This document shows positions 1 through 64,000 of a stretch of 64,000 nt of DNA, piece after piece. A model generated the notes under the pieces. The model saw nothing but the letters and a program-made list of their open reading frames with translations, was not told the origin of the DNA and searched no databases. The first letter of the stretch is position 1; each line of letters starts with the position of its first letter. Location: assembly GCF_040958095.1 (NCBI RefSeq), contig NC_091198.1:34438689-34502688 (forward strand), read 5' to 3'. This DNA is from Procambarus clarkii (taxonomy: Eukaryota; Arthropoda; Malacostraca; Decapoda; Cambaridae). The translations under genes were made by a program, and so were the position numbers.

Positions 1-631
1 CAAGGGCGGCCAAGTACCGAGCAGTAAAAGACAAAGCGGATGTAGACTCCAAGGTGACTTGTGGAAGGTGGCCCTAAGCCCCAAGGGCAGTACTTACAGG
101 GCACCTAGGGAAGGAAACCCTAGGTGCATGCAGCCCGAGTACCGTATAATATTACTCCTGGCTCACACATCACCTGTAGTAACAGACCACACCACAAGGC
201 ACAATAACTGGAATTAAAACAGGAGCCAGAGGCATATGACCTGCCAGTATCACATCAGCCAAGAACTGCCGGTTGGATCGCCAGCGTGAGGGTCTGGGGC
301 TCCCCCTTCTCCCTCCCGGGGAAGGGGGGAGTTGCACAGACAGCGGCACAGCAACGTGAGCATGATGTGACATCACGCTCGTTTGCTAATTTTCGTTAGG
401 GGAGTTCTGTCCACTCGTTCGGCTTTCAGTAGCAATATTCTAACCAGAATAGGGGTTTTGGGGCAACTATCTTTCTGGGTGCCAGACCTGGTCGATGGCA
501 CACATAAGCATACTCCCAACCACTCAGGGGTTTCTATAGGCCATGCTCCTCGTGCCTCTCTGAGGGAGCCAGGTTCTGGCTCGTGGTCCCCGGTAGGCAA
601 GAACTCCATGCACTTTGATGCCTAAAGCTAA
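1..631. other. Non-coding stretch, probably ECHS1 intron 2
   Basis: I recognise no gene, exon or named repeat here. Short open frames occur on both strands (for example 383-625), but none shows a domain or codon pattern I trust. If the ECHS1 gene continues leftward on the minus strand from exon 2 at 3,210, this stretch is part of its second intron. No sequence matching the next conserved ECHS1 block was found. Confidence 0.4.
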
Positions 632-914
632 TACAGTGGAACCCCAAGTTACGAGCATCCCTGTTTACGAGTTTTTCAAGTTATGAGCTCGATTTGTTCG
701 GAAAATTTGTATCGAATACGAGCATTGCAATGGGTAATGAGTTTGTTGATACACGTACGGGCCAACCTAGCGCGTGGTGGCACGGCGATAACGCCTCAGT
801 TTACCAGTTCCTCACGCCCAGTGACTATCCCACCTGAATTCTTCACAAGGATTTACAATTTTTTGTCGGATATTTGGCCATTTGACCATAAAAGTTGTTT
901 TAATATATCTCGCA

Positions 915-2734
915 ATGGGTCTCAAGAAAGCCAGTGGTAAGGTTCAAGCCAAGAAATTGCATGTGAGGATGACAATAGAGGAAAAACAAGAGATCATTCG
1001 GAAGCATGAAAATGGTACGCGTGTTGTTGAACTTTGTAGGCAGTACAACAAATCCACATCAATGATATGCACTATACTTGCAAGAAAAAGGACATTATGA
1101 GTGCTAAAGTGGCAAAAGGCGTTATCTTCAGGTTATCTCGAGATGATTTCGGGGCTTTTAGTGTCCCCGCGGCCCGGTCCTCGACCAGGCCTCCACCCCC
1201 AGGAAGCAGCCCGTGACAGCTAACTAACACCCAGGTACCTATTTTACTGCTAGGTAACAGCATATCAACAATCACAAAACAAAGACCACAAATACTTTAG
1301 GATGTGGAAAAGTTGTTATTAATTTGGATACACAACAAGGAGTTAGCAGGTGATAGTGTTTCAGAGGCCATCATTTGTGAGAAGGCCAGGGTATAGCACG
1401 AAGATCTTGTAACCCCTGGAACGAGTGCAGATATGATAGACTTTAAGGCAAGTAGGGGATGGCTTGACAAATTTAAAAAAAGGAGTGGTATTCATAGTGT
1501 TGTGAGGCATGGGGAGGCTGCCAGCTCAGACAAACCAGCAGCTGAAAGATTTATTGAAGAATTTAGAGTATGTAGAGGCTGAGGGATACCTACCGCAACT
1601 AGTTTAATTGTGATGAGACAGGACAGTTCTGGAAAAGATTGCCTAAGAAGAAATACATTACCAAGGAGGAAAAATCATTGCCCAGACACAAGCCTATGAA
1701 AGATAGGTTTACGCTTGTGCTGTGTGGAAATGCGAGTGGCGATTTGAAAATTAAACCCCTGCTTGTGTATCATTCTGAAAATCCAAGGGTTTTCAAAAAG
1801 TATGGTGTACAGAAAAACCAAATGTGTGTGATGTGGAGGGCTAATAATAAGTCATGGGTGACTAGGATTATTTTTTACGGAGTGGGTGAATGATGTGGTC
1901 TGTCCTGCCATACAAAAATATCTGCAAGAGAAAAATTTGCCACTCAAGGCCCTGCTTCTCCTCGACAATGCTCCTGCTAGTCCTCCAGGCTTGGAAGATG
2001 CATTGTTGAACAGATACAGTAATTTTCTCACAGTAAAGTTCCTTCCTCTTAATACCACTCCCGTATTTAAGCCTATGGACCAGAAAATCATAGTGAATTT
2101 TAAGAAACTTTATGAAAGGGCACTTTTCTGGAAATGTTTTGAAGTAACTGAAGCCACAAACCTCACCCTCAAAGAGTTCTGGAAACACCATTTTAACATT
2201 TGTAGTGCTTTAAAACTTGTTGACAAAGCCTGGCAAGAAGTGACTCAAAGAACCCTGATCTCTGGCAGGAGAAATTTGTGGCCTAAATGTGTGCCAGAAC
2301 TAGACTTTGAGGGGTTTGAGCCTGTAAATGAAGTGCCCACTGTTGAGGAAATTGTTACTCTGGGCCGGAAAATGGGCTTGGAATTGGATGGTGCTGATGT
2401 GGAGGAGTTGGTGGAAGAACACAACGAAGAACTGACCACCAAAGAATTCCAAGCCCTTTAAAAGGAGCAGCAACAAGAGGCAGCTGAGGATATTTCTCCA
2501 GTGGAGGAGGATGAGGCAGAAGAGGATGTCCCTTTTGCAACCATTAGAAATGGGTGTCAGATGTGGGAAGAAATGCAAACTTTTATTGAAACGACTCACT
2601 CAAAGAAAGCTGTAGTAAGCCGTTGCATTAATCTTTTCAATGACAACGTGATGCCGCACTACAGACAAATGTTGCGAAGAAGGGAAAAACAATCTTCAAT
2701 GGATCGTTTCGTTGTGAGAAAAATCAAGCAGTGA
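915..2734 (+). pseudogene. Tigger-like transposase, broken
   Basis: Remains of a cut-and-paste transposase. The ATG at 915 opens an N-terminal CENP-B/psq-type helix-turn-helix (MTIEEKQEIIRKHENG, then Q-Y-N-K-S-T-S-M-I). The catalytic domain shows the first aspartate in NCDETGQFWK (codon 1,612-1,614), the second in LLLDNAP (1,964-1,966) and the third in KPMDQ (2,078-2,080), a DDD triad with 37 residues between the last two. The frame is lost at the SINE insertion near 1,120, shifts again near 1,886, and has an in-frame TAA at 2,459. Beyond it the same frame runs to TGA at 2,734 (acidic region, then HSKKAVVSRC). It cannot give a full protein as it stands. Confidence 0.82.
1120..1258 (-). repeat. 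tRNA-derived SINE, 5'-truncated
   Basis: The reverse complement matches the 3' two-thirds of the SINE at 6,012-6,262: 'ctgttacctagcag', 'aggtacctgggtgtta', 'gtcgaggaccgggccgc' and 'ccccgaaatcatctcgagat'. The tRNA-like head is missing. It sits inside the Tigger transposase, so it inserted after the Tigger element. Confidence 0.8.
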
Positions 2735-3209
2735 GCCACAACCAGGACCTAGTGGTAGGCAGGCAAAACATGCCAGAGAGTGCACTCCAGAAAAATCTTC
2801 ACTGCCTGATGTTATAATGGAAGGGGACTCCCCCTTCCAAACAGTAACACCTCTCCTCCCCATCTTCCATATGCCAACAGCAGTCATCAGCAAGGGTAAG
2901 TAATAACTTGAACATACTTTTGTAGTGTAGATTTTGATGAATTGGGTATAAAATTTAGTTTGAAGTGAGGTTTTTGGGAAGTCAGGAACAGATTAATTCA
3001 TTTTCCATTATTTCTTATGGGGAAATTAGCTTCGGTTTACAAGTTTTCGGGTTACGAGCTGTCTCCAGGAATGGATTAAACTCTTAAACCGAAGTACCCT
3101 GTAGTTACATATCAGCCTGAATAGCTCCGGGGAGCCCTGTCGGCTCCCCCCAACCCCCAGAAAAACAGTAACTGCCTACATTGCTAATGCATGCGACAAT
3201 ACAACTAAC

Positions 3210-3410
3210 CTGCAGCAAAGGCTTTTTCACTGCCAGTAAGAATAACGGCAGCAATACTGGGGTCACTTTCCAGATCTGTCAATGCCTGCTGGACTTCATT
3301 CATAAGCGGCGCACACAGAGCATTCAAGGCTTTCGGACGATTCAGTATAATCAAGCCAACACATCCAGCCTCTCCTTTCTTCTCAACCAGGATGTGTTCA
3401 TACACAGGAG
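3210..3410 (-). CDS. ECHS1: Enoyl-CoA hydratase, mitochondrial: exon 2
   Basis: A 201-bp exon of short-chain enoyl-CoA hydratase, the matrix enzyme that hydrates trans-2-enoyl-CoA in fatty acid and branched-chain amino acid breakdown. The translation contains [26 protein letters not shown] and [15 protein letters not shown], the first crotonase-fold block ending just before the ADIKEM-type oxyanion-hole segment. Splice signals fit: a pyrimidine-rich tract ending CAG just upstream (plus 3,411-3,413) and donor GTTAGT (plus 3,204-3,209). It enters with two bases of a split codon and leaves after the first base of the next (phase 1 at both ends), matching the phase of the exon 1 candidate at 11,350. 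Downstream exons are not visible to the left, so intron 2 is at least 3.2 kb. Confidence 0.9.
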
Positions 3411-3469
3411 CTGCCAAGGAAACAACACACCTAAGAATTATACTTGGAGAAAATATTATGTACAGTAAA

Positions 3470-3880
3470 AAATTAAAATAATAATATTTTATTTATATAC
3501 CACTCGCCCAGCAAATGTGATATGTTGGGTGAGTTGGTAGCACAAAACAGTGTGACTTAGAAGCACAAGGTGGGATACTATAGAGATGAAATTAGGTACT
3601 TTGTAGTTCTACTTTTGAATAAAGTATAGCTTGGACAATTGTTTAATTCATTAGGGAGTATGTTCGATATATTGGCCCATTTATTTGCGCAACGTGTTTA
3701 CATAGATTTGGTCTGACTCTGGGAATATCGCAGATATTTATTTCTGGTATGATACTAATGGGATCTATTACATCTATCAAGGCTAAGTTTCAAAATTGGA
3801 TTAGAACTTAGGAATAAGGCTTTGAAAGTGTAAATAGCACAAGAGAATGTATTAGGTGTATGGTCATCATGTTTAGGGAT
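3470..3880 (-). repeat. 3B-like LINE fragment, C-terminal end
   Basis: Read on the minus strand this resembles the C-terminal coding end and 3' UTR of the 3B element at 10,188-11,125; shared plus-strand strings include 'gatgaaattaggtactt', 'gatatttatttctgg' and 'cacaagagaatgt'. It is well diverged and contains no open frame. It lies in ECHS1 intron 1. Confidence 0.55.
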
Positions 3881-4384
3881 TAACCCCTAAACTGTGCAAA
3901 AACTGCATATGAAGTTTTGAGAAACTGACGCAAAAGTGCACATTACTGCATATGCAGTTTTGGAGTACAGTACTACGCAAGATTTAAACGGCTCGCGAAT
4001 ACACAGGGTTCACATCACCTTCCTCAGAGCTCTTGTAAACAGACAACATTTAAAAAAAAAAAATCGTGGGCAACATTCCCAGGTGTGAGGGGCCTCAGTA
4101 CTGAATGAGCCACCAAGGCTCATGCACACAACATGAGCTCAAAGCACTGCTGTTAAGCTTGTGACCACAGCATTGCCTAAAAGTGCCAAAAATATATGAA
4201 ACTGGTATTACTTAGTGATGATGATATTACAGAAGACCCTTGACTGTGATATAAATGACCAGGATTCTGATAATAGCAGGATTGTTGTGATAATTTATGC
4301 TGTGCTGTGGGAGGAGTAATGTTGAGCGGGAGGGCTATAGCGTAGTCTGCCGAATCTGTGTGGCTACCTGTTGCTGTCAGCACT
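3881..4384. other. Unannotated intronic stretch
   Basis: No gene or family recognised. It contains a short palindromic string 'aactgcatatgcagtt'-like around 3,900-3,960 and an A-run at 4,051-4,061. It is presumably ECHS1 intron 1. Confidence 0.4.
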
Positions 4385-5060
4385 TACTATACCAGCTTAG
4401 TGGTTCGCTATGGTGAGCAAAACATGCAGATACTTATATATAACGTCTGTATATAGTGAATAAAAGCAAAAACAGTATGGGGGAGGAGAATGTCAGCGAA
4501 TCAGGTGAGGTGAGGGAGGGAGTGGCAGCCAGGGGCCGCCACTCCCTGGCTGGCTGGTGTGCCGGCCACTCCTTGCTGCTTTTTGATTCAGCATACCAAC
4601 TTAGTGGTTCGTTATGGTGAACATAAATGTAGATACTTATATATTACGTGTATATATATAATGTAATAACAGCAAAAGAAGTGTTGGGAGAAGCCATTTT
4701 GGTGAGGGAGGTGACATCTTCCTGACTTGTCATGCTGTGTAAGGGTGGCAACTATGCTCTTTGTTCACTATGCCAGCTTAGATGAACAGTTATGGTGAAC
4801 AAAACATGTAGATACTTATATATAACATCTGTATGTAGTGAATAAAAGCAAAAACAGTATAGTGGGAGCAGGATGTTGGCAAGTGAGGAGTTTTTGAGGG
4901 AGGGAGTGGTAGCGAGTGGCTGGCTGGCTGGTGTGTGGTGGCCACTCCTCGTTGCTTTTTGACTCACAATATCAACTTGGTGGTTTATGTTGAACAAAAC
5001 ATGCAGATATTTATATATAACCTGTGTATTTAGTGTAGTAACTGCAAAAGTATTTGTTTA
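4385..5060. repeat. Tandem repeat, about 180-205 bp unit, 3.3 copies
   Basis: Four unit starts share 'ccagcttagtggttcgctatggtg'-like sequence (quoted here in part: 'cagcttagtggttcg'), followed by 'aaaacatgcagatactta' and 'tatataac'. They begin near 4,390, 4,592, 4,770 and 4,968. Units also share 'gtgaataaaagcaaaaacag' and a 'ggagggagtggcag' segment. Copies are diverged and of unequal length. No coding potential is seen. Confidence 0.75.
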
Positions 5061-5480
5061 TTGTTTTATAAACATAATAATTGAATCAATAATACGCACA
5101 GCATAATTTTGAGTACAGCGATGATTCACACTTTTTATTACGTATATAAATATATCACACTACACACTATTGAATAATATTACTGCAAAAACCTAAGAAA
5201 AAATCAAAGACATTGAAATAATTAAGTAATAATATCTTTGTGGCAACTCCCGCCTGACAGCTGTAGCAGAGCAGACTGCCTCCGACGCTTGCTCGGTCAA
5301 CGCCGCCTCTTTTTTTTGCCAGACTTCCCACCCTATTGCGGCCAAAATATGCTACTTACGAGTTTTATATTATTTTTCCTGTGATCAGGGAACACAAATG
5401 AACACTTTTATAAGACAAAATCTTTTTTTTTTTATGCGCCTGTGAGTGTCAAAGCCCAAATAGCCTAGAGCAGCTTAGGG
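5061..5480. other. AT-rich intronic stretch
   Basis: AT-rich with poly-T and poly-A runs, for example 5,422-5,434. Nothing recognised; presumably ECHS1 intron 1. Confidence 0.35.
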
Positions 5481-5725
5481 GGTTAAGGATATCAGGAAAA
5501 GTATAACACTCTAGAGATTTGTTGAATATCAGGGCTATGAGTGGTACAAGAGCAGGGGCAGCACTCTCATATATCATAGATTTTATTTCATTAATGTTCC
5601 CAGCTTTGGTTTTAAATGATTGAATTAAGGATATAATGTCTGTCGGGCTGACAGGTAAAAGGAGTAGAGAGTTAGGATAGCTGCCGGCGAGATATGTAGT
5701 AACATGTGTCTGGGACTCTGGGATT
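5481..5725 (-). repeat. 3A/3B-like LINE reverse transcriptase fragment
   Basis: On the minus strand this reads as the stretch just before the RT fingers of the 3A element ('GSYPNSLLLLPVSPTDI...' like the TGNYPQSLYLKPINSTDV block at 15,975 onward, then an 'IFNKSLE' equivalent). Diverged and without a usable frame. Confidence 0.5.
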
Positions 5726-6011
5726 TTTCTGTTTTTTAGACCCTAGTTTTTTTATCCTAGATCAAAATGCAAGATTTTGTTTATAACCCTTTTGAAGTAT
5801 TAGTGGCTTTAGGCATTATACTTTTGTCCTACCCCATGAATAATAAAATCTTCTGGTATCCAATGTAGAGTATGTACTTTCTGCTTGAATAAAAATTATT
5901 ATTATTAAAAAAAATTATTTTGTAATTGCCTTTTTTTCCTACAACCAGCCCTCTTATGCAAACAAGTATAGCCCAGAACTAAACCTCTTATCTAGTATCT
6001 ATGACAATCAT

Positions 6012-6262
6012 AGGGAGCCGGTCGGCCGAGCGGACAGCACGCTGGACTTGTGATCCTGTGGTCCTGGGTTCGATCCCAGGCGCCGGTGAGAAACAATGGG
6101 CAGAGTTTCTTTCATCCTATGTCCCTGTTACCTAGCAGTAAAATAGGTACCTGGGTGTTAGTCAGCTGTCACGGGCTGCTTCCTGGGGGTGGAGGCCTGG
6201 TCGAGGACCGGGCCGCAGGGACACTAAAAAGCCCCGAAATCATCTCAAGATAACCTCAAGAT
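6012..6262 (+). repeat. tRNA-derived SINE, full length
   Basis: The head is tRNA-like: an A-box region 'ggtcggccgagcgg' near 6,020 and a B box GGTTCGATCCC (6,067-6,077), resembling a Ser/Leu-type tRNA. The body holds 'ctgttacctagcagtaaa', and the tail 'gtcgaggaccgggccgc', 'cccgaaatcatctcaagat'. It is flanked by 'atcat' on both sides, and the 3A sequence resumes after it. Other copies are at 1,120-1,258 (minus) and 54,870-55,132 (plus). It is a transposon, not a working tRNA gene. Confidence 0.85.
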
Positions 6263-7656
6263 CATCACTTTAATGATCAAAATTGCAGATATTTTACAGC
6301 ACATGATATAAACAATGTATTAACACAAAATCACAATATGTCTGTAATTAACTTGAATGTAAGATCTCTAAGCAAACACTTTGATGATGATAGTACCTTG
6401 ATTCAAACTGTTGACAACAAATTCTCTTTTGATATACTTATTGAAACCCTGGTTAAAAGAGGATACTACTCAGCTCTTTAACATGCCAAACTACTCAGCA
6501 ATTCAAAACTGTCGACCAATTCAGAGAGGTGGTGGTACTGCTCTTTACTACCACCAAGAACTGACATGCTTAAAAGTAATTAGAACTAGAGACTCCTGTG
6601 GGGAGTATATCTTTGCAAGTTTCAGAGTCAAGGGTGCTGAGTCTGTCCTGACTGTGGGAGCAGTCTACAGAATTCCTAACACTGATGTGTCCAAATTCAA
6701 CTCTACCCTTAGAAATCTAATACTAGATAACAGACTGAACAAAATCCACCTAATTATTGCAGGGGATTTTAATATTGACCTCTGCGAGCCTGAAAACCCT
6801 CCTGCTGCTAGTTTCCTCAACTGAATGAATTCCTGCTTCCTCATACCCTTCATCACTAGACCTACTAGAATCACTTATAGTACTGCCTCTGCTCTTGACC
6901 ACATCTGGACTAACATAACCTCTTCACTCACTTCAGGGATAATCATTGATAGGACCACAGATCATTGCCCCTCATTTCTCCTAACCAACATTAATAAACC
7001 ACCTCTAGATACAAGGAAAATAAGCTTTAAGCTGCACGATGAAACTTCTATAAGCAACTTTATTGCTGCTGCTGATGCTAATATCAACTGGGAAGCTGAA
7101 TTAGGTGACATAGTGAACATCAACCTAGCAGTGTAAACATTTCTTCAGAAAACTCTAAACCTTTATAACTTTCACTGTCCAATCTTAACGAAACAAGTTA
7201 CAAATAAAAGGTTAAACACTCCATGGCTTACAAAGGGTATACTTAAATCTATTAATAAAAACCATGACCTTGAAAAGAAGTATAGGTTAGGAGTCTTCTC
7301 CAAAGAATTTTCAAAGATTTACTCATCCATGCTGTCTAAAATAATTAGAAGAGCCAAAGTAAAATACTACAAAAATAAATTTACCCGCATTAAGGGCAAC
7401 ATTAAGAAAACATGGAGCACTATCTCCCAAATATTAAGTTCAAAAAAGATTTTGAATAAAAAACAAATTCTCCTATCCAATGACGATGGTGTGCTTTCGG
7501 CCTCAGGCACTGCTATTGAATTCAATAGGTTCTTTTCATCCATTGGTACATCCCTTGCTCACGATATTCCATCCTCACTCACTAATATTAAAAGACTACC
7601 TTACAGGTAACTATCCAGAGTCTCTGTACCTAGCTCCCGCTACTTCCTCTGATGTT

Positions 7657-7932
7657 AATTTTATTTATTTATTTATATACAAAAAGGTACATTGGGTTTG
7701 TGAGTATACATAGTATAGTATTTACAATCTTGTAAAGCCACTAGTATGCACAGCGTTTCGGGCAGGTCCTTAATCTAACAGATAATTTTAAGTAGGTAAA
7801 TTCTAGCAGAATTAATAAAATGATAACAGATACATTGCAAGAAAAAAATGAGATGAGAGAGATTAGTAAGTACTGTATATTAAAGCACATTGGTATATTA
7901 AAGCTCTGATTGATTACATTGATAGCTTGATT
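7657..7932 (-). repeat. 3B LINE 3' tail insertion
   Basis: Starts with (TTTA)n, then 'ggtacattgggtttgtgag', 'taaagccactag' and 'cagcgtttcgggcaggtcc', the reverse complement of the 3B 3' UTR. It splits the 3A coding sequence and is flanked by TTAAT on both sides, so it is a severely 5'-truncated insertion. Confidence 0.75.
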
Positions 7933-8275
7933 GGTATTAATGAGGTAATCCTTTCCCTTAAAATTAAGTCAAGCACCCTTAATGAGATACCATCTCTAAT
8001 TTACAAAAAAAGCCTCCAGATTTCTAGCTCCTGCCATTGCATTGCTCTTCAACAAATCACTTGAACTCCAAACCTTTCCGGATAATATTCTGAAAAAAGC
8101 GAGAGTAAACCCAGTCCACAAATGTGGTGATCTCACTGATGTCAACAATCACAGACCTATCTCAATTCTGCCAACCTTGTCAAAAATATTTGAAACGCTA
8201 ATCTACAAGCAGCTTTACTCATATCTAGCCAAACACAATATACTTAGCACTTGTCAATATGGTTTCAGACCCAAT

Positions 8276-8806
8276 ATTTATTTATTTATTTATTTATATA
8301 CAAGAAGGTACATTGGGTTTGTGAGAATACATAGCATAGTATTTACAGTCTTGTAAAGCCACTAGTACGTGCAGCGTTTCGGGCAGGTCCTTAATCTAAT
8401 AGATAATTTTAAGTAGGTAAATTCTAGCAGGATTAATAAAATGGTAACAAATACATTGCAAGAAAAAAAATGAGATAAGAGATATTAGTAAGTATATTAA
8501 AGCACATTGGTATATTAAAGCTCTGATTGATTACATTGACAGCTTGATTGGTAATTTAAACAAGATTAATAGACACCATACAGCAAATTGACAGCACATA
8601 TAAGAAGACAGCAATGATCACAATGGTAAGGATGTTTGGATTGGGTACATAAAGATTGGGAGATTGGGTAGCAATAGATACAGTGCAATTTTAAAGCAAA
8701 AGAAAAAAAAACTATGAAGATGAAATTAGGTACTTTTTAGTATTGTTTTTGAATGATGCAAAAGTTGGACAGCTTTTCAATTCAGTAGGGAGTGAGTTCC
8801 ATAAAA
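8276..8806 (-). repeat. 3B LINE 3' tail insertion, longer
   Basis: The same 3B 3' UTR as at 7,657 in the same orientation, extending further toward the coding end ('aattaggtactttttag', 'agggagtgagttccata'). It interrupts the 3A RT between 'tttcagaccca' and 'aaaagcactaacgatgc'. Confidence 0.75.
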
Positions 8807-10187
8807 GCACTAACGATGCACTTATTAGTATGATTAACTTGATACATACAGCTCTTGATAAATATGAGTTCCCTGTTGGATTATTTGTGGACCTACGTAA
8901 GGCTTTTGACACTGTCAACCACCAAAACCTTCATCTTAAATTACATCATTATGGAGTCAGAGGTCACTCCCTGCAATACCTTCAGTCTTACCTTACTGAC
9001 AGGCTCCAGTATGTTTGTGAATAATTCCATTTCTCCTACACTACCCATAAACATTGGTGTTCCACAGGGAAGCATATTTGGCCCTCTTTCTCATCTACAT
9101 TAATGACCTTCCAAATGCCTCTCAACACCTCAAACTAATCTTATTTGCTGATGACACAACTTTCATCTTCTCTAGTCCTGTCCCGCTTGCTCTAAATGTC
9201 ACTGTGAACACTGAACTAAATAATGTCCATCTTTGGCTAACTGCTAACAAACTCACCCTTAACATTGACAAAACTTTCTATATTTTGTTTGGTAATAAAT
9301 CCTCTAATAAAATTAAATCTAAGAATAAACAATATACAAATCAGTAGTAAAGTCGATGGTAAATTCCTTGGTGTCCTCATCGATAACAAACAATTTCCAG
9401 GGACATATTCTAAATATAGCAAAAAAAAAGTTTCTATAAAACTGTTGGCATTCTTTCTAAGATAAGATACTGTATTATGTACCTCGCCCTGCCCTGGTGA
9501 CACACTATTACTCTCTCATCCATCCTTATCTCAACTATGGTATTTGTGCTTGGGGTTCTACTACCCAAAATCATTTACGTCCTCTAATTACTCAACACAA
9601 AGCTGCTACTAGAACAATATCTAACTCTGCCCCCAGACAGCACTCGGTACCCTTACTCAAATCTCTGAATGTTAGATATTAAGTCACTGCACATACTCTC
9701 ATGTGTACTCTATATATTTAAAACTCTGAATTGTAATGTCAATCCTGACCTTAAAAGCTTCTTAGAAAGTTGTAACAGAACTCATGGGCACCATACCAGA
9801 AACAAATACCTATTTGATATTCCATGAGTACAACTTAAACTAGAAATGCTCTACAAATCAAGGGACCCAGAATGTGGAATGACCTTCCCAATCATGTTAA
9901 AGACTGTACCTCTCTCAACCAGTTTAAGATGAAAACTAAGTACTACCTATTTAACTCCATGTAACCTACCTTACCCCTAAATGTCAACCCATGTCTTACT
10001 ATTTTCAAACAATGCTGTTTGTTGACCAACTTGTATATTGGCTATTTTCTACCATGTTCCCCACCCCCTTTTTTGTCTTTTATTTTATTTATTTTTAACG
10101 CAATTTATACTTAAAGCTCAATTACTATTAAGTTTTAGTCTAAGTGTTTTTCCCCACCTCACCTTGCCCGAAATGCTATGCGTACAA

Positions 10188-11125
10188 GTTTTATTTATTT
10201 ATTTATATATATACAAGAAGGTACATTGGGATTGTGAGGATACATAGCATAGCAATTACATTCTTGTAAAGCCACTAGTACGCACAGCATTTCGGGCAGG
10301 TCCTTAATCTAAAAAAATTTTAAGTAGGTAAATAATAGCAAAATTTATAAAAATGATAACAGTTACATAGCAAGAAAAAAAAATAAAAGATAGGAGAAAA
10401 ATTGTAGGTATATTAAGCACATAGGTAGCTCAGATTGAGTGCAATGACAGCTTGAATGGTAGTTTAACAAAATTTAGCAGGTACAATACAGCATATGGCT
10501 AGCACATAAAAGAAGACAGCAACGAACACAATGATAAAGTTGTTTGGGATAAGTACATAAAGATTGCGAGATTGGGTAACACTAAATACAGAGCAAATTT
10601 AAAGCTCAGTGTAGGAAACTATAAAGATGAAATTAGGTACTTTTTAGTTTTGTTTTTAAATGAGGCAAAAGTTTGACAGCTTTTAAATTCACTAGGGAGT
10701 GAGTTCCATAGACTAGGTCCCTTAATTTGCATAGTGTTTACACAGATTAAGTTTGACCCTGGGGATATCAAAGAGATATTTATTTCTGGTGTGGTGATAA
10801 TGGATCCTATTACATCTGTCCAAGAAGAGTTTCAGAGCAGGATTTGCATTTAAGAACAGGGTTTTGTAAATGTAATTGACACAAGAGAATTTGTGGAGTG
10901 AGATTATGTTTAGCAAGTTTAGGAATTTAAACAAGGGGCTGAGTGTTGTCTGAAAGCAGTTTGTTATTATTCTGATAGCAGATTTTTGCTGGATGATGGA
11001 CTTGAGGTGGTTTGCAGTGGTAGATCCCCATGCACAGATACCATAATTATGATAGGGATATATTAGTGCATAATATAGTGAGAGGAGAGCAGAGTTAGGA
11101 ACATACCTTATTTTCAAGTGGTTTT
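10188..11125 (-). mobile_element. 3B non-LTR retrotransposon, 5'-truncated 3' end
   Basis: The (TTTA)n tail lies at the left and the 3' UTR, with 'gcatttcgggcaggtcc', follows. A C-terminal reading frame (10,722-11,117, minus) contains YYALIYPYHNYGICAWGSTT and HHTRNKYLFDIPRVKLNLC, equivalent to the C-terminal domain of 3A but clearly a different subfamily. It lies inside the 3A 3' UTR, which resumes at 11,126 with 'ggatgtactagctctatc'. Confidence 0.8.
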
Positions 11126-11197
11126 AGGTATTGGATGTACTAGCTCTATCTATAAATCAATGTTTGTAACTCTGCATCTATGTATGTACGTTTCCTA

Positions 11198-11199
<2 letters not shown>

Positions 11200-11246
<47 letters not shown>
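11200..11246. repeat. (AAT)n(ATT)n microsatellite
   Basis: A run of TAA triplets turns directly into a run of TTA triplets, giving a self-complementary microsatellite at the tail of the 3A element. It lies about 100 bp inside the intron from the ECHS1 exon 1 donor. Confidence 0.85.
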
Positions 11247-11349
11247 TTGAGATGTGTGGGTGTGGTACTGGGAGTGCAGCAGCGCCTCCCAGCCGGCGGT
11301 CATGCTGATAACTCATTACTCGCCTCCACACTATTAATTCTTAGCTAAC

Positions 11350-11485
11350 CTGTTGACATATGTTTGGCGTCAGCAGCAATAAGTGCCGCCTTAGCTTGGG
11401 GACAGTTGACATTAGTGCGGGCGAGGGCTGCTGGCCGCAGCAGGGACTGAAGATGCAGGAGCCTGACCGCTGCCACTCGTGCCAT
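11350..11485 (-). CDS. ECHS1: Enoyl-CoA hydratase, mitochondrial: exon 1 (transit peptide)
   Basis: Minus-strand ATG at 11,483-11,485 with A at -3 and G at +4. It opens 45 codons (MARVAAVRLLHLQSLL...KHMST) and ends after one base at donor GTTAGC (plus 11,344-11,349). The peptide is rich in Arg, Ala and Leu with no acidic residue until a single Asp near its end, as in a mitochondrial transit peptide. The exit phase (1) matches exon 2 at 3,210-3,410, giving Ala then [11 protein letters not shown] at the junction. The surrounding 200 bp are GC-richer than the flanks, as for a promoter-proximal exon. I infer that intron 1 is about 7.9 kb, nearly all of it transposons. Exon identity rests on phase, position and peptide composition; a transcript would settle it. 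Confidence 0.72.
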
Positions 11486-11486
11486 C

Positions 11487-11540
11487 TTACAGGGGATACT
11501 GAGGCAGGTCACTTCGTACACAACACGGAACCTTCACCAT
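11487..11540 (-). other. Upstream ORF in the ECHS1 leader (17 codons)
   Basis: An ATG at 11,538-11,540 (minus) opens 17 codons and stops at TAA (11,487-11,489), leaving one base before the ECHS1 ATG. If the transcript starts upstream of 11,540, this uORF would be met first and would end next to the main start, a layout that can tune reinitiation. The transcription start is not known. Confidence 0.4.
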
Positions 11541-11589
11541 GACGGACACACAATTTTCCGTTTCGTGTATTTCCCTGAGGGCCAGTGAC

Positions 11590-11668
11590 ACTATTTATTT
11601 ATTTATTTATTTATTTTATTTATTTATATATATACAAGAAGGTACATTGGGATTGTGAGGATACATAG
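11590..11668 (-). repeat. 3B LINE 3' tail, left half (split by I-like-2)
   Basis: A (TTTA)n tract, then 'acaagaaggtacattggg' and 'gaggatacatagcatag'. The remainder of the same 3' UTR is at 18,046-18,239, which starts again with 'catagcatag'. This 10-bp duplicate marks the I-like-2 insertion between them. The tract begins about 50 bp upstream of the ECHS1 leader. Confidence 0.75.
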
Positions 11669-12250
11669 CATAGTTTAGTTTAGTTCATTTATTATGCACC
11701 CCATACCCATCTTGTGGGCGGTAGTGGAAAGGGTTACAGAGACACATAACGGGCTCAGGGACTGAACTCCACAATTCATTTAGCTAAGCAAGTTACAATC
11801 TTGATGAGCTAGTTACAAAATTCAATATAAGTCATCACATCAACAATGGGTTCGAGATCGACCTCAAGTACAGGTTCTAAATTAAGCAACTGACATATGT
11901 GGAGAGTTAGTGTCAAAATTTATATGTTTGTCCTGCACACCGCCCCCCATCCAGTGGGCAGCGGTGGATAGGTTACAATCACTTCGTTACTACCTACAGT
12001 TAGCAAACTGGGGATATTTGGCTAAAATTTCTGGTAGCAGATCATTTTGAATGAAATATTGACACATCGCTGGAACATTGGTTATAGAATTGTCTCTAAA
12101 TTCACGTATCTTTTCGCACTCCATCACATAGTGACGGAGGGTGTGCGAATAATTTTGTTGACACAGTTTACATTTGGTCAGGTCTACATCAGCAGATAAT
12201 GAGAATTCCCAGATATACTTGTAACCGAGTCTAAGCCGAGCAGTAGTGAA
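11669..12250 (-). mobile_element. I-like-2 non-LTR element, 3' part (minus)
   Basis: Reverse complement of 52,310-52,890: a 3' UTR with 'ccccatccagtgggcagcgg' and the coding end with the C-terminal zinc knuckle (CKLC, then H and C in 'HTLRHYVMEC', near 12,120-12,180). It begins at the left with TTTAGTTTAGTT, the reverse of the AACTAAACTAA tail. The element resumes at 17,816-18,045, after the 3A copies that interrupt it at a 'gtagt/gtaac' site. Confidence 0.8.
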
Positions 12251-12429
12251 TTAACTTAATTAACCCCCTGTCAACTAGTGGGGCTAGGTTTCCTAAGTCA
12301 CATTGTTTCATTTTCTGACTTAATTTTTAACTTACTCTTAACTAGTCATTTACTGAAATTATTTAATTGAGTGCATAAATAGTTTTTCAGGTCTTATTAA
12401 TTATACAGTCATAACTGAACTATTTATAC
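12251..12429. other. Unidentified 180 bp between nested elements
   Basis: AT-rich sequence ('ttaattaaccccctgtcaac') lying between the I-like-2 break and the 3A tail. It does not match either neighbour by eye. It may be the end of another insertion. Confidence 0.35.
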
Positions 12430-14108
12430 AATACAATACAATACAATTTTATTTAGGTAAGGTACATACATACAATAAATATTTACAAGGATTGTTTGAC
12501 TTATAGGTAGAGCTAGTACATACAATGCCTAAAGCCACTATTACGCAAAGCGTTTCGGGCATGATAAACTTAAATGACAAGCTTAATACTAATTGAGCAT
12601 AATGAGTAGAATGAAAACAAGAAATGAAAACATAGATGAAAAAGCAGCACAAATACAATTATGTCGACAAACAGCGCTCTTTAAAGAAAAAAACAGACAT
12701 TGGTTGACAATAGAAGGGTAAGGTAGGTTACAGGGAATTTATTAGGTATAGCTTCGCTTTAACTTAAACTGGTTGAGAGAGGTACAGTCTTTAACATGGT
12801 TGGGAAGGTCATTCCACATTCTGGGCCCCTTGATTTGTAGAGCATTTCTAGTTTGATTAAGTCGTACTCTAGGAATATCAAAACTGTATTTATTTCTGGT
12901 GTGATGCTCATGGGTTCTGATACAACCTTCTATGAAGCTTTTGAGATCAGGATTGGCATTATAGTTTAGCGTTTTATATATGTATAATACACATGAGAGA
13001 ATGTGCAGTGACTTAATGTCTAACATATTCAGAGATTTAAGTAGGGGTACCGAGTGATGTCTGGGGCCAGAATTGGATATTGTCCTAATAGCAGCTTTGT
13101 GTTGAGTAATTAGAGGACGTAAGTGATTTTAGGTAGTAGAGCCCCAAGCACAAATACCATAGTTGAGATATGGATAGATAAGGGAGTAATAGAGAGTCAC
13201 CAGGGCAGGGCGTGGTACATAATATCTGATCTTAGAAAGAATGCCCACAGTTTTTGAAACTTTTTTTGATATGTTTAGAATGTGTCCCTGGAAATTAAGC
13301 TTGTGGTCAATGAGAATGCCAAGGAATTTGCCATCTAATTTGTTACAAATTTGGGTATTGTTTATTTTGAGATTTATTTGATTAGAGGATTTATTGCCAA
13401 ACAGAATATAGAAGGTTTTGTCAATGTTAAGGGTGAGTTTGTTGGCAGTTAGCCACAGATGGACTTTATTTAGCTCAGTATTTACTGTGGCATTTAGAGC
13501 AAGGGGATCAGGACTGGAGTAAATGAAGGTTGTGTCGTCAGCAAATAGAATTGGTTTGAGGTGTTGGGAGGCATTTGGAAGGTCATTAATGTAGATGAGA
13601 AAGAGGAGAGGGCCAAGTATGCTGCCCTGGGGAACACCAATGTTGATGGGTAGGGTGGGAGAAATTGTATTATTCACAGAAACATATTGGAGCCTGTCAG
13701 TAAGGTAGGATTTGAGGTATTGTAGGGAGTGTCCTCTGACTCCATAATGATGTAATTTAAGAAGAAGGTTTTGGTGGTTGACAGTGTCAAAAGCTTTACG
13801 CAGGTCCACAAACACCCAACAGGGAACTCATTTTTATCAAGAGCTGTATGAATCGAGTTAAGCATACTAATAAGTGCATCGTTAGTGCTTTTTTTGGGTC
13901 TGAAGCCATATTGGCAAGGGCTAAGTATATTGAGTTTGGCTAGATATGAGTAAAGCTGCTTATAGATTAGTTTTTCAAAAATTTTTGACAAGTTTGGCAG
14001 GATAGATATAGGTCTGTAGTTGTTAACATCTGTGAGATTACCACATTTGTGGACAGGCGTTACTCTCGCTTTTTTAGAATATCTGGGAAGGTTTGGAGTT
14101 TGGATTTA
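12430..14108 (-). mobile_element. 3A non-LTR element, 5'-truncated copy (minus)
   Basis: Tail (ATACA)n at the left, then the 3' UTR with 'gcgtttcgggcatg', then coding sequence on the minus strand: C-terminal domain (13,026-12,742), RT palm with FADDTTF and GVPQGSILGP (13,815-13,129), and fingers (13,991-13,674). Single-base breaks separate these frames (near 12,760, 13,130 and 13,810). It nearly equals the reverse complement of 16,150-17,815, and the two copies face away from each other, with tails outward. Confidence 0.88.
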
Positions 14109-14109
14109 T

Positions 14110-17100
14110 AGTTAATAATCATTAGCTTAAATTTGCCTATGCTTATTATTCAACTTTTCTTTGATTTCATTTATTACCTAGGTTGCCTAGCCTCGCCATG
14201 CTCCCTTACTCCATTGTACCCCTGGCTTTGCCTGCATCTGAAATTGCAAATTGTTACTTACAGTGTACCTGAGGGTACTTGTAAGCAATCTACCTCATTT
14301 TTCCTTTTTGCTCAATTTGTTTTTGTATTGCTTAGTCTTGTTTATATTTTTGTTTTGTATTTCTATATCTTGTGTTTTGTATAGTCCATGTTTATATGTT
14401 TTTTCGTTAATCTCATTTATTACCTAGGTTGCCTAGCCTAGCCATACTCCCTTACTCCATTGTACCCCTGTAAGCCCCTTTTGTGTTTGCTTTGTACAGT
14501 ATTGTGTACATTTTTTTCCCTATTTTATAGCTTATTTCTACCTTGTTATTTGCCTTTCTTCCCTTGTTTTTCCTGCAATCAGCTTTTTTTTTATGCAGAC
14601 AAGTATAGACCCTGAACTTAACCTCTTATCCACTATCTATGACAATTATCACTTTAATGATCTAAATTGCAGATATTTTGCAGCACATGATGTAAACAAT
14701 GTATTAACTCATAATCACAATATCTCTGTAATCAATTTGAACGTTAGATCCCTAGGTAAACACTTTGATGATGTTAGTGCTTTGATTGAAGCTATTGACA
14801 ACAAATTCTCTTTTATTATACTTACTGAAACATGGTTGAAAGAGGATACTACTCAGCTCTTTAACATGCCTAACTACTCAGCAATTCACAACTGTCGTCA
14901 ACTTCAGAGAGGTGGTGGCACTGCTCTTTACTACCACCAAGAACTAACATGCTTAAAAGAAATTAGAACCAGAGACTGCTATGGGGAGTATATCTTCGCC
15001 AGCTTCAGAGTCAAGGGTGCCGAGTCTGTCCCGACGGTGGGTGCAGTTTATAGAATTCCTAACACTGATGTGTCCGAATTCAACTCAAACCTTAGAAATC
15101 TAATATTTGATAACAGACTGAACAAAAACCACCTAATTATCGCAGGGGACTTTAATATTGACCTCTGCGAACCTGAACACCCTACTGCTGTTAGCTTCCT
15201 CAACTGTATGAATTCCTGCTTCCTCATACCCTTAATCACTAGACCTACTAGAATCACTGATAGCACTGCCACGACGCTAGATCACATCTGGACAAACATA
15301 ACCTCTCCGCTTACTTCAGGTATAATCACCGATAGCACTACAGACCATTACCCCACATTTCATTAGCAAACCACCTCTTGAGTCAAGAGTGATACGTTTT
15401 AGACTACACAATGAAACTGCTATAGACAATTTTATAACTGCTGCTGATAATGTCAACTGGGAGTCCGAGTTAGGTAACATAGTGGACATCAACCTAGCAG
15501 TGCAATCTTTTCTTCAAAAAACTCTTAGCCTTTATAATACCCACTGTCCTATGCTTACAAAACAAGTCACAACCAAAAGGCTAAACAATCCCTGGCTTAC
15601 AAAGGGAATACTTAAATCTATTAATAAAAAACATGACCTTGAGAAGAAGTATAGGTTAGGAATTGTCTCCAAAGAATTCTCAAAGAATTACTCATTATTG
15701 CTGTCTAAGATAATTAGACGAGCCAAAACTAAATACTACGAAGATAAATTTACCCAAATAAAGAGCAACATTAAACAAACTTGGAGAACAATTTCTCAAA
15801 TATTGGGATCAAAGAAGTCTTTAAATAACAAACCGACTCTCCTGTCTAATAACGATGGTCAGCTTTCAGCCTCTGATTCTGCTATTGAGTTCAATAGGTT
15901 CTTCTCTTCCATTGGTTCATCCCTTGCAAATGATATTCCATCTTCCAGTACAGACATTAAGGACTATCTTACAGGTAACTATCCACAGTCTCTGTACCTA
16001 AAGCCTATTAATTCCACTGACGTCAATGAGATAATCCTTTCCCTTAAAACCAAGTCTGGTGCCCTTGAGGAGATACCAACTTTTATTTACAAAAAAGCCT
16101 CCAGATCTTTAGCCCCTGCTATTGCTTTGCTCTTCAACAAGTCACTTGAACTCCAAACCTTCCCAGATATTCTAAAAAAAGCGAGAGTAACGCCTGTCCA
16201 CAAATGTGGTAATCTCACAGATGTTAACAACTACAGACCTATATCTATCCTGCCAAACTTGTCAAAAAATTTTGAAAAACTAATCTATAAGCAGCTTTAC
16301 TCATATCTAGCCAAACTCAATATACTTAGCCCTTGCCAATATGGCTTCAGACCCAAAAAAAGCACTAACGATGCACTTATTAGTATGCTTAATTCGATTC
16401 ATACAGCTCTTGATAAAAATGAGTTCCCTGTTGGGTTGTTTGTGGACCTGCGTAAAGCTTTTGATACTGTCAACCACCAAAACCTTCTTCTTAAATTACA
16501 TCATTATGGAGTCAGAGGACACTCCCTACAATACCTCAAATCCTACCTTACTGACAGGCTCCAATATGTTTCTGTGAATAATACAATTTCTCCCACCCTA
16601 CCCATCAACATTGGTGTTCCCCAGGGCAGCATACTTGGCCCTCTCCTCTTTCTCATCTACATTAATGACCTTCCAAATGCCTCCCAACACCTCAAACCAA
16701 TTCTATTTGCTGACGACACAACCTTCATTTACTCCAGTCCTGATCCCCTTGCTCTAAATGCCACAGTAAATACTGAGTTAAATAAAGTCCATCTGTGGCT
16801 AACTGCCAACAAACTCACCCTTAACATTGACAAAACCTTCTATATTCTGTTTGGCAATAAATCCTCTAATCAAATAAATCTCAAAATAAACAATACCCAA
16901 ATTTGTAACAAATTAGATGGCAAATTCCTTGGCATTCTCATTGACCACAAGCTGAATTTCCAGAGACACATTCTAAACATATCAAAAAAAGTTTCAAAAA
17001 CTGTGGGCATTCTTTCTAAGATCAGATATTATGTACCACGCCCTGCCCTGGTGACTCTCTATTACTCCCTTATCTATCCATATCTCAACTATGGTATTTG

Positions 17101-17815
17101 TGCTTGGGGCTCTACTACCCAAAATCACTTACGTCCTCTAATTACTCAACACAAAGCTGCTATTAGGACAATATCCAATTCTGGCCCCAGACATCACTCG
17201 GTACCCCTACTCAAATCTCTGAATATGTTAGACATTAAGTCACTGCACATTCTCTCATGTGTATTATACATATATAAAACGCTAAACTATAATGCCAATC
17301 CTGATCTCAAAAGCTTCATAGAAGGTTGTAACAGAACCCATGAGCACCACACCAGAAATAAATACAGTTTTGATATTCCTAGAGTACGACTTAATCAAAC
17401 TAGAAATGCTCTACAAATCAAGGGGCCCAGAATGTGGAATGACCTTCCCAACCATGTTAAAGACTGTACCTCTCTCAACCAGTTTAAGTTAAAAGCGAAG
17501 CTATACCTAATAAAGTCCCTGTAACCTACCTTACCCTTCTATTGTCAACCAATGTCTGTTTTTTCTTTAAAGAGCGCTGTTTGTCGACATAATTGTATTT
17601 GTGCTGCTTTTTCATTTATGTTTTCATTCTACTCATTATGCTCAATTAGTATTAAGCTTGTCATTTAAGTTTATCATGCCCGAAACGCTTTGCGTAATAG
17701 TGGCTTTAGGCATTGTATGTACTAGCTCTACCTATAAGTCAACCAATCCTTGTAAAAAAATTTTGTATGTATGTACCTTACCTAAATAAAATTGTATTGT
17801 ATTGTATTGTATTGT
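14110..17815 (+). mobile_element. 3A non-LTR retrotransposon, near full length
   Basis: A leader of about 480 bp (14,110-14,592), one long reading frame (14,593-17,524), a 3' UTR with 'gcccgaaacgctttgcg' and 'agtggctttaggcattg', and a (TTGTA)n tail ending near 17,815. It is the best-preserved member of the family in the window. Clade assignment to the CR1/L2 group is by motif resemblance only. Confidence 0.88.
14593..17524 (+). pseudogene. 3A ORF2: AP endonuclease - reverse transcriptase, one frame break
   Basis: Encodes the nicking and copying enzyme of a CR1/L2-like LINE. The endonuclease half (14,593-15,366) shows NVRSLGKHFDDV, TETWL, IIAGDFNIDL and LDHIWTN. The RT half (15,389-17,524) shows RPISILPNLSK, FVDLRKAFDTVNH, GVPQGSILGPLLF and FADDTTFIYS, then a C-terminal domain with YGICAWGSTT and HHTRNKYSFDIPRVRL. 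A small deletion near 15,360, compared with 6,970-7,000 in the other copy, shifts the frame between the halves. Apart from that break the frame is open, so the copy is recent. No ORF1 is seen in the leader. Confidence 0.88.
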
Positions 17816-18045
17816 GGTAACATCTAGAAGTCTGCTGATTTTATTGGATGATCCACAGATGTGTGGCTCCTCTTGCATGATAGTATGATGATAGATGGAA
17901 TTACTGGTGTCAATTTCACTTTGCCTCAGATCTACAAGATCTTGTTGAAGTTCTCGGTGTACTGCTGCTCTCAGATTGCTCATTGACAATCCAAGGTTAC
18001 ACTCAACGGCTCCTTTAAAGGCAGATTCTTTGGCTAACTTATCAG
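17816..18045 (-). mobile_element. I-like-2 element, continuation (minus)
   Basis: Continues the element broken at 12,250: minus-strand reading gives MSMSNLRAAVHRELQQDL, then QEEPHICGSSNKISRLLDV, matching 52,130-52,320 on the plus strand. It ends at 'ttatcagct', next to the duplicated 'catagcatag', so the element is 5'-truncated within its RNase H region. Confidence 0.8.
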
Positions 18046-18239
18046 CTCATAGCATAGTAATAACATTCTTGTAAAACCACTAGTACGCGCGGCGTTTCGG
18101 GCAGGTCCTTAATCTAAGAAACTTATAAGTAGGTAAATACTTGCAAAATTTATAAAAATGATAACAGTTACATAGCATGAAAAAAATAAAAGACGAGAGA
18201 AAAATTGTAGGTATATTAAAGCACATAGGTAGCTCAGAG
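18046..18239 (-). repeat. 3B LINE 3' UTR, right half
   Basis: Resumes the 3B tail broken at 11,668, with 'cattcttgtaaaaccactag', 'ggcgtttcgggcaggtcc' and 'taagtaggtaaat'. It runs into GCCCCGTCAAG at 18,240, the target duplication of the next element. Confidence 0.7.
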
Positions 18240-18435
18240 TGCCCCGTCAAGTATGTTTATTGAGATAAGCAATAAATACATCTCAAAGGGATAGAGTAGC
18301 TTAGGCTATTTCTACCCCCCTCTACTTCAAGTCCCTCAAGGGGCGCACAAATGCGATGAGTACAAATAGACAAATAACATTACAAGAATCCCATTTAACA
18401 TTGCAGGTTAATATAGTAAGTACAGCATATAATTG

Positions 18436-19627
18436 TTACACTCTTGGGGCAAAATTCTTGTAGCTCCTAAGTATACTGTCTATCATACCATTATCACACA
18501 TCCAAACAATTTGATGTGATACACTATTTATTTCCTTATTTCTATAGTTTTCAATAAGTTGACACTCTAATACATAATGTTCTAAGGTGTGGGCGTGCGG
18601 CATACTACATAATTTACACTCCTTATCTTTTTCACTGACATCAACACCGTATTGCCAGATATATTTGTATCCTAATCTTAATCTCATGTAAATTGAATCC
18701 TTCCAAGTAGACTTTCCTTTACCATAAGTGAAGGACGAATTTGTATTTATTATTGAATAATTCTTAAGTGTGTTACCACTCTCCACCATTGCCATTCTCT
18801 TTATCATTTCTTCACCCTCTTGGATCATCTTGATTCTTGTTTTTATTTGTTTCAAGGTTAACTGACATACAACATCAACAAGAGTTTTTTCAGTGGCTCT
18901 CTTCGCTATGTCATCAACTACCTCATTCAACAGTATTCCCACATGTGAAGGGATCCACATGAATCTTACTTTATACCCAGTTTTTTCTAATTTCTTAACA
19001 TTCTCTCTACACTCTATCACAATATTCTGATATACTGGGCGTCTGCTATTTAAAGACTCTAACGCTCCTCTGCTGTCAATAAAGAGGCAAGCATTTTTAC
19101 CACATTTGACTACTTCCTGTAATCCTGCTAATACATCTTGGAGTTCAGCCTGCGTTGAAGAGACATTGTCAGTTAAGCGGCGTCCAATAACAGTATCTAC
19201 AGTGCCGATGTCAGTGTACTCCCTGATCAAGACTCCACATCCTGCCTTCCCATCCCTAGCTACTGACCCATCACAATATACATGTAGAGTGTTTTCTGTA
19301 GGCAGTTTTCTAATTATACAATCATATGTTGCCCTCAGCTCTCCTATTTCATACATACTTTTTTCCTTTGCAAGGGAGTAATTACTACATCTACATTACA
19401 ATCCTCCCATGGTGGTGTGAATTTTCTCTTGGGCACAACAATACACTCTGTAATAACATCGTACTTTATAACATTAGTGCATATGTTATTCATATATACT
19501 CTCTTCTTCATCATACACTGTTCACTACTTCCCACCTTTTGAACCGAGAGGATTAATTCATTAGCTCCCCCACCTCTCATTAATCTAATGGCAGAGGCTA
19601 CATTTATCTCTACAATTCTATCCCCAA
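18436..19627 (-). pseudogene. I-like-1 ORF2 C-terminal part: RNase H and zinc knuckle
   Basis: The minus-strand frame 19,356-18,436 holds an RNase HI domain: HVYCDGSVARDG with the first Asp, STQAELQ with the Glu, FIDSRGALES with the second Asp, and FMWIPSHVGILLNEVVDDIAKR with the last acidic cluster. A CX2C-H-C knuckle follows (CKLCSMPHAHTLEHYVLEC). A frame break near 19,350 separates the preceding linker (19,580-19,344). It is truncated by the insertion at 19,627 and cannot be active alone. Confidence 0.85.
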
Positions 19628-20482
19628 TAGATTGTAAGAGAAGAATAACCGAGATACAGCTGAAAGGTTATAGTGTGAAATTCATGTGGATTCCATCTCA
19701 TGTTGGAATAGTGCTCAACGAGGTGGCGGATGATTTGGCCAAACGTGCCACATCAAAACCACAAGTTGACATTGAATGTGAATTCACAATGAGACAAATA
19801 AGAAGCAAAATCAGAAATATTCAGGCACAGGCGGGAGTGGAGAGGAGAGAGATAATGTATGAGAGAAGTCAAACCATGCAACACTACATGTATGTGAGTC
19901 AAAACACCCATTTCACTTATGGTAAAAGGAGAAATGCTTGGAGTGACTCTGTGTACATGCGGCTCAGGCTTGGGTACAAATATTACTGGGAATATGGGAT
20001 AGGTGTTCATGATAATGACACGAAGTGTAAACTATGTGGTATGTTAAGGTCTCACACCCTTGCCCATTATGGTCTTGATTGTCCGTTGATTAATGTATAT
20101 AGAAACACTGAGATAAGGACTGTTCCTGAGCAAATAGCCTGGATGTGTCACAAAGGAAAGGTTGATGATATTCTTGAGAGATATAAGAATTTTGCACCAA
20201 GACTGTAATATTTTGTTGAATTATCTGCATGTCTCTTGCAAATTGTCTATACAGTATAACTAGGTCATAAAAGTATTTGTGTGTACGTCTGATACCATAC
20301 TACTTGTGAAGGAGGAAATGTATATGTTTATCTCTCAGAATGTTTGGTAACAGGTTTATTGTTTGTGATGTGTGTCTATGTATGTACTAACACGTTGTAC
20401 TGAACGGGGTGAGAATAGCTTGAGCTACCTCATCCCTTTGTGTGTATTTTACCTCAATAAACTTATTTCAATTTCAATTTCA
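19628..20482 (+). mobile_element. I-like-1 element, 5'-truncated insertion (plus)
   Basis: Nearly identical to 48,628-49,680 of the I-like-1 copy at 45.4 kb. It starts within RNase H (DCKRRITEIQLKGYS), keeps FMWIPSHVGIVLNEVADDLAKR and the zinc knuckle (CKLCGMLRSHTLAHYGLDC), stops at 20,208 and ends in (TTTCAA)n. It is flanked by TCCCCAATA. Confidence 0.85.
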
Positions 20483-20528
20483 ATCCCCAATACTCTGTAG
20501 ATTCAACTCCATCCTCATTATCTCATTT

Positions 20529-20741
20529 GCCCCGTCAAGGCACTATAGTAGCCCCGTCGAGGCACTAGTAGCCTCGACGGGGACAGGAAGCCGGCGGCGT
20601 CTCGAAGGAACCCCCAATTGCGTTGATAATCGTTTCCAGCTAGATTTTGAAATTCAAAAGAATCTTGGCATTTACGGCGAGGGTAGTAAGTAAGTAATTA
20701 TCAAAAGAATGCACCAAACCGGCAAGGCTATGTAGCACCAT
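20529..20741. repeat. Palindrome-rich decapod-type repeat fragment
   Basis: Contains GCCCCGTCGAGGC and GCCTCGACGGGG around ACTAGTA (20,552-20,583), an almost perfect inverted repeat, preceded by a looser copy. It then runs into 'ggacaggaagccggcgg', which recurs in diverged form at 61,832-61,850. Family unknown. Confidence 0.5.
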
Positions 20742-21577
20742 CAAATGTGCGGGATAATCAGAGGGCGCTAAATATCACCAAGGATGCCAATACGAGAACA
20801 GAAACGCATAAGGTGAACGATATCAAAAGTATCAGAGTCGCCAAGAATTCTATTGAGGGACAGGTGACCGCGAGGGGCGGTCGGAAAACAAGACACACGC
20901 TCGTCCTGGAAGTCAGGACATTCAACAAGGATATGCACGACCGTAAGAGAGACAATGCAATTTGGACAATAAGGATCAGGGCGGCGCTCCATGAAGTGAC
21001 CGTGAGTTAAACGGGTATGGCCAATACGTAACCTAGCCAAAGCCGTTTCCCACCTCCGGCTACGGTGGTAGGAGGAAGGCCACTGGGACACACGACTCTT
21101 AAGAGTACGCAGTTTGTTACCAATAACAGAAGACCAACAACTCTGCCAGCGGGCAAGGATGGAGGCATGAATAACTGAGTAAAAGTCGGAATAAGGAATA
21201 CCTTTACGGGAGATGGGACAAGTGCGGATAGCTTCCTTAGCAGCAGCATCCGCACGCTCATTTAAAGAGACACCAACATGGCTGGGAACCCAGCAAAACT
21301 CAACCAACTTAAATTTACTGGAGATAAGAAACAGCCAATGTTGAATCTCGATGACCACCGGGTGGACTGGATTAAAGGACCCTAAAGCCATGAGGGCACT
21401 ACGAGAGTCAACTACCACCACAAAGGAGGATTGACACCGGGAAAGCAGGAGACGAAGAGCATAAATAATAGCATAAAGTTCTGCTGTGAAGATGCTAGCC
21501 TTCGGAGGAAGGCGACACATATAAGTGTGGTCAGGAAAAACAACAGAGTAGCCCACACCGTCAGCAGACTTAGACCC
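20742..21577 (-). pseudogene. RNase H-bearing LINE, C-terminal part, split by the Gypsy element
   Basis: The minus-strand frame 21,556-20,768 carries most of an RNase H domain: FTAELYAIIYALR with the Glu, VVVDSRSALMAL with the second Asp and FCWVPSHVGVSLNERADAAAKEA. A zinc-knuckle-like end follows (CPNCIVSLTVVHILVECPDF). The first catalytic Asp motif (FTDGS) lies at 28,988-29,015, on the other side of the LTR element, which broke this frame. Its RT part is not in the window. Confidence 0.82.
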
Positions 21578-22566
21578 TGTTATAAATATATGTGTGGTGC
21601 TTCTATGGGGGAACTGGTACTATTAAGGGGTAAGGGTAGTTAGAAGACAAGAGTATCAAATATGGGAGAGCTAAAAGGCCCGGCCCCCAAAATAAACTAT
21701 CCACAGTAGTAATAACTTCCTACTAGACCATATATGTTAGTCTAAGGGTTGATCAATGCGCTCCCACACAGGAAGGGATACTCTGTAATTCATGTACTTA
21801 TTTATTAACCCCTTAACAACCCCCCATATACACTCACACCAATAACAATAATAATAATAACTTTACCACACTATCTTACGTTAAAAGCCTTGGTCCACAT
21901 AGGCAGGATACAAGGTTTACACTAACAACAAGCTAGGGTAAAGTACTACTGGATAAGCACTGAAGCTGGATGCAGCTTAGGGTAGTGAGACCCCACGTGG
22001 TACCCTAATACAAAACACAACACTTAGGGTTACCCAAAACACTGGCAACTACTACCCCCAGGTCTCACCAATCGTTACTACCAGAGAAGGTACACTTAGA
22101 AATCATACAATACTTAACTTAATGGTACAGGAACTTAAGGTAAGGGAAATAAGTAAGAGGAGAAGGGAGAAGAGTAGGGGTGCAGCCACAGAGTAGGTCT
22201 CGTCCGCACGAACACCAGCCAGAGAAGGAACCTCCTAGCGACCAGCTAGGCCTCCCATGTCGTAGTGCCGGAAGGAGCCTAATTGATCGTGCAGCTAAGC
22301 ACATTAAAGATCTTCCCCTATGCAACGTATTGTTACTTTACAAATGATTAGAAAGTATTAGTAAGCAAAGTTGGTGCCTATGTTATTATTTAATAATCAA
22401 CCCCCAGCTCAGTCTTTAAATGCTCTTTGAGAAACAATAATAGTCTTACGTCTGGCAGGGAAGATACAAACAATTGCCGCTCGAGATGCACTCAACTGTA
22501 CTACCAGAAAGTTTAATAGCTCAATTTTGACCTCTGGTTTCCACTGGAGAACCCAGGGTCGTAACA
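21578..22566 (-). repeat. Gypsy LTR (3' LTR of the element)
   Basis: 989 bp, beginning TGTTATAAATA and ending GGGTCGTAACA. It matches the LTR at 27,767-28,987 throughout, apart from the 228-bp insertion in the latter and about eight base changes. Its outer flank is GACCC. Confidence 0.93.
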
Positions 22567-22585
22567 CTCCTCCCCCCTTCAGAGA
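22567..22585 (-). other. Polypurine tract
   Basis: On the minus strand CTGAAGGGGGGAGGAG abuts the 3' LTR, the expected plus-strand primer of reverse transcription. The 280 bp between it and the RNase H stop look non-coding. Confidence 0.8.
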
Positions 22586-22863
22586 AAAAAAAATGTGACT
22601 ACTAGAATAGTAGTCATATTTTTTTGTAAGAGTATACAGAGAATAAAAAGAAAAAACATGACAAAAACAAAAAATCAATCAAAAACAACAATTTCTCTGC
22701 AAGAAAAATACAAAGGAGTTCTCTGAAAGAAAAAAAATAAATAAATAAAAGAACAGGGAAGTAAATAAATTGGACACGGAATATTTAATGTCACAGGAGA
22801 ACCTAAAAAAAATTAACTAAAGCATGACAGTTGGTACATGGCTTTCTGTGGCTCAGATGAATG

Positions 22864-24867
22864 TTATTCAGGCAACCGGGACAGAGCGTCGGCTATCACG
22901 TTGAGTCTGCCCGGTAGGTGGGTAATGGAAAGGTTGAAGTCCTGTAGGTACAACGCCCACCTGAGGATGCGTTTATTCTTACCCTTCATCTGAGTCAGGA
23001 AGACTAGTGGGTTATGGTCCGTGTACACTTCCACTATATTACCTGTGAGGTAAACTTCGAACTTTTTACATGTTAACACTAGCGCCGACGCCTCTTTTTC
23101 TACCACTGAATAATTGCGTTGCGCCTTGTCGAATTTCACAGAGTAATAATATACTGGGTGTTCCACCTGATCATCCCCAGTTTGCAACAACACTGCACCA
23201 GCACCCGAGTCAGACGCGTCAACATGAATTTTAAACGGTCGGTCGAACCTTGGACTAGCAAGCACTGGGGCGGAAGCTAAGATCAATTTCAAATTTTTAA
23301 ATGCCTCTGCACAGTCTGATGACCACTTAAATTTAACGGCTTTCCGCAACAAGTCTGTGAGAGGAGTGGCAACACTGGAAAAGTTCTGACAAAAACGTCG
23401 ATAGTACGCACACATACCGATAAATCTTTGAACGTCCTTTTTAGACTTTAGTACTGGATACTCCAGAATGGTACTGATTTTATCTTGCCGAGGTAACACT
23501 TTTCCTTGGCCCACTTCATAACCGAGGTACGTCACTGTGCCTTGGCCAAAATGACACTTTTTAGCATTTAAGGTAAGATTTGCCCTTTTCAAGATTGCAA
23601 ACAACTGGCGTAACCTAGCTATGTGGTCAGCCCAATTACTGTCAAAGAGCACGATATCATCTAAATACGCCCGACAATTTGGCACCTTAGCGAGCAGAGA
23701 GTTCATGAGTCTCTGGAACGTGGCAGGAGCATTACGCAAGCCGAATGGTAACACTTGATACTCAAAAACACCCTCGGGTGTCACAAACGCAGTTAGTTGT
23801 TTAGCACGTTCAGTGAGTGGGATTTGATAATACCCCCTCGAGAGGTCGAATTTCGAAACGTACTTGGCATTTCCCAATTCGTCGATGTAGTCCTCAAGGA
23901 GGGGCAGCGGATAGGCATCCACAATGGTCACCTTGTTGAGCTGCCGATAGTCGGTGCATAATCGCCAGGAGCCGTCTGGTTTGGGGACCAAAAGGCAGGG
24001 CGAGCACCAAGAGCCTTGGCTCGGCCGGATGAGGCCGTGCTGGAGCAAGAAGTTGACCTCCTTCCGTACGATGGCCTTCTTTTCTGGACTCATCCGATAG
24101 GGTTGAAGGCGAATGGGAGTGTAGTCCGTCAACTCGACATCATGGCAAATGGCATCAGTCTGGGTCGGGACCTCCCCGAACAGACTGGAGAATTCATCAA
24201 CCAACGACTGCACCTCTTCACGTTGGGCCATCTGCAAATGGGACAGTCCCTCCTCCACAGCATTCACAGAACTAGAATTATTGAAAATGAGATTAGTTGG
24301 GTCCCCAGAACAATCATCTCCTCTCTCACTGGAAATAGAAACATTGGTTAGTGCAATGGGTCTGGGGCCCTGGAACTTCTTCAGTCGATTTACATGTATG
24401 AGCATTACCTGGTTACGTTTGTCAGAGTGTCTCACTTTGTACGTGAGGTCCCCAGTCTTTTCTGTCACAATGTAGGGGCCTTCGTACTTGTGGGACATAG
24501 TGTTCCCTAGTCGAGGCTTTAATACCAGGACAGGGTCGCCAGGCTGAAATACCCGTAACTTAGATTTAGCATCGTTACGTTCTTTCATCTTTTCTTGGGC
24601 CTTGCCAAGATACTTTAATGCAGCCGCCTTGCAGTCCTTGAGTCTCTGGTGGTGTTGCGCAAAGAAAGCCGAACCTTCGGTTAACGTTACGTTCCCTAAC
24701 AGATTCTCCTGTAACATTTGCAAGGGTCCACGAACTTTATGGCCAAAGACTAACTCAAACGGAGAACAACCCAGTGAACTTTGTAATCCCTCTCTAGCCG
24801 CAAACAAAACATATGGTAAATTCTCATCCCAGAAGGTGTGGGAACTCTCGCACGATGTCTTCAACAT
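22864..24867 (-). CDS. Gypsy pol, second part: integrase C-terminus, RT, RNase H
   Basis: A 667-residue frame. Residues 1-170 finish the integrase: the end of the catalytic core with LPYVLFAAREGLQ and SPFELVFG, then a chromatin-side GPY module (EGPYIV, about 130). Residues 240-480 are reverse transcriptase: LVPKPDGSWRLCTDYRQLN (about 293), FDLSRGYYQIPL (about 340), LPFGLRNAPATFQ (about 373) and the catalytic YLDDI (401). RNase H follows, with the first Asp in HVDASDSGAGAVL (550), ending in HLPGRLNVIADALSRLPE. Finding RT downstream of integrase is the Copia-like order. The frame is separated from the upstream integrase by a single-base shift in a G run near 24,903. Confidence 0.92.
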   Translation of the reverse strand: MLKTSCESSHTFWDENLPYVLFAAREGLQSSLGCSPFELVFGHKVRGPLQMLQENLLGNVTLTEGSAFFAQHHQRLKDCKAAALKYLGKAQEKMKERNDAKSKLRVFQPGDPVLVLKPRLGNTMSHKYEGPYIVTEKTGDLTYKVRHSDKRNQVMLIHVNRLKKFQGPRPIALTNVSISSERGDDCSGDPTNLIFNNSSSVNAVEEGLSHLQMAQREEVQSLVDEFSSLFGEVPTQTDAICHDVELTDYTPIRLQPYRMSPEKKAIVRKEVNFLLQHGLIRPSQGSWCSPCLLVPKPDGSWRLCTDYRQLNKVTIVDAYPLPLLEDYIDELGNAKYVSKFDLSRGYYQIPLTERAKQLTAFVTPEGVFEYQVLPFGLRNAPATFQRLMNSLLAKVPNCRAYLDDIVLFDSNWADHIARLRQLFAILKRANLTLNAKKCHFGQGTVTYLGYEVGQGKVLPRQDKISTILEYPVLKSKKDVQRFIGMCAYYRRFCQNFSSVATPLTDLLRKAVKFKWSSDCAEAFKNLKLILASAPVLASPRFDRPFKIHVDASDSGAGAVLLQTGDDQVEHPVYYYSVKFDKAQRNYSVVEKEASALVLTCKKFEVYLTGNIVEVYTDHNPLVFLTQMKGKNKRILRWALYLQDFNLSITHLPGRLNVIADALSRLPE

Positions 24868-24892
24868 CTGCTTCAGAGTTAGATGGAAATGT

Positions 24893-26389
24893 TCAATTAC
24901 CCCCCTGACTCTGTGGATGGTATGGGCTGGAAACCTTATGAGTTATTCCATGTTCCTTACAAAATTGCTCAAAAACATCAGACTTAAAATTAGTACCATT
25001 GTCAGTTTGCACGACCCAAGGCAGTCCAAAAGTGGAAAAAAATTGCAACATACGAGCAACAACAGTTTTTGCTCGGATCTTCCTTACAGCAAAAGCCTCT
25101 GGGTAACGAGTAGTGATACACATCATTGTGATTAGGTAAATATTACCAGACTTAGTTCTAGGTAATGGTCCAACACAGTCCATTACCACATGAGAAAATG
25201 GTTCCTCTGGCACGACAATAGGCCTTAGAGGAGTTTTAGGTGGAGTCTGGTTTGGTTTCCCAACCAGTTGACAAACAATACACGCATTACAAAATTTTGC
25301 CACATCGCTTTTCAGCTTGGGCCAGAAAAAATACTTTAAAATTTTGTGATACGTAATATTTATACCTTGATGTCCCCCCATAGGATCATCATGAGCAGCT
25401 GCCAAAACACTTTCTCTATAGCAGGTCGGCAACATAACCTGGTGGACTACCTCCCACTCATTTGAAAAGGGAGCACTCTGTGGTCTCCATTTTCTCATCA
25501 AAATCCGATCATTGTAGTAGTACCCAGTTGCTGCGTCTACAATTTCCTCCATAGAGACAGCTGTCTCATGACAATCTGCAAGAGTGGGGTCAGCTTTCTG
25601 TAACTCACTCAAGGAGGCATCTAGGCCTTGGTCAGATGCCATTGGCCGAGGCTCAACAGTGTTCTCCTCCACCTCCCCACTACTCTCGGTAGATGGCGGT
25701 GGCAGGCTCTCCACAATGTCCTCGGCCACGTCATCGAGTCGGGCCATGAATGTGTCCGCGAGGTCCACTTGGTTTTCACCACTCGGAAAGCTCCTCGTGA
25801 CCTCGGGATTTACCACCTTGGCAAGCACAGGGCTGCCCTTACATTTAAGTCCCATAGACCTGGTCACCGCGCACGCAGGGTACACAACATTATCCTCTGC
25901 GGCGGGTGGATCCAGGCAAACCTTAGGGGTAGGCAACATAATAGGCAGTCTGGAGTCCCCTACCTTATCCCCTGCTAAATCATTACCAACTATTACATCA
26001 ACATTAGGGAAAGGTAGGTATGAAGTGACTCCGACTGTACAAACACCCTTGTGAAAATCAGATTCCAGGGTAACCTTATGGAGGGGTACTGCTCGAGTAT
26101 CACTAGTGACACCCTCGACCAGTACCACCTCTCCAGTGTCGAGAGTGTTGGCACCTTGCAACGCACTCTCTAAAATTAAAGTCTGGATGGCACCGGTGTC
26201 TCGGAAGATCACCACGTCCTTCCAGGAAGAACCCTCAGACAAAAGTAGTTTCCCTTTCGATAAGAATTGGGTAAGCAAGTCCAACCACTGTGGGTTGGAG
26301 GTCTTATACTCCCTAACCCTTCTGAAGGCCTCAAGCCCTGTGTCACAACTAGAGCATTGGGTCTTTTTTCCGGGTACAGTTGCCAACAA
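24893..26389 (-). CDS. Gypsy pol, first part: protease and integrase
   Basis: About 498 residues in a frame offset from gag; the listed start is simply the first usable codon. An aspartic protease shows DTGA (64-67) and VIVGNDLAG (131-139). A long linker follows. The integrase zinc-binding module spans residues 332-372 (H at AAAHDDPMGGHQG, then FCNACIVCQ). The catalytic core has Asp in VVMDCVGPL (403) and VVQTDNGTNF (462). The expected third acidic residue lies just past the frame break near 24,903, where the run of G on the coding strand has one base more or less than needed. As it stands the frame ends shortly after HPQSQG. Confidence 0.9.
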   Translation of the reverse strand: MLATVPGKKTQCSSCDTGLEAFRRVREYKTSNPQWLDLLTQFLSKGKLLLSEGSSWKDVVIFRDTGAIQTLILESALQGANTLDTGEVVLVEGVTSDTRAVPLHKVTLESDFHKGVCTVGVTSYLPFPNVDVIVGNDLAGDKVGDSRLPIMLPTPKVCLDPPAAEDNVVYPACAVTRSMGLKCKGSPVLAKVVNPEVTRSFPSGENQVDLADTFMARLDDVAEDIVESLPPPSTESSGEVEENTVEPRPMASDQGLDASLSELQKADPTLADCHETAVSMEEIVDAATGYYYNDRILMRKWRPQSAPFSNEWEVVHQVMLPTCYRESVLAAAHDDPMGGHQGINITYHKILKYFFWPKLKSDVAKFCNACIVCQLVGKPNQTPPKTPLRPIVVPEEPFSHVVMDCVGPLPRTKSGNIYLITMMCITTRYPEAFAVRKIRAKTVVARMLQFFSTFGLPWVVQTDNGTNFKSDVFEQFCKEHGITHKVSSPYHPQSQGGN

Positions 26390-26433
26390 TGGCTAATAGT
26401 GTGGTTTGGACGATTACAGTGACCACAAAAACG
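26340..26433 (-). pseudogene. Gypsy gag zinc knuckle, cut off by a stop codon
   Basis: Directly after the gag stop TGA at 26,434-26,436, the same minus-strand frame continues with a CCHC knuckle (CGHCNRPNHTISHC, CX2CX4HX4C). So the nucleic-acid-binding end of Gag exists in the DNA but is separated by one nonsense codon. Either the copy has lost its knuckle by mutation or the family uses readthrough here; the former is simpler. Confidence 0.8.
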
Positions 26434-27489
26434 TCAGGGAGAAGAGACATTACTAACAGAATTACCCTTCGGTTCACCCTTAGGTGCCGTGGGGCTAGAC
26501 ACTTTAACAGGGTTAGTTATGTCTGAAACAGAAGGTGCATTAGGTAAAGGGTTAGAATGAGCTGGTCTGGACTGGCTGTGGGTATAAGTTTTGTTACTCT
26601 GTGGGGTACAATTATTTTTATTGGGCCTTTTGCCCGCCAATTGGTAGTTTTCTGCCAACTTGGCCAAATCCCCTATTTTAGAATTTACCTCTACCCTTCC
26701 TCTAATATACTGTGAAACATTCTCTGGCATAATATCTATAAAATGCTCCATTAAAATTAAGTTCCTGAGAGCCTCGTATGTTTCGGCTTTCGCCGAGCGA
26801 ATCCATCTATCAAACAATCGAATTTGATCATTCACAAATTCAGTGAGCGGTTGGTTGTGAGTAGGCCTAAGGTTGCGATAAACTTGGCGGTGAGCTTCAG
26901 GAGTAATTTCATATGCCCGCAAAATACATTCCCTGACTTTATCATATTCAAAACACTCGTCGTCAGGCATGTTTATAAAAATATCTTGTGCTTTACCCCT
27001 AAGTCTTCCCTGTAGGATTTTCACCCACTCTTCCTTTGGCCAGTTCATGGACATGGCCAATCTCTGAAAATGGTTGAAAAACCTTTCAGGGTCTGACTCG
27101 GAAAATTCAGGCACATTATGCTTTTTCTCATAATGCCTGGGGTTTGAATCCCCGGCAGGTGGAGGTCCAGTGGCATTCGCTCTAATTCTAGCCTCCTCGG
27201 TTTTGAGTCTTTGCTCCTCTAATTTTATTTTTGCTAACTCTAGAGCTAAATCTCTATCCCTATGAGTTGCACTTTCTGCTTGGCTAGGCTGGCATAAAGG
27301 TGTATCACTTGCCAATAGTTCTTCATCAATACAATGTTGTAATATTTCATTCACCAAAGTCCACTTTTTATCCGCGTCATTTAATTCTAGGCCAAATTCC
27401 TTGCCTAACAATACTAAATTAGACTTTTTAAGTTTCTTTATCTCTACCACTGAAGGCTCGCTTGCCAGTCTCTGCATTTCAGAAGACAT
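26434..27489 (-). CDS. Gypsy gag, capsid region
   Basis: 351 residues from the ATG at 27,487-27,489. I prefer this start to one 29 codons upstream, because the extra stretch is a Phe-rich run from AT-rich leader. It has a charged N-terminal half with a coiled-coil-like ELAKIKLEEQRLKTEEARI. A retrotransposon-capsid block follows: FSESDPERFFNHFQRLA, W-P-K-E-E-W-V-K-I-L-Q-G-R-L-R-G-K-A, then YEALRNLILMEHFIDIMPENV. It ends in a Pro/Asn/Ser tail at a TGA placed before the zinc knuckle. It would form the particle that carries the RNA. Confidence 0.85.
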   Translation of the reverse strand: MSSEMQRLASEPSVVEIKKLKKSNLVLLGKEFGLELNDADKKWTLVNEILQHCIDEELLASDTPLCQPSQAESATHRDRDLALELAKIKLEEQRLKTEEARIRANATGPPPAGDSNPRHYEKKHNVPEFSESDPERFFNHFQRLAMSMNWPKEEWVKILQGRLRGKAQDIFINMPDDECFEYDKVRECILRAYEITPEAHRQVYRNLRPTHNQPLTEFVNDQIRLFDRWIRSAKAETYEALRNLILMEHFIDIMPENVSQYIRGRVEVNSKIGDLAKLAENYQLAGKRPNKNNCTPQSNKTYTHSQSRPAHSNPLPNAPSVSDITNPVKVSSPTAPKGEPKGNSVSNVSSP

Positions 27490-27746
27490 CACTAATAATT
27501 TTAGATCCCAGCCAAAGAAAAAATTAAAAAAATAAAAATTGGAAAAAAAAACAAAAATTTGCACGGCCCCTAACACAAGGCCACACTAACCTTAATCGTG
27601 AAGGGATCCAGCTGGGTGTCCAGTCAGTGCAAGAATGTCCTTTGCTAGAAGAGCTGGACCCTAGGCTAGCACAGAACCGTTCTGCGGAAACAAAAAATTT
27701 TAGTTTTGGCACTCAAGAATCTAATTTTTTACACTTATAATGTTCC

Positions 27747-27764
27747 TCCCGGACTGGCCAACCA
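27747..27764 (-). other. Primer binding site candidate
   Basis: Two bases inside the 5' LTR, the minus strand reads TGGTTGGCCAGTCCGGGA, starting with the TGG expected to pair with the CCA end of a tRNA. I could not assign the tRNA. Confidence 0.6.
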
Positions 27765-27766
27765 CT

Positions 27767-28987
27767 TGTTATAAATAATGGTGTGTGGTGCTTCTATGGG
27801 GGAACTGGTACTATTAAGGGGTAAGGGTAGTTAGAAGACAAGAGTATCAAATATGGGAGAGCTAAAAGGCCCGGCCCCCAAAATAAACTATCCACAGTAG
27901 TAATAACTTGCTACTAGACCATATATGTTAGTCTAACGGTTGATCAATGCGCTCCCACACAGGAAGGGATACTCTGTAATTCATGTACTTATTTATTAAC
28001 CCCTTAACAACCCCCCATATACACTCACACCAATAACAATAATAACTAAGACATAAAAGTATTTGTGTGTACGTCTGATACCATACTACTTGTGAAGGAG
28101 GAAATGTATATGTTTACCTCTCAGAATGTTTGGTAATATGTTTATTGTTTGTGATGTGTGTCTATGTATATATTAACACGTTGTACTGAATGGGGTGAGA
28201 ATAGCTTGAGCTACCTCATCCCTTTGTGTGTATTTTACCTCAATAAACTTATTTCAATTTCAATTTCAATTTCAATAATAACTTTACCACACTATCTTAC
28301 GTTAAAAGCCTTGGTCCACATAGGCAGGATACAAGGTTTACACTAACAACAAGCTAGGGTAAAGTACTACTGGATAAGCACTGAAGCTGGATGCAGCTTA
28401 GGGTAGTGAGACCCCATGTGGTACCCTAATACAAAACACAACACTTAGGGTTACCCAAAACACTGGCAACTACTACCCCCAGGTCTCACCAATTGTTACT
28501 ACCAGAGAAGGTACACTTAGAAATCATACAATACTTAACTTAATGGTACAGGAACTTAAGGTAAGGGAAATAAGTAAGAGGAGAAGGGAGAAGAGTAGGG
28601 GTGCAGCCACAGAGTAGGTCTCGTCCGCACGAACGCCAGCCAGAGAAGGAACCTCCTAGCGACCAGCTAGGCCTCCCATGTCGTGGTGCCGGAAGGAGCC
28701 TAATTGATCGTGCAGCTAAGCACATTAAAGATCTTCCCCTATGCAACGTATTGTTACTTTACAAATGATTAGAAAGTATTAGTAAGCAAAGTTGGTGCCT
28801 ATGTTATTATTTAATAATCAACCCCCAGCTCAGTCTTTAAATGCTCTTTGAGAAACAATAATAGTCTTACGTCTGGCAGGGAAGATACAAACAATTGCCG
28901 CTCGAGATGCACTCAACTGTACTACCAGAAAGTTTAAAAGCTCAATTTTGACCTCTGGTTTCCACTGGAGAACCCAGGGTCGTAACA
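27767..28987 (-). repeat. Gypsy LTR (5' LTR of the element), with later insertion
   Basis: Equivalent to 21,578-22,566 but longer by an I-like-1 tail at 28,047-28,274. It ends GGGTCGTAACA, then GACCC. Confidence 0.93.
28047..28274 (+). repeat. I-like-1 3' tail inserted in one LTR
   Basis: Matches 20,262-20,482 and 49,468-49,680 ('gtgtgtacgtctgatacc', 'gcttgagctacctcatccc'), ending in (TTTCAA)n. 'aataataac' lies on both sides. It is absent from the other LTR, so it arrived after the Gypsy insertion. Confidence 0.85.
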
Positions 28988-29078
28988 GACCCATCGGTGA
29001 AGATGAGAACGGAGTGGGAGTGAGAAGAAAAGTGCTCAAGGAAGAGGCGTTTCAGAACTGTAGGAGGGGTAGAAGCTT
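28988..29078 (-). pseudogene. RNase H LINE, upstream piece split by the Gypsy element
   Basis: The minus strand reads VLKRLFLEHFSSHSHSVL, then IFTDGS, ending at the GACCC duplication. This supplies the first catalytic Asp of the RNase H domain whose remainder is at 20,742-21,577. Upstream it is cut by the 3A tail at 29,079. Confidence 0.75.
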
Positions 29079-29565
29079 TATAAATAATAAATAAATAAAT
29101 AAATAAATAAATGTTTATTTAGGTAAGGTACATACAAGAGATTTTACAAAGATTGATGGAATTATAGATAGAGCTAGTACATACAATGCCTAAAGCCACT
29201 ATTACGCAAAGCGTTTCGGGCATGAAAAACATTAATGACCAAATCTTAATACTAATTGAGTATAAAGAATAAAATGTGTTGAGAACAAAATAAAAATAGA
29301 GATAAAAAAGGGGGGAACATGGCTGAAAAAGCAGCACAAATACAATTAGGTCGACAAACACCGTTGTTTAAAAAAAAACAGACATGGATTGACAATAGAG
29401 GGGTAAGGTAGGTTACAGGGAATTTATTAGGTAGTGCTTCGTTTTTATCTTAAACTGGTTGAGAGAGGTACAGTCTTTAACATGGTTGGGAAGGTCATTC
29501 CACATTCTGGGTCCCTTGATTTGTAGAGCATTTCTAGTTTGATTAAGTCGTACTCTTGGAATATT
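29079..29565 (-). mobile_element. 3A LINE 3' end, 5'-truncated (minus)
   Basis: Begins with (TAAA)n, then the 3A 3' UTR ('aagccactattacgcaaagc', 'gtttcgggcatg') and the last coding stretch ('cttaaactggttgagagagg'). It differs from the 12,430 and 47,300 copies by more substitutions. Confidence 0.8.
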
Positions 29566-30190
29566 GTTACGAATCTTACTAGGATTCTGCCATTACTCTT
29601 GATTCTCATATTACTTTATTGTCTTGTTCTCTAATTAATATTGCATCCAGTTGTATGATATAAGATTTTGTATGTTATATATATAACATAGCATGCTGTG
29701 TAGTGTGTGTGAGGCTTTTGGTGTTAGATTTCTCATGTAGTTTCTCCGTGTGGGCGATTGACCATATTTGGATATGGCCAGTGTGGGAACATTGTTGTCA
29801 ACCGAGTGTTTATAGTTTTACCTTGATTTATTCCCATATTTGGTTGCCGTATTATTGTATGGAATGTTGTACCAGTGTTTACTACTCTTTAGTTTGACAA
29901 TGTGTTGAATATTAGTGCTGCATTTTGTTATTAGAATTTCCACAATGTTTATGTGCACGTTTAGTTGATTTTTTGGTAGACGTTTAGTCGACTATTATTT
30001 TATTCAAAATATGGGAGATTGGTATCAACATCAGTTGTATCCAGACCACGGTTGTGTGCGGTCGCTAGGTTGGCGCTCTTGGCGTCCGCTGGTTGGTGGG
30101 AGGTGGAGGATTGCCCCACACTCTTCGTTTTTGCACGTGGTGATACAGGATATTGTGCATTTGTTCTCGATTATTGACAACGTCGAAGAA

Positions 30191-31666
30191 ATGGCTGAGG
30201 CGTTATGCCTAAGTGGTAGTGAGGAGGACAGACAAGATGATAATCGACCGTTTGAATTAGTAGTGAACAAAAAGAAACGGAGAAATAATAACAGACAGCG
30301 AGACAGTGAGAGTGACGATGAGATTGCAAAGAGACCAAAGAATGAGACCTTACTCAGCAAGACTCAAGACAAGCAAGACAAGACAAGAAGGAAGAGGCTG
30401 TTGTTCCCTACAACATGCCAATTGAATTTCCACCAAAAGCTAAAGTGGACGGTACGTCTAGCTAAACAATGTTTGGAATACGAACCACTTTTCAAGGAGG
30501 GTCTTCACTGGCCCTACATAATAGTTGGGACTGAACAGGCCGTGGAACGCCTCACGACGGTTGGTTTTGAGAATGTAGTGATGGTTCCTCCAGAAGAAGG
30601 TATGTTGCACACAAAGATCATAGTTTTCAAGTTTCCAACTTACTTGGATCCTGAGTGTCTTCTTCTTAACAATGATAATGTTGTCTGGGCGAAGAGGAAT
30701 AGTGTTCGTGGTGACAAACGAAGCCAGGTTGATGCCTTGGTAAAGGGTGAGGCGCCGGAGAAAATTTTTGTGCAAGGACTAGGCTATAGGAACGTTGCAA
30801 AATACGTTGAGGAGCCCATACTGTGCATGAAGTGTTCACGTTGGGGACATATGGCATGGAAATGCCAGTTTGACCCCAGGTGTCGGTATTGTGGGAAAAA
30901 TCACGACTCGCGAGAGTGTAGAGTCAAGATTGAAAGAAGTGAAAAAATCATCCCATTTTGTTGCAACTGTCGAGGCAGCCACAATGCTGGTTCCTCTCTA
31001 TGCCCCATGAAGCCTCATCTGAAAGAGACTAGAACGGGTCCTACAAGCAGGATAGATGTATCCTCGCAGCAAGGAAAAATTGTGCAAGAGGAACATGGAG
31101 GAAACAGTTGGAAGCCAACGGCAGCCCCTATGATCAATGTGTGGGAAAAAGGGACGGAGAAAGTAAAGGCGAGCTTAGGGAAAGTACATCATGCAGTGGA
31201 AAAACTGAAACCTTGTGACGACAAGGTTCAGGACAATATGGTCACCTCTGAGGTTGGTAATCAAATTTTGGAGTATCTAAAAAAACTAGATAAGAGGATT
31301 GAGGCATTGGAAAAATTGGCTATGGAAGGTGGACGGGGTGCAGATGGTGGTGAAACAGGATGTGTAATTGAAAGTAAAACGAGACGTGAAATGGAAAGTG
31401 AAACGTGCGTAGAAGAAAGTAATGATGTGCATGAGGTAACGATGATAGAGGATAGTCAGGAGAATACACTTTCTAGTAGTGTTAGCGGTGTTCAACCTCC
31501 TGTTGTGACAAATGGTGAAAGAACGGTTAAAGTAAAACGGGTTACAGAAATAACAAAGAAAATAGATATGAAAAATATTACCTGCGATGTTAGTAGTAGT
31601 TGTGAAGGTGAGGAGAAAGAAAAAATGTTACGGTGTTGGAAGGAAGATTCTAAGGTACTCTTGTAA
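30191..31666 (+). CDS. I-like-1 ORF1: nucleic-acid-binding Gag-like protein
   Basis: 491 residues from the ATG at 30,191 (MAEALCLSGSEEDRQ). The frame is open 60 codons further upstream, but that part looks like leader. It has an acidic then basic N-terminus (KKKRRNNNRQRDSESDDE), a central globular region, then three zinc knuckles at residues about 212-275: CMKCSRWGHMAWKC, CRYCGKNHDSREC and a looser CCNCRGSHNAGSSLC. The C-terminal half is Lys/Glu-rich with a short coiled-coil-like LEYLKKLDKRIEALEKL. This is the usual ORF1 of I/Jockey-type elements and would bind the RNA. The frame is intact. Confidence 0.88.
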   Translation: MAEALCLSGSEEDRQDDNRPFELVVNKKKRRNNNRQRDSESDDEIAKRPKNETLLSKTQDKQDKTRRKRLLFPTTCQLNFHQKLKWTVRLAKQCLEYEPLFKEGLHWPYIIVGTEQAVERLTTVGFENVVMVPPEEGMLHTKIIVFKFPTYLDPECLLLNNDNVVWAKRNSVRGDKRSQVDALVKGEAPEKIFVQGLGYRNVAKYVEEPILCMKCSRWGHMAWKCQFDPRCRYCGKNHDSRECRVKIERSEKIIPFCCNCRGSHNAGSSLCPMKPHLKETRTGPTSRIDVSSQQGKIVQEEHGGNSWKPTAAPMINVWEKGTEKVKASLGKVHHAVEKLKPCDDKVQDNMVTSEVGNQILEYLKKLDKRIEALEKLAMEGGRGADGGETGCVIESKTRREMESETCVEESNDVHEVTMIEDSQENTLSSSVSGVQPPVVTNGERTVKVKRVTEITKKIDMKNITCDVSSSCEGEEKEKMLRCWKEDSKVLL

Positions 31667-31713
31667 CTCATGGAATGTGACGGACAGGGCAAAGGTAGTT
31701 TTATTATTAATCA

Positions 31714-32759
31714 TGGATGAAAGTAAATTGAGAATATTATCTTGGAACATTAATGGATTAAAAACTAGAGCGGTGGATGTACACTATTATACTCTTAGAG
31801 AGGATATTGACATAGTAGCACTCCAGGAAACTGAGGATAGGGATGGTAGCATACTGAGGCTAAATGGCTATAGAGGCTTTCACTTATATGCTGATGGAGG
31901 AACTAGGGGGTCTCATGTTATGTCAAAAGTACCATACCTGCCGAGATAACTGGAATCCCTCAGAGATATAGAGGTATTGAAAGTATTAGCTTGCGGATAC
32001 AATTAAAGGACCGAGAGTTAAATTTCATTAATCTATACATCTCTGATAGCTCCCTTGATTTACGATACTTGCCAGATTCCTTCTTTTCTGAAGATACACT
32101 TGTGGTAGGGGATTTTAATGCCAGACATCCAGCTTTAGGATCAAGGGGTAAAGCAAATAGGAATGGTTGCAGATGGTACCAGTTTTTGCAGGAACATGAA
32201 GATGTTCAACTGCTGGGCGAGCCCTCTCCTACTCATTTGAGGGGAGGGAGATTAGATTATGCTTGTTTAATAAATGCTGAGGGCATAGAGGGGAATTGTC
32301 TTACTGTGGATGAAATGCTAAGTGATCATTTTGCATTACAAATACAGCTTAAACTAGATAAAAAGCATGCCTGCCTTCAGAGGAAAAGGTTAAAGTTTAA
32401 TGAGGGAGAATTAAGGGGTCTTGTTGGCCATATTAAGTCTTGGTATGATACTTATAAGCCGGTTTCGGCAGAAGCATTTTATGAAGATTTAATTAAGGAG
32501 GTAGATGTATTTAATGCAACATTGAACCGGAAACCATCTAGTATAAAAAGGCATCCACCCAGAAAAGAAAATTATACACATGACAAGATGCTTAAGGGGT
32601 GGACATTAACAATGAGGAGAGCTCACAGAGATTGGAATAGGAATGGTAGGACTGAGGAAGGGAAGAATGCTTTACTGGCAGTTGCTAGGCTGTGTGGGGA
32701 GAAGAGAAAGGAAATTAGGGGCAAGTATTGGCAGGAATTTGCAGAGAAAGTTGGGAGAA
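31714..32759 (+). pseudogene. I-like-1 ORF2 N-terminus: AP endonuclease, one frameshift
   Basis: Starts MDESKLRILSWNINGLK (31,714). Endonuclease motifs are WNINGL, VALQET, LVVGDFNARHP (about 32,100), GGRLDYACLIN and LSDHFALQI. A frameshift lies between about 31,930 and 31,990; the first piece stops at 31,949 and the second is open from 31,991. It would nick target DNA. It is cut at 32,759 by the CR1-oct cluster; the RT and RNase H parts are at 42,431 onward. Confidence 0.85.
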
Positions 32760-32779
32760 CATAAGAACATAAGAACATG

Positions 32780-34448
32780 TGGGGATTTCGATGTGGATTC
32801 AGTATGTAACTTGTTTGGGAGTATTCTAGACGGAGCACAGGAGCGTGGTGTGCCATGCAGGTTGAATGGATCGAGTGCTAGTGACCCGGGGTGGATGGCA
32901 GGGAGTTTGGGGAGCCTTGTAGGTGGGGGGAGAGCTTGGTACAGGAGGATTGAGGGTGGGGAGGTCGCTTTGGAACGGGAGTTCGTGCAACTGGTTGGAG
33001 GTGTTAAGGGGGAGATGGGGAGAGCGGGGAGAGGCTGTGAAGTTCGCATGGCGGGGCGAGCAAGGACGGGTCCTGGAGGTTTTTTTCGGTTGTATCGTGC
33101 TGGGACTGGGGAAGGGATGGGTCCATTAGGGGCTGAGACGGGTCAAGTAGCAGATGGTGGTGGGGAGATGGGTGGTATTTTTGATAAGTGTTTTGTATCT
33201 GTATTTGCTAGGGAGGAACTTGGCAATATGCCTTCGGCCGAGCAGGTCTGTGTGGGTGGGGGCGAGGACGGGTTGACGAGTTTGGCAGTTGCCAGGGAGG
33301 ATGTTCTTAAACAAATGGTGGGGCTCGGGCCGGGCAGGTCCCCGGGGCCGGATGAGGTGTTTGCTGGGGTGCTTGGGGAGTGCAAGGAGGAGCTTTGTGA
33401 CCCACTGTCAACCATGTTTGGTGGATCAATAGGGTCGGGCAGAGTGCCGGAGTTTTGGAGGGTTGCTGGTGTGATGCCAGTTTTTGGGAAGGGAGATGGA
33501 TCACTTGCGTCTAGCTATCGACCAGTTGGCCTGGCGTCTGTTGTGGGAGGGTTGCTCGAGTCTATGATGGCGGATGGAGTTCGTCTTCATCTTGAAAAAC
33601 ATGGATTGGTAGTTGAGTCGCAGCATGGTTTTGTAGGTGGCCGTTCGTGTTTGACGGGTTTGTTATCTTTTTGTTCTAGCATTGTTGAGGCGGTTGATAG
33701 TGGTGGGGATTGCGATGTTGTGTGCCTTGACTTTGGCAAGGCTTTTGATACAGTGCCACATGAAAGACTGATTAAAAAAATAGAGTCTCATGGTATTGGG
33801 GGTGCTATATTAAGCTGGATTAGGGCATGGCTATACCAAAGGAAACAGAGAGTTAGTATAAATGGAATCAAGTCAGAGTGGGAAAATGTTGTAAGTGGAG
33901 TGCCTCAAGGCTCTGTCCTGGGACCTCTGTTGTTTATAATATATATAAATGATTTAGATTCAGGTTTGAGTAGCAACATTTGCAAATTTGCCGATGATAC
34001 GAAAATCGGTAGGGAAATTAATTCGGAGGAGGACTCACTATCACTTCAAGTTGATCTAGATAGGGTTTTGAAATGGTCAAAGGATTGGCAGATGCAGTTT
34101 AATGCTGATAAATGTAAAGTTCTGAGGTTAGGTAATGATGATAGAGTTACAAGATACGAGCTAGATGGTGTTGTGATTGCGATGTCGGATTGCGAAAGGG
34201 ATCTGGGAGTTATGATTAGTAAGAATTTAAAACAAAAGGATCAATGCATAAATGTTCGTAATAAGGCAAATCGGACACTTGGATTTATTAATCGCAGCGT
34301 TAGTAACAAGACACCTGGTGTGGTTCTCAAGCTATATCTTGCTCTAGTTAGGCCCCATTTAGATTATGCAGTTCAGTTTTGGTCGCCATATTATAGAATG
34401 GATATAAATTCACTTGAACGTGTCCAGCGTAGGATGACTAAGTTAATT
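32780..34448 (+). pseudogene. CR1-oct copy E1, 5' part with an A-to-G hypermutated tract
   Basis: Covers the linker and RT of the CR1-oct protein. From 32,802 to 33,740 it differs from E2 and E8 at roughly 190 positions; I find only A-to-G changes plus one G-to-T (near 33,080). After 33,740 it is essentially identical to E2 (one A-to-T near 34,182). Protein effects are Lys to Gly/Arg, Asn to Gly/Ser, Thr to Ala, Ile to Met/Val and Tyr to Cys, while FDTVPHERLIKKIES onward is unchanged. The frame stays open. RT motifs (YLDF to CLDF; FADDTKIG intact near 33,990) are largely kept, but the fingers region is remodelled. The copy stops at 34,448 where E2 was inserted and resumes at 37,601. Confidence 0.93.
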
Positions 34449-36704
34449 TATGGAATAGACCAGTAGGAGAAAATTCTGTTAAAGTGCCAGATTTTCGAAA
34501 AGCTGATTTTAATAGCCTAAGAAATTTTTTGGGTCAAATTGATTGGAATGGCTTGGGTATGGGGTGTGGGCCGGTCTTGGAGCGAGACATGAACCCAGCG
34601 ATAGGTGACTTAAATGGGGATTTCGATGTGGATTCAATATATAACTTATTTAAGAATATTCTAAACAAAGCACAGGAACGTAGTATACCATACAAATTGA
34701 ATAGATCGTATACTAATGACCCAAAGTGGATAACAAAGAATTTGAAGAACCTTATAGGTAAAAAGAGAGCTTGGTACAAAAGGATTAAAAATGGGGAGGT
34801 CACTTTAGAACAGGAATTCGTACAACTGGTTAGAAATGTTAAAAAAGAGATAAGGAAAGCAAAAAGAAACTATGAAGTTCGCATAGCAGGGCAAGCAAAG
34901 ACAAATCCTAAAGGGTTTTTTCAGTTATATCGTACTAAGACTAGGGAAAGGATAGGTCCATTAAAAACTGAGACAGGTCAAATAACAGATAGTGATGAAG
35001 AGATGAGTAGTATTTTTAATAAATATTTTGTATCTGTATTTACTAAAGAGGAACTTAACAATATGCCTTCAGCCGAACAAGTCTATGTGGGTGGGGACGA
35101 GGACAGGTTGACGAGTTTAGCAGTTACCAGGGAGGATGTTCTTAAACAAATAGTAAAACTCAAACCAAACAAATCCCCAGGGCCGGATGAAGTGTTTGCT
35201 AGGGTGCTTAAAGAATGCAAAGAGGAGCTTTGTGACCCACTGTCAACCATATTTAATAAATCAATAGAGTCAGGCAGAGTGCCAGAGTTTTGGAAAGTTG
35301 CTAATGTGATACCAGTTTTTAAGAAAGGAGATAGATCACTTGCGTCTAACTATCGACCAATTAGCCTAACGTCTATTGTGGGAAAGTTACTCGAATCTAT
35401 AATAGCAAATAAAATTCGTCTTCATCTTGAAAAACATAAATTAATAATTGAGTCGCAACATGGTTTTATAAATGGCCGTTCATGTTTAACAAATTTGTTA
35501 TCTTTTTATTCTAGCATTGTTGAGGCAGTTGATAGTGGTAAGGATTGCGATGTTGTATACCTTGACTTTAGCAAAGCTTTTGATACAGTGCCACATGAAA
35601 GACTGATTAAAAAAATAGAGTCTCATGGTATTGGGGGTGCTATATTAAGCTGGATTAGGGCATGGCTATACCAAAGGAAACAGAGAGTTAGTATAAATGG
35701 AATCAAGTCAGAGTGGGAAAATGTTGTAAGTGGAGTGCCTCAAGGCTCTGTCCTGGGACCTCTGTTGTTTATAATATATATAAATGATTTAGATTCAGGT
35801 TTGAGTAGCAACATTTGCAAATTTGCCGATGATACGAAAATCGGTAGGGAAATTAATTCGGAGGAGGACTCACTATCACTTCAAGTTGATCTAGATAGGG
35901 TTTTGAAATGGTCAAAGGATTGGCAGATGCAGTTTAATGCTGATAAATGTAAAGTTCTGAGGTTAGGTAATGATGATAGAGTTACAAGATACGAGCTAGA
36001 TGGTGTTGTGATTGCGAAGTCGGATTGCGAAAGGGATCTGGGAGTTATGATTAGTAAGAATTTAAAACAAAAGGATCAATGCATAAATGTTCGTAATAAG
36101 GCAAATCGGACACTTGGATTTATTAATCGCAGCGTTAGTAACAAGACACCTGGTGTGGTTCTCAAGCTATATCTTGCTCTAGTTAGGCCCCATTTAGATT
36201 ATGCAGTTCAGTTTTGGTCGCCATATTATAGAATGGATATAAATTCACTTGAACGTGTCCAGCGTAGGATGACTAAGTTAATTCCCCAAATTAGAAATCT
36301 TTCATATGAAGAAAGATTAACAAAGCTTAAGTTGCATTCACTGGAAAGGCGAAGAGTTAGGGGTGACATGATAGAGGTTTACAAGTGGATGAATGGACAT
36401 AACCGGGGGGAAATTAATAGGGTATTAAAAGTATCAACACAGGACAGAACACGAAACAATGGATATAAATTGGATAAGTTTAGATTTAGGAAAGACTTGG
36501 GTAAATACTGGTTCAGTAACAGGGTTGTTGATTTGTGGAACCAATTGCCGCGTAACATTGTGGAGGTGGGGTCCCTCGATTGTTTCAAGCACGGGTTGGA
36601 CAAGTATATGAGTGGGATTGGGTGGTTATAGAATAGGAGCTGCCTCGTATGGGCCAATAGGCCTTCTGCAGTTACCTTTGTTCTTATGTTCTTATGTTCT
36701 TATG
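34449..36704 (+). mobile_element. CR1-oct copy E2, longest plus-strand copy
   Basis: Begins within the endonuclease-RT linker ('atggaatagaccagtagg') and runs to the 3' UTR and octamer tail (36,680-36,704). Its frame (34,484-36,631, 715 residues) is uninterrupted: NYRPISLTSIVGKLLE, QHGFINGRSCLTNLL, VVYLDFSKAFDTVPH, GVPQGSVLGPLLFIIYIND and KFADDTKIGREI, then the CR1-type C-terminal domain (IRNLSYEERLTKLKL, RVVDLWNQLPRNIV). With no endonuclease it could not insert alone. It serves as the unedited reference for E1. Confidence 0.92.
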
Positions 36705-37600
36705 AGTAGCAACATCTGCAAATTTGTAGATGATACAAAAATCGGTAGGGAAATTAACACGAAAGAAGACTCGCTATCACTTCACGTTGATCTAAATAGG
36801 GTTTTAAAATGGTCAAAAGATTGGCAGATGCAGTAATGCTGATAAATGTAAGGTTCTGAGGCTAGGTAATGATGATAGAGTTACAAGATACGAGCTAGAT
36901 GGTGTTGAGATTGCGAAGTCGGATTGCGAAAGGGATCTGGGAGTTATGATTAGTAAGAATTTAAAACAAAAGGATCAACGCATGATTATTCGTAATAAGG
37001 CGAATAGGACACTGGGGTTTATTAATCGAAGCGTTAGTAACAAGACACCTGGTGTGGTTCTTAAGCTATATCTTGCTCTGGTTAGGCCCCATTTATATTA
37101 TGCAGTTCAGTTTTGGTCGCCGTACTATAGAATAGATATAAATTCACTTGAACGTGTCCAGCGTAGGATGGCTAAATTAATTCCCCAAATTAGAAATCTT
37201 TCATATGAAGAAAGATTAACAAAGCTAAAGTTGCATTCACTGGAAAGGCGAAGAGTTAGGGGTGACATGATAGAGGTTTACAAGTGGATGAATGGACATA
37301 ACAAAGGGGGATATTAATAGGGTATTAAAAGTATCAACACAAGACAGAACACGAAACAATGGGTATAAATTGGATAAGTTTAGATTTAGGAAAGACTTGG
37401 GTAAATACTGGGTCAGTAACAGAGTTGTTGATTTGTGGAACCAATTGCCGCGTAACGTGGTGGAGGTGGGGTCCCTGGATTGTTTCAAGCGTGGGTTGGA
37501 CATGTATATGAGTGGGATTGGGGGTTATAAATAGGGGCTGCCTCGTATGGGCCAATAGGCCTTCTGCAGTTGCCTTTGTTCTTATGTTCTTATGTTCTTA
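36705..37600 (+). repeat. CR1-oct copy E3, 5'-truncated and more diverged
   Basis: Starts abruptly at 'agtagcaacatctgcaaatt' right after the E2 octamer tail and ends in its own octamers (37,577-37,600). It has a 1-2 base loss near 36,835 and a frameshift near 37,310, and differs from the other copies at scattered sites of all types, so it is older or from another subfamily. Confidence 0.85.
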
Positions 37601-38015
37601 TTCCCCAAATTAGAAATCTTTCATATGAAGAAAGATTAACAAAGCTTAAGTTGCATTCACTGGAAAGGCGAAGAGTTAGGGGTGACATGATAGACGTTTA
37701 CAAGTGGATGAATGGACATAACCGGGGGGATATTAATAGGGTATTAAAAGTATCAACACAGGACAGAACACGAAACAATGGATATAAATTGGATAAGTTT
37801 AGATTTAGGAAAGACTTGGGTAAATACTGGTTCAGTAACAGGGTTGTTGATTTGTGGAACCAATTGCCGCGTAACATTGTGGAGGTGGGGTCCCTCGATT
37901 GTTTCAAGCACGGGTTGGACAAGTATATGAGTGGGATTGGGTGGTTATAGAATAGGAGCTGCCTCGTATGGGCCAATAGGCCTTCTGCAGTTACCTTTGT
38001 TCTTATGTTCTTATG
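37601..38015 (+). repeat. CR1-oct copy E1, 3' end
   Basis: Starts 'ttccccaaattagaaatc', exactly where E1 stopped at 34,448 ('actaagttaatt'), so it is best read as the remainder of E1 after E2 and E3. It has the C-terminal domain, the 3' UTR and the tail GTTCTTATGTTCTTATG (to 38,015). No excess of A-to-G is seen here. Confidence 0.75.
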
Positions 38016-38625
38016 GCTATACCAAAGGAAACAGAGAGTTAGTATAAATGGAATCAAGTCAGAGTGGGAAAATGTTGTAAGTGGAGTGCCTCAAGGCTCT
38101 GTCCTGGGACCTCTGTTGTTTATAATATATATAAATGATTTAGATTCAGGTTTGAGTAGCAACATTTGCAAATTTGCCGATGATACGAAAATCGGTAGGG
38201 AAATTAATTCGGAGGAGGACTCACTATCACTTCAAGTTGATCTAGATAGGGTTTTGAAATGGTCAAAGGATTGGCAGATGCAGTTTAATGCTGATAAATG
38301 TAAAGTTCTGAGGTTAGGTAATGATGATAGAGTTACAAGATACGAGCTAGATGGTGTTGTGATTGCGAAGTCGGATTGCGAAAGGGATCTGGGAGTTATG
38401 ATTAGTAAAAATTTAAAACAAAAGGATCAATGCATAAATGTTCGTAATAAGGCAAATCGGACACTTGGATTTATTAATCGCAGCGTTAGTAACAAGACAC
38501 CTGGTGTGGTTCTCAAGCTATATCTTGCTCTAGTTAGGCCCCATTTAGATTATGCAGTTCAGTTTTGGTCGCCATATTATAGAATGGATATAAATTCACT
38601 TGAACGTGTCCAGCGTAGGATGACT
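38016..38625 (+). repeat. CR1-oct copy E5, 5' part
   Basis: Begins 'gctataccaaaggaaaca' directly at the E1 tail and covers RT palm to thumb (GVPQGSVLGP, FADDTKIG). It breaks after 'ggatgact' where E6 is inserted and resumes at 39,641. Confidence 0.82.
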
Positions 38626-39640
38626 ACGCTGGACACTCGCAAGTCAGAGTGGGAAAATGTTGTAAGTGGAGTGCCTCAAGGCTCTGTCCTGGGACCTCTG
38701 TTGTTTATAATATATATAAATGATTTAGATTCAGGTTTGAGTAGCAACATTTGCAAATTTGCCGATGATACGAAAATCGGTAGGGAAATTAATTCGGAGG
38801 AGGACTCACTATCACTTCAAGTTGATCTAGATAGGGTTTTGAAATGGTCAAAGGATTGGCAGATGCAGTTTAATGCTGATAAATGTAAAGTTCTGAGGTT
38901 AGGTAATGATGATAGAGTTACAAGATACGAGCTAGATGGTGTTGTGATTGCGAAGTCGGATTGCGAAAGGGATCTGGGAGTTATGATTAGTAAGAATTTA
39001 AAACAAAAGGATCAATGCATAAATGTTCGTAATAAGGCAAATCGGACACTTGGATTTATTAATCGCAGCGTTAGTAACAAGACACCTGGTGTGGTTCTCA
39101 AGCTATATCTTGCTCTAGTTAGGCCCCATTTAGATTATGCAGTTCAGTGTTGGTCGCCATATTATAGAATGGATATAAATTCACTTGAACGTGTCCAGCG
39201 TAGGATGACTAAGTTAATTCCCCAAATTAGAAATCTTTCATATGAAGAAAGATTAACAAAGCTTAAGTTGCATTCACTGGAAAGGCGAAGAGTTAGGGGT
39301 GACATGATAGAGGTTTACAAGTGGATGAATGGACATAACCGGGGGGATATTAATAGGGTATTAAAAGTATCAACACAGGACAGAACACGAAACAATGGAT
39401 ATAAATTGGATAAGTTTAGATTTAGGAAAGACTTGGGTAAATACTGGTTCAGTAACAGGGTTGTTGATTTGTGGAACCAATTGCCGCGTAACATTGTGGA
39501 GGTGGGGTCCCTCGATTGTTTCAAGCACGGGTTGGACAAGTATATGAGTGGGATTGGGTGGTTATAGAATAGGAGCTGCCTCGTATGGGCCAATAGGCCT
39601 TCTGCAGTTACCTTTGTTCTTATGTTCTTATGTTCTTATG
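38626..39640 (+). repeat. CR1-oct copy E6, inserted in E5
   Basis: Starts with 11 bp (38,626-38,636) that are the exact reverse complement of 38,606-38,616, then 'aagtcagagtgggaaaatg'. It runs through RT, C-terminal domain and octamer tail (to 39,640). ATGACT before (38,620-38,625) and after (the end of the tail into 39,641) looks like a 5-6 bp target duplication. The joined E5/E6/E5 frame stays open (38,005-39,567). Confidence 0.82.
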
Positions 39641-40067
39641 ACTAAGTTAATTCCCCAAATTAGAAATCTTTCATATGAAGAAAGATTAACAAAGCTTAAG
39701 TTGCATTCACTGGAAAGGCGAAGAGTTAGGGGTGACATGATAGACGTTTACAAGTGGATGAATGGACATAACCGGGGGGATATTAATAGGGTATTAAAAG
39801 TATCAACACAGGACAGAACACGAAACAATGGATATAAATTGGATAAGTTTAGATTTCGGAAAGACTTGGGTAAATACTGGTTCAGTAACAGGGTTGTTGA
39901 TTTGTGGAACCAATTGCCGCGTAACATTGTGGAGGTGGGGTCCCTCGATTGTTTCAAGCACGGGTTGGACAAGTATATGAGTGGGATTGGGTGGTTATAG
40001 AATAGGAGCTGCCTCGTATGGGCCAATAGGCCTTCTGCAGTTACCTTTGTTCTTATGTTCTTATGTT
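39641..40067 (+). repeat. CR1-oct copy E5, 3' end
   Basis: Starts 'actaagttaattcccc', continuing from 38,625, and ends in octamers that meet the inverted octamers of E8 at about 40,067. Confidence 0.78.
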
Positions 40068-42409
40068 CATAAGAACAAAGGTAACTGCAGAAGGCCTATT
40101 GGCCCATACGAGGCAGCTCCTATTCTATAACCACCCAATCCCACTCATATACTTGTCCAACCCGTGCTTGAAACAATCGAGGGACCCCACCTCCACAATG
40201 TTACGCGGCAATTGGTTCCACAAATCAACAACCCTGTTACTGAACCAGTATTTACCCAAGTCTTTCCTAAATCTAAACTTATCCAATTTATACCCATTGT
40301 TTCGTGTTCTGTCCTGTGTTGATACTTTTAATACCCTATTAATATCCCCCCGGTTATGTCCATTCATCCACTTGTAAACCTCTATCATGTCACCCCTAAC
40401 TCTTCGCCTTTCCAGTGAATGCAACTTAAGCTTTGTTAATCTTTCTTCATATGAAAGATTTCTAATTTGGGGAATTAACTTAGTCATCCTACGCTGGACA
40501 CGTTCAAGTGAATTTATATCCATTCTATAATATGGCGACCAAAACTGAACTGCATAATCTAAATGGGGCCTAACTAGAGCAAGATATAGCTTGAGAACCA
40601 CACCAGGTGTCTTGTTACTAACGCTGCGATTAATAAATCCAAGTGTCCGATTTGCCTTATTACGAACATTTATGCATTGATCCTTTTGTTTTAAATTCTT
40701 ACTAATCATGACTCCCAGATCCCTTTCGCAATCCGACTTCGCAATCACAACACCATCTAGCTCGTATCTTGTAACTCTATCATCATTACCTAACCTCAGA
40801 ACTTTACATTTATCAGCATTAAACTGCATCTGCCAATCCTTTGACCATTTCAAAACCCTATCTAGATCAACTTGAAGTGATAGTGAGTCCTCCTCCGAAT
40901 TAATTTCCCTACCGATTTTCGTATCATCGGCAAATTTGCAAATGTTGCTACTCAAACCTGAATCTAAATCATTTATATATATTATAAACAACAGAGGTCC
41001 CAGGACAGAGCCTTGAGGCACTCCACTTACAACATTTTCCCACTCTGACTTGATTCCATTTATACTAACTCTCTGTTTCCTTTGGTATAGCCATGCCCTA
41101 ATCCAGCTTAATATAGCACCCCCAATACCATGAGACTCTATCTTTTTAATCAGTCTTTCATGTGGCACTGTATCAAAAGCTTTGCTAAAGTCAAGGTATA
41201 CAACATCGCAATCCTTACCACTATCAACTGCCTCAACAATGCTAGAATAAAAAGATAACAAATTTGTTAAACATGAACGGCCATTTATAAAACCATGTTG
41301 CGACTCAATTATTAATTTATGTTTTTCAAGATGAAGACGAATTTTATTTGCTATTATAGATTCGAGTAACTTTCCCACAATAGACGTTAGGCTAATTGGT
41401 CGATAGTTAGACGCAAGTGATCTATCTCCTTTCTTAAAAACTGGTAACATTAGCAACTTTCCAAAACTCTGGCACTCTGCCTGACTCTATTGATTTATTA
41501 AATATGGTTGACAGTGGGTCACAAAGCTCCTCTTTGCATTCTTTAAGCACCCTGGCAAACACTTCATCCGGCCCTGGGGATTTGTTTGGTTTGAGTTTTA
41601 CTATTTGTTTAAGAACATCCTCCCTGGTAACTGTTAAACTCGTCAACCTGTCCTCGTCCCCACCCACATAGACTTGTTCGGCTGAAGGCATATTGTTAAG
41701 TTCCTCTTTAGTAAATACAGATACAAAATATTTATTAAAAATACTACTCATCTCTTCATCACTATCTGTTATTTGACCTGTCTCAGTTTTTAATGGACCT
41801 ATCCTTTCCCTAGTCTTAGTACGATATAACTGAAAAAACCCTTTAGGATTTGTCTTTGCTTGCCCTGCTATGCGAACTTCATAGTTTCTTTTTGCTTTCC
41901 TTATCTCTTTTTTAACATTTCTAACCAGTTGTACGAATTCCTGTTCTAAAGTGACCTCCCCATTTTTAATCCTTTTGTACCAAGCTCTCTTTTTACCTAT
42001 AAGGTTCTTCAAATTCTTTGTTATCCACTTTGGGTCATTAGTATTCGATCTATTCAATTTGTATGGTATACTACGTTCCTGTGCTTTGTTTAGAATATTC
42101 TTAAATAAGTTATATATTGAATCCACATCGAAATCCCCATTTAAGTCACCTATCGCTGGGTTCATGTCTCGCTCCAAGACCGGCCCACACCCCATACCCA
42201 AGACTTTCCAATCAATTTGACCCAAAAAATTTCTTAGGCTATTAAAATCAGCTTTTCGAAAATCTGGCACTTTAACAGAATTTTCTCCTACTGGTCTATT
42301 CCATTCTATGCTAAATCTGATTTCTTTGTGATCACTGCTCCCTAGCTCACTCCCTATTTCGATGTCATTAATTTGCGTTTCCCTGTTAGTTAACACTAAA
42401 TCTAAACAA
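40068..42409 (-). mobile_element. CR1-oct copy E8, inverted
   Basis: Tail at the left ('cataagaacaaaggtaactg'), 5' end near 42,409 in the last part of the endonuclease (LVLTNRETQINDIEIG, then SSDHKEIRFSIEWNRP with the conserved SDH). It has two overlapping frames (42,408-41,434 and 41,456-40,125), separated by a 2-base loss near 41,447 relative to E2. Otherwise it is nearly identical to E2. It reaches further 5' than any plus copy and forms long inverted repeats with all of them. Confidence 0.9.
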
Positions 42410-42410
42410 C

Positions 42411-42430
42411 AGAAACAGAAACAGAAACAG
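42411..42430. repeat. (AGAAAC)n microsatellite at the CR1 5' junction
   Basis: About three and a half AGAAAC units between the E8 5' end and the resumed I-like-1 sequence, whose own junction sequence is 'aacagaaacttg'. It looks like slippage on the target sequence at the 5' join. Confidence 0.7.
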
Positions 42431-45212
42431 AGTAACAGAAACTTGAAGGAAATCTGGCAAGACGTAAATAAAATAAGGGGTAAAAAGCACAATTTTGTTG
42501 CACATCCAGACCCGCAAGGAATTGCAAATGGGCTCGTAAATAAATGGGCGGAAGCTGCCAAACTTAGTTCATTACCCGCTGTAACGAGAGAGTCATTAGA
42601 TTCTTGGAAAGATCTAAGAAAGGATTTTATACTTATAGCAGGTAACAGTGGTGATGTCACTTGCACAGGTATTACCAGAGAAGAACTAATAACGGCGATT
42701 AAAGTTGGGAAATCTACCGCCCCTGGGGAGGATGGAGTAACTTATGAAATACTTAATGAACTTGCCACTATGACGAAAAGCCCACTTTTAGACCTCTTTA
42801 ATATTAGTTATAAAGAGGGCAGTATTCCCAGTAAATGGAAAAAAGCTATGATCATCCCCATCCCTAAAGCCAATGGAGAGTATAGACCTGTGTCTTTAAC
42901 CTCGTGTTTTTGTAAAATGATGGAGAGGATCATTTTAAATAGACTTTTATATATAATAGGTGATCAGCTGTCTAGTAATTTGTTCGGGTTCCTCAAAGGA
43001 AAAAGTACCTCTGATTGTATTATTAAATGTCTAGCTAATGAAACTGATTATTATAGAATTTTCATTGATTTACAAGGAGCTTTTGATAAAGCCAACAAAG
43101 AGGTTATTTTATATGAATTAGCTAGTCTTGGTGTTAAAGGGAAATTATTGCGCTTGATAGGGGATTATCTTTACGAAAGGAAGGCTCAGGTGTGGTATCA
43201 AGGTTGTATGTCAGGTGTGAGGTCTTTTGAACTCGGCACACCTCAGGGAGGAGTGTTGAGTCCCACCCTGTTTAATGTACTAATGAATAAGATAGCATCT
43301 GAGAGATACTCAAATGGGGTAACTCCGATCATATATGCCGATGATATTTTGTTTCAGGGCAAAGATATTTCAAAGGTTCAAACAGTGTTGGACAATTTCG
43401 GAAACCTGTGTCACCATATGGGACTGGTGGTTAATGAAAACAAAACTAAGTTTGAATGTAGAAGTCGGAGCCCCATTGTTTTGAAAATAAACGATAAAAA
43501 TATAGAGAGAGTTAATATATATAAATATTTAGGCATATATGTTGGATATACCCATGAGAGTTTGGAAGCTGAGATGAACAGACTGTTGGGTCAATGTCGG
43601 AAGAGATTACAACCTCTGAAGGCTTTGGCATGCTGTGGAAAGGGAGTGGGAGTCCCTGTGCTACGAATGTTATACTTGAGTACTGTAAGATCTCTTATTG
43701 ATTATGCTGCACCTGTCATTTCTTGTTTTGGTAAAGGTAGGATGGGCAAGTTGGAGAAGGTACAAAATGAAGCAATGAGAATTATCTTAGGATGCCCAAG
43801 AAATGCTATGATTGAGATAATGAGGATGGAGTTGAATCTGCAGAGTATTGGGGATAGAATTTCAGAGATAAATGTAGCCTCTGCCATTAGATTAATGAGA
43901 GGTGGGGGAGCTAATGAATTAATCCTCTCGGTTCAAAAGGTGGGAAGTAGTGAACAGTGTATAATGAAGAAGAGAGTATATATGAATAAATTATGTTATA
44001 ATGTTATAAAGTATGATGTTATTACAGAGTGTATTGCTGTGCCCAAGAGAAAATTTACACCACCATGGGAGGATTGTAATGTAGATGTAGTAATTACTCC
44101 CTTGCATAAGAAAAAATGTATGTATGAAATAGGAGAGCTGAGGGCAACATATGATTGTATAATTAGAAAACTGCCTACGGAAAACACTCTACATGTATAT
44201 TGTGATGGGTCAGTAGCTAGGGATGGGAAGGCAGGATGTGGAGTCTTGATCAGGGAGTACACTGACATCGGCACTGTAGATACTGTTATTGGACGCCGCT
44301 TAACTGACAATGTCTCTGCAACGCAGGCTGAACTCCAAGGAGTATTAGCAGGATTACAGGAAGTAGTCAAATGTGGTAAAAATGCTTGCTTCTTTATTGA
44401 CAGCAGAGGAGCGTTAGAGTCTTTAAATAGCAGACGCCCAGTATATCAGAATATTGTGATAGAGTGTAGAGAGAATGTTAAGAGACTAGAAAAAACTGGG
44501 TATAAAGTAAGATTCATGTGGATCCCTTCACACATTCACAAGGGAGACATCTCCCGTCACGCAGGGTGCAGTCGCGCCTCCACAGATCTCCAGTATCATC
44601 TATTGATACTGGTGATGGCTCAAAAGGGCCACCACTTACGGGCTATTCATGCCCGTGCCACCTTTTGGGTGGCTTAATCTTTATCAATCAATCGATCATT
44701 CACATGTGGGAATACTGTTGAATGAGGTAGTTGATGACATAGCGAAGAGAGCCACTGAAAAAACTCTTGTTGATGTTGTATGTCAGTTAACCTTGAAACA
44801 AATAAAAACAAGACTCAAGGTGATTCAGGAGGGTGAAGAAATGATAAAGAGAATGGCAATGGTGGACAGTAGTAACACACTTAAGAATTATTCAATAATA
44901 AATACAAATTCGTCCTTCACTTATGGTAAAGGAAAGTCTACTTGGAAGGATTCAATTTACATGAGATTACGATTAGGATATAAATATATCTGGCAATACG
45001 GTGTTGATGTCAGTGAAAAAGATAAGGAGTGTAAATTATGTAGTATGCCGTACGCCCACACCTTAGAACATTATGTATTAGAGTGTCACCTTATTGAAAA
45101 CTATAGAAATAAGGAAATAAATAGTGTACCACATCAAATTGTTTGGATGTGTGATAATGGTATTATAGACAGTATACTTAGGAGCTACAAGAATTTTGCC
45201 CCAAGAATGTAA
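42431..45212 (+). pseudogene. I-like-1 ORF2 C-terminal part: RT, RNase H, zinc knuckle
   Basis: RT motifs are STAPGEDGVTYEIL, YRPVSLTSCFCKMMERI, IFIDLQGAFDKANKEV, LGTPQGGVLSPTLFNVLM and IIYADDILFQ (YADD at 43,334-43,345). RNase H has VYCDGSVARDG (about 44,198), TQAELQGV and FFIDSRGALES, and is then broken within MWIPSH by the 166-bp insert. After the insert VGILLNEVVDDIAKR and the knuckle CKLCSMPYAHTLEHYVLEC follow, to the stop at 45,210-45,212. Apart from the inserts the frame is clean. The open frame extends left to 42,362 into the inverted CR1 copy, which is accidental. Confidence 0.9.
44533..44698. mobile_element. Small non-autonomous element built of successive hairpins
   Basis: 166 bp, flanked by TTCACA (44,527-44,532 and 44,699-44,704); the uninterrupted RNase H copy at about 18,940-18,965 lacks it. 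It contains four clean stem-loops: GGGAGA/TCTCCC (44,542-44,555), CCAGTATCA/TGATACTGG (44,590-44,612), ACGGGC/GCCCGT (44,638-44,656) and GCCACC/GGTGGC (44,657-44,673). An (ATCA)n-like end follows. No protein and no clear tRNA boxes. Probably a SINE-like element; I do not know its family. Confidence 0.75.
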
Positions 45213-45452
45213 CAATTATATGCTGTACTTGCTGTATGCAATGTTAAATGGGATTCTTGTACTGTTATATGTCTATTTGTACTCACTGAATTTGTGCGCC
45301 CCTTGAGGGACTTGAAGTAGAGGGGGGTAGAAATAGCCTAAGCTACTCTATCCCTTTGAGATGTATTTATTGCTTATCTCAATAAACATACTTGAACTTG
45401 AACTTGGTATCAACATTACACGCCGCTCTGCGTTGATAGTTTTTACGAGGAC

Positions 45453-48400
45453 ATGGTCGAGAACATAGAGAAATTAGTACAGAGGGAAAATAACGGGGGC
45501 AGGGGAAGCAAGACGCACGGACCTAAGAAATTTAAATATTCCAATGATCAGCAAGCCAAGGGGTGTGAGAGAATGCTACGGAGTGCGCATAAAGAATGGT
45601 TAAAAAATGGAATGAGGGATGAAGAGAAAAATACAATGTTGGAAGTGGCTAGGGAATGCAGTCAGGTGAGGAAGGAGGCGCGGGACAGATACTGGCAAGA
45701 ATTTGCTCAGTCCATTGGTAATACTAAGAACCTTAAAGACATATGGAGAGCAGTAAACAAAATCAGGGGTTGTAAGACCAAATTCATTGCTCACTCAGAT
45801 CCAGGGAAAGTTGCTAATGAGTTAGTAGATAAACGGGCAAGTGCTGCTGGTATGGAGTCCTTACCTGCAGACACGAGAGTCACCATTGAGTCATGGGAAA
45901 ATATTAGAAATGGAGTAACTTTATGTGCCTTAAATACAAGATCTATAACATGCACTGAGATAACTCACGATGAGCTACTAGATGCTATAAAAAGTGGCAG
46001 CTCTACTGCTCCAGGAAAAGATGGAGTAACGTATGACATACTTAATTATTTAGCCGGTATGAAACCTAGTCCCTTACTTGATTTGTTTAATATGAGTTAT
46101 AGAGAGGGAAAGTTACCAAGAAAATGGAAAGAGGCTGTCATCATTCCTATCCCTAAGTCTAACGGAGGCTACAGACCTGTCTCCTTAATATCCTGCTTTT
46201 GTAAAATGATGGAAAGGATTTTGTTAAATAGGCTCCTCTACCTTGTAGGTGATAACATGTCCAGTAATCTCTTTGGTTTTATCAAAGGCAAAAGTACTGC
46301 GGATTGTCTCTTAAAGTGTTTGTCTAATGTGGATGACAATTGTAGAGTTTTTGTTGATCTACAAGGAGCATTTGATAAAGCCAATGGGGAAGTAATCTTA
46401 TACGAATTAGCCAATCTGGGAATAACAGGGAGATTGCTACACTGGATAAGGGATTATCTACAAGGCAGAAAAGGTCAGGTGTATTACCAGGGATACATGT
46501 CTGAGGAACGGAGGTTTCAGTTAGGTACCCCACAAGGGGGAGTATTAAGTCCCACCTTATTCAATGTATTAATGAACAGATTAGCATCAGAGATGTATCC
46601 TCCAGGGGTCACGACGATCATATATGCTGATGACATTCTTATACAAGGCACTTCTGGGAACAAAATTCAAACTGCTCTTAACATACTTGGTACAACCTGT
46701 CACAAGTTAGGCTTAGTTATAAATGCAGATAAAACCAAATACGAGTATAGGAAACGAAGAAGTATAACACTTACTCTAAATGGTGTGGAACTGAGCCGTG
46801 TTCAGAAGTACAAGTATCTGGGCATGTATGTTGGATACACATGTGAGAGTAAAAATGCTGAAATAAATCATATCAGCACCTTATGTAAAGCCCGTCTGCA
46901 TCCTCTGAAAGCACTGGCTCTTTCTGGTAAAGGTGTTGGGGTACCTATCTTGCGGATGTTATACATAAGTACTGTTCGGTCCCTGATAGACTACGCAGCA
47001 CCCGTATTGTCTTACACAGGCCAAGGCAGAATTAAAAAACTAGAGCTGATACAGAACGAGGCTATGAGGATTATTCTTGGATGTCAAAGAAATGCAATGA
47101 TTGAAATAATGAGAATGGAATTAAATTTACAGAGTGTGTGTGATAGAGTCCGTGACATTAACACTAGAGTATCTATTCGTTTCATGCGGAGAAAAGGAGG
47201 GGATAAGCTGTTTGAGGGCGTTCAGACCTGCTTGAGTGACGTACACACTTCCAGGAAACTGAGGGAGACACGCTACACGAGGGGATTAGCTCATGACCTA
47301 CAATACAATACAATACAATACAATTTTATTTAGGTAAGGTACATACATACAATAAATATTTACAAGGATTGTTTGACTTATAGGTAGAGCTAGTACATAC
47401 AATGCCTAAAGCCACTATTACGCAAAGCGTTTCGGGCATGATAAACTTAAATGACAAGCTTAATACTAATTGAGCATAATGAGTAGAATGAAAACAAGAA
47501 ATGAAAACATAGATGAAAAAGCAGCACAAATACAATTATGTCGACAAACAGCGCTCTTTAAAGAAAAAATACAGACATTGGTTGACAATAGAAGGGTAAG
47601 GTAGGTTACAGGGAATTTATTAGGTATAGCTTCGCTTTTAACTTAAACTGGTTGAGAGAGGTACAGTCTTTAACATGGTTGGGAAGGTCATTCCACATTC
47701 TGGGCCCCTTGATTTGTAGAGCATTTCTAGTTTGATTAAGTCGTACTCTAGGAATATCAAAACTGTATTTATTTCTGGTGTGATGCTCATGGGTTCTGAT
47801 ACAACCTTCTATGAAGCTTTTGAGATCAGGATTGGCATTATAGTTTAGCGTTTTATATATGTATAATACACATGAGAGAATGTGCAGTGACTTAATGTCT
47901 AACATATTCAGAGATTTAAGTAGGGGTACCGAGTGATGTCTGGGGCCAGAATTGGATATTGTCCTAATAGCAGCTTTGTGTTGAGTAATTAGAGGACGTA
48001 AGTGATTTTGGGTAGTAGAGCCCCAAGCACAAATACCATAGTTGAGATATGGATAGATAAGGGAGTAATAGAGAGTCACCAGGGCAGGGCGTGGTACATA
48101 ATATCTGATCTTAGAAAGAATGCCCACAGTTTTTGAAACTTGAAACTTTTGAAACTTTTGACCTCAGGGAATACGACGTACTTGACTGCTGTAAACCCTC
48201 TCGACAGTGTAATATGTCTGCTCCCTGGAAAGTACAGAAAATAGACGTCGAAATTGTACCCCTCAAGGTGAAAAAGATTCATCATGAACCGGGACAATTA
48301 CGGTGTTTGTATGGAAGCATGATATCTCGGTTACCAAGAGGCAACAGTTTACATGTATATTGCGACGGGTCGGTGGCGGAGGATGGCAGGGCCGGGTGTG

Positions 48401-49200
48401 GTGTCCTAATAAGGGAATATACGGAGTTTGGGACTGTGGACAGGATAATTGAACTCCGGCTTAGTAATTATATATCATCCACACAAGCTGAACTGCAGGC
48501 CATTCTGGCGTGTTTGGAGGAAGTACGTCATGACGACAAAAATGTTTTTGTATTTGTCGATAGCCGAGGAGCACTGGAGTCCTTAAACAGTCGAAACCCA
48601 GTCTTCATGTCTATAGTTGAGGACTGTAAGAGAAGAATAACTGAGATACAGCTGAAAGGTTATAGTGTGAAATTCATGTGGATTCCATCTCATGTTGGAA
48701 TAGTGCTCAACGAGGTGGCGGATGACTTGGCCAAACGTGCCACATCAAAACCACAAGTTGACATTGAATGTGAATTCACAATGAGACAAATAAGAAGCAA
48801 AATCAGAAATATTCAGGCACAGGCGGGAGTGGAGAGGAGAGAGATAATGTATGAGAGTAGTCAAACCATGCAACACTACATGTATGTGAGTCAAAACACC
48901 CATTTCACTTATGGTAAAAGGAGAAATGCTTGGAGTGACTCTGTGTACATGCGGCTCAGGCTTGGGTACAAATATTACTGGGAATATGGGATAGATGTTC
49001 ATGATAATGACACGAAGTGTAAACTATGTGGTATGTTAAGGTCTCACACCCTGGCCCATTATGTTCTTGATTGTCCGTTGATTAATGTATATAGAAACAC
49101 TGAGATAAGGACTGTTCCTGAACAAATAGCCTGGATGTGTCACAACGGAAAGGTTGATGATATTCTTGAGAGATATAAGAATTTTGCACCAAGATTGTAA
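45453..49200 (+). pseudogene. I-like-1 (second copy) ORF2: RT, RNase H, zinc knuckle, split
   Basis: First frame 45,453-47,299: linker (RYWQEFAQSIGNTKNLKDIW), STAPGKDGVTYDIL, VFVDLQGAFDKANGEV, LGTPQGGVLSPTLFNVLM, IIYADDILIQ and a thumb region with IRSLIDYAAPVLS-like sequence. Second frame about 48,165-49,200: VYCDGSVAEDGRAGCGVLI, TQAELQAIL, VFVDSRGALES, FMWIPSHVGIVLNEVADDLAKR, then CKLCGMLRSHTLAHYVLDC. The only obvious break is the 3A insertion, so this copy was intact until then. Confidence 0.9.
47300..48158 (-). mobile_element. 3A LINE 3' end inserted in I-like-1
   Basis: (ATACA)n tail at the left, then 3' UTR and C-terminal domain (frame 48,127-47,606). TGACCT lies on both sides (47,294-47,299 and 48,159-48,164). 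The 5' junction at 48,138-48,158 contains repeated 'gaaactt(tt)' units not present in the intact element, suggesting slippage during joining. Nearly identical to 12,430-13,270. Confidence 0.88.
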
Positions 49201-49209
49201 TATTTTGTT

Positions 49210-49253
49210 GAATTATCTGCAAATTGTCTATACAGACAATTTGCAGATAATTC
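49210..49253. repeat. Perfect 20-bp hairpin in the I-like-1 3' UTR
   Basis: Arm GAATTATCTGCAAATTGTCT (49,210-49,229), loop ATAC, then its exact reverse complement to 49,253. Further partial copies follow to 49,320. The sister 3' UTR at 20,218-20,270 has only one short version, so the hairpin arose locally by inverted duplication. Confidence 0.88.
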
Positions 49254-49336
49254 TTATCTGCAAATTGTCTGTCAATTTGCAGACAAATTATCTGTCTTGC
49301 AAATTGTCTATACAGTATACCTAGGTCATTAAAGTA

Positions 49337-49466
49337 TTTTATTTATTTATTTATTTATTTATGCATATACAAGAATGTACATAAGGAATGTGAGGATACA
49401 ATTATGGTAATTACAGTCTTGTAAAGCCACTAGCACGCGCAGCGTTTCGGGCAGGTCCTTAATCTA
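49337..49466 (-). repeat. 3B LINE 3' tail insertion
   Basis: (TTTA)n, then 'tgtaaagccactagcacgcg', 'cagcgtttcgggcaggtcc'. GTATT lies on both sides. Inserted in the I-like-1 3' UTR. Confidence 0.75.
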
Positions 49467-49680
49467 AGATCGTATTTGTGTGTACGTCTGATACCATACT
49501 ACTTGTGAAGGAGGAAATGTATATGTTTACCTCTCAGAATGTTTGGTAATATGTTTATTTGTGATGTGTGTCTATGTATATATTAACACGTTGTACTGAA
49601 TGGGGTGAGAATAGCTTGAGCTACCTCATCCCTTTGTGTGTATTTTACCTCAATAAACTTATTTCAATTTCAATTTCAAT

Positions 49681-50340
49681 GTGTAGATAAACATTCTGGA
49701 TAATTCTTACAACAAACCTAGTTTGTTACACCCCTATGGATACCGCCTAGGGGCAAGAAAACCACCGAATGCCTGGCCACGTGGGGGCGACGCCTGCAGA
49801 TGGGGTGACGCCAGCCTACGTACGTGAAGGAGCCTCACACGTGCACGCCCGGGCGCGGCACGAAAGGCGGAAAACCGCGCCCAAAAACCCGCAAGACTAG
49901 CGCCCAAGAAGAGGGCAAATAGACCTGGGAAGGAAGCTAGCTAGGGCGGCGCAACACGCACCACAAGGAACACGACGCTGTTCACACGCCTGACATTGGG
50001 AACATCGCTAACTAAAACGTGGTGGGGAAAACATGGATACGACTGTACCTTAGGATTTGTTGAGATGGGCAGGCCACAGCTGGCGGGTCGCACTGAGACG
50101 TTGATGGGCCCACGACGACAATGTCGAACAGGGTGAGGTCTGGGACCGAGGCAGCTGGCGTAAGATCCATTAGGTTTGAGAACACAGTTAAACAGACTAA
50201 ACAGAAGGTACCGTCGGCTGGTCCACGCAGTGCATATGTGCATTTCGTTGCGAAGTAGGCCGTGGCTACAGCATAAGTGGGGGAGGGGACTCTCCTTCCA
50301 GTCCCTTAAATACACCACCCATACTGCGCGTGCCATTCCA
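49681..50340. other. GC-richer stretch of unknown nature
   Basis: Non-AT-rich block with 'ccgcctaggggcaag' and 'acgcccgggcgcgg'. No reading frame with recognisable domains and no family match by eye. It could be part of an uncharacterised repeat or a host regulatory region. Confidence 0.3.
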
Positions 50341-50510
50341 GAGACGGCACTGTTCCTGTGCCAGGTAAGTTCACTACGGGCTCACCATAGCCCGTGCAAC
50401 TTGCCCCGCTACTGTGCCAGGTAAGTGATCAGCTCACCATAGCCCGGGCTACTTGGAACTCGTTCCGAGTAGCTGAATCTATAACAACACAACACAACTG
50501 CGCGCGCAGC
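50341..50510. repeat. Short duplicated hairpin-bearing repeat
   Basis: 'tgtgccaggtaagt' and 'ctcaccatagcccg' occur twice (about 50,357-50,397 and 50,413-50,447). The first includes ACGGGCTCACCATAGCCCGT, and 'ctacttggaactcgttccgagtag' (50,450-50,473) is a further hairpin. Probably the end of a dispersed repeat; family unknown. Confidence 0.55.
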
Positions 50511-50565
50511 GTCAATGTCTTTTCTCCTCTTTCAGAAATTCCCCCGCTTTCGGGGAAAGCGGTGC

Positions 50566-50724
50566 CCATATTTGATATCCCCAGAGTCAAACTAAATCTG
50601 TGTAAACACTCTATGCAAATAAAAGGACCATTTATGAATCTCACCCCTAACGAATTGAAAAGCTGTCTACCCTTTGCCTTATTCACAAATAAAACCAAAT
50701 AGTATCTAATTTCATCTTCATAGG
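50566..50724 (+). repeat. 3B LINE C-terminal coding fragment
   Basis: Reads VPIFDIPRVKLNLCKHSMQI, then IKGPFMNLTPNELKSCLPF, equivalent to 3B coding at 10,722-10,790. It is joined directly to I-like-2 at 50,725. Confidence 0.7.
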
Positions 50725-52574
50725 AGTGTAACAAGAGACTTTGAACTAGGTACCCCGCAGGGTGGTGTCCTCAGTCCTACCTTATTTAATATCTTAATAA
50801 ACACGCTGTTAAACTCTATACCGAGCAAACCCAACGTCCACATCATTAGTTATGCTGATGATATAATGATACACACCACTGTGTATGCTAACACGCAGAA
50901 CACTCTTAACTCTGTATTAGACTCATGTCAGGACCTAAGTTTAATTAACTCAGCAGAGAAAACAAAGATACTAAATCGGCGCCCACCCAGGCAGGGAGGA
51001 GCTGTTGGCAAGATGCAACTGTCTAATGGCTCCCAGCTTGACTATGTAAACAGATTCAAATACCTTGGCCTTGAGGTGCCACTGTATGGTCCTGTTGTAT
51101 TCAGACTCTGTCGTCAGTATAAAGAGAGGCTCCGAGCTCTCGAGGCTGTTGCAGGTTATCACTCAGGCTATGGTGCCAATGTCAGATTTGCCAAAATGAT
51201 GTCCCTTGCATACATCAGATCTTTAGTGGATTATGCTGCACCTCTGCTTGTTTTGATGCCTGAAAGAAAACTTGGAGGGCTTGAAAAATTGCAGAACGAA
51301 GCCTTGAGGATAATCCTTGGGTGCCCTCGTACCACAAAGATACTTAATATGAGAAAGGAACTTAATATTCTGAGCGTTGTTGATCGTGTTACTGAAATTA
51401 ACTGTCAAATTGGTATAAAAATGCTTAGGCTAACTCATCCTAATCCTTGCACAGAAGCCCTCCAGAATTTCTTTATTGAAGATCAGCATTGTTCTAAATG
51501 GATAACAAAAACTGGAACTCAACTCAGAATGTATCAGGTTCATGATTTGTACCAAGAGAAACAACAACGGCACTTTCCTGCATCGTGGGAGGTTACACCC
51601 TTTCCAGTTTTAATTGCTCCCTTTCCACCCAAGAAGCAAATTAGAGATCAGCCCAAGCTTCGTCTTGAGGCAAAACTCAACGCCTTAAGCCATATTGATG
51701 CTCTGTCCACAGAGCATTCTCTCTCTCAAATCATATACACTGATGGTTCCCTACACCGCACCACGGGTGCAGCTGGAAGTGCAGTTGTCCTGACAATGGG
51801 CGATGGCTTGTACTTTGAGTGGGGGAGTCCGTATAAACAATTGGGCCTCTACCCTTCAGACCGAACTATTTGCCTTGATCCTTGCACTGAAATGTGTACA
51901 AGTCTCCAAACTTGATACATTAATTGTAAGTGACTCCTTATAAATCCTTAAATGCTCTCAACTCTTTAAGACATAACTGTAACATGCTTGTGTTCGAAGC
52001 TAGACACAAATACAACAAAATTATTAAGGATGGTAACAGAGTCCATTTCATGTGGTCTCCATCTCATGTTGGCCTCCGAATGCATGACAGAGCTGATAAG
52101 TTAGCCAAAGAATCTGCCTTTAAAGGAGCCGTTGAGTGTAACCTTGGATTGTCAATGAGCAATCTGAGAGCAGCAGTACACCGAGAACTTCAACAAGTCT
52201 TGTAGATCTGAGACAAAGTGAAATTGACACCAGTAATTCCATCTATCATCATACTCATGCAAGAGGAGCCACACACCTATGGATCATCCAATAAAATCAG
52301 CAGACTTCTAGATGTTACTACTGCTCGGCTTAGACTCGGTTACAAGTATCTCTGGGAATTCTCATTATCTGCCGATGTAGACCTGACCAAATGTAAACTG
52401 TGTCAACAAAATTATTCGCACACCCTCCGTCACTATGTGATGGAGTGCGAAAAGATATGTGAATTTAGAGGCAATTCTATAACGAATGTTCCAGCGATGT
52501 GTAAATATTTCATTCAAAATGATCTGCTACCAGGAATTTTAGCCAAATATCCCCAGTTTGCTAACTGTAGGTAG
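50725..52574 (+). pseudogene. I-like-2 ORF2: RT palm to zinc knuckle, frameshifted
   Basis: LGTPQGGVLSPTLFNILIN, then YADD (50,851-50,862), thumb (LAYIRSLVDYAAPLL, NEALRIILGCPRT), RNase H start (IIYTDGSLHRTTGAAGSAVV, about 51,732), then frameshifts near 51,915 and 52,205. Beyond them come FMWSPSHVGLRMHDRADKLA and the knuckle CKLCQQNYSHTLRHYVMEC, ending at 52,574. Confidence 0.85.
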
Positions 52575-52895
52575 TAACTAAGTGATTGTAACCTATCCAC
52601 CGCTGCCCACTGGATGGGGGGCGGTGTGCAGGACAAACATATAAATTTTGACACTAGCTCTCCACATATGTCAGTTGCTTAATTTAGAACCTGTACTTGA
52701 GGTCGATCTCGAACCCATTGTTGATGTGACGACTTATATTGAATTTTGTAACTAGCTCATCAAGATTGTAACTTGCTTAGCTAAATGAATTGTGGGGTTC
52801 AGTCCCTGAGCCCGTTATGTGTCTCTGTAACCCTTTCCACTACCGCCCACAAGATGGGTATGGGGTTCATAATAAATGAACTAAACTAACTAAAC
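50725..52895 (+). mobile_element. I-like-2 non-LTR element, 5'-truncated
   Basis: Begins inside RT (VTRDFELGTPQGG) and ends with an AACTAAACTAA tail near 52,895. The 3' UTR contains 'gcccactggatggggggcgg' and 'ctaccgcccacaagatggg'. It is the plus-strand relative of the minus pieces at 11,669-12,250 and 17,816-18,045. Confidence 0.85.
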
Positions 52896-52898
52896 TAA

Positions 52899-53030
52899 GC
52901 CCGAAACGCTATGCTAGTGGCTTTACAAGAATGTAAAAAATCAATGCTATGTACTCTCATAAACCCAATGTACCTACTTGTATATATATATAAATAATGA
53001 AATAAATAAATAAATTTTGAAATTTTAATT
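52899..53030 (+). repeat. 3B LINE 3' UTR and tail
   Basis: 'gcccgaaacgctatgctag', 'ggctttacaagaatgtaa', then (TA)n and (AAATA)n. The I-like-2 tail abuts it. Confidence 0.7.
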
Positions 53031-53049
53031 TAAGTGAAGTTCCCGCCTC

Positions 53050-53381
53050 GAGTTGAGTCAGCCAATGAGAATGTGCTGGCTTGTCTTGGCTGTGATTGGC
53101 GGGCGTCGCGCTTCGTTATGTTATATCTACAAAATCCCTAATAAGGTGTATCAGTGAATAATGCAATAAGTATATATATATTTTTTAAATATTTAAAAGT
53201 CATTATATTTTTTTAGATTTTTGTACTTAGGTAGTAAGGTCAGTAGTTGTGAAACTCGCGGAAAATCTCTTCAATATTTCAGAGGTTTGTTTCCAACGTC
53301 CGCTCTCTTACTGTTATTTGGAGAAGGACGATTGTTTTGTTATTGAACAAACACTGGCATCTCCAAGTACTCTGTGTAAGT
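53050..53381 (+). promoter_or_regulatory. Possible promoter and non-coding first exon
   Basis: CCAAT at 53,062-53,066 and an inverted copy (ATTGG, in TGTGATTGGCGGGC) at 53,095-53,099 lie in a GC-richer island, followed about 280 bp later by a strong donor-like GTAAGT (53,376-53,381). This is the only stretch outside ECHS1 that looks like a host promoter rather than a repeat. No coding sequence is identified, so the call is tentative. Confidence 0.25.
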
Positions 53382-53479
53382 ATTGGTGCACACTTGGGTG
53401 TAATTATTAACTTGTCAATGTCTGGGAGGCGAGGGAAAAAGTGTAGGTTGTATTAGTAAGGTAGAGGAGTGTGGTGAAG

Positions 53480-54015
53480 GTTGCGTGGAGGGGCGAGAGG
53501 TGGTGGCGTCGGCCCCGAGTGGAGGAGAGCCGCGCCATCACCTCCAGCCTGGGCTGTCCCTGCCACCCCCACGCTCTCTCTGCCACCAACACGCTCTCCC
53601 TGCCATCACTATACATTTTTCCTACCACCACATTGTTCTTCCTGCCACCACTATGCTCACACAGCTATGGCCACATAATTTTCTCACCTCTATGCTGTAC
53701 CTGCCACCACTATACTCTCTCTACCACCACCTCACACTTTATTCTGCCCTCTCCATGCCCTCCTTACCACTTCCCACGCTCCCCCTACCACAACCATGCT
53801 CTCCCTACCACCACCACTCCTTACCACCACAACACTCCCTGACACCTCCACACTCCATGCCACCACCACTCTACCATCAGCACCCCACTCCGTGCCACCA
53901 CCGCCGCTTTTCGCCACTCTACTTGCTGGTAGTGCCACTCTCCGTTCTGCCACCGCCACTGTCGCCACACCACCACTCCGTGCTGCCACACCGCCATTCT
54001 CCGTGCCGCTACCAG
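53480..54015. repeat. CACCA-rich minisatellite
   Basis: A degenerate array of about 17-20 bp units around CTGCCACCACTATGCTCTCC. All three plus frames give Pro/His/Thr-rich repeats, and the minus strand gives Gly/Val-rich ones. I read this as non-coding tandem repeat. Confidence 0.8.
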
Positions 54016-54090
54016 CTCTCACAAGTTGAGCCTGGCCTTGGGTCAGGCTTGGGGAGTATAAGAACTCCCAGAACCCTATCAAGCAGGTAT
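54016..54090 (+). repeat. LINE5 3' end fragment
   Basis: 'tcacaagttgagcctggcc', then 'gcttggggagtataagaact' and 'atcaagcaggt', as at the LINE5 3' ends near 57,270 (minus) and 62,980 (plus). Confidence 0.7.
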
Positions 54091-54249
54091 CAACCCGCCA
54101 CACTGTAACTCTCAGGGTTGTGGCAGCATTGAGACATGACCACCGCCTACAAAATTCTCAGAGGAATTCAAGAGGGTGGACAAAGATAAACTATTTAGCA
54201 TGGGTGGAACATGAACAAAGGGGGGGGGGGGTGCAGGACAGACTTTTTT

Positions 54250-54850
54250 AGACCAAAATTGGAATTTGCAGTAGTTTAAGGGTGATCATATCTCAAGAAG
54301 CACATAAATAAACTGGAAAAGGTGCAAAGGCATGCTACAAAATGGCTTCTTGAGCTGAAAAACAAGAGTTACGAGGAGAGACTAGAGGCGTTAAACATGC
54401 CAAAACTAGACGATAGAAGCAAAAAAAAGAGGCGATATAATCACCACTACAAAATTAATAACAGGAATCGACCAAATTGAGAGAGGAATTCCTGAAACCA
54501 CCAACTTTAAGAACGAGAGGACCCAGCTTCAAGCTAAGGAAACAAAGGTGTCGAAAAAGTACTTAGTAGAAAGTTTTCTTTGCAAACAGATTGGTAGAAG
54601 GTTGGAACAAGTTAAACGAGATGGTGGTACCTACTATATTCAGTATGGTGGTGCAGGCCAAAACCATCAGTAGTTTCAAAGCGTTTCTGTGACAGAGTAC
54701 TGGGAAGATGGGACACCTTGAGCATAGCTTTCATCCTGTAGTTACACTTGGGTAATTACAGGTGGAAACTTAGTAAAAAAAATTTCAGTGTCAGGGTAGT
54801 TAACGAATGGAATGCACTAGACAGTGATGTACTGGAGGCAATCTCCATTA
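54250..54850 (+). repeat. CR1-like LINE C-terminal remnant
   Basis: Reads HINKLEKVQRHATKWL, then NKSYEERLEALNMPKLDDRS, similar to the C-terminal IRNLSYEERLTKLKLHSLERR of CR1-oct. The 'FQS/W-N' end motifs follow in other frames. Many stops and frameshifts. Confidence 0.65.
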
Positions 54851-54869
54851 TGTGAAGGCTAAGTGGAGG

Positions 54870-55132
54870 CTTAGGGGCCTGAGCTGAGTGGACAACGCTT
54901 CAGATTCGTAGTTCCAAGGTTCTGGGTTCGATCCCCAATTGAGGCGGAAACAAATGGGCAGTTTCTTTCACCCTGATGCCCCTGTTACCTAGCAGTAAAT
55001 AGGTACCTGAGAGTTAGACAGCTGCTACGGGCGGCTTCCTGAGGGTGTGTAACAAAAAGTAGACCTGGTCGAGGACCGGGCCGTAGGGACGCTAAGCCCC
55101 GAAATCATCTCAAGATAACCTTAAGATAACCT
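54870..55132 (+). repeat. tRNA-derived SINE
   Basis: Head with B box GGTTCGATCCC (about 54,926-54,936), then 'ctgttacctagcagtaaa', 'gtcgaggaccgggccgt' and 'ccccgaaatcatctcaagat'. Diverged from the 6,012 copy, including an extra 'gtgtgtaacaaaaagtagac'. Confidence 0.82.
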
Positions 55133-55872
55133 CCATACACAGATTTAAATGTAGATAATATAAGAGCCCAATAGGCTCAGGAACCTGTGCACCAGTTGAT
55201 TGACAGTTGAGAGGCGGGACCAGATAATCAAAGCTCAACCCCTGCAAGCACAACTAGGCAAGTACAGGAGTTTGGGCTAGTAGCTGCTGCTGTCTGGCAA
55301 CTGGGAAAGAAAATTACACTTCGTGTAATTGATCTAAATTTGTCAAAACTATCTACTTTGTTCTTGTTCATCATTATGATTGTTAAAGTAATTTTAAATA
55401 TGAAAAGAACAAACTTTTTAACTTAAAAAATACTTAACATAAGGAATACATAAAAAAATATTTTGTAAAACTATGAACTGAATATTTATTTTACTAAAAT
55501 AAAATTTTTTGACCATTTTGTAAATTTTTTGAAATTGTTGTTCTAGTTCTATGCATTGGAAATACGTTCGTTATTTTACTGAATTAATTGTACCAGAATG
55601 TCTATTATAGCTGTTCAGTGATACAAAATAATGTTTTGTGTAGTTTGTTTTACTATTTGTTTTTAGAATGTATGAAAAAGAACACACTGTGGTGTACAGA
55701 AATATTGTGTTTGGAACAGTTAGGGTATTGAATTAATTGGACCATATTTTCTATTGTGAAATAAGCTCAAAAACATCTTGTATTTAGTTAATTTTTTAAT
55801 TGAATTTACTTTTTAATGGTATCACTAGAAAGGGTAGGTAATTTTCATACAATATGCAACAGACATACTGTA
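55133..55872. other. AT-rich intergenic stretch
   Basis: Very AT-rich from 55,360 on. No genes or repeats recognised. Confidence 0.4.
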
Positions 55873-56741
55873 TCTATATAAATAAAAATGTAAATGTTCG
55901 TTTTGTTCAAAATCGCTAATCTCCAAAAGTTCTTCACTGATTGCTTTGAAATTTTGACACATTCCATTCAAATACGCAAGTTTTTTATATACCTATTATA
56001 TAGATGTCACGTCTGTGACAGGTAAAAACGTACTTTTTTTGGAAAAACTGTTTTTCATGCAAGTTTTCATACGAGGGAAATATCTGAAACCTCTTTATCG
56101 ATTGCTTTGAAATTTTGACACAATGTTGCATTCGAATACACACACGTTTTTATATACAGTACCTACTATATAGATGCCACATCTGTGATGGATAAAAACT
56201 TTTTTTTTTAAACAGCGCCATCTGTTCGACGTAAAAGCAACATACGCTATACAAAATATTTTACGATTCCATTTCAATGTTTCTGATTGCATTGTTAAAT
56301 TAAATTTTCATTGATTTTGATTTATTTTCATTTTGATTTATTTTGTGTGATATTGTGTTGGAATTAAGCCATGTCGTTTACCATACAGTTCATTTCGTGA
56401 GTATAGTTTATTTTTTTTTTTTTTTCATTTTTTAACTAATTATTTTTCAGTGATGGGAACATCAGGACATTTGATGTTCCAATTTTTCTGATGGGAACAT
56501 CAGATCATTTGGGAACACATCCGACAGGGGAGTGGGGAATGGCGGGGAGGACGAGGAGACGGGGGAGGGGGAGAATGGTGAGGATGACGAGGGGACTTGG
56601 GAGTGGGAAATTGTTAGGAGGATGAGGGGACGGGAAGGGAGGGAATGGTGGAGAGGACAGGGGGAACGAAGGCGGGTTGCTGTGGCTCGGCAACACCCAT
56701 GCGTTGATGAGCCACAGCAACGCACGGCCGGGTACAGCTAG
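55873..56741 (+). mobile_element. Non-autonomous Helitron-like element
   Basis: Begins TCTATATAAATAAAAATG after an A and ends CTAG before a T (56,738-56,741), the A/T placement known for Helitrons. A 13-bp perfect stem GTTGCTGTGGCTC/GAGCCACAGCAAC (56,676-56,688 with 56,709-56,721) lies 16 bp upstream of the end. Inside, a segment with 'attgctttgaaattttgaca' is repeated (55,935 and 56,100). No helicase is encoded. Confidence 0.6.
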
Positions 56742-57242
56742 TAAATAATAAAAATAAAAATTTAAATTGAATTGAATTCAGTATGGAGCCAAAACAGAAG
56801 TGCCACAATGAAAGGATTAAAAGCAACCAAGCATCCTAAGCTGTTGGATAACATGGAAAGTAATATTTCACTGGGACATTAATCAAAAACCTATTGTGAC
56901 GCGTAATTGTGCATCACTTTTGTTTTTATTTTCAATGTGCATTTTCATGCATATATATTAAGCATTAAATAAAATCTTAAGGATTCCACTTGATAATATT
57001 TATTTTTGTTATTTAAAAAATTTTTAGATAAGAAAACAGTACAGTGGTTGAATATTTGTTAAATAAAATGCATATTTAATTAAGCCACTAGTTTGCAGAG
57101 CATTTCTGGCAAAATGTACCATTTCTTATAATGATATACTGTACTGTATAGTATATGTGCATTGCTAATTAGGAGATATGCATGTTGTATTTTGTATATT
57201 TAATTTATTTTTTCAATATAAATAACTGCAGTACAGTTTTCA
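56742..57242. other. AT-rich stretch without recognised features
   Basis: Poly-A/T rich; nothing recognised except short direct repeats of 'ctgcagtacag/tgcagtacag' at its right end, which resemble the minisatellite at 60,930. Confidence 0.4.
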
Positions 57243-57302
57243 TGCAGTACAGTATTTATGCGGTACCTGCTTAACCTGCTTGATGGGGATCTGGGAGTTC
57301 TT

Positions 57303-59831
57303 CTACTCCCCAAGCCCGGCCTGAAGCCAGGCTCGACTTGTGAGAGTTTGGTCCACCAGACTGTTGCTTGGAGCGGCCCGCAGGCCCACATACCCACCAC
57401 AGCCCAACTGATCCGGAACTTTTCTTTGAAAACAGTCCAGTTTTCTCTTGGAGATGTCCATGGTTGTTCCGGCAATATTTCTTATAGTCGCTGGGAGGAC
57501 GTTGAACAACCGCGGGCCTCTGATGTTTATACAGTTTTCTCTGATTGTGCCTATGGCACTTCTGCTCTTCACTGGTTCAATATTGCATTTTCTTCCATAT
57601 CGTTCACTCCAGTATGTTGTTATTTTACTGTGTAGATTTGGGCCCTCGCCCTCCAGTATTTTCCATGTGTACAGTATATTATTTGGTATCTCTCTCGTCT
57701 CCTTTCTAGAGAGTACATTTGGAGAGCTTTGAGATGATCCCAATAATTTTGGCGTTTTATCTCGTCTATGCGTGCCGTATATGTTGTCTGTATTCCCTCT
57801 TATTTCAGCAATCTCTCCTGCTCTGAAGGGGGAAGTGAGTACTGAGCAGTACTTGAGACGGAACAACACAAGTGACTTGAAGAGTACAACCATTGTGGTG
57901 GGACCCCTGGATTTGAAAGTTCTTGTAATCCATCTGATCATTTTTCTGGCTGACGTAATATTTGCTTGGTTATGCTCCCTAAACGTTAGATCGTCGGACA
58001 TTATTATTCCCAAATCCTTGACATGCTGTTTTTCTACTATGGGAAGATTCGATTGTGTTTTGTACCCTGTATTATGTTTCAGATCCTCATTTTTGCCGTA
58101 CCTGAGTGCCTGAAATTTATTACTGTTAAACATCATGTTATTTTCTGCTGCCCAATCGAAAACTTTGTTGACATCTGCTTGTAATTTTTCAATGTCTTCA
58201 GCAGAGGTAATTTTCATGCTGATTTTTGTGTCATCTGCGAAGGATGACACGAAGCTGTGACGTGTATTTTTGTCTATGTCTGGTATGAGAATAAGGAACA
58301 GCAGTGGTGCAAGGACTGTACCTTGAGGTACAGAGCTTTTAACATCGCTTGGACTCGATTTTATTTGATTGACTCTTACTCTTTGTGTTCTGTTTGACAG
58401 GAAATTGAGTATCCAGCGTCCCACTTTTCCAGTTATTCCAATTGACCTCATTTTGTGAGCTATCACCCCATGGTCACATTTGTCGAACGCCTTTGCAAAG
58501 TCTGTGTATACAACATCTGCATTTTGCTTTTCTTCTAGAGCTTCTGGGATTTTATCATAGTGGTTGAGTAACTGTGACAGACAGGATCTTCCCGCTCTAA
58601 ATCCATGTTGTCCTGGGTTGTGCAACTCATTGTTTTCCATAAAACTAGAAATTTGATTCCTAATCACTCTTTCAAACACTTTTATTATGTGTGATGTTAG
58701 TGCAACTGGCCTATAATTTTTTGCCAAGGCTTTACTCCCCCCCTTGTGCAATGGAGCTATATCTGCAGATTTAAGTGCTGCTGGTATCTCCCCTGTATCC
58801 AGGCTCTTTCTCCATATTACGCTGAGTGCTCCCACTACTGGTACTTTACATTTCTTTATGAATATTGAATTCCATGAGTTATGCCCAGGAGCTGAGTGCA
58901 TAGGCATATTGTCAATTTCTCTTTCAATGTCTTCCGTGTTTGTGGTAATATCCGGTATATTATCTGCAGCTTGAATGTCATTCATAAAGAAGCTGTCTGG
59001 GTCATCAACTTTCATGTTGTTTATTGGTGTGCTAAACATAGCCTCATACTGGCTTCTTAGAATTTCACTAATCTCTTTGTTGTCATCTGTGTACATACCT
59101 TCATTTGTAATTAACGGTCCAATACTGGTCGAGGTTTTTGATTTTGCGTATGTGAAAAAATATTTCAGATTTTTCTTTATCTCTTGTGTCGCTTTCTGTT
59201 CCAATTCCATTTCCTCAGACTCATATGATTGCTTCAACGTTTGTTCTATTTCTTCGATCTTCCTGCTTAGACTTATTTTCCTTGCTTGTGATAGTTGTGT
59301 CTGCCGAAGCATTTCCGTTATTTTTTTCCTTCTCCTGTACAGTCGTCTGCGTTCTCTTTCTAGAGTGGTCCTCTTTCTGCCCCTCCTCACAGGCACGTGC
59401 TTCAAGCAGACCTTGTAAGCTTCAGCTGTCAGTTGAGCTATTCCCTGGGTGGGAGTTTTCTCGCTTAAGATCGTCTCCCATTGAATGGTTGTAAGGTCTA
59501 CATTTATTTTTTCCCAGTCGATCCTCTTATTGTTGAAATTGAATTGATTGAATATTCCTTCTCGCTTGTTGGGTCTCTTAGACCTACTACCGTTATTTAT
59601 GGTAGTTCGCACTTCAAAGAGCTTATGGTCTGAGTATGAAGTATCTGAGATTGTAATGTCTCTGATTAGTTCATCATTGTTTGTGAATAACAAGTCTAGT
59701 GTGTTTTCGTTCCTAGTTGGTTCTGTAATCTGTTGATTGAGCGAGAATTTGTCACAGAATCTCAAAAGTTCTCTGATCTGTGGTTGGTTATTTCCCGGGT
59801 CAATCCCTGCTATGATATTTGTGTTTGCCAT
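57303..59831 (-). CDS. LINE5 ORF2: endonuclease C-terminus and reverse transcriptase
   Basis: 842 residues, uninterrupted. The N-terminus has TRNENTLDLLFTNND and SYSDHKLFEV (the last endonuclease motif). RT motifs are KNYRPVALTSHIIKVFERV, GQHGFRAGRSCLSQLL, VVYTDFAKAFDKCDHG, SVPQGTVLAPLLFLILIPD and SSFADDTKISMKI. The C-terminal domain has FKSLVLFRLKYCSVLTSPF and RENCINIRGPRLFNVLPATI. The missing first part of the endonuclease lies just upstream (60,153-59,863 and 60,364-60,143) in shifted frames. Confidence 0.9.
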   Translation of the reverse strand: MANTNIIAGIDPGNNQPQIRELLRFCDKFSLNQQITEPTRNENTLDLLFTNNDELIRDITISDTSYSDHKLFEVRTTINNGSRSKRPNKREGIFNQFNFNNKRIDWEKINVDLTTIQWETILSEKTPTQGIAQLTAEAYKVCLKHVPVRRGRKRTTLERERRRLYRRRKKITEMLRQTQLSQARKISLSRKIEEIEQTLKQSYESEEMELEQKATQEIKKNLKYFFTYAKSKTSTSIGPLITNEGMYTDDNKEISEILRSQYEAMFSTPINNMKVDDPDSFFMNDIQAADNIPDITTNTEDIEREIDNMPMHSAPGHNSWNSIFIKKCKVPVVGALSVIWRKSLDTGEIPAALKSADIAPLHKGGSKALAKNYRPVALTSHIIKVFERVIRNQISSFMENNELHNPGQHGFRAGRSCLSQLLNHYDKIPEALEEKQNADVVYTDFAKAFDKCDHGVIAHKMRSIGITGKVGRWILNFLSNRTQRVRVNQIKSSPSDVKSSVPQGTVLAPLLFLILIPDIDKNTRHSFVSSFADDTKISMKITSAEDIEKLQADVNKVFDWAAENNMMFNSNKFQALRYGKNEDLKHNTGYKTQSNLPIVEKQHVKDLGIIMSDDLTFREHNQANITSARKMIRWITRTFKSRGPTTMVVLFKSLVLFRLKYCSVLTSPFRAGEIAEIRGNTDNIYGTHRRDKTPKLLGSSQSSPNVLSRKETREIPNNILYTWKILEGEGPNLHSKITTYWSERYGRKCNIEPVKSRSAIGTIRENCINIRGPRLFNVLPATIRNIAGTTMDISKRKLDCFQRKVPDQLGCGGYVGLRAAPSNSLVDQTLTSRAWLQAGLGE

Positions 59832-59862
59832 TCTCCATCTTAGACTCGGTAAATTGAAATCT

Positions 59863-60364
59863 TCAAGGAATATCTGGAGCTGGGTTTGCTAGGTTACCAA
59901 GTATGTTCTCTATTTTGTGCATCTGCTCTGTGAATTCCTCAACCGTTGTATCTGGCAGTTTATATATGAGAATAATAATTAGGTTTAGTTTCTCTACCTT
60001 AATTCCAAGTACCTCTACCACCTCATTAGTTGATTTTAGTAGTTCTGTACATACCAGGTCGTCTTTAATATACAGACCTACTCCTCCATTTGACCAAGTT
60101 TTTCTATCACATCTATATAAACTATAATTTGGAATCCAGATTTCACCATCCATGTAATCTTTTGTATGAGTTTCCGTGAATGCCCCAAATATTGAGTTTG
60201 ACTAATAGGAGGCCATTTATGAACTTAACTTTATTTCTTGACTTTGGCTTTAAACCTTGAATGTTTGCAAATATGAATGATTGTCCATATTGTGTGTCAC
60301 TTCTGGAAGGTTTTGGTAGTTCTCCCTCCTCTCTACCCTGACCCAGGGTGTGTTGTTGTGGCAA
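59863..60364 (-). pseudogene. LINE5 endonuclease N-terminal part, frameshifted
   Basis: FIFANIQGLKPKSRNKV (about 60,290) is the first endonuclease motif. After a shift near 60,150, IPNYSLYRCDRKTWSNGGVG and IIILIYKLPDTT follow, then another shift near 59,850 into the long ORF. Two breaks therefore separate the endonuclease from RT. Confidence 0.75.
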
Positions 60365-60860
60365 TGGTTTGTCCAGTTTTGGAAGTGATACTGGGGAGTG
60401 AGGTAGTCTCTGTGTAGTTGGGGGGGTGTAGTATGTGTGGGCTTGATGACGAACTGTAGTCCAGTCTTGGGCATTTCTCCCTCTCCATCCGTACTTTTGC
60501 CACGTTTCTGTCTTGTCTGTTTCTCCCTCTGTTTCTGCCTGTCTCTAAAAATATTTCATGGCTATTGTATTGGACTTCCTCTCTTATATAGTGCTGTGTA
60601 CCTCTGACGTGGAAATCAGGGCAATGAAGATTGTAGCATTTCCTTTCATTAACTGAGAGTTTGCATAGCTTAGGGTGAAAATATCTACACTCTGTATCAA
60701 AACGACATCTGCCTTTCCCTAACCAGTTTCGGCATTTCCGTGGGTGCATGAATGTGCATTCCGTGCCTCTGGGCCCATATCTGCACTGTCCTTTTGCATA
60801 ATACCTGCAAATATTTTCATCTGTGAATGTATTCTTCTTGTTTGTACCCGTGCACGACTT
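60333..60860 (-). CDS. LINE5 upstream ORF with CCCH zinc fingers, partial
   Basis: The frame is open from a stop near 60,880 to 60,333; the first ATG is at 60,749. It contains CCCH-type fingers: one before that ATG (CRYYAKGQC...ECTFMH), then CRNWLGKGRCRFDTECRYFH (CX8CX5CX3H) and CKLSVNERKCYNLHCPDFH (CX8CX4CX3H). A Gln/Asn/Arg-rich tail follows. CCCH fingers usually bind RNA, so an ORF1-like role is plausible. The 5' part may be missing. Confidence 0.72.
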   Translation of the reverse strand, partial: KSCTGTNKKNTFTDENICRYYAKGQCRYGPRGTECTFMHPRKCRNWLGKGRCRFDTECRYFHPKLCKLSVNERKCYNLHCPDFHVRGTQHYIREEVQYNSHEIFLETGRNRGRNRQDRNVAKVRMEREKCPRLDYSSSSSPHILHPPNYTETTSLPSITSKTGQTIATTTHPGSG

Positions 60861-60930
60861 GGCTACCTATGTGTTTTTTGTTCCAACTTTCTCGTTTCTG
60901 CATTCATTCTCGGTATTGCCCTTATCTGGT

Positions 60931-61690
60931 ACTTGGGCAATAGTTTGGTGCAGTACAGTATTTATGCGGTACTTGGGCAACAGTTCGGTGCAGTACATTA
61001 TTTATGCGGTACTTGGGCAACAGTTCGGTGCAGTACATTATTTATGCGGTACTTGGGCAACAGTTCGGTGCAGTACATTATTTATGCGGTACTTGGGCAA
61101 CAGTCTGGTACAGTACAGTGTTTTTGCAGTACTTGGGCAACAGTCCAGTGCAGTACATTGTTTATGCGGTACTTGGGCAACAGTCCAGCGCAGTACAGTG
61201 TTTGTGGTATTTGGGCAACAGTCTGGTGTGGTACAGTGTTTATGCGGAATCAGTCCGGTGCCGTTCAGTGTTTATGCGGTACTTGGGCAACAGTCTGGTA
61301 CAGTACATTGTTTATGCAGTACTTGGGCAACGGTCTGGTACAGTACATTGTTTATGCAGTACTTGGGCAAGAGTCCTGTACGGTACAGTGTTTATTCAGT
61401 ACTTAGGCAACAGTTCGGCGCAGTACAGTGTTTATGTGGTGCTTGGGCAACAGTTCAGTGCAGCACATTGTTTATGCAGTACTTGGGCAACAGTCCTGTA
61501 TGGTACAGTGTTTATGTGGTGCTTGGGCAACAGTTCAGTGCAGTACATTGTTTATTCAGTACTTAGGCAACAGTTCAGTGCAGTACAGTGTTTATGTGGT
61601 ACTTGGGCAACAGTCTGGTGTGGTACAGTGCTTATGCGGAATCAGTCCGGTCTCGTTCAGTGTTTATGCGGTACTTGGACAACAGTCTGC
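60931..61690. repeat. 40-bp minisatellite, about 19 units
   Basis: Unit GGTACTTGGGCAACAGTTCG, then GTGCAGTACATTATTTATGC. Units at the left are nearly identical and those to the right vary; two units are shortened ('gcggaatcagtccggt' at about 61,243 and 61,637). Because 40 is not a multiple of 3, all three plus frames stay open and give a 40-residue period; these are not genes. Confidence 0.95.
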
Positions 61691-61965
61691 AATAATTAGT
61701 ATTGTTTAAATTTTTTTTACATGGCGATGAGTGTAGAGTAATGAGGCAGTATTAACCTAATTCATAACAAAAATTTATTATTTGCTATTTTACCTGATTT
61801 TACCTGAGGCCACTAACCTAGTGGTCTTAATGAGGACAGGAAGCCAGCAGCTTGTTGAAGGTCCACTCATTTGCCTGGATGGTCTTTTCCAGATATATTT
61901 TAAAACAACACAGTTTTGACTGTTACGGTTTCGGCGGGCAGGCAGTTTCTTGGGTTTATAAACCG
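61691..61965. other. Unassigned stretch with 'gaggacaggaagcc' repeat piece
   Basis: Contains 'gaggacaggaagccagcag' (about 61,832), similar to 20,575-20,595. Otherwise nothing recognised. Confidence 0.4.
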
Positions 61966-62185
61966 GTGGGTAAAAAAATCATCTTTTCTCAGTCTTACAG
62001 TATGACTTGAGCTTGAAACCATTGCTCCTTGTTTGTGTTACATCTAACCTTCTGAAGAAAATATCTATCTTTATCCTCTAACTTGTTCAGTATTATAAAA
62101 GTTTCTATGAGATCCCCCTGTCATGCCTGGTTTGCAGTGTTGTTAGCCCTGTGACCTTCAAGCGTTCTTGATCCAAGAGATGACT
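61966..62185 (-). repeat. CR1-like LINE C-terminal remnant (minus)
   Basis: The minus strand reads GDLIETFIILNKLEDKDRYF, then RCNTNKEQWFQAQVI, a CR1-type C-terminal domain block. Short and with stops. Confidence 0.6.
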
Positions 62186-62199
62186 TGACTCTGGAATGA

Positions 62200-63160
62200 C
62201 TTTTGTTGAAAGAAAAAATGACAGGTTGAGTAACAAGAACCTTTCAAACTAGAGATGCTATTCCAGTGTTGATACTTTTCAAGATGCTAGTGCTCTCTAG
62301 AGTAGAATACTGTTGCACAATGACAGTCCATTTCAAAGCTGGAGAAATTGCTGACCTGGAGAGCATGCAGAAATCCTTTTTTGTTAGAATCCACTCAGTA
62401 AAACATCCAAATTACATTAGGACCGACTAAAATCCCTAAATCTCTATTCTCATGAGTGCAGGCGGGAGAGATACATAACAATTTACACATGGAAAATATT
62501 AGAAGGCATGGTTCTAAATCTGCACCCAGAAATAACATCACATGAGATCAGAAGGCATGGCAGAATGTGCAGAATAACTTCGTTGAAAAGCAGAGGTGTA
62601 ATAGGTGCCCTGAGAGAGAATTCTATTAATATCAGAGGCCCGAGACTGTTCAACGCATTTCCACTACACATAAGGGGCATAACTGGCCGAGGTGCCATAG
62701 GCACAATCAGAGAACACTGTATAAACATCAGAGGTCCGCAATTGTTCAACGTCCTCCCAGTGACTATAAGAAATATTGCCGGAACAACCGTGGATGTCTT
62801 AAAGAGAAAACTAGATTGTTGTCTAAAAAAAAAAAATGCTGAACCAACCGGGTTGTGGCGGGTATGTGGGCCTGTGGGTCGCTCCAAGCAACAGCCTGGT
62901 GGACCAAGCTGTCACAAGTCAAGCCTGGCCTAGGGCTGGGCTTGGGGAGTAGAAGAACTCCCAGAAACCCATCAAGCAGGACCCATCATAGTGTTCAAGA
63001 GAGAACTTAATAAACACCTCCAAAGGATACCTGATAAACCAGGCTGTGGTTCATATACCGTATCAGGCTGCGAGCAGCTGCGTCCAACAGCCTGGTTGAG
63101 CAACGAGATTGAGGACCGGGTCGCTGGAACGTTGAGCCCTGAAATCATCGCATGTTAATG
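62200..63160 (+). repeat. Two nested LINE5-like 3' ends
   Basis: Outer element: AGEIADLESMQKSFF, GVIGALRENSINIRGPRLFN (62,610-62,690), then after the insert FKRELNKHLQRIPDKPG and LSNEIEDRVAGTLSPEII to 63,150. Inner element (about 62,691-62,985): GAIGTIREHCINIRGPQLFN, then 'gggcttggggagtagaagaa' and 'catcaagcagg'. The same C-terminal motif thus occurs twice in one open frame (62,508-62,933), which is an accident of insertion. Confidence 0.72.
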
Positions 63161-63232
63161 CAAGGTAAGTCCGGTGTTGCATCTTCTCCAGAGCAGCTAT
63201 GTCCTTCTGAAAATAAGGTCTCTGTGCTTAAG

Positions 63233-63610
63233 GACATAAGAATAAAGGTAACTGCAGAAGGCCTATTGGTCCATACGAGGCGGCTCCTATTTAAAACCAC
63301 CCAATCCAACTCGTATACAGGTCCAACTCACGCTTGAAACAATCAAGGGACCCTACCTCAACCACGTTACACGATAATTGGTTCCACAAACCAACAACCC
63401 TGTTACTGAACCAGAATTTACCCAGATCTTTCCCAAATTTAAATATCCATTGTTTCGTATTCTGTCATGTGTTGATACAATACTTTTAATATCCTATTAA
63501 TATCTCCATTGTTATGTCCATTCATCCACTCGTACTCTTCTATCATGTCATCCCTAATTCTTCTCCTTTCTAGAGAATATAATTTATGCTTTGTCAATCT
63601 TTCTGCGTCC
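63233..63610 (-). repeat. CR1-oct 3' end, diverged (minus)
   Basis: Starts 'cataagaataaaggtaactg' (octamer tail and 3' end reversed), with 'gcagaaggcctattggtcc' and the C-terminal coding region (NNGDINRILKV on the minus strand). An older relative of the 32-42 kb copies, with all types of substitutions. Confidence 0.82.
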
Positions 63611-64000
63611 TGCCTTCCCAATACGCTTTGTCATATGACGATTTGAAACAAATGATGGATTTGACAATCACTGCTGCCTCGCTTAACTTAATCCAGCTGT
63701 TTACCACACTGTAAAAAGAGAAAGTTTTAATATTTTTTTGACACCAACCTACCATTTCTTCAATGGTCTTTTCCTCTTCTGCTACAGTGTCTATCCTAGA
63801 TGGTATTTCCTTTTCCAGACAACCAAAAATGATTATGGAACTGTAGTGTTTTGTACTAATTTACTTTTGTTAACCAGTTCCTTCTTAATTGCTTGTCTGA
63901 TGTCTGTTCTTGTTGCTCATTTCTGTTTTTGAATTCCAAACATACTTCTTTGATTGTTTCTTGTTTACAACTTGTGCATATGTTTCTTTTATTTACCTTT
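63611..64000. other. AT-rich end of the window
   Basis: Short LINE-like stretch to about 63,720, then T-rich sequence. No gene recognised. Confidence 0.35.

Follow-up and report, generated by a model that had tools for sequence, protein, structure and literature searches.

A-to-G tracts in genomic copies of a CR1-like LINE of Procambarus clarkii suggest ADAR editing of element RNA before reverse transcription

One retrotransposon copy in the crayfish Procambarus clarkii differs from its relatives nearby almost only by A-to-G changes, all of them within one bounded tract. How could the mark of an RNA-editing enzyme come to stand in inherited DNA, and does it occur more than once? The copy lies in a window of 64,000 nucleotides (C49:34438689-34502688 of the 4.03 Gb assembly, G000), which is the whole stretch of DNA that was analysed. 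An initial annotation of this window had proposed that the RNA of the element was heavily edited and then reverse transcribed into the genome. The features are as follows.

29969..32764, forward strand: host LINE X, left part (open frames)
32780..34448, forward strand: copy E1 of a CR1-like LINE, 5'-truncated (alignment)
32802..33740, forward strand: hyperedited tract of E1 (alignment and substitution count against E2)
34450..36704, forward strand: unedited copy E2, the reference for comparison (RVT_1 domain in the open reading frame 34442-36631)
36705..39637, forward strand: further nested, truncated, unedited copies of E1's element
39638..40066, forward strand: probable 3' remainder of E1 with a (TTCTTATG)n tail (15 shared bases)
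40068..42304, reverse strand: inverted, unedited copy E8, whose tail meets that of E1
42431..44677, forward strand: host LINE X, right part (open frames and paralogue alignment)

When E1 (32780-34448) was aligned with E2 (34615-36283), 191 substitutions were counted and 188 of them were A>G. The outermost A>G changes fell at 32802 and 33740, exactly the limits that had been drawn by hand, and all 188 lay inside them. The remaining changes were T>A at 32874, G>T at 33080 and A>T at 34183, one each, and G>A, T>C and C>T were absent from the computed alignment, as had been claimed. Against E8 we counted 189 A>G, five other substitutions and a 2-base gap. Among these five, only the G>T at 33080 and the A>T at 34183 were private to E1. 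At 32874 E1 agrees with E8, which has A there; the difference is hence private to E2. With 32874 scored as in the reference used, 189 of the 355 adenines within the tract were changed, about half as first described, and none of the 227 on its 3' side; positions 33741-34448 are unedited and differ from E2 only by the A>T at 34183. The edited fraction depended strongly on the 5' neighbour, at 99/139 (.71) after A, 62/89 (.70) after T, 21/54 (.39) after C and 6/68 (.09) after G, and the comparison of 5' G with all other 5' neighbours (Fisher p = 8e-18) bore out the remark that adenines after G are mostly untouched. An independent segment search placed the tract at 165-1126 in E2 coordinates. When the window was scanned against itself and against the loci gathered, E1 alone appeared as the edited side of one-way clusters within the window; the other clusters found were edited CR1-like loci set against E1's neighbours.

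E1 belongs to a nest of copies of one element. A paralogue that begins at 45402 matches window positions 32438-32761 with its bases 1-324 and positions 42431-42709 with its bases 319-597, and since adjoining stretches of one paralogue match both flanks, the nest sits inside LINE X. The 15 bases ATGACTAAGTTAATT close the first part of E1 (34434-34448) and also open the piece at 39638-39652. Because their presence at both ends resembles a target-site duplication, 39638..40066 is the probable remainder of E1, which would have been split later by further copies flanked by ATGACTAAGTTAATT. The left junction of E1 lies in the same (CATAAGAA)n repeat as the tail of E8, and E1 was therefore probably inserted into that tail, so that E8 would have come first; E8 itself extends beyond 42304, towards roughly 42404. 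At 38627-38640, where two nested copies meet, adjacent bases (cgctggacac) recur as a short inverted copy, and elsewhere in the window a 40-bp tandem repeat of about 18 copies occupies 60928-61639.

As to the identity of the element, an RVT_1 domain is present in both E1 and E2, endonuclease domains are listed for its relatives and for the gene model P0123, and it is a non-LTR element. Most copies end in (TTCTTATG)n and not in poly(A), and an 8-bp repeat at the 3' end in place of poly(A) is a feature of CR1-clade LINEs. The proteins of the element share about 37-51% similarity with bird and turtle proteins. From these sequence features we regard it as CR1-like; the octopus-type name (CR1-oct) used in the initial annotation found no support, the host being a crayfish. 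With an unedited 800-nt query, all 40 places scored were 100% identical (rounded), which indicates a young family. A 475-aa protein from a JGI record (P0001, on a 1517-base contig) was 100% identical to part of E2's product, presumably from crayfish DNA in a metagenome.

The genome search that the initial annotation called for was carried out with the E1 tract as query. It gave 2255 candidates, of which 40 were scored, yielding 41 rows: E1 itself, 39 further places at 81-90% identity and one 107-base piece, where an unedited copy such as E2 would score about 80% against the tract. Thirty loci were fetched from these rows and all 30 carried an A>G tract. Eight unedited loci were used as controls only. 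One of the fetched loci, L009, is E1 again (= L001), and after the pattern-identical L025, L031 and L034 (= L024, L029 and L033) had been dropped, 27 distinct copies remained of the 30, E1 included. Four places outside this first set, taken from a genome-wide pattern search described below, were also examined. L076 (142 A>G, 5 other changes) and L077 (103 A>G, 11 other) were edited, as was L079 (C63:28723000-28724300), with 239 A>G next to 93 other differences from E2; L078 had 3 A>G and was unedited, a background of one in four among the sampled places of that search. The editing of L079 despite its divergence suggests that the process may be old or may touch a related subfamily. In all, at least 30 distinct copies examined (27 + 3) thus have a delimited A>G tract on the sense strand, with an ADAR-like neighbour preference, while their remaining bases and their 3' part are preserved.

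The spectrum of the 27 copies was as one-sided as that of E1. Inside the tracts, 6384 of 13250 reference adenines read G, and all other changes together amounted to 157 over 37407 sites. On the 3' side of the tracts, A>G fell to 72 of 5587 adenines, with 72 other changes over 17942 sites; 41 of the A>G changes outside main tracts belong to L026, which is weakly edited there. The rate of changes other than A>G was the same inside (0.42%) and outside (0.40%). Among the minor classes inside tracts were 16 A>T and 7 A>C (of the 13250 adenines) and 27 T>C of 10432 T, while the classes expected from an APOBEC enzyme were so few (G>A in 8 of 8708 G, C>T in 10 of 5017 C) that APOBEC hypermutation was rejected. 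The edited fraction by 5' neighbour was.69 for T,.60 for A,.36 for C and.14 for G, and by 3' neighbour.55 for G,.50 for A,.44 for C and.42 for T. The strong 5' bias that the initial annotation asked to be counted was therefore present both in E1 alone and over the 27 copies, and clustered A>G changes without other classes, together with a disfavoured 5' G, are the footprint of ADAR hyperediting.

Frequency and strand were assessed at a single 35-mer. With A or G allowed at every A, it matched 11435 places in the genome, and its backward control none. A forced form, in which six preferred adenines were changed and at most three mismatches were allowed, matched 63 places, 40 of them with at most two mismatches, against none for its control. 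The antisense T>C mirror of this forced 35-mer matched no place genome-wide, and such a sense-strand bias, 63 to 0 at one 35-mer, is again a feature of the ADAR footprint. Because several of the 63 rows are repeats of a single pattern within a contig, the unique events are fewer than 63; the edited share at this segment, roughly 0.35-0.55% of copies, is to be taken as an upper range. The initial annotation had tied the wider meaning of the tract to its being common; at the place tested, it recurs at this share for E1's element. For a different abundant LINE (15900-16800 in the window), an A>G-converted probe revealed no edited copy among the 40 places scored of 1450 candidates, and its 41 matches all stood at 78-80%, the level of unedited copies. 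A general hyperediting of LINEs was rejected on this ground.

The following course of events would account for the tracts. A sense transcript of the element would form a partial duplex with antisense RNA from a second copy, and within this duplex a host ADAR would deaminate about half of all adenosines. The edited RNA would retain an unedited 3' end, at which target-primed reverse transcription could start; the enzyme would then read through the tract, copying inosine as G, and the edits would thereby be fixed in germline DNA. The antisense partner would probably arise because copies of the element tend to lie next to or within one another, in either orientation. The explanation offered at the outset, heavy editing of element RNA followed by reverse transcription, is supported by the one-way spectrum, the avoidance of a 5' G and the strand count of 63 against 0, and further by the intact 3' tails of most copies, their different flanks and a copy, L013, in which editing ends with the insertion. 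On these genomic comparisons we have little hesitation in placing the editing on RNA, before insertion; that the full course, partial-duplex editing of sense RNA by ADAR and then reverse transcription into germline DNA, took place appears very probable; the proposed nature of the duplex partner is the least secure point, though more likely right than not.

The borders of the tracts bear on how edited and unedited parts came to be joined. They were determined by a hidden Markov model (HMM), with the genomic unedited copy L040 as reference for the 5' part. The model assigned a single tract to 24 of the 27 copies and a pair to L011, while L026 and L033 showed minor additional segments. A defined 3' border was present in 24 of 27 copies, at a different place in each, from 1812 to 3394 (the aligned element ends at 3507), and the 5' border of the main tract lay inside the copy in 11 of 27, L011 included, whose second tract lies further 5'. 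The edit rate did not fall towards the borders: among adenines with a 5' A or T, it still stood at.70 over the final 25 nt of the tract, and 5 of 481 were changed over the 100 nt that follow. In L026, editing drops from about half to a few percent and rises again, while the tracts of the other copies are sharp. The tracts of L018, L023 and L027 lie at different places and are nearly equal in length (about 1757, 1760 and 1754 nt), either by chance or through a fixed partner RNA. Such sharp borders without a fall in rate, different in every copy, together with the nearly clean 3' part, are also what template switching would leave, in which a reverse transcriptase would begin with an unedited template and then move over to a different RNA edited throughout, with the borders marking the jumps and ADAR still behind the edits. 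However, the 5' border inside 11 of the 27 copies would require a second jump, and L011 has two tracts. We regard this alternative as unlikely.

Far less plausible still is an error-prone reverse transcriptase of the kind at work in diversity-generating retroelements, which would misread A in its template. Those systems also show adenine-specific change tied to reverse transcription, in which a reverse transcriptase complex turns A into any base. That A alone is affected would suit such an enzyme, but A>T (16) and A>C (7) stay at background among the 13250 adenines, and the rate depends on the 5' neighbour, a base that the enzyme has not yet copied. Moreover, the 3' part of the same RNA was copied faithfully, and about 99.5% of copies at the place tested lack the forced-edit pattern. 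The crayfish copies share adenine specificity with diversity-generating retroelements, whereas their changes are A>G only and depend on the 5' neighbour; with 6384 A>G against those 16 and 7, a retroelement of this type was rejected.

Descent of all tracts from one G-rich ancestor, the subfamily that the initial annotation had named as a test of its reading, has next to no probability. Three pairs of loci (L024/L025, L029/L031 and L033/L034) are pattern-identical, and the list of 63 places holds further repeats of one pattern on one contig, as a subfamily would predict. But each of the identical pairs lies on one contig and looks like a local duplication, and the 27 copies differ among themselves: of the 351 pairs, 350, each with 100 or more A sites in common, differed at 23-42% of these sites (median 34%). 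No pattern common by descent was detected among the 27, and E1's tract is not shared by the 26 other distinct copies, which differ in edited sites and in borders. The insertion flanks differ as well, most of them following an 8-bp tail. Since edited sites, borders and flanks all differ, the events were independent. The median Mantel-Haenszel odds ratio within triplets was 2.07, so the preference for particular sites extends beyond the triplet.

Equally hard to credit is ADAR acting on DNA, either on first-strand cDNA in an RNA:DNA hybrid or on genomic DNA, although PMC12925331 reports that ADARs can edit the DNA of such hybrids in model substrates. Editing of the first cDNA strand would yield T>C in the sense strand, which amounted to 27 of 10432 T in tracts and to 0 places genome-wide; this strand evidence counts against first-strand editing and not, by itself, against editing of the second strand. 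The tracts were read in assembled sequence, and runs of N stand at the edges of L012 and L035, but a sequencing or assembly artefact is scarcely conceivable with 30 of 30 fetched matches on many contigs, one neighbour preference, one strand and ordinary flanks.

With partial-duplex editing of the sense RNA as the preferred reading, the 3' end of the copies becomes of particular interest. In the 21 of 27 copies that reach at least position 3470, the last 113 nt held 5 A>G among 446 adenines (L016 3, L019 1, L028 1). If target-primed reverse transcription needs an intact 3' end, RNAs whose editing extends to that end would seldom be mobilised, and its near-clean state would thereby be explained. 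A rule that the 3' end is never edited was rejected because of these five changes and of an edited upstream 3' end in L077. At L013, an unedited copy directly upstream has 0 A>G, and editing stops at the 5' junction of the insertion. At L077 (reverse strand), the tract crosses a nested-copy junction near base 294: the final 50 nt of the upstream piece (E2 coordinates 1957-2250) contain 6 A>G, TTCTTGTG stands twice in its tail, and the following copy (from 629 on), edited as well, directly adjoins. The edited molecule, an RNA or a nest, therefore held two joined copies. Either the read-through RNA of the nest was edited and then retrotransposed, or the editing information was written in after nesting. 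The simple scheme is at odds with L077, which needs read-through RNA or post-nesting editing, and with the three A>G changes in the last 113 nt of L016. At the 5' junctions of L013, L014, L023 and L024, fold-back stems of 8, 12, 14 and 13 bp were observed (4 of 20 edited copies); among 500 random 60-mers, stems of at least 8 bp occurred in 3% and of at least 10 bp in 0.6%.

A source of antisense RNA is suggested by the arrangement of the element in the genome. Among the first 100 places of the 35-mer listed on contig C1, 60 had another copy within 10 kb and 37 had an inverted one, compared with 4-6 in 100 expected by chance in any orientation. The element thus clusters with itself in both orientations, which makes antisense or hairpin RNA likely. 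No copy was caught together with its antisense partner. Antisense pieces lie upstream of L011 and around L020, but they show no editing and do not fit the tract borders, and a nearby inverted copy was rejected as the partner of the given tract at these two loci. The deaminase domain PF02137 was found whole on contig C22 and in three pieces on C57, one of them with an internal stop. Judging by their translations, we take the C57 pieces to be ADAR-like and the C22 domain to be ADAT1-like, and one C57 piece, IESGEGTIP, presumably has its serine at the place that corresponds to Ser486 of ADAR2. In the accessible part of PMC5625713, a 3' G preference is tied to Ser486 of ADAR2, and A is given as the preferred 3' neighbour of an invertebrate group; the 3' order observed here (G, A, C, T) differs slightly from the latter and is partly in line.

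Precedents for such traces exist in retroviruses. ADAR-type A>G hyperediting has been described in retroviral sequence (RAV-1, avian leukosis virus, HTLV-2/STLV-3 and BLV; PMC8586724, PMC12925331, PMC8025556), and in the portions of these sources at hand the A>G clusters, in one case reaching nearly half of the adenosines, are ascribed to ADAR and seen after reverse transcription, as here. Unlike the crayfish case, these are LTR viruses in infected animals or cells, with short tracts (about 70 bp in BLV); the crayfish case concerns a LINE, with kilobase tracts at tens of loci of a reference genome. APOBEC editing of retrotransposons, seen as G>A clusters in genomic traces (PMC2873906), is likewise a marking of retroelement copies in genomic DNA by a host deaminase, but acts by deamination of C in cDNA; in the available text of that work, the clusters in DNA are put down to G>A/C>T, and A>G/T>C is reported not to be enriched in the high-quality DNA traces. 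Hyperediting of inverted repeats in transcripts, such as Alu pairs or those of a survey of Metazoa (PMC5625713, PMC4982230), resembles our case in that dsRNA of inverted copies is edited in clusters with 5' G disfavoured; as far as these sources go, it is known in RNA, whereas the crayfish edits stand in DNA. Transposable elements are active in Procambarus species, with LINEs at low divergence, according to the part of PMC10454600 consulted. For a LINE, no report of ADAR-hyperedited copies in a germline genome was found in the literature searched, which was without most subscription journals and without preprints.

RNA editing is usually viewed as leaving no heritable trace, whereas in the crayfish a trace stands in inherited DNA at tens of loci. 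We lean slightly towards the broader view that RNA editing by ADAR has repeatedly mutated one LINE lineage in the germline of P. clarkii, fed by self-nesting, often inverted copies whose read-through and antisense RNA would pair in part, with edited RNAs rescued when the 3' end is clean. If so, each edited copy would be the fossil of one dsRNA molecule, with the start and end of its duplex and the preference of its enzyme, and the copies together would provide fossil maps of germline dsRNA. An edited copy would be dead and would dilute its family, and ADAR would mutate the element through the element's own reverse transcription. The role of ADAR in retroelement (Alu) evolution 'has not yet been determined' according to the accessible text of PMC4982230, and whether ADAR shapes or suppresses retroelements would become testable by sequence alone. 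One-way A>G tracts in young LINEs would offer a simple screen for other genomes, and annotated 'genes' that are edited LINE pieces would be included in it.

Five gene models named P. clarkii (P0121-P0125) look like such pieces, and each of their contigs (C79, C38, C72, C48 and C13) also has a fetched edited locus. Sense codons cannot become stops by A>G, so edited copies keep long frames and are annotated as genes. For P0121, 13 protein matches were obtained among the 8000 best word-sharing candidates scored; the five at 72% or more were all from P. clarkii, and the other eight stood at 23-41%.
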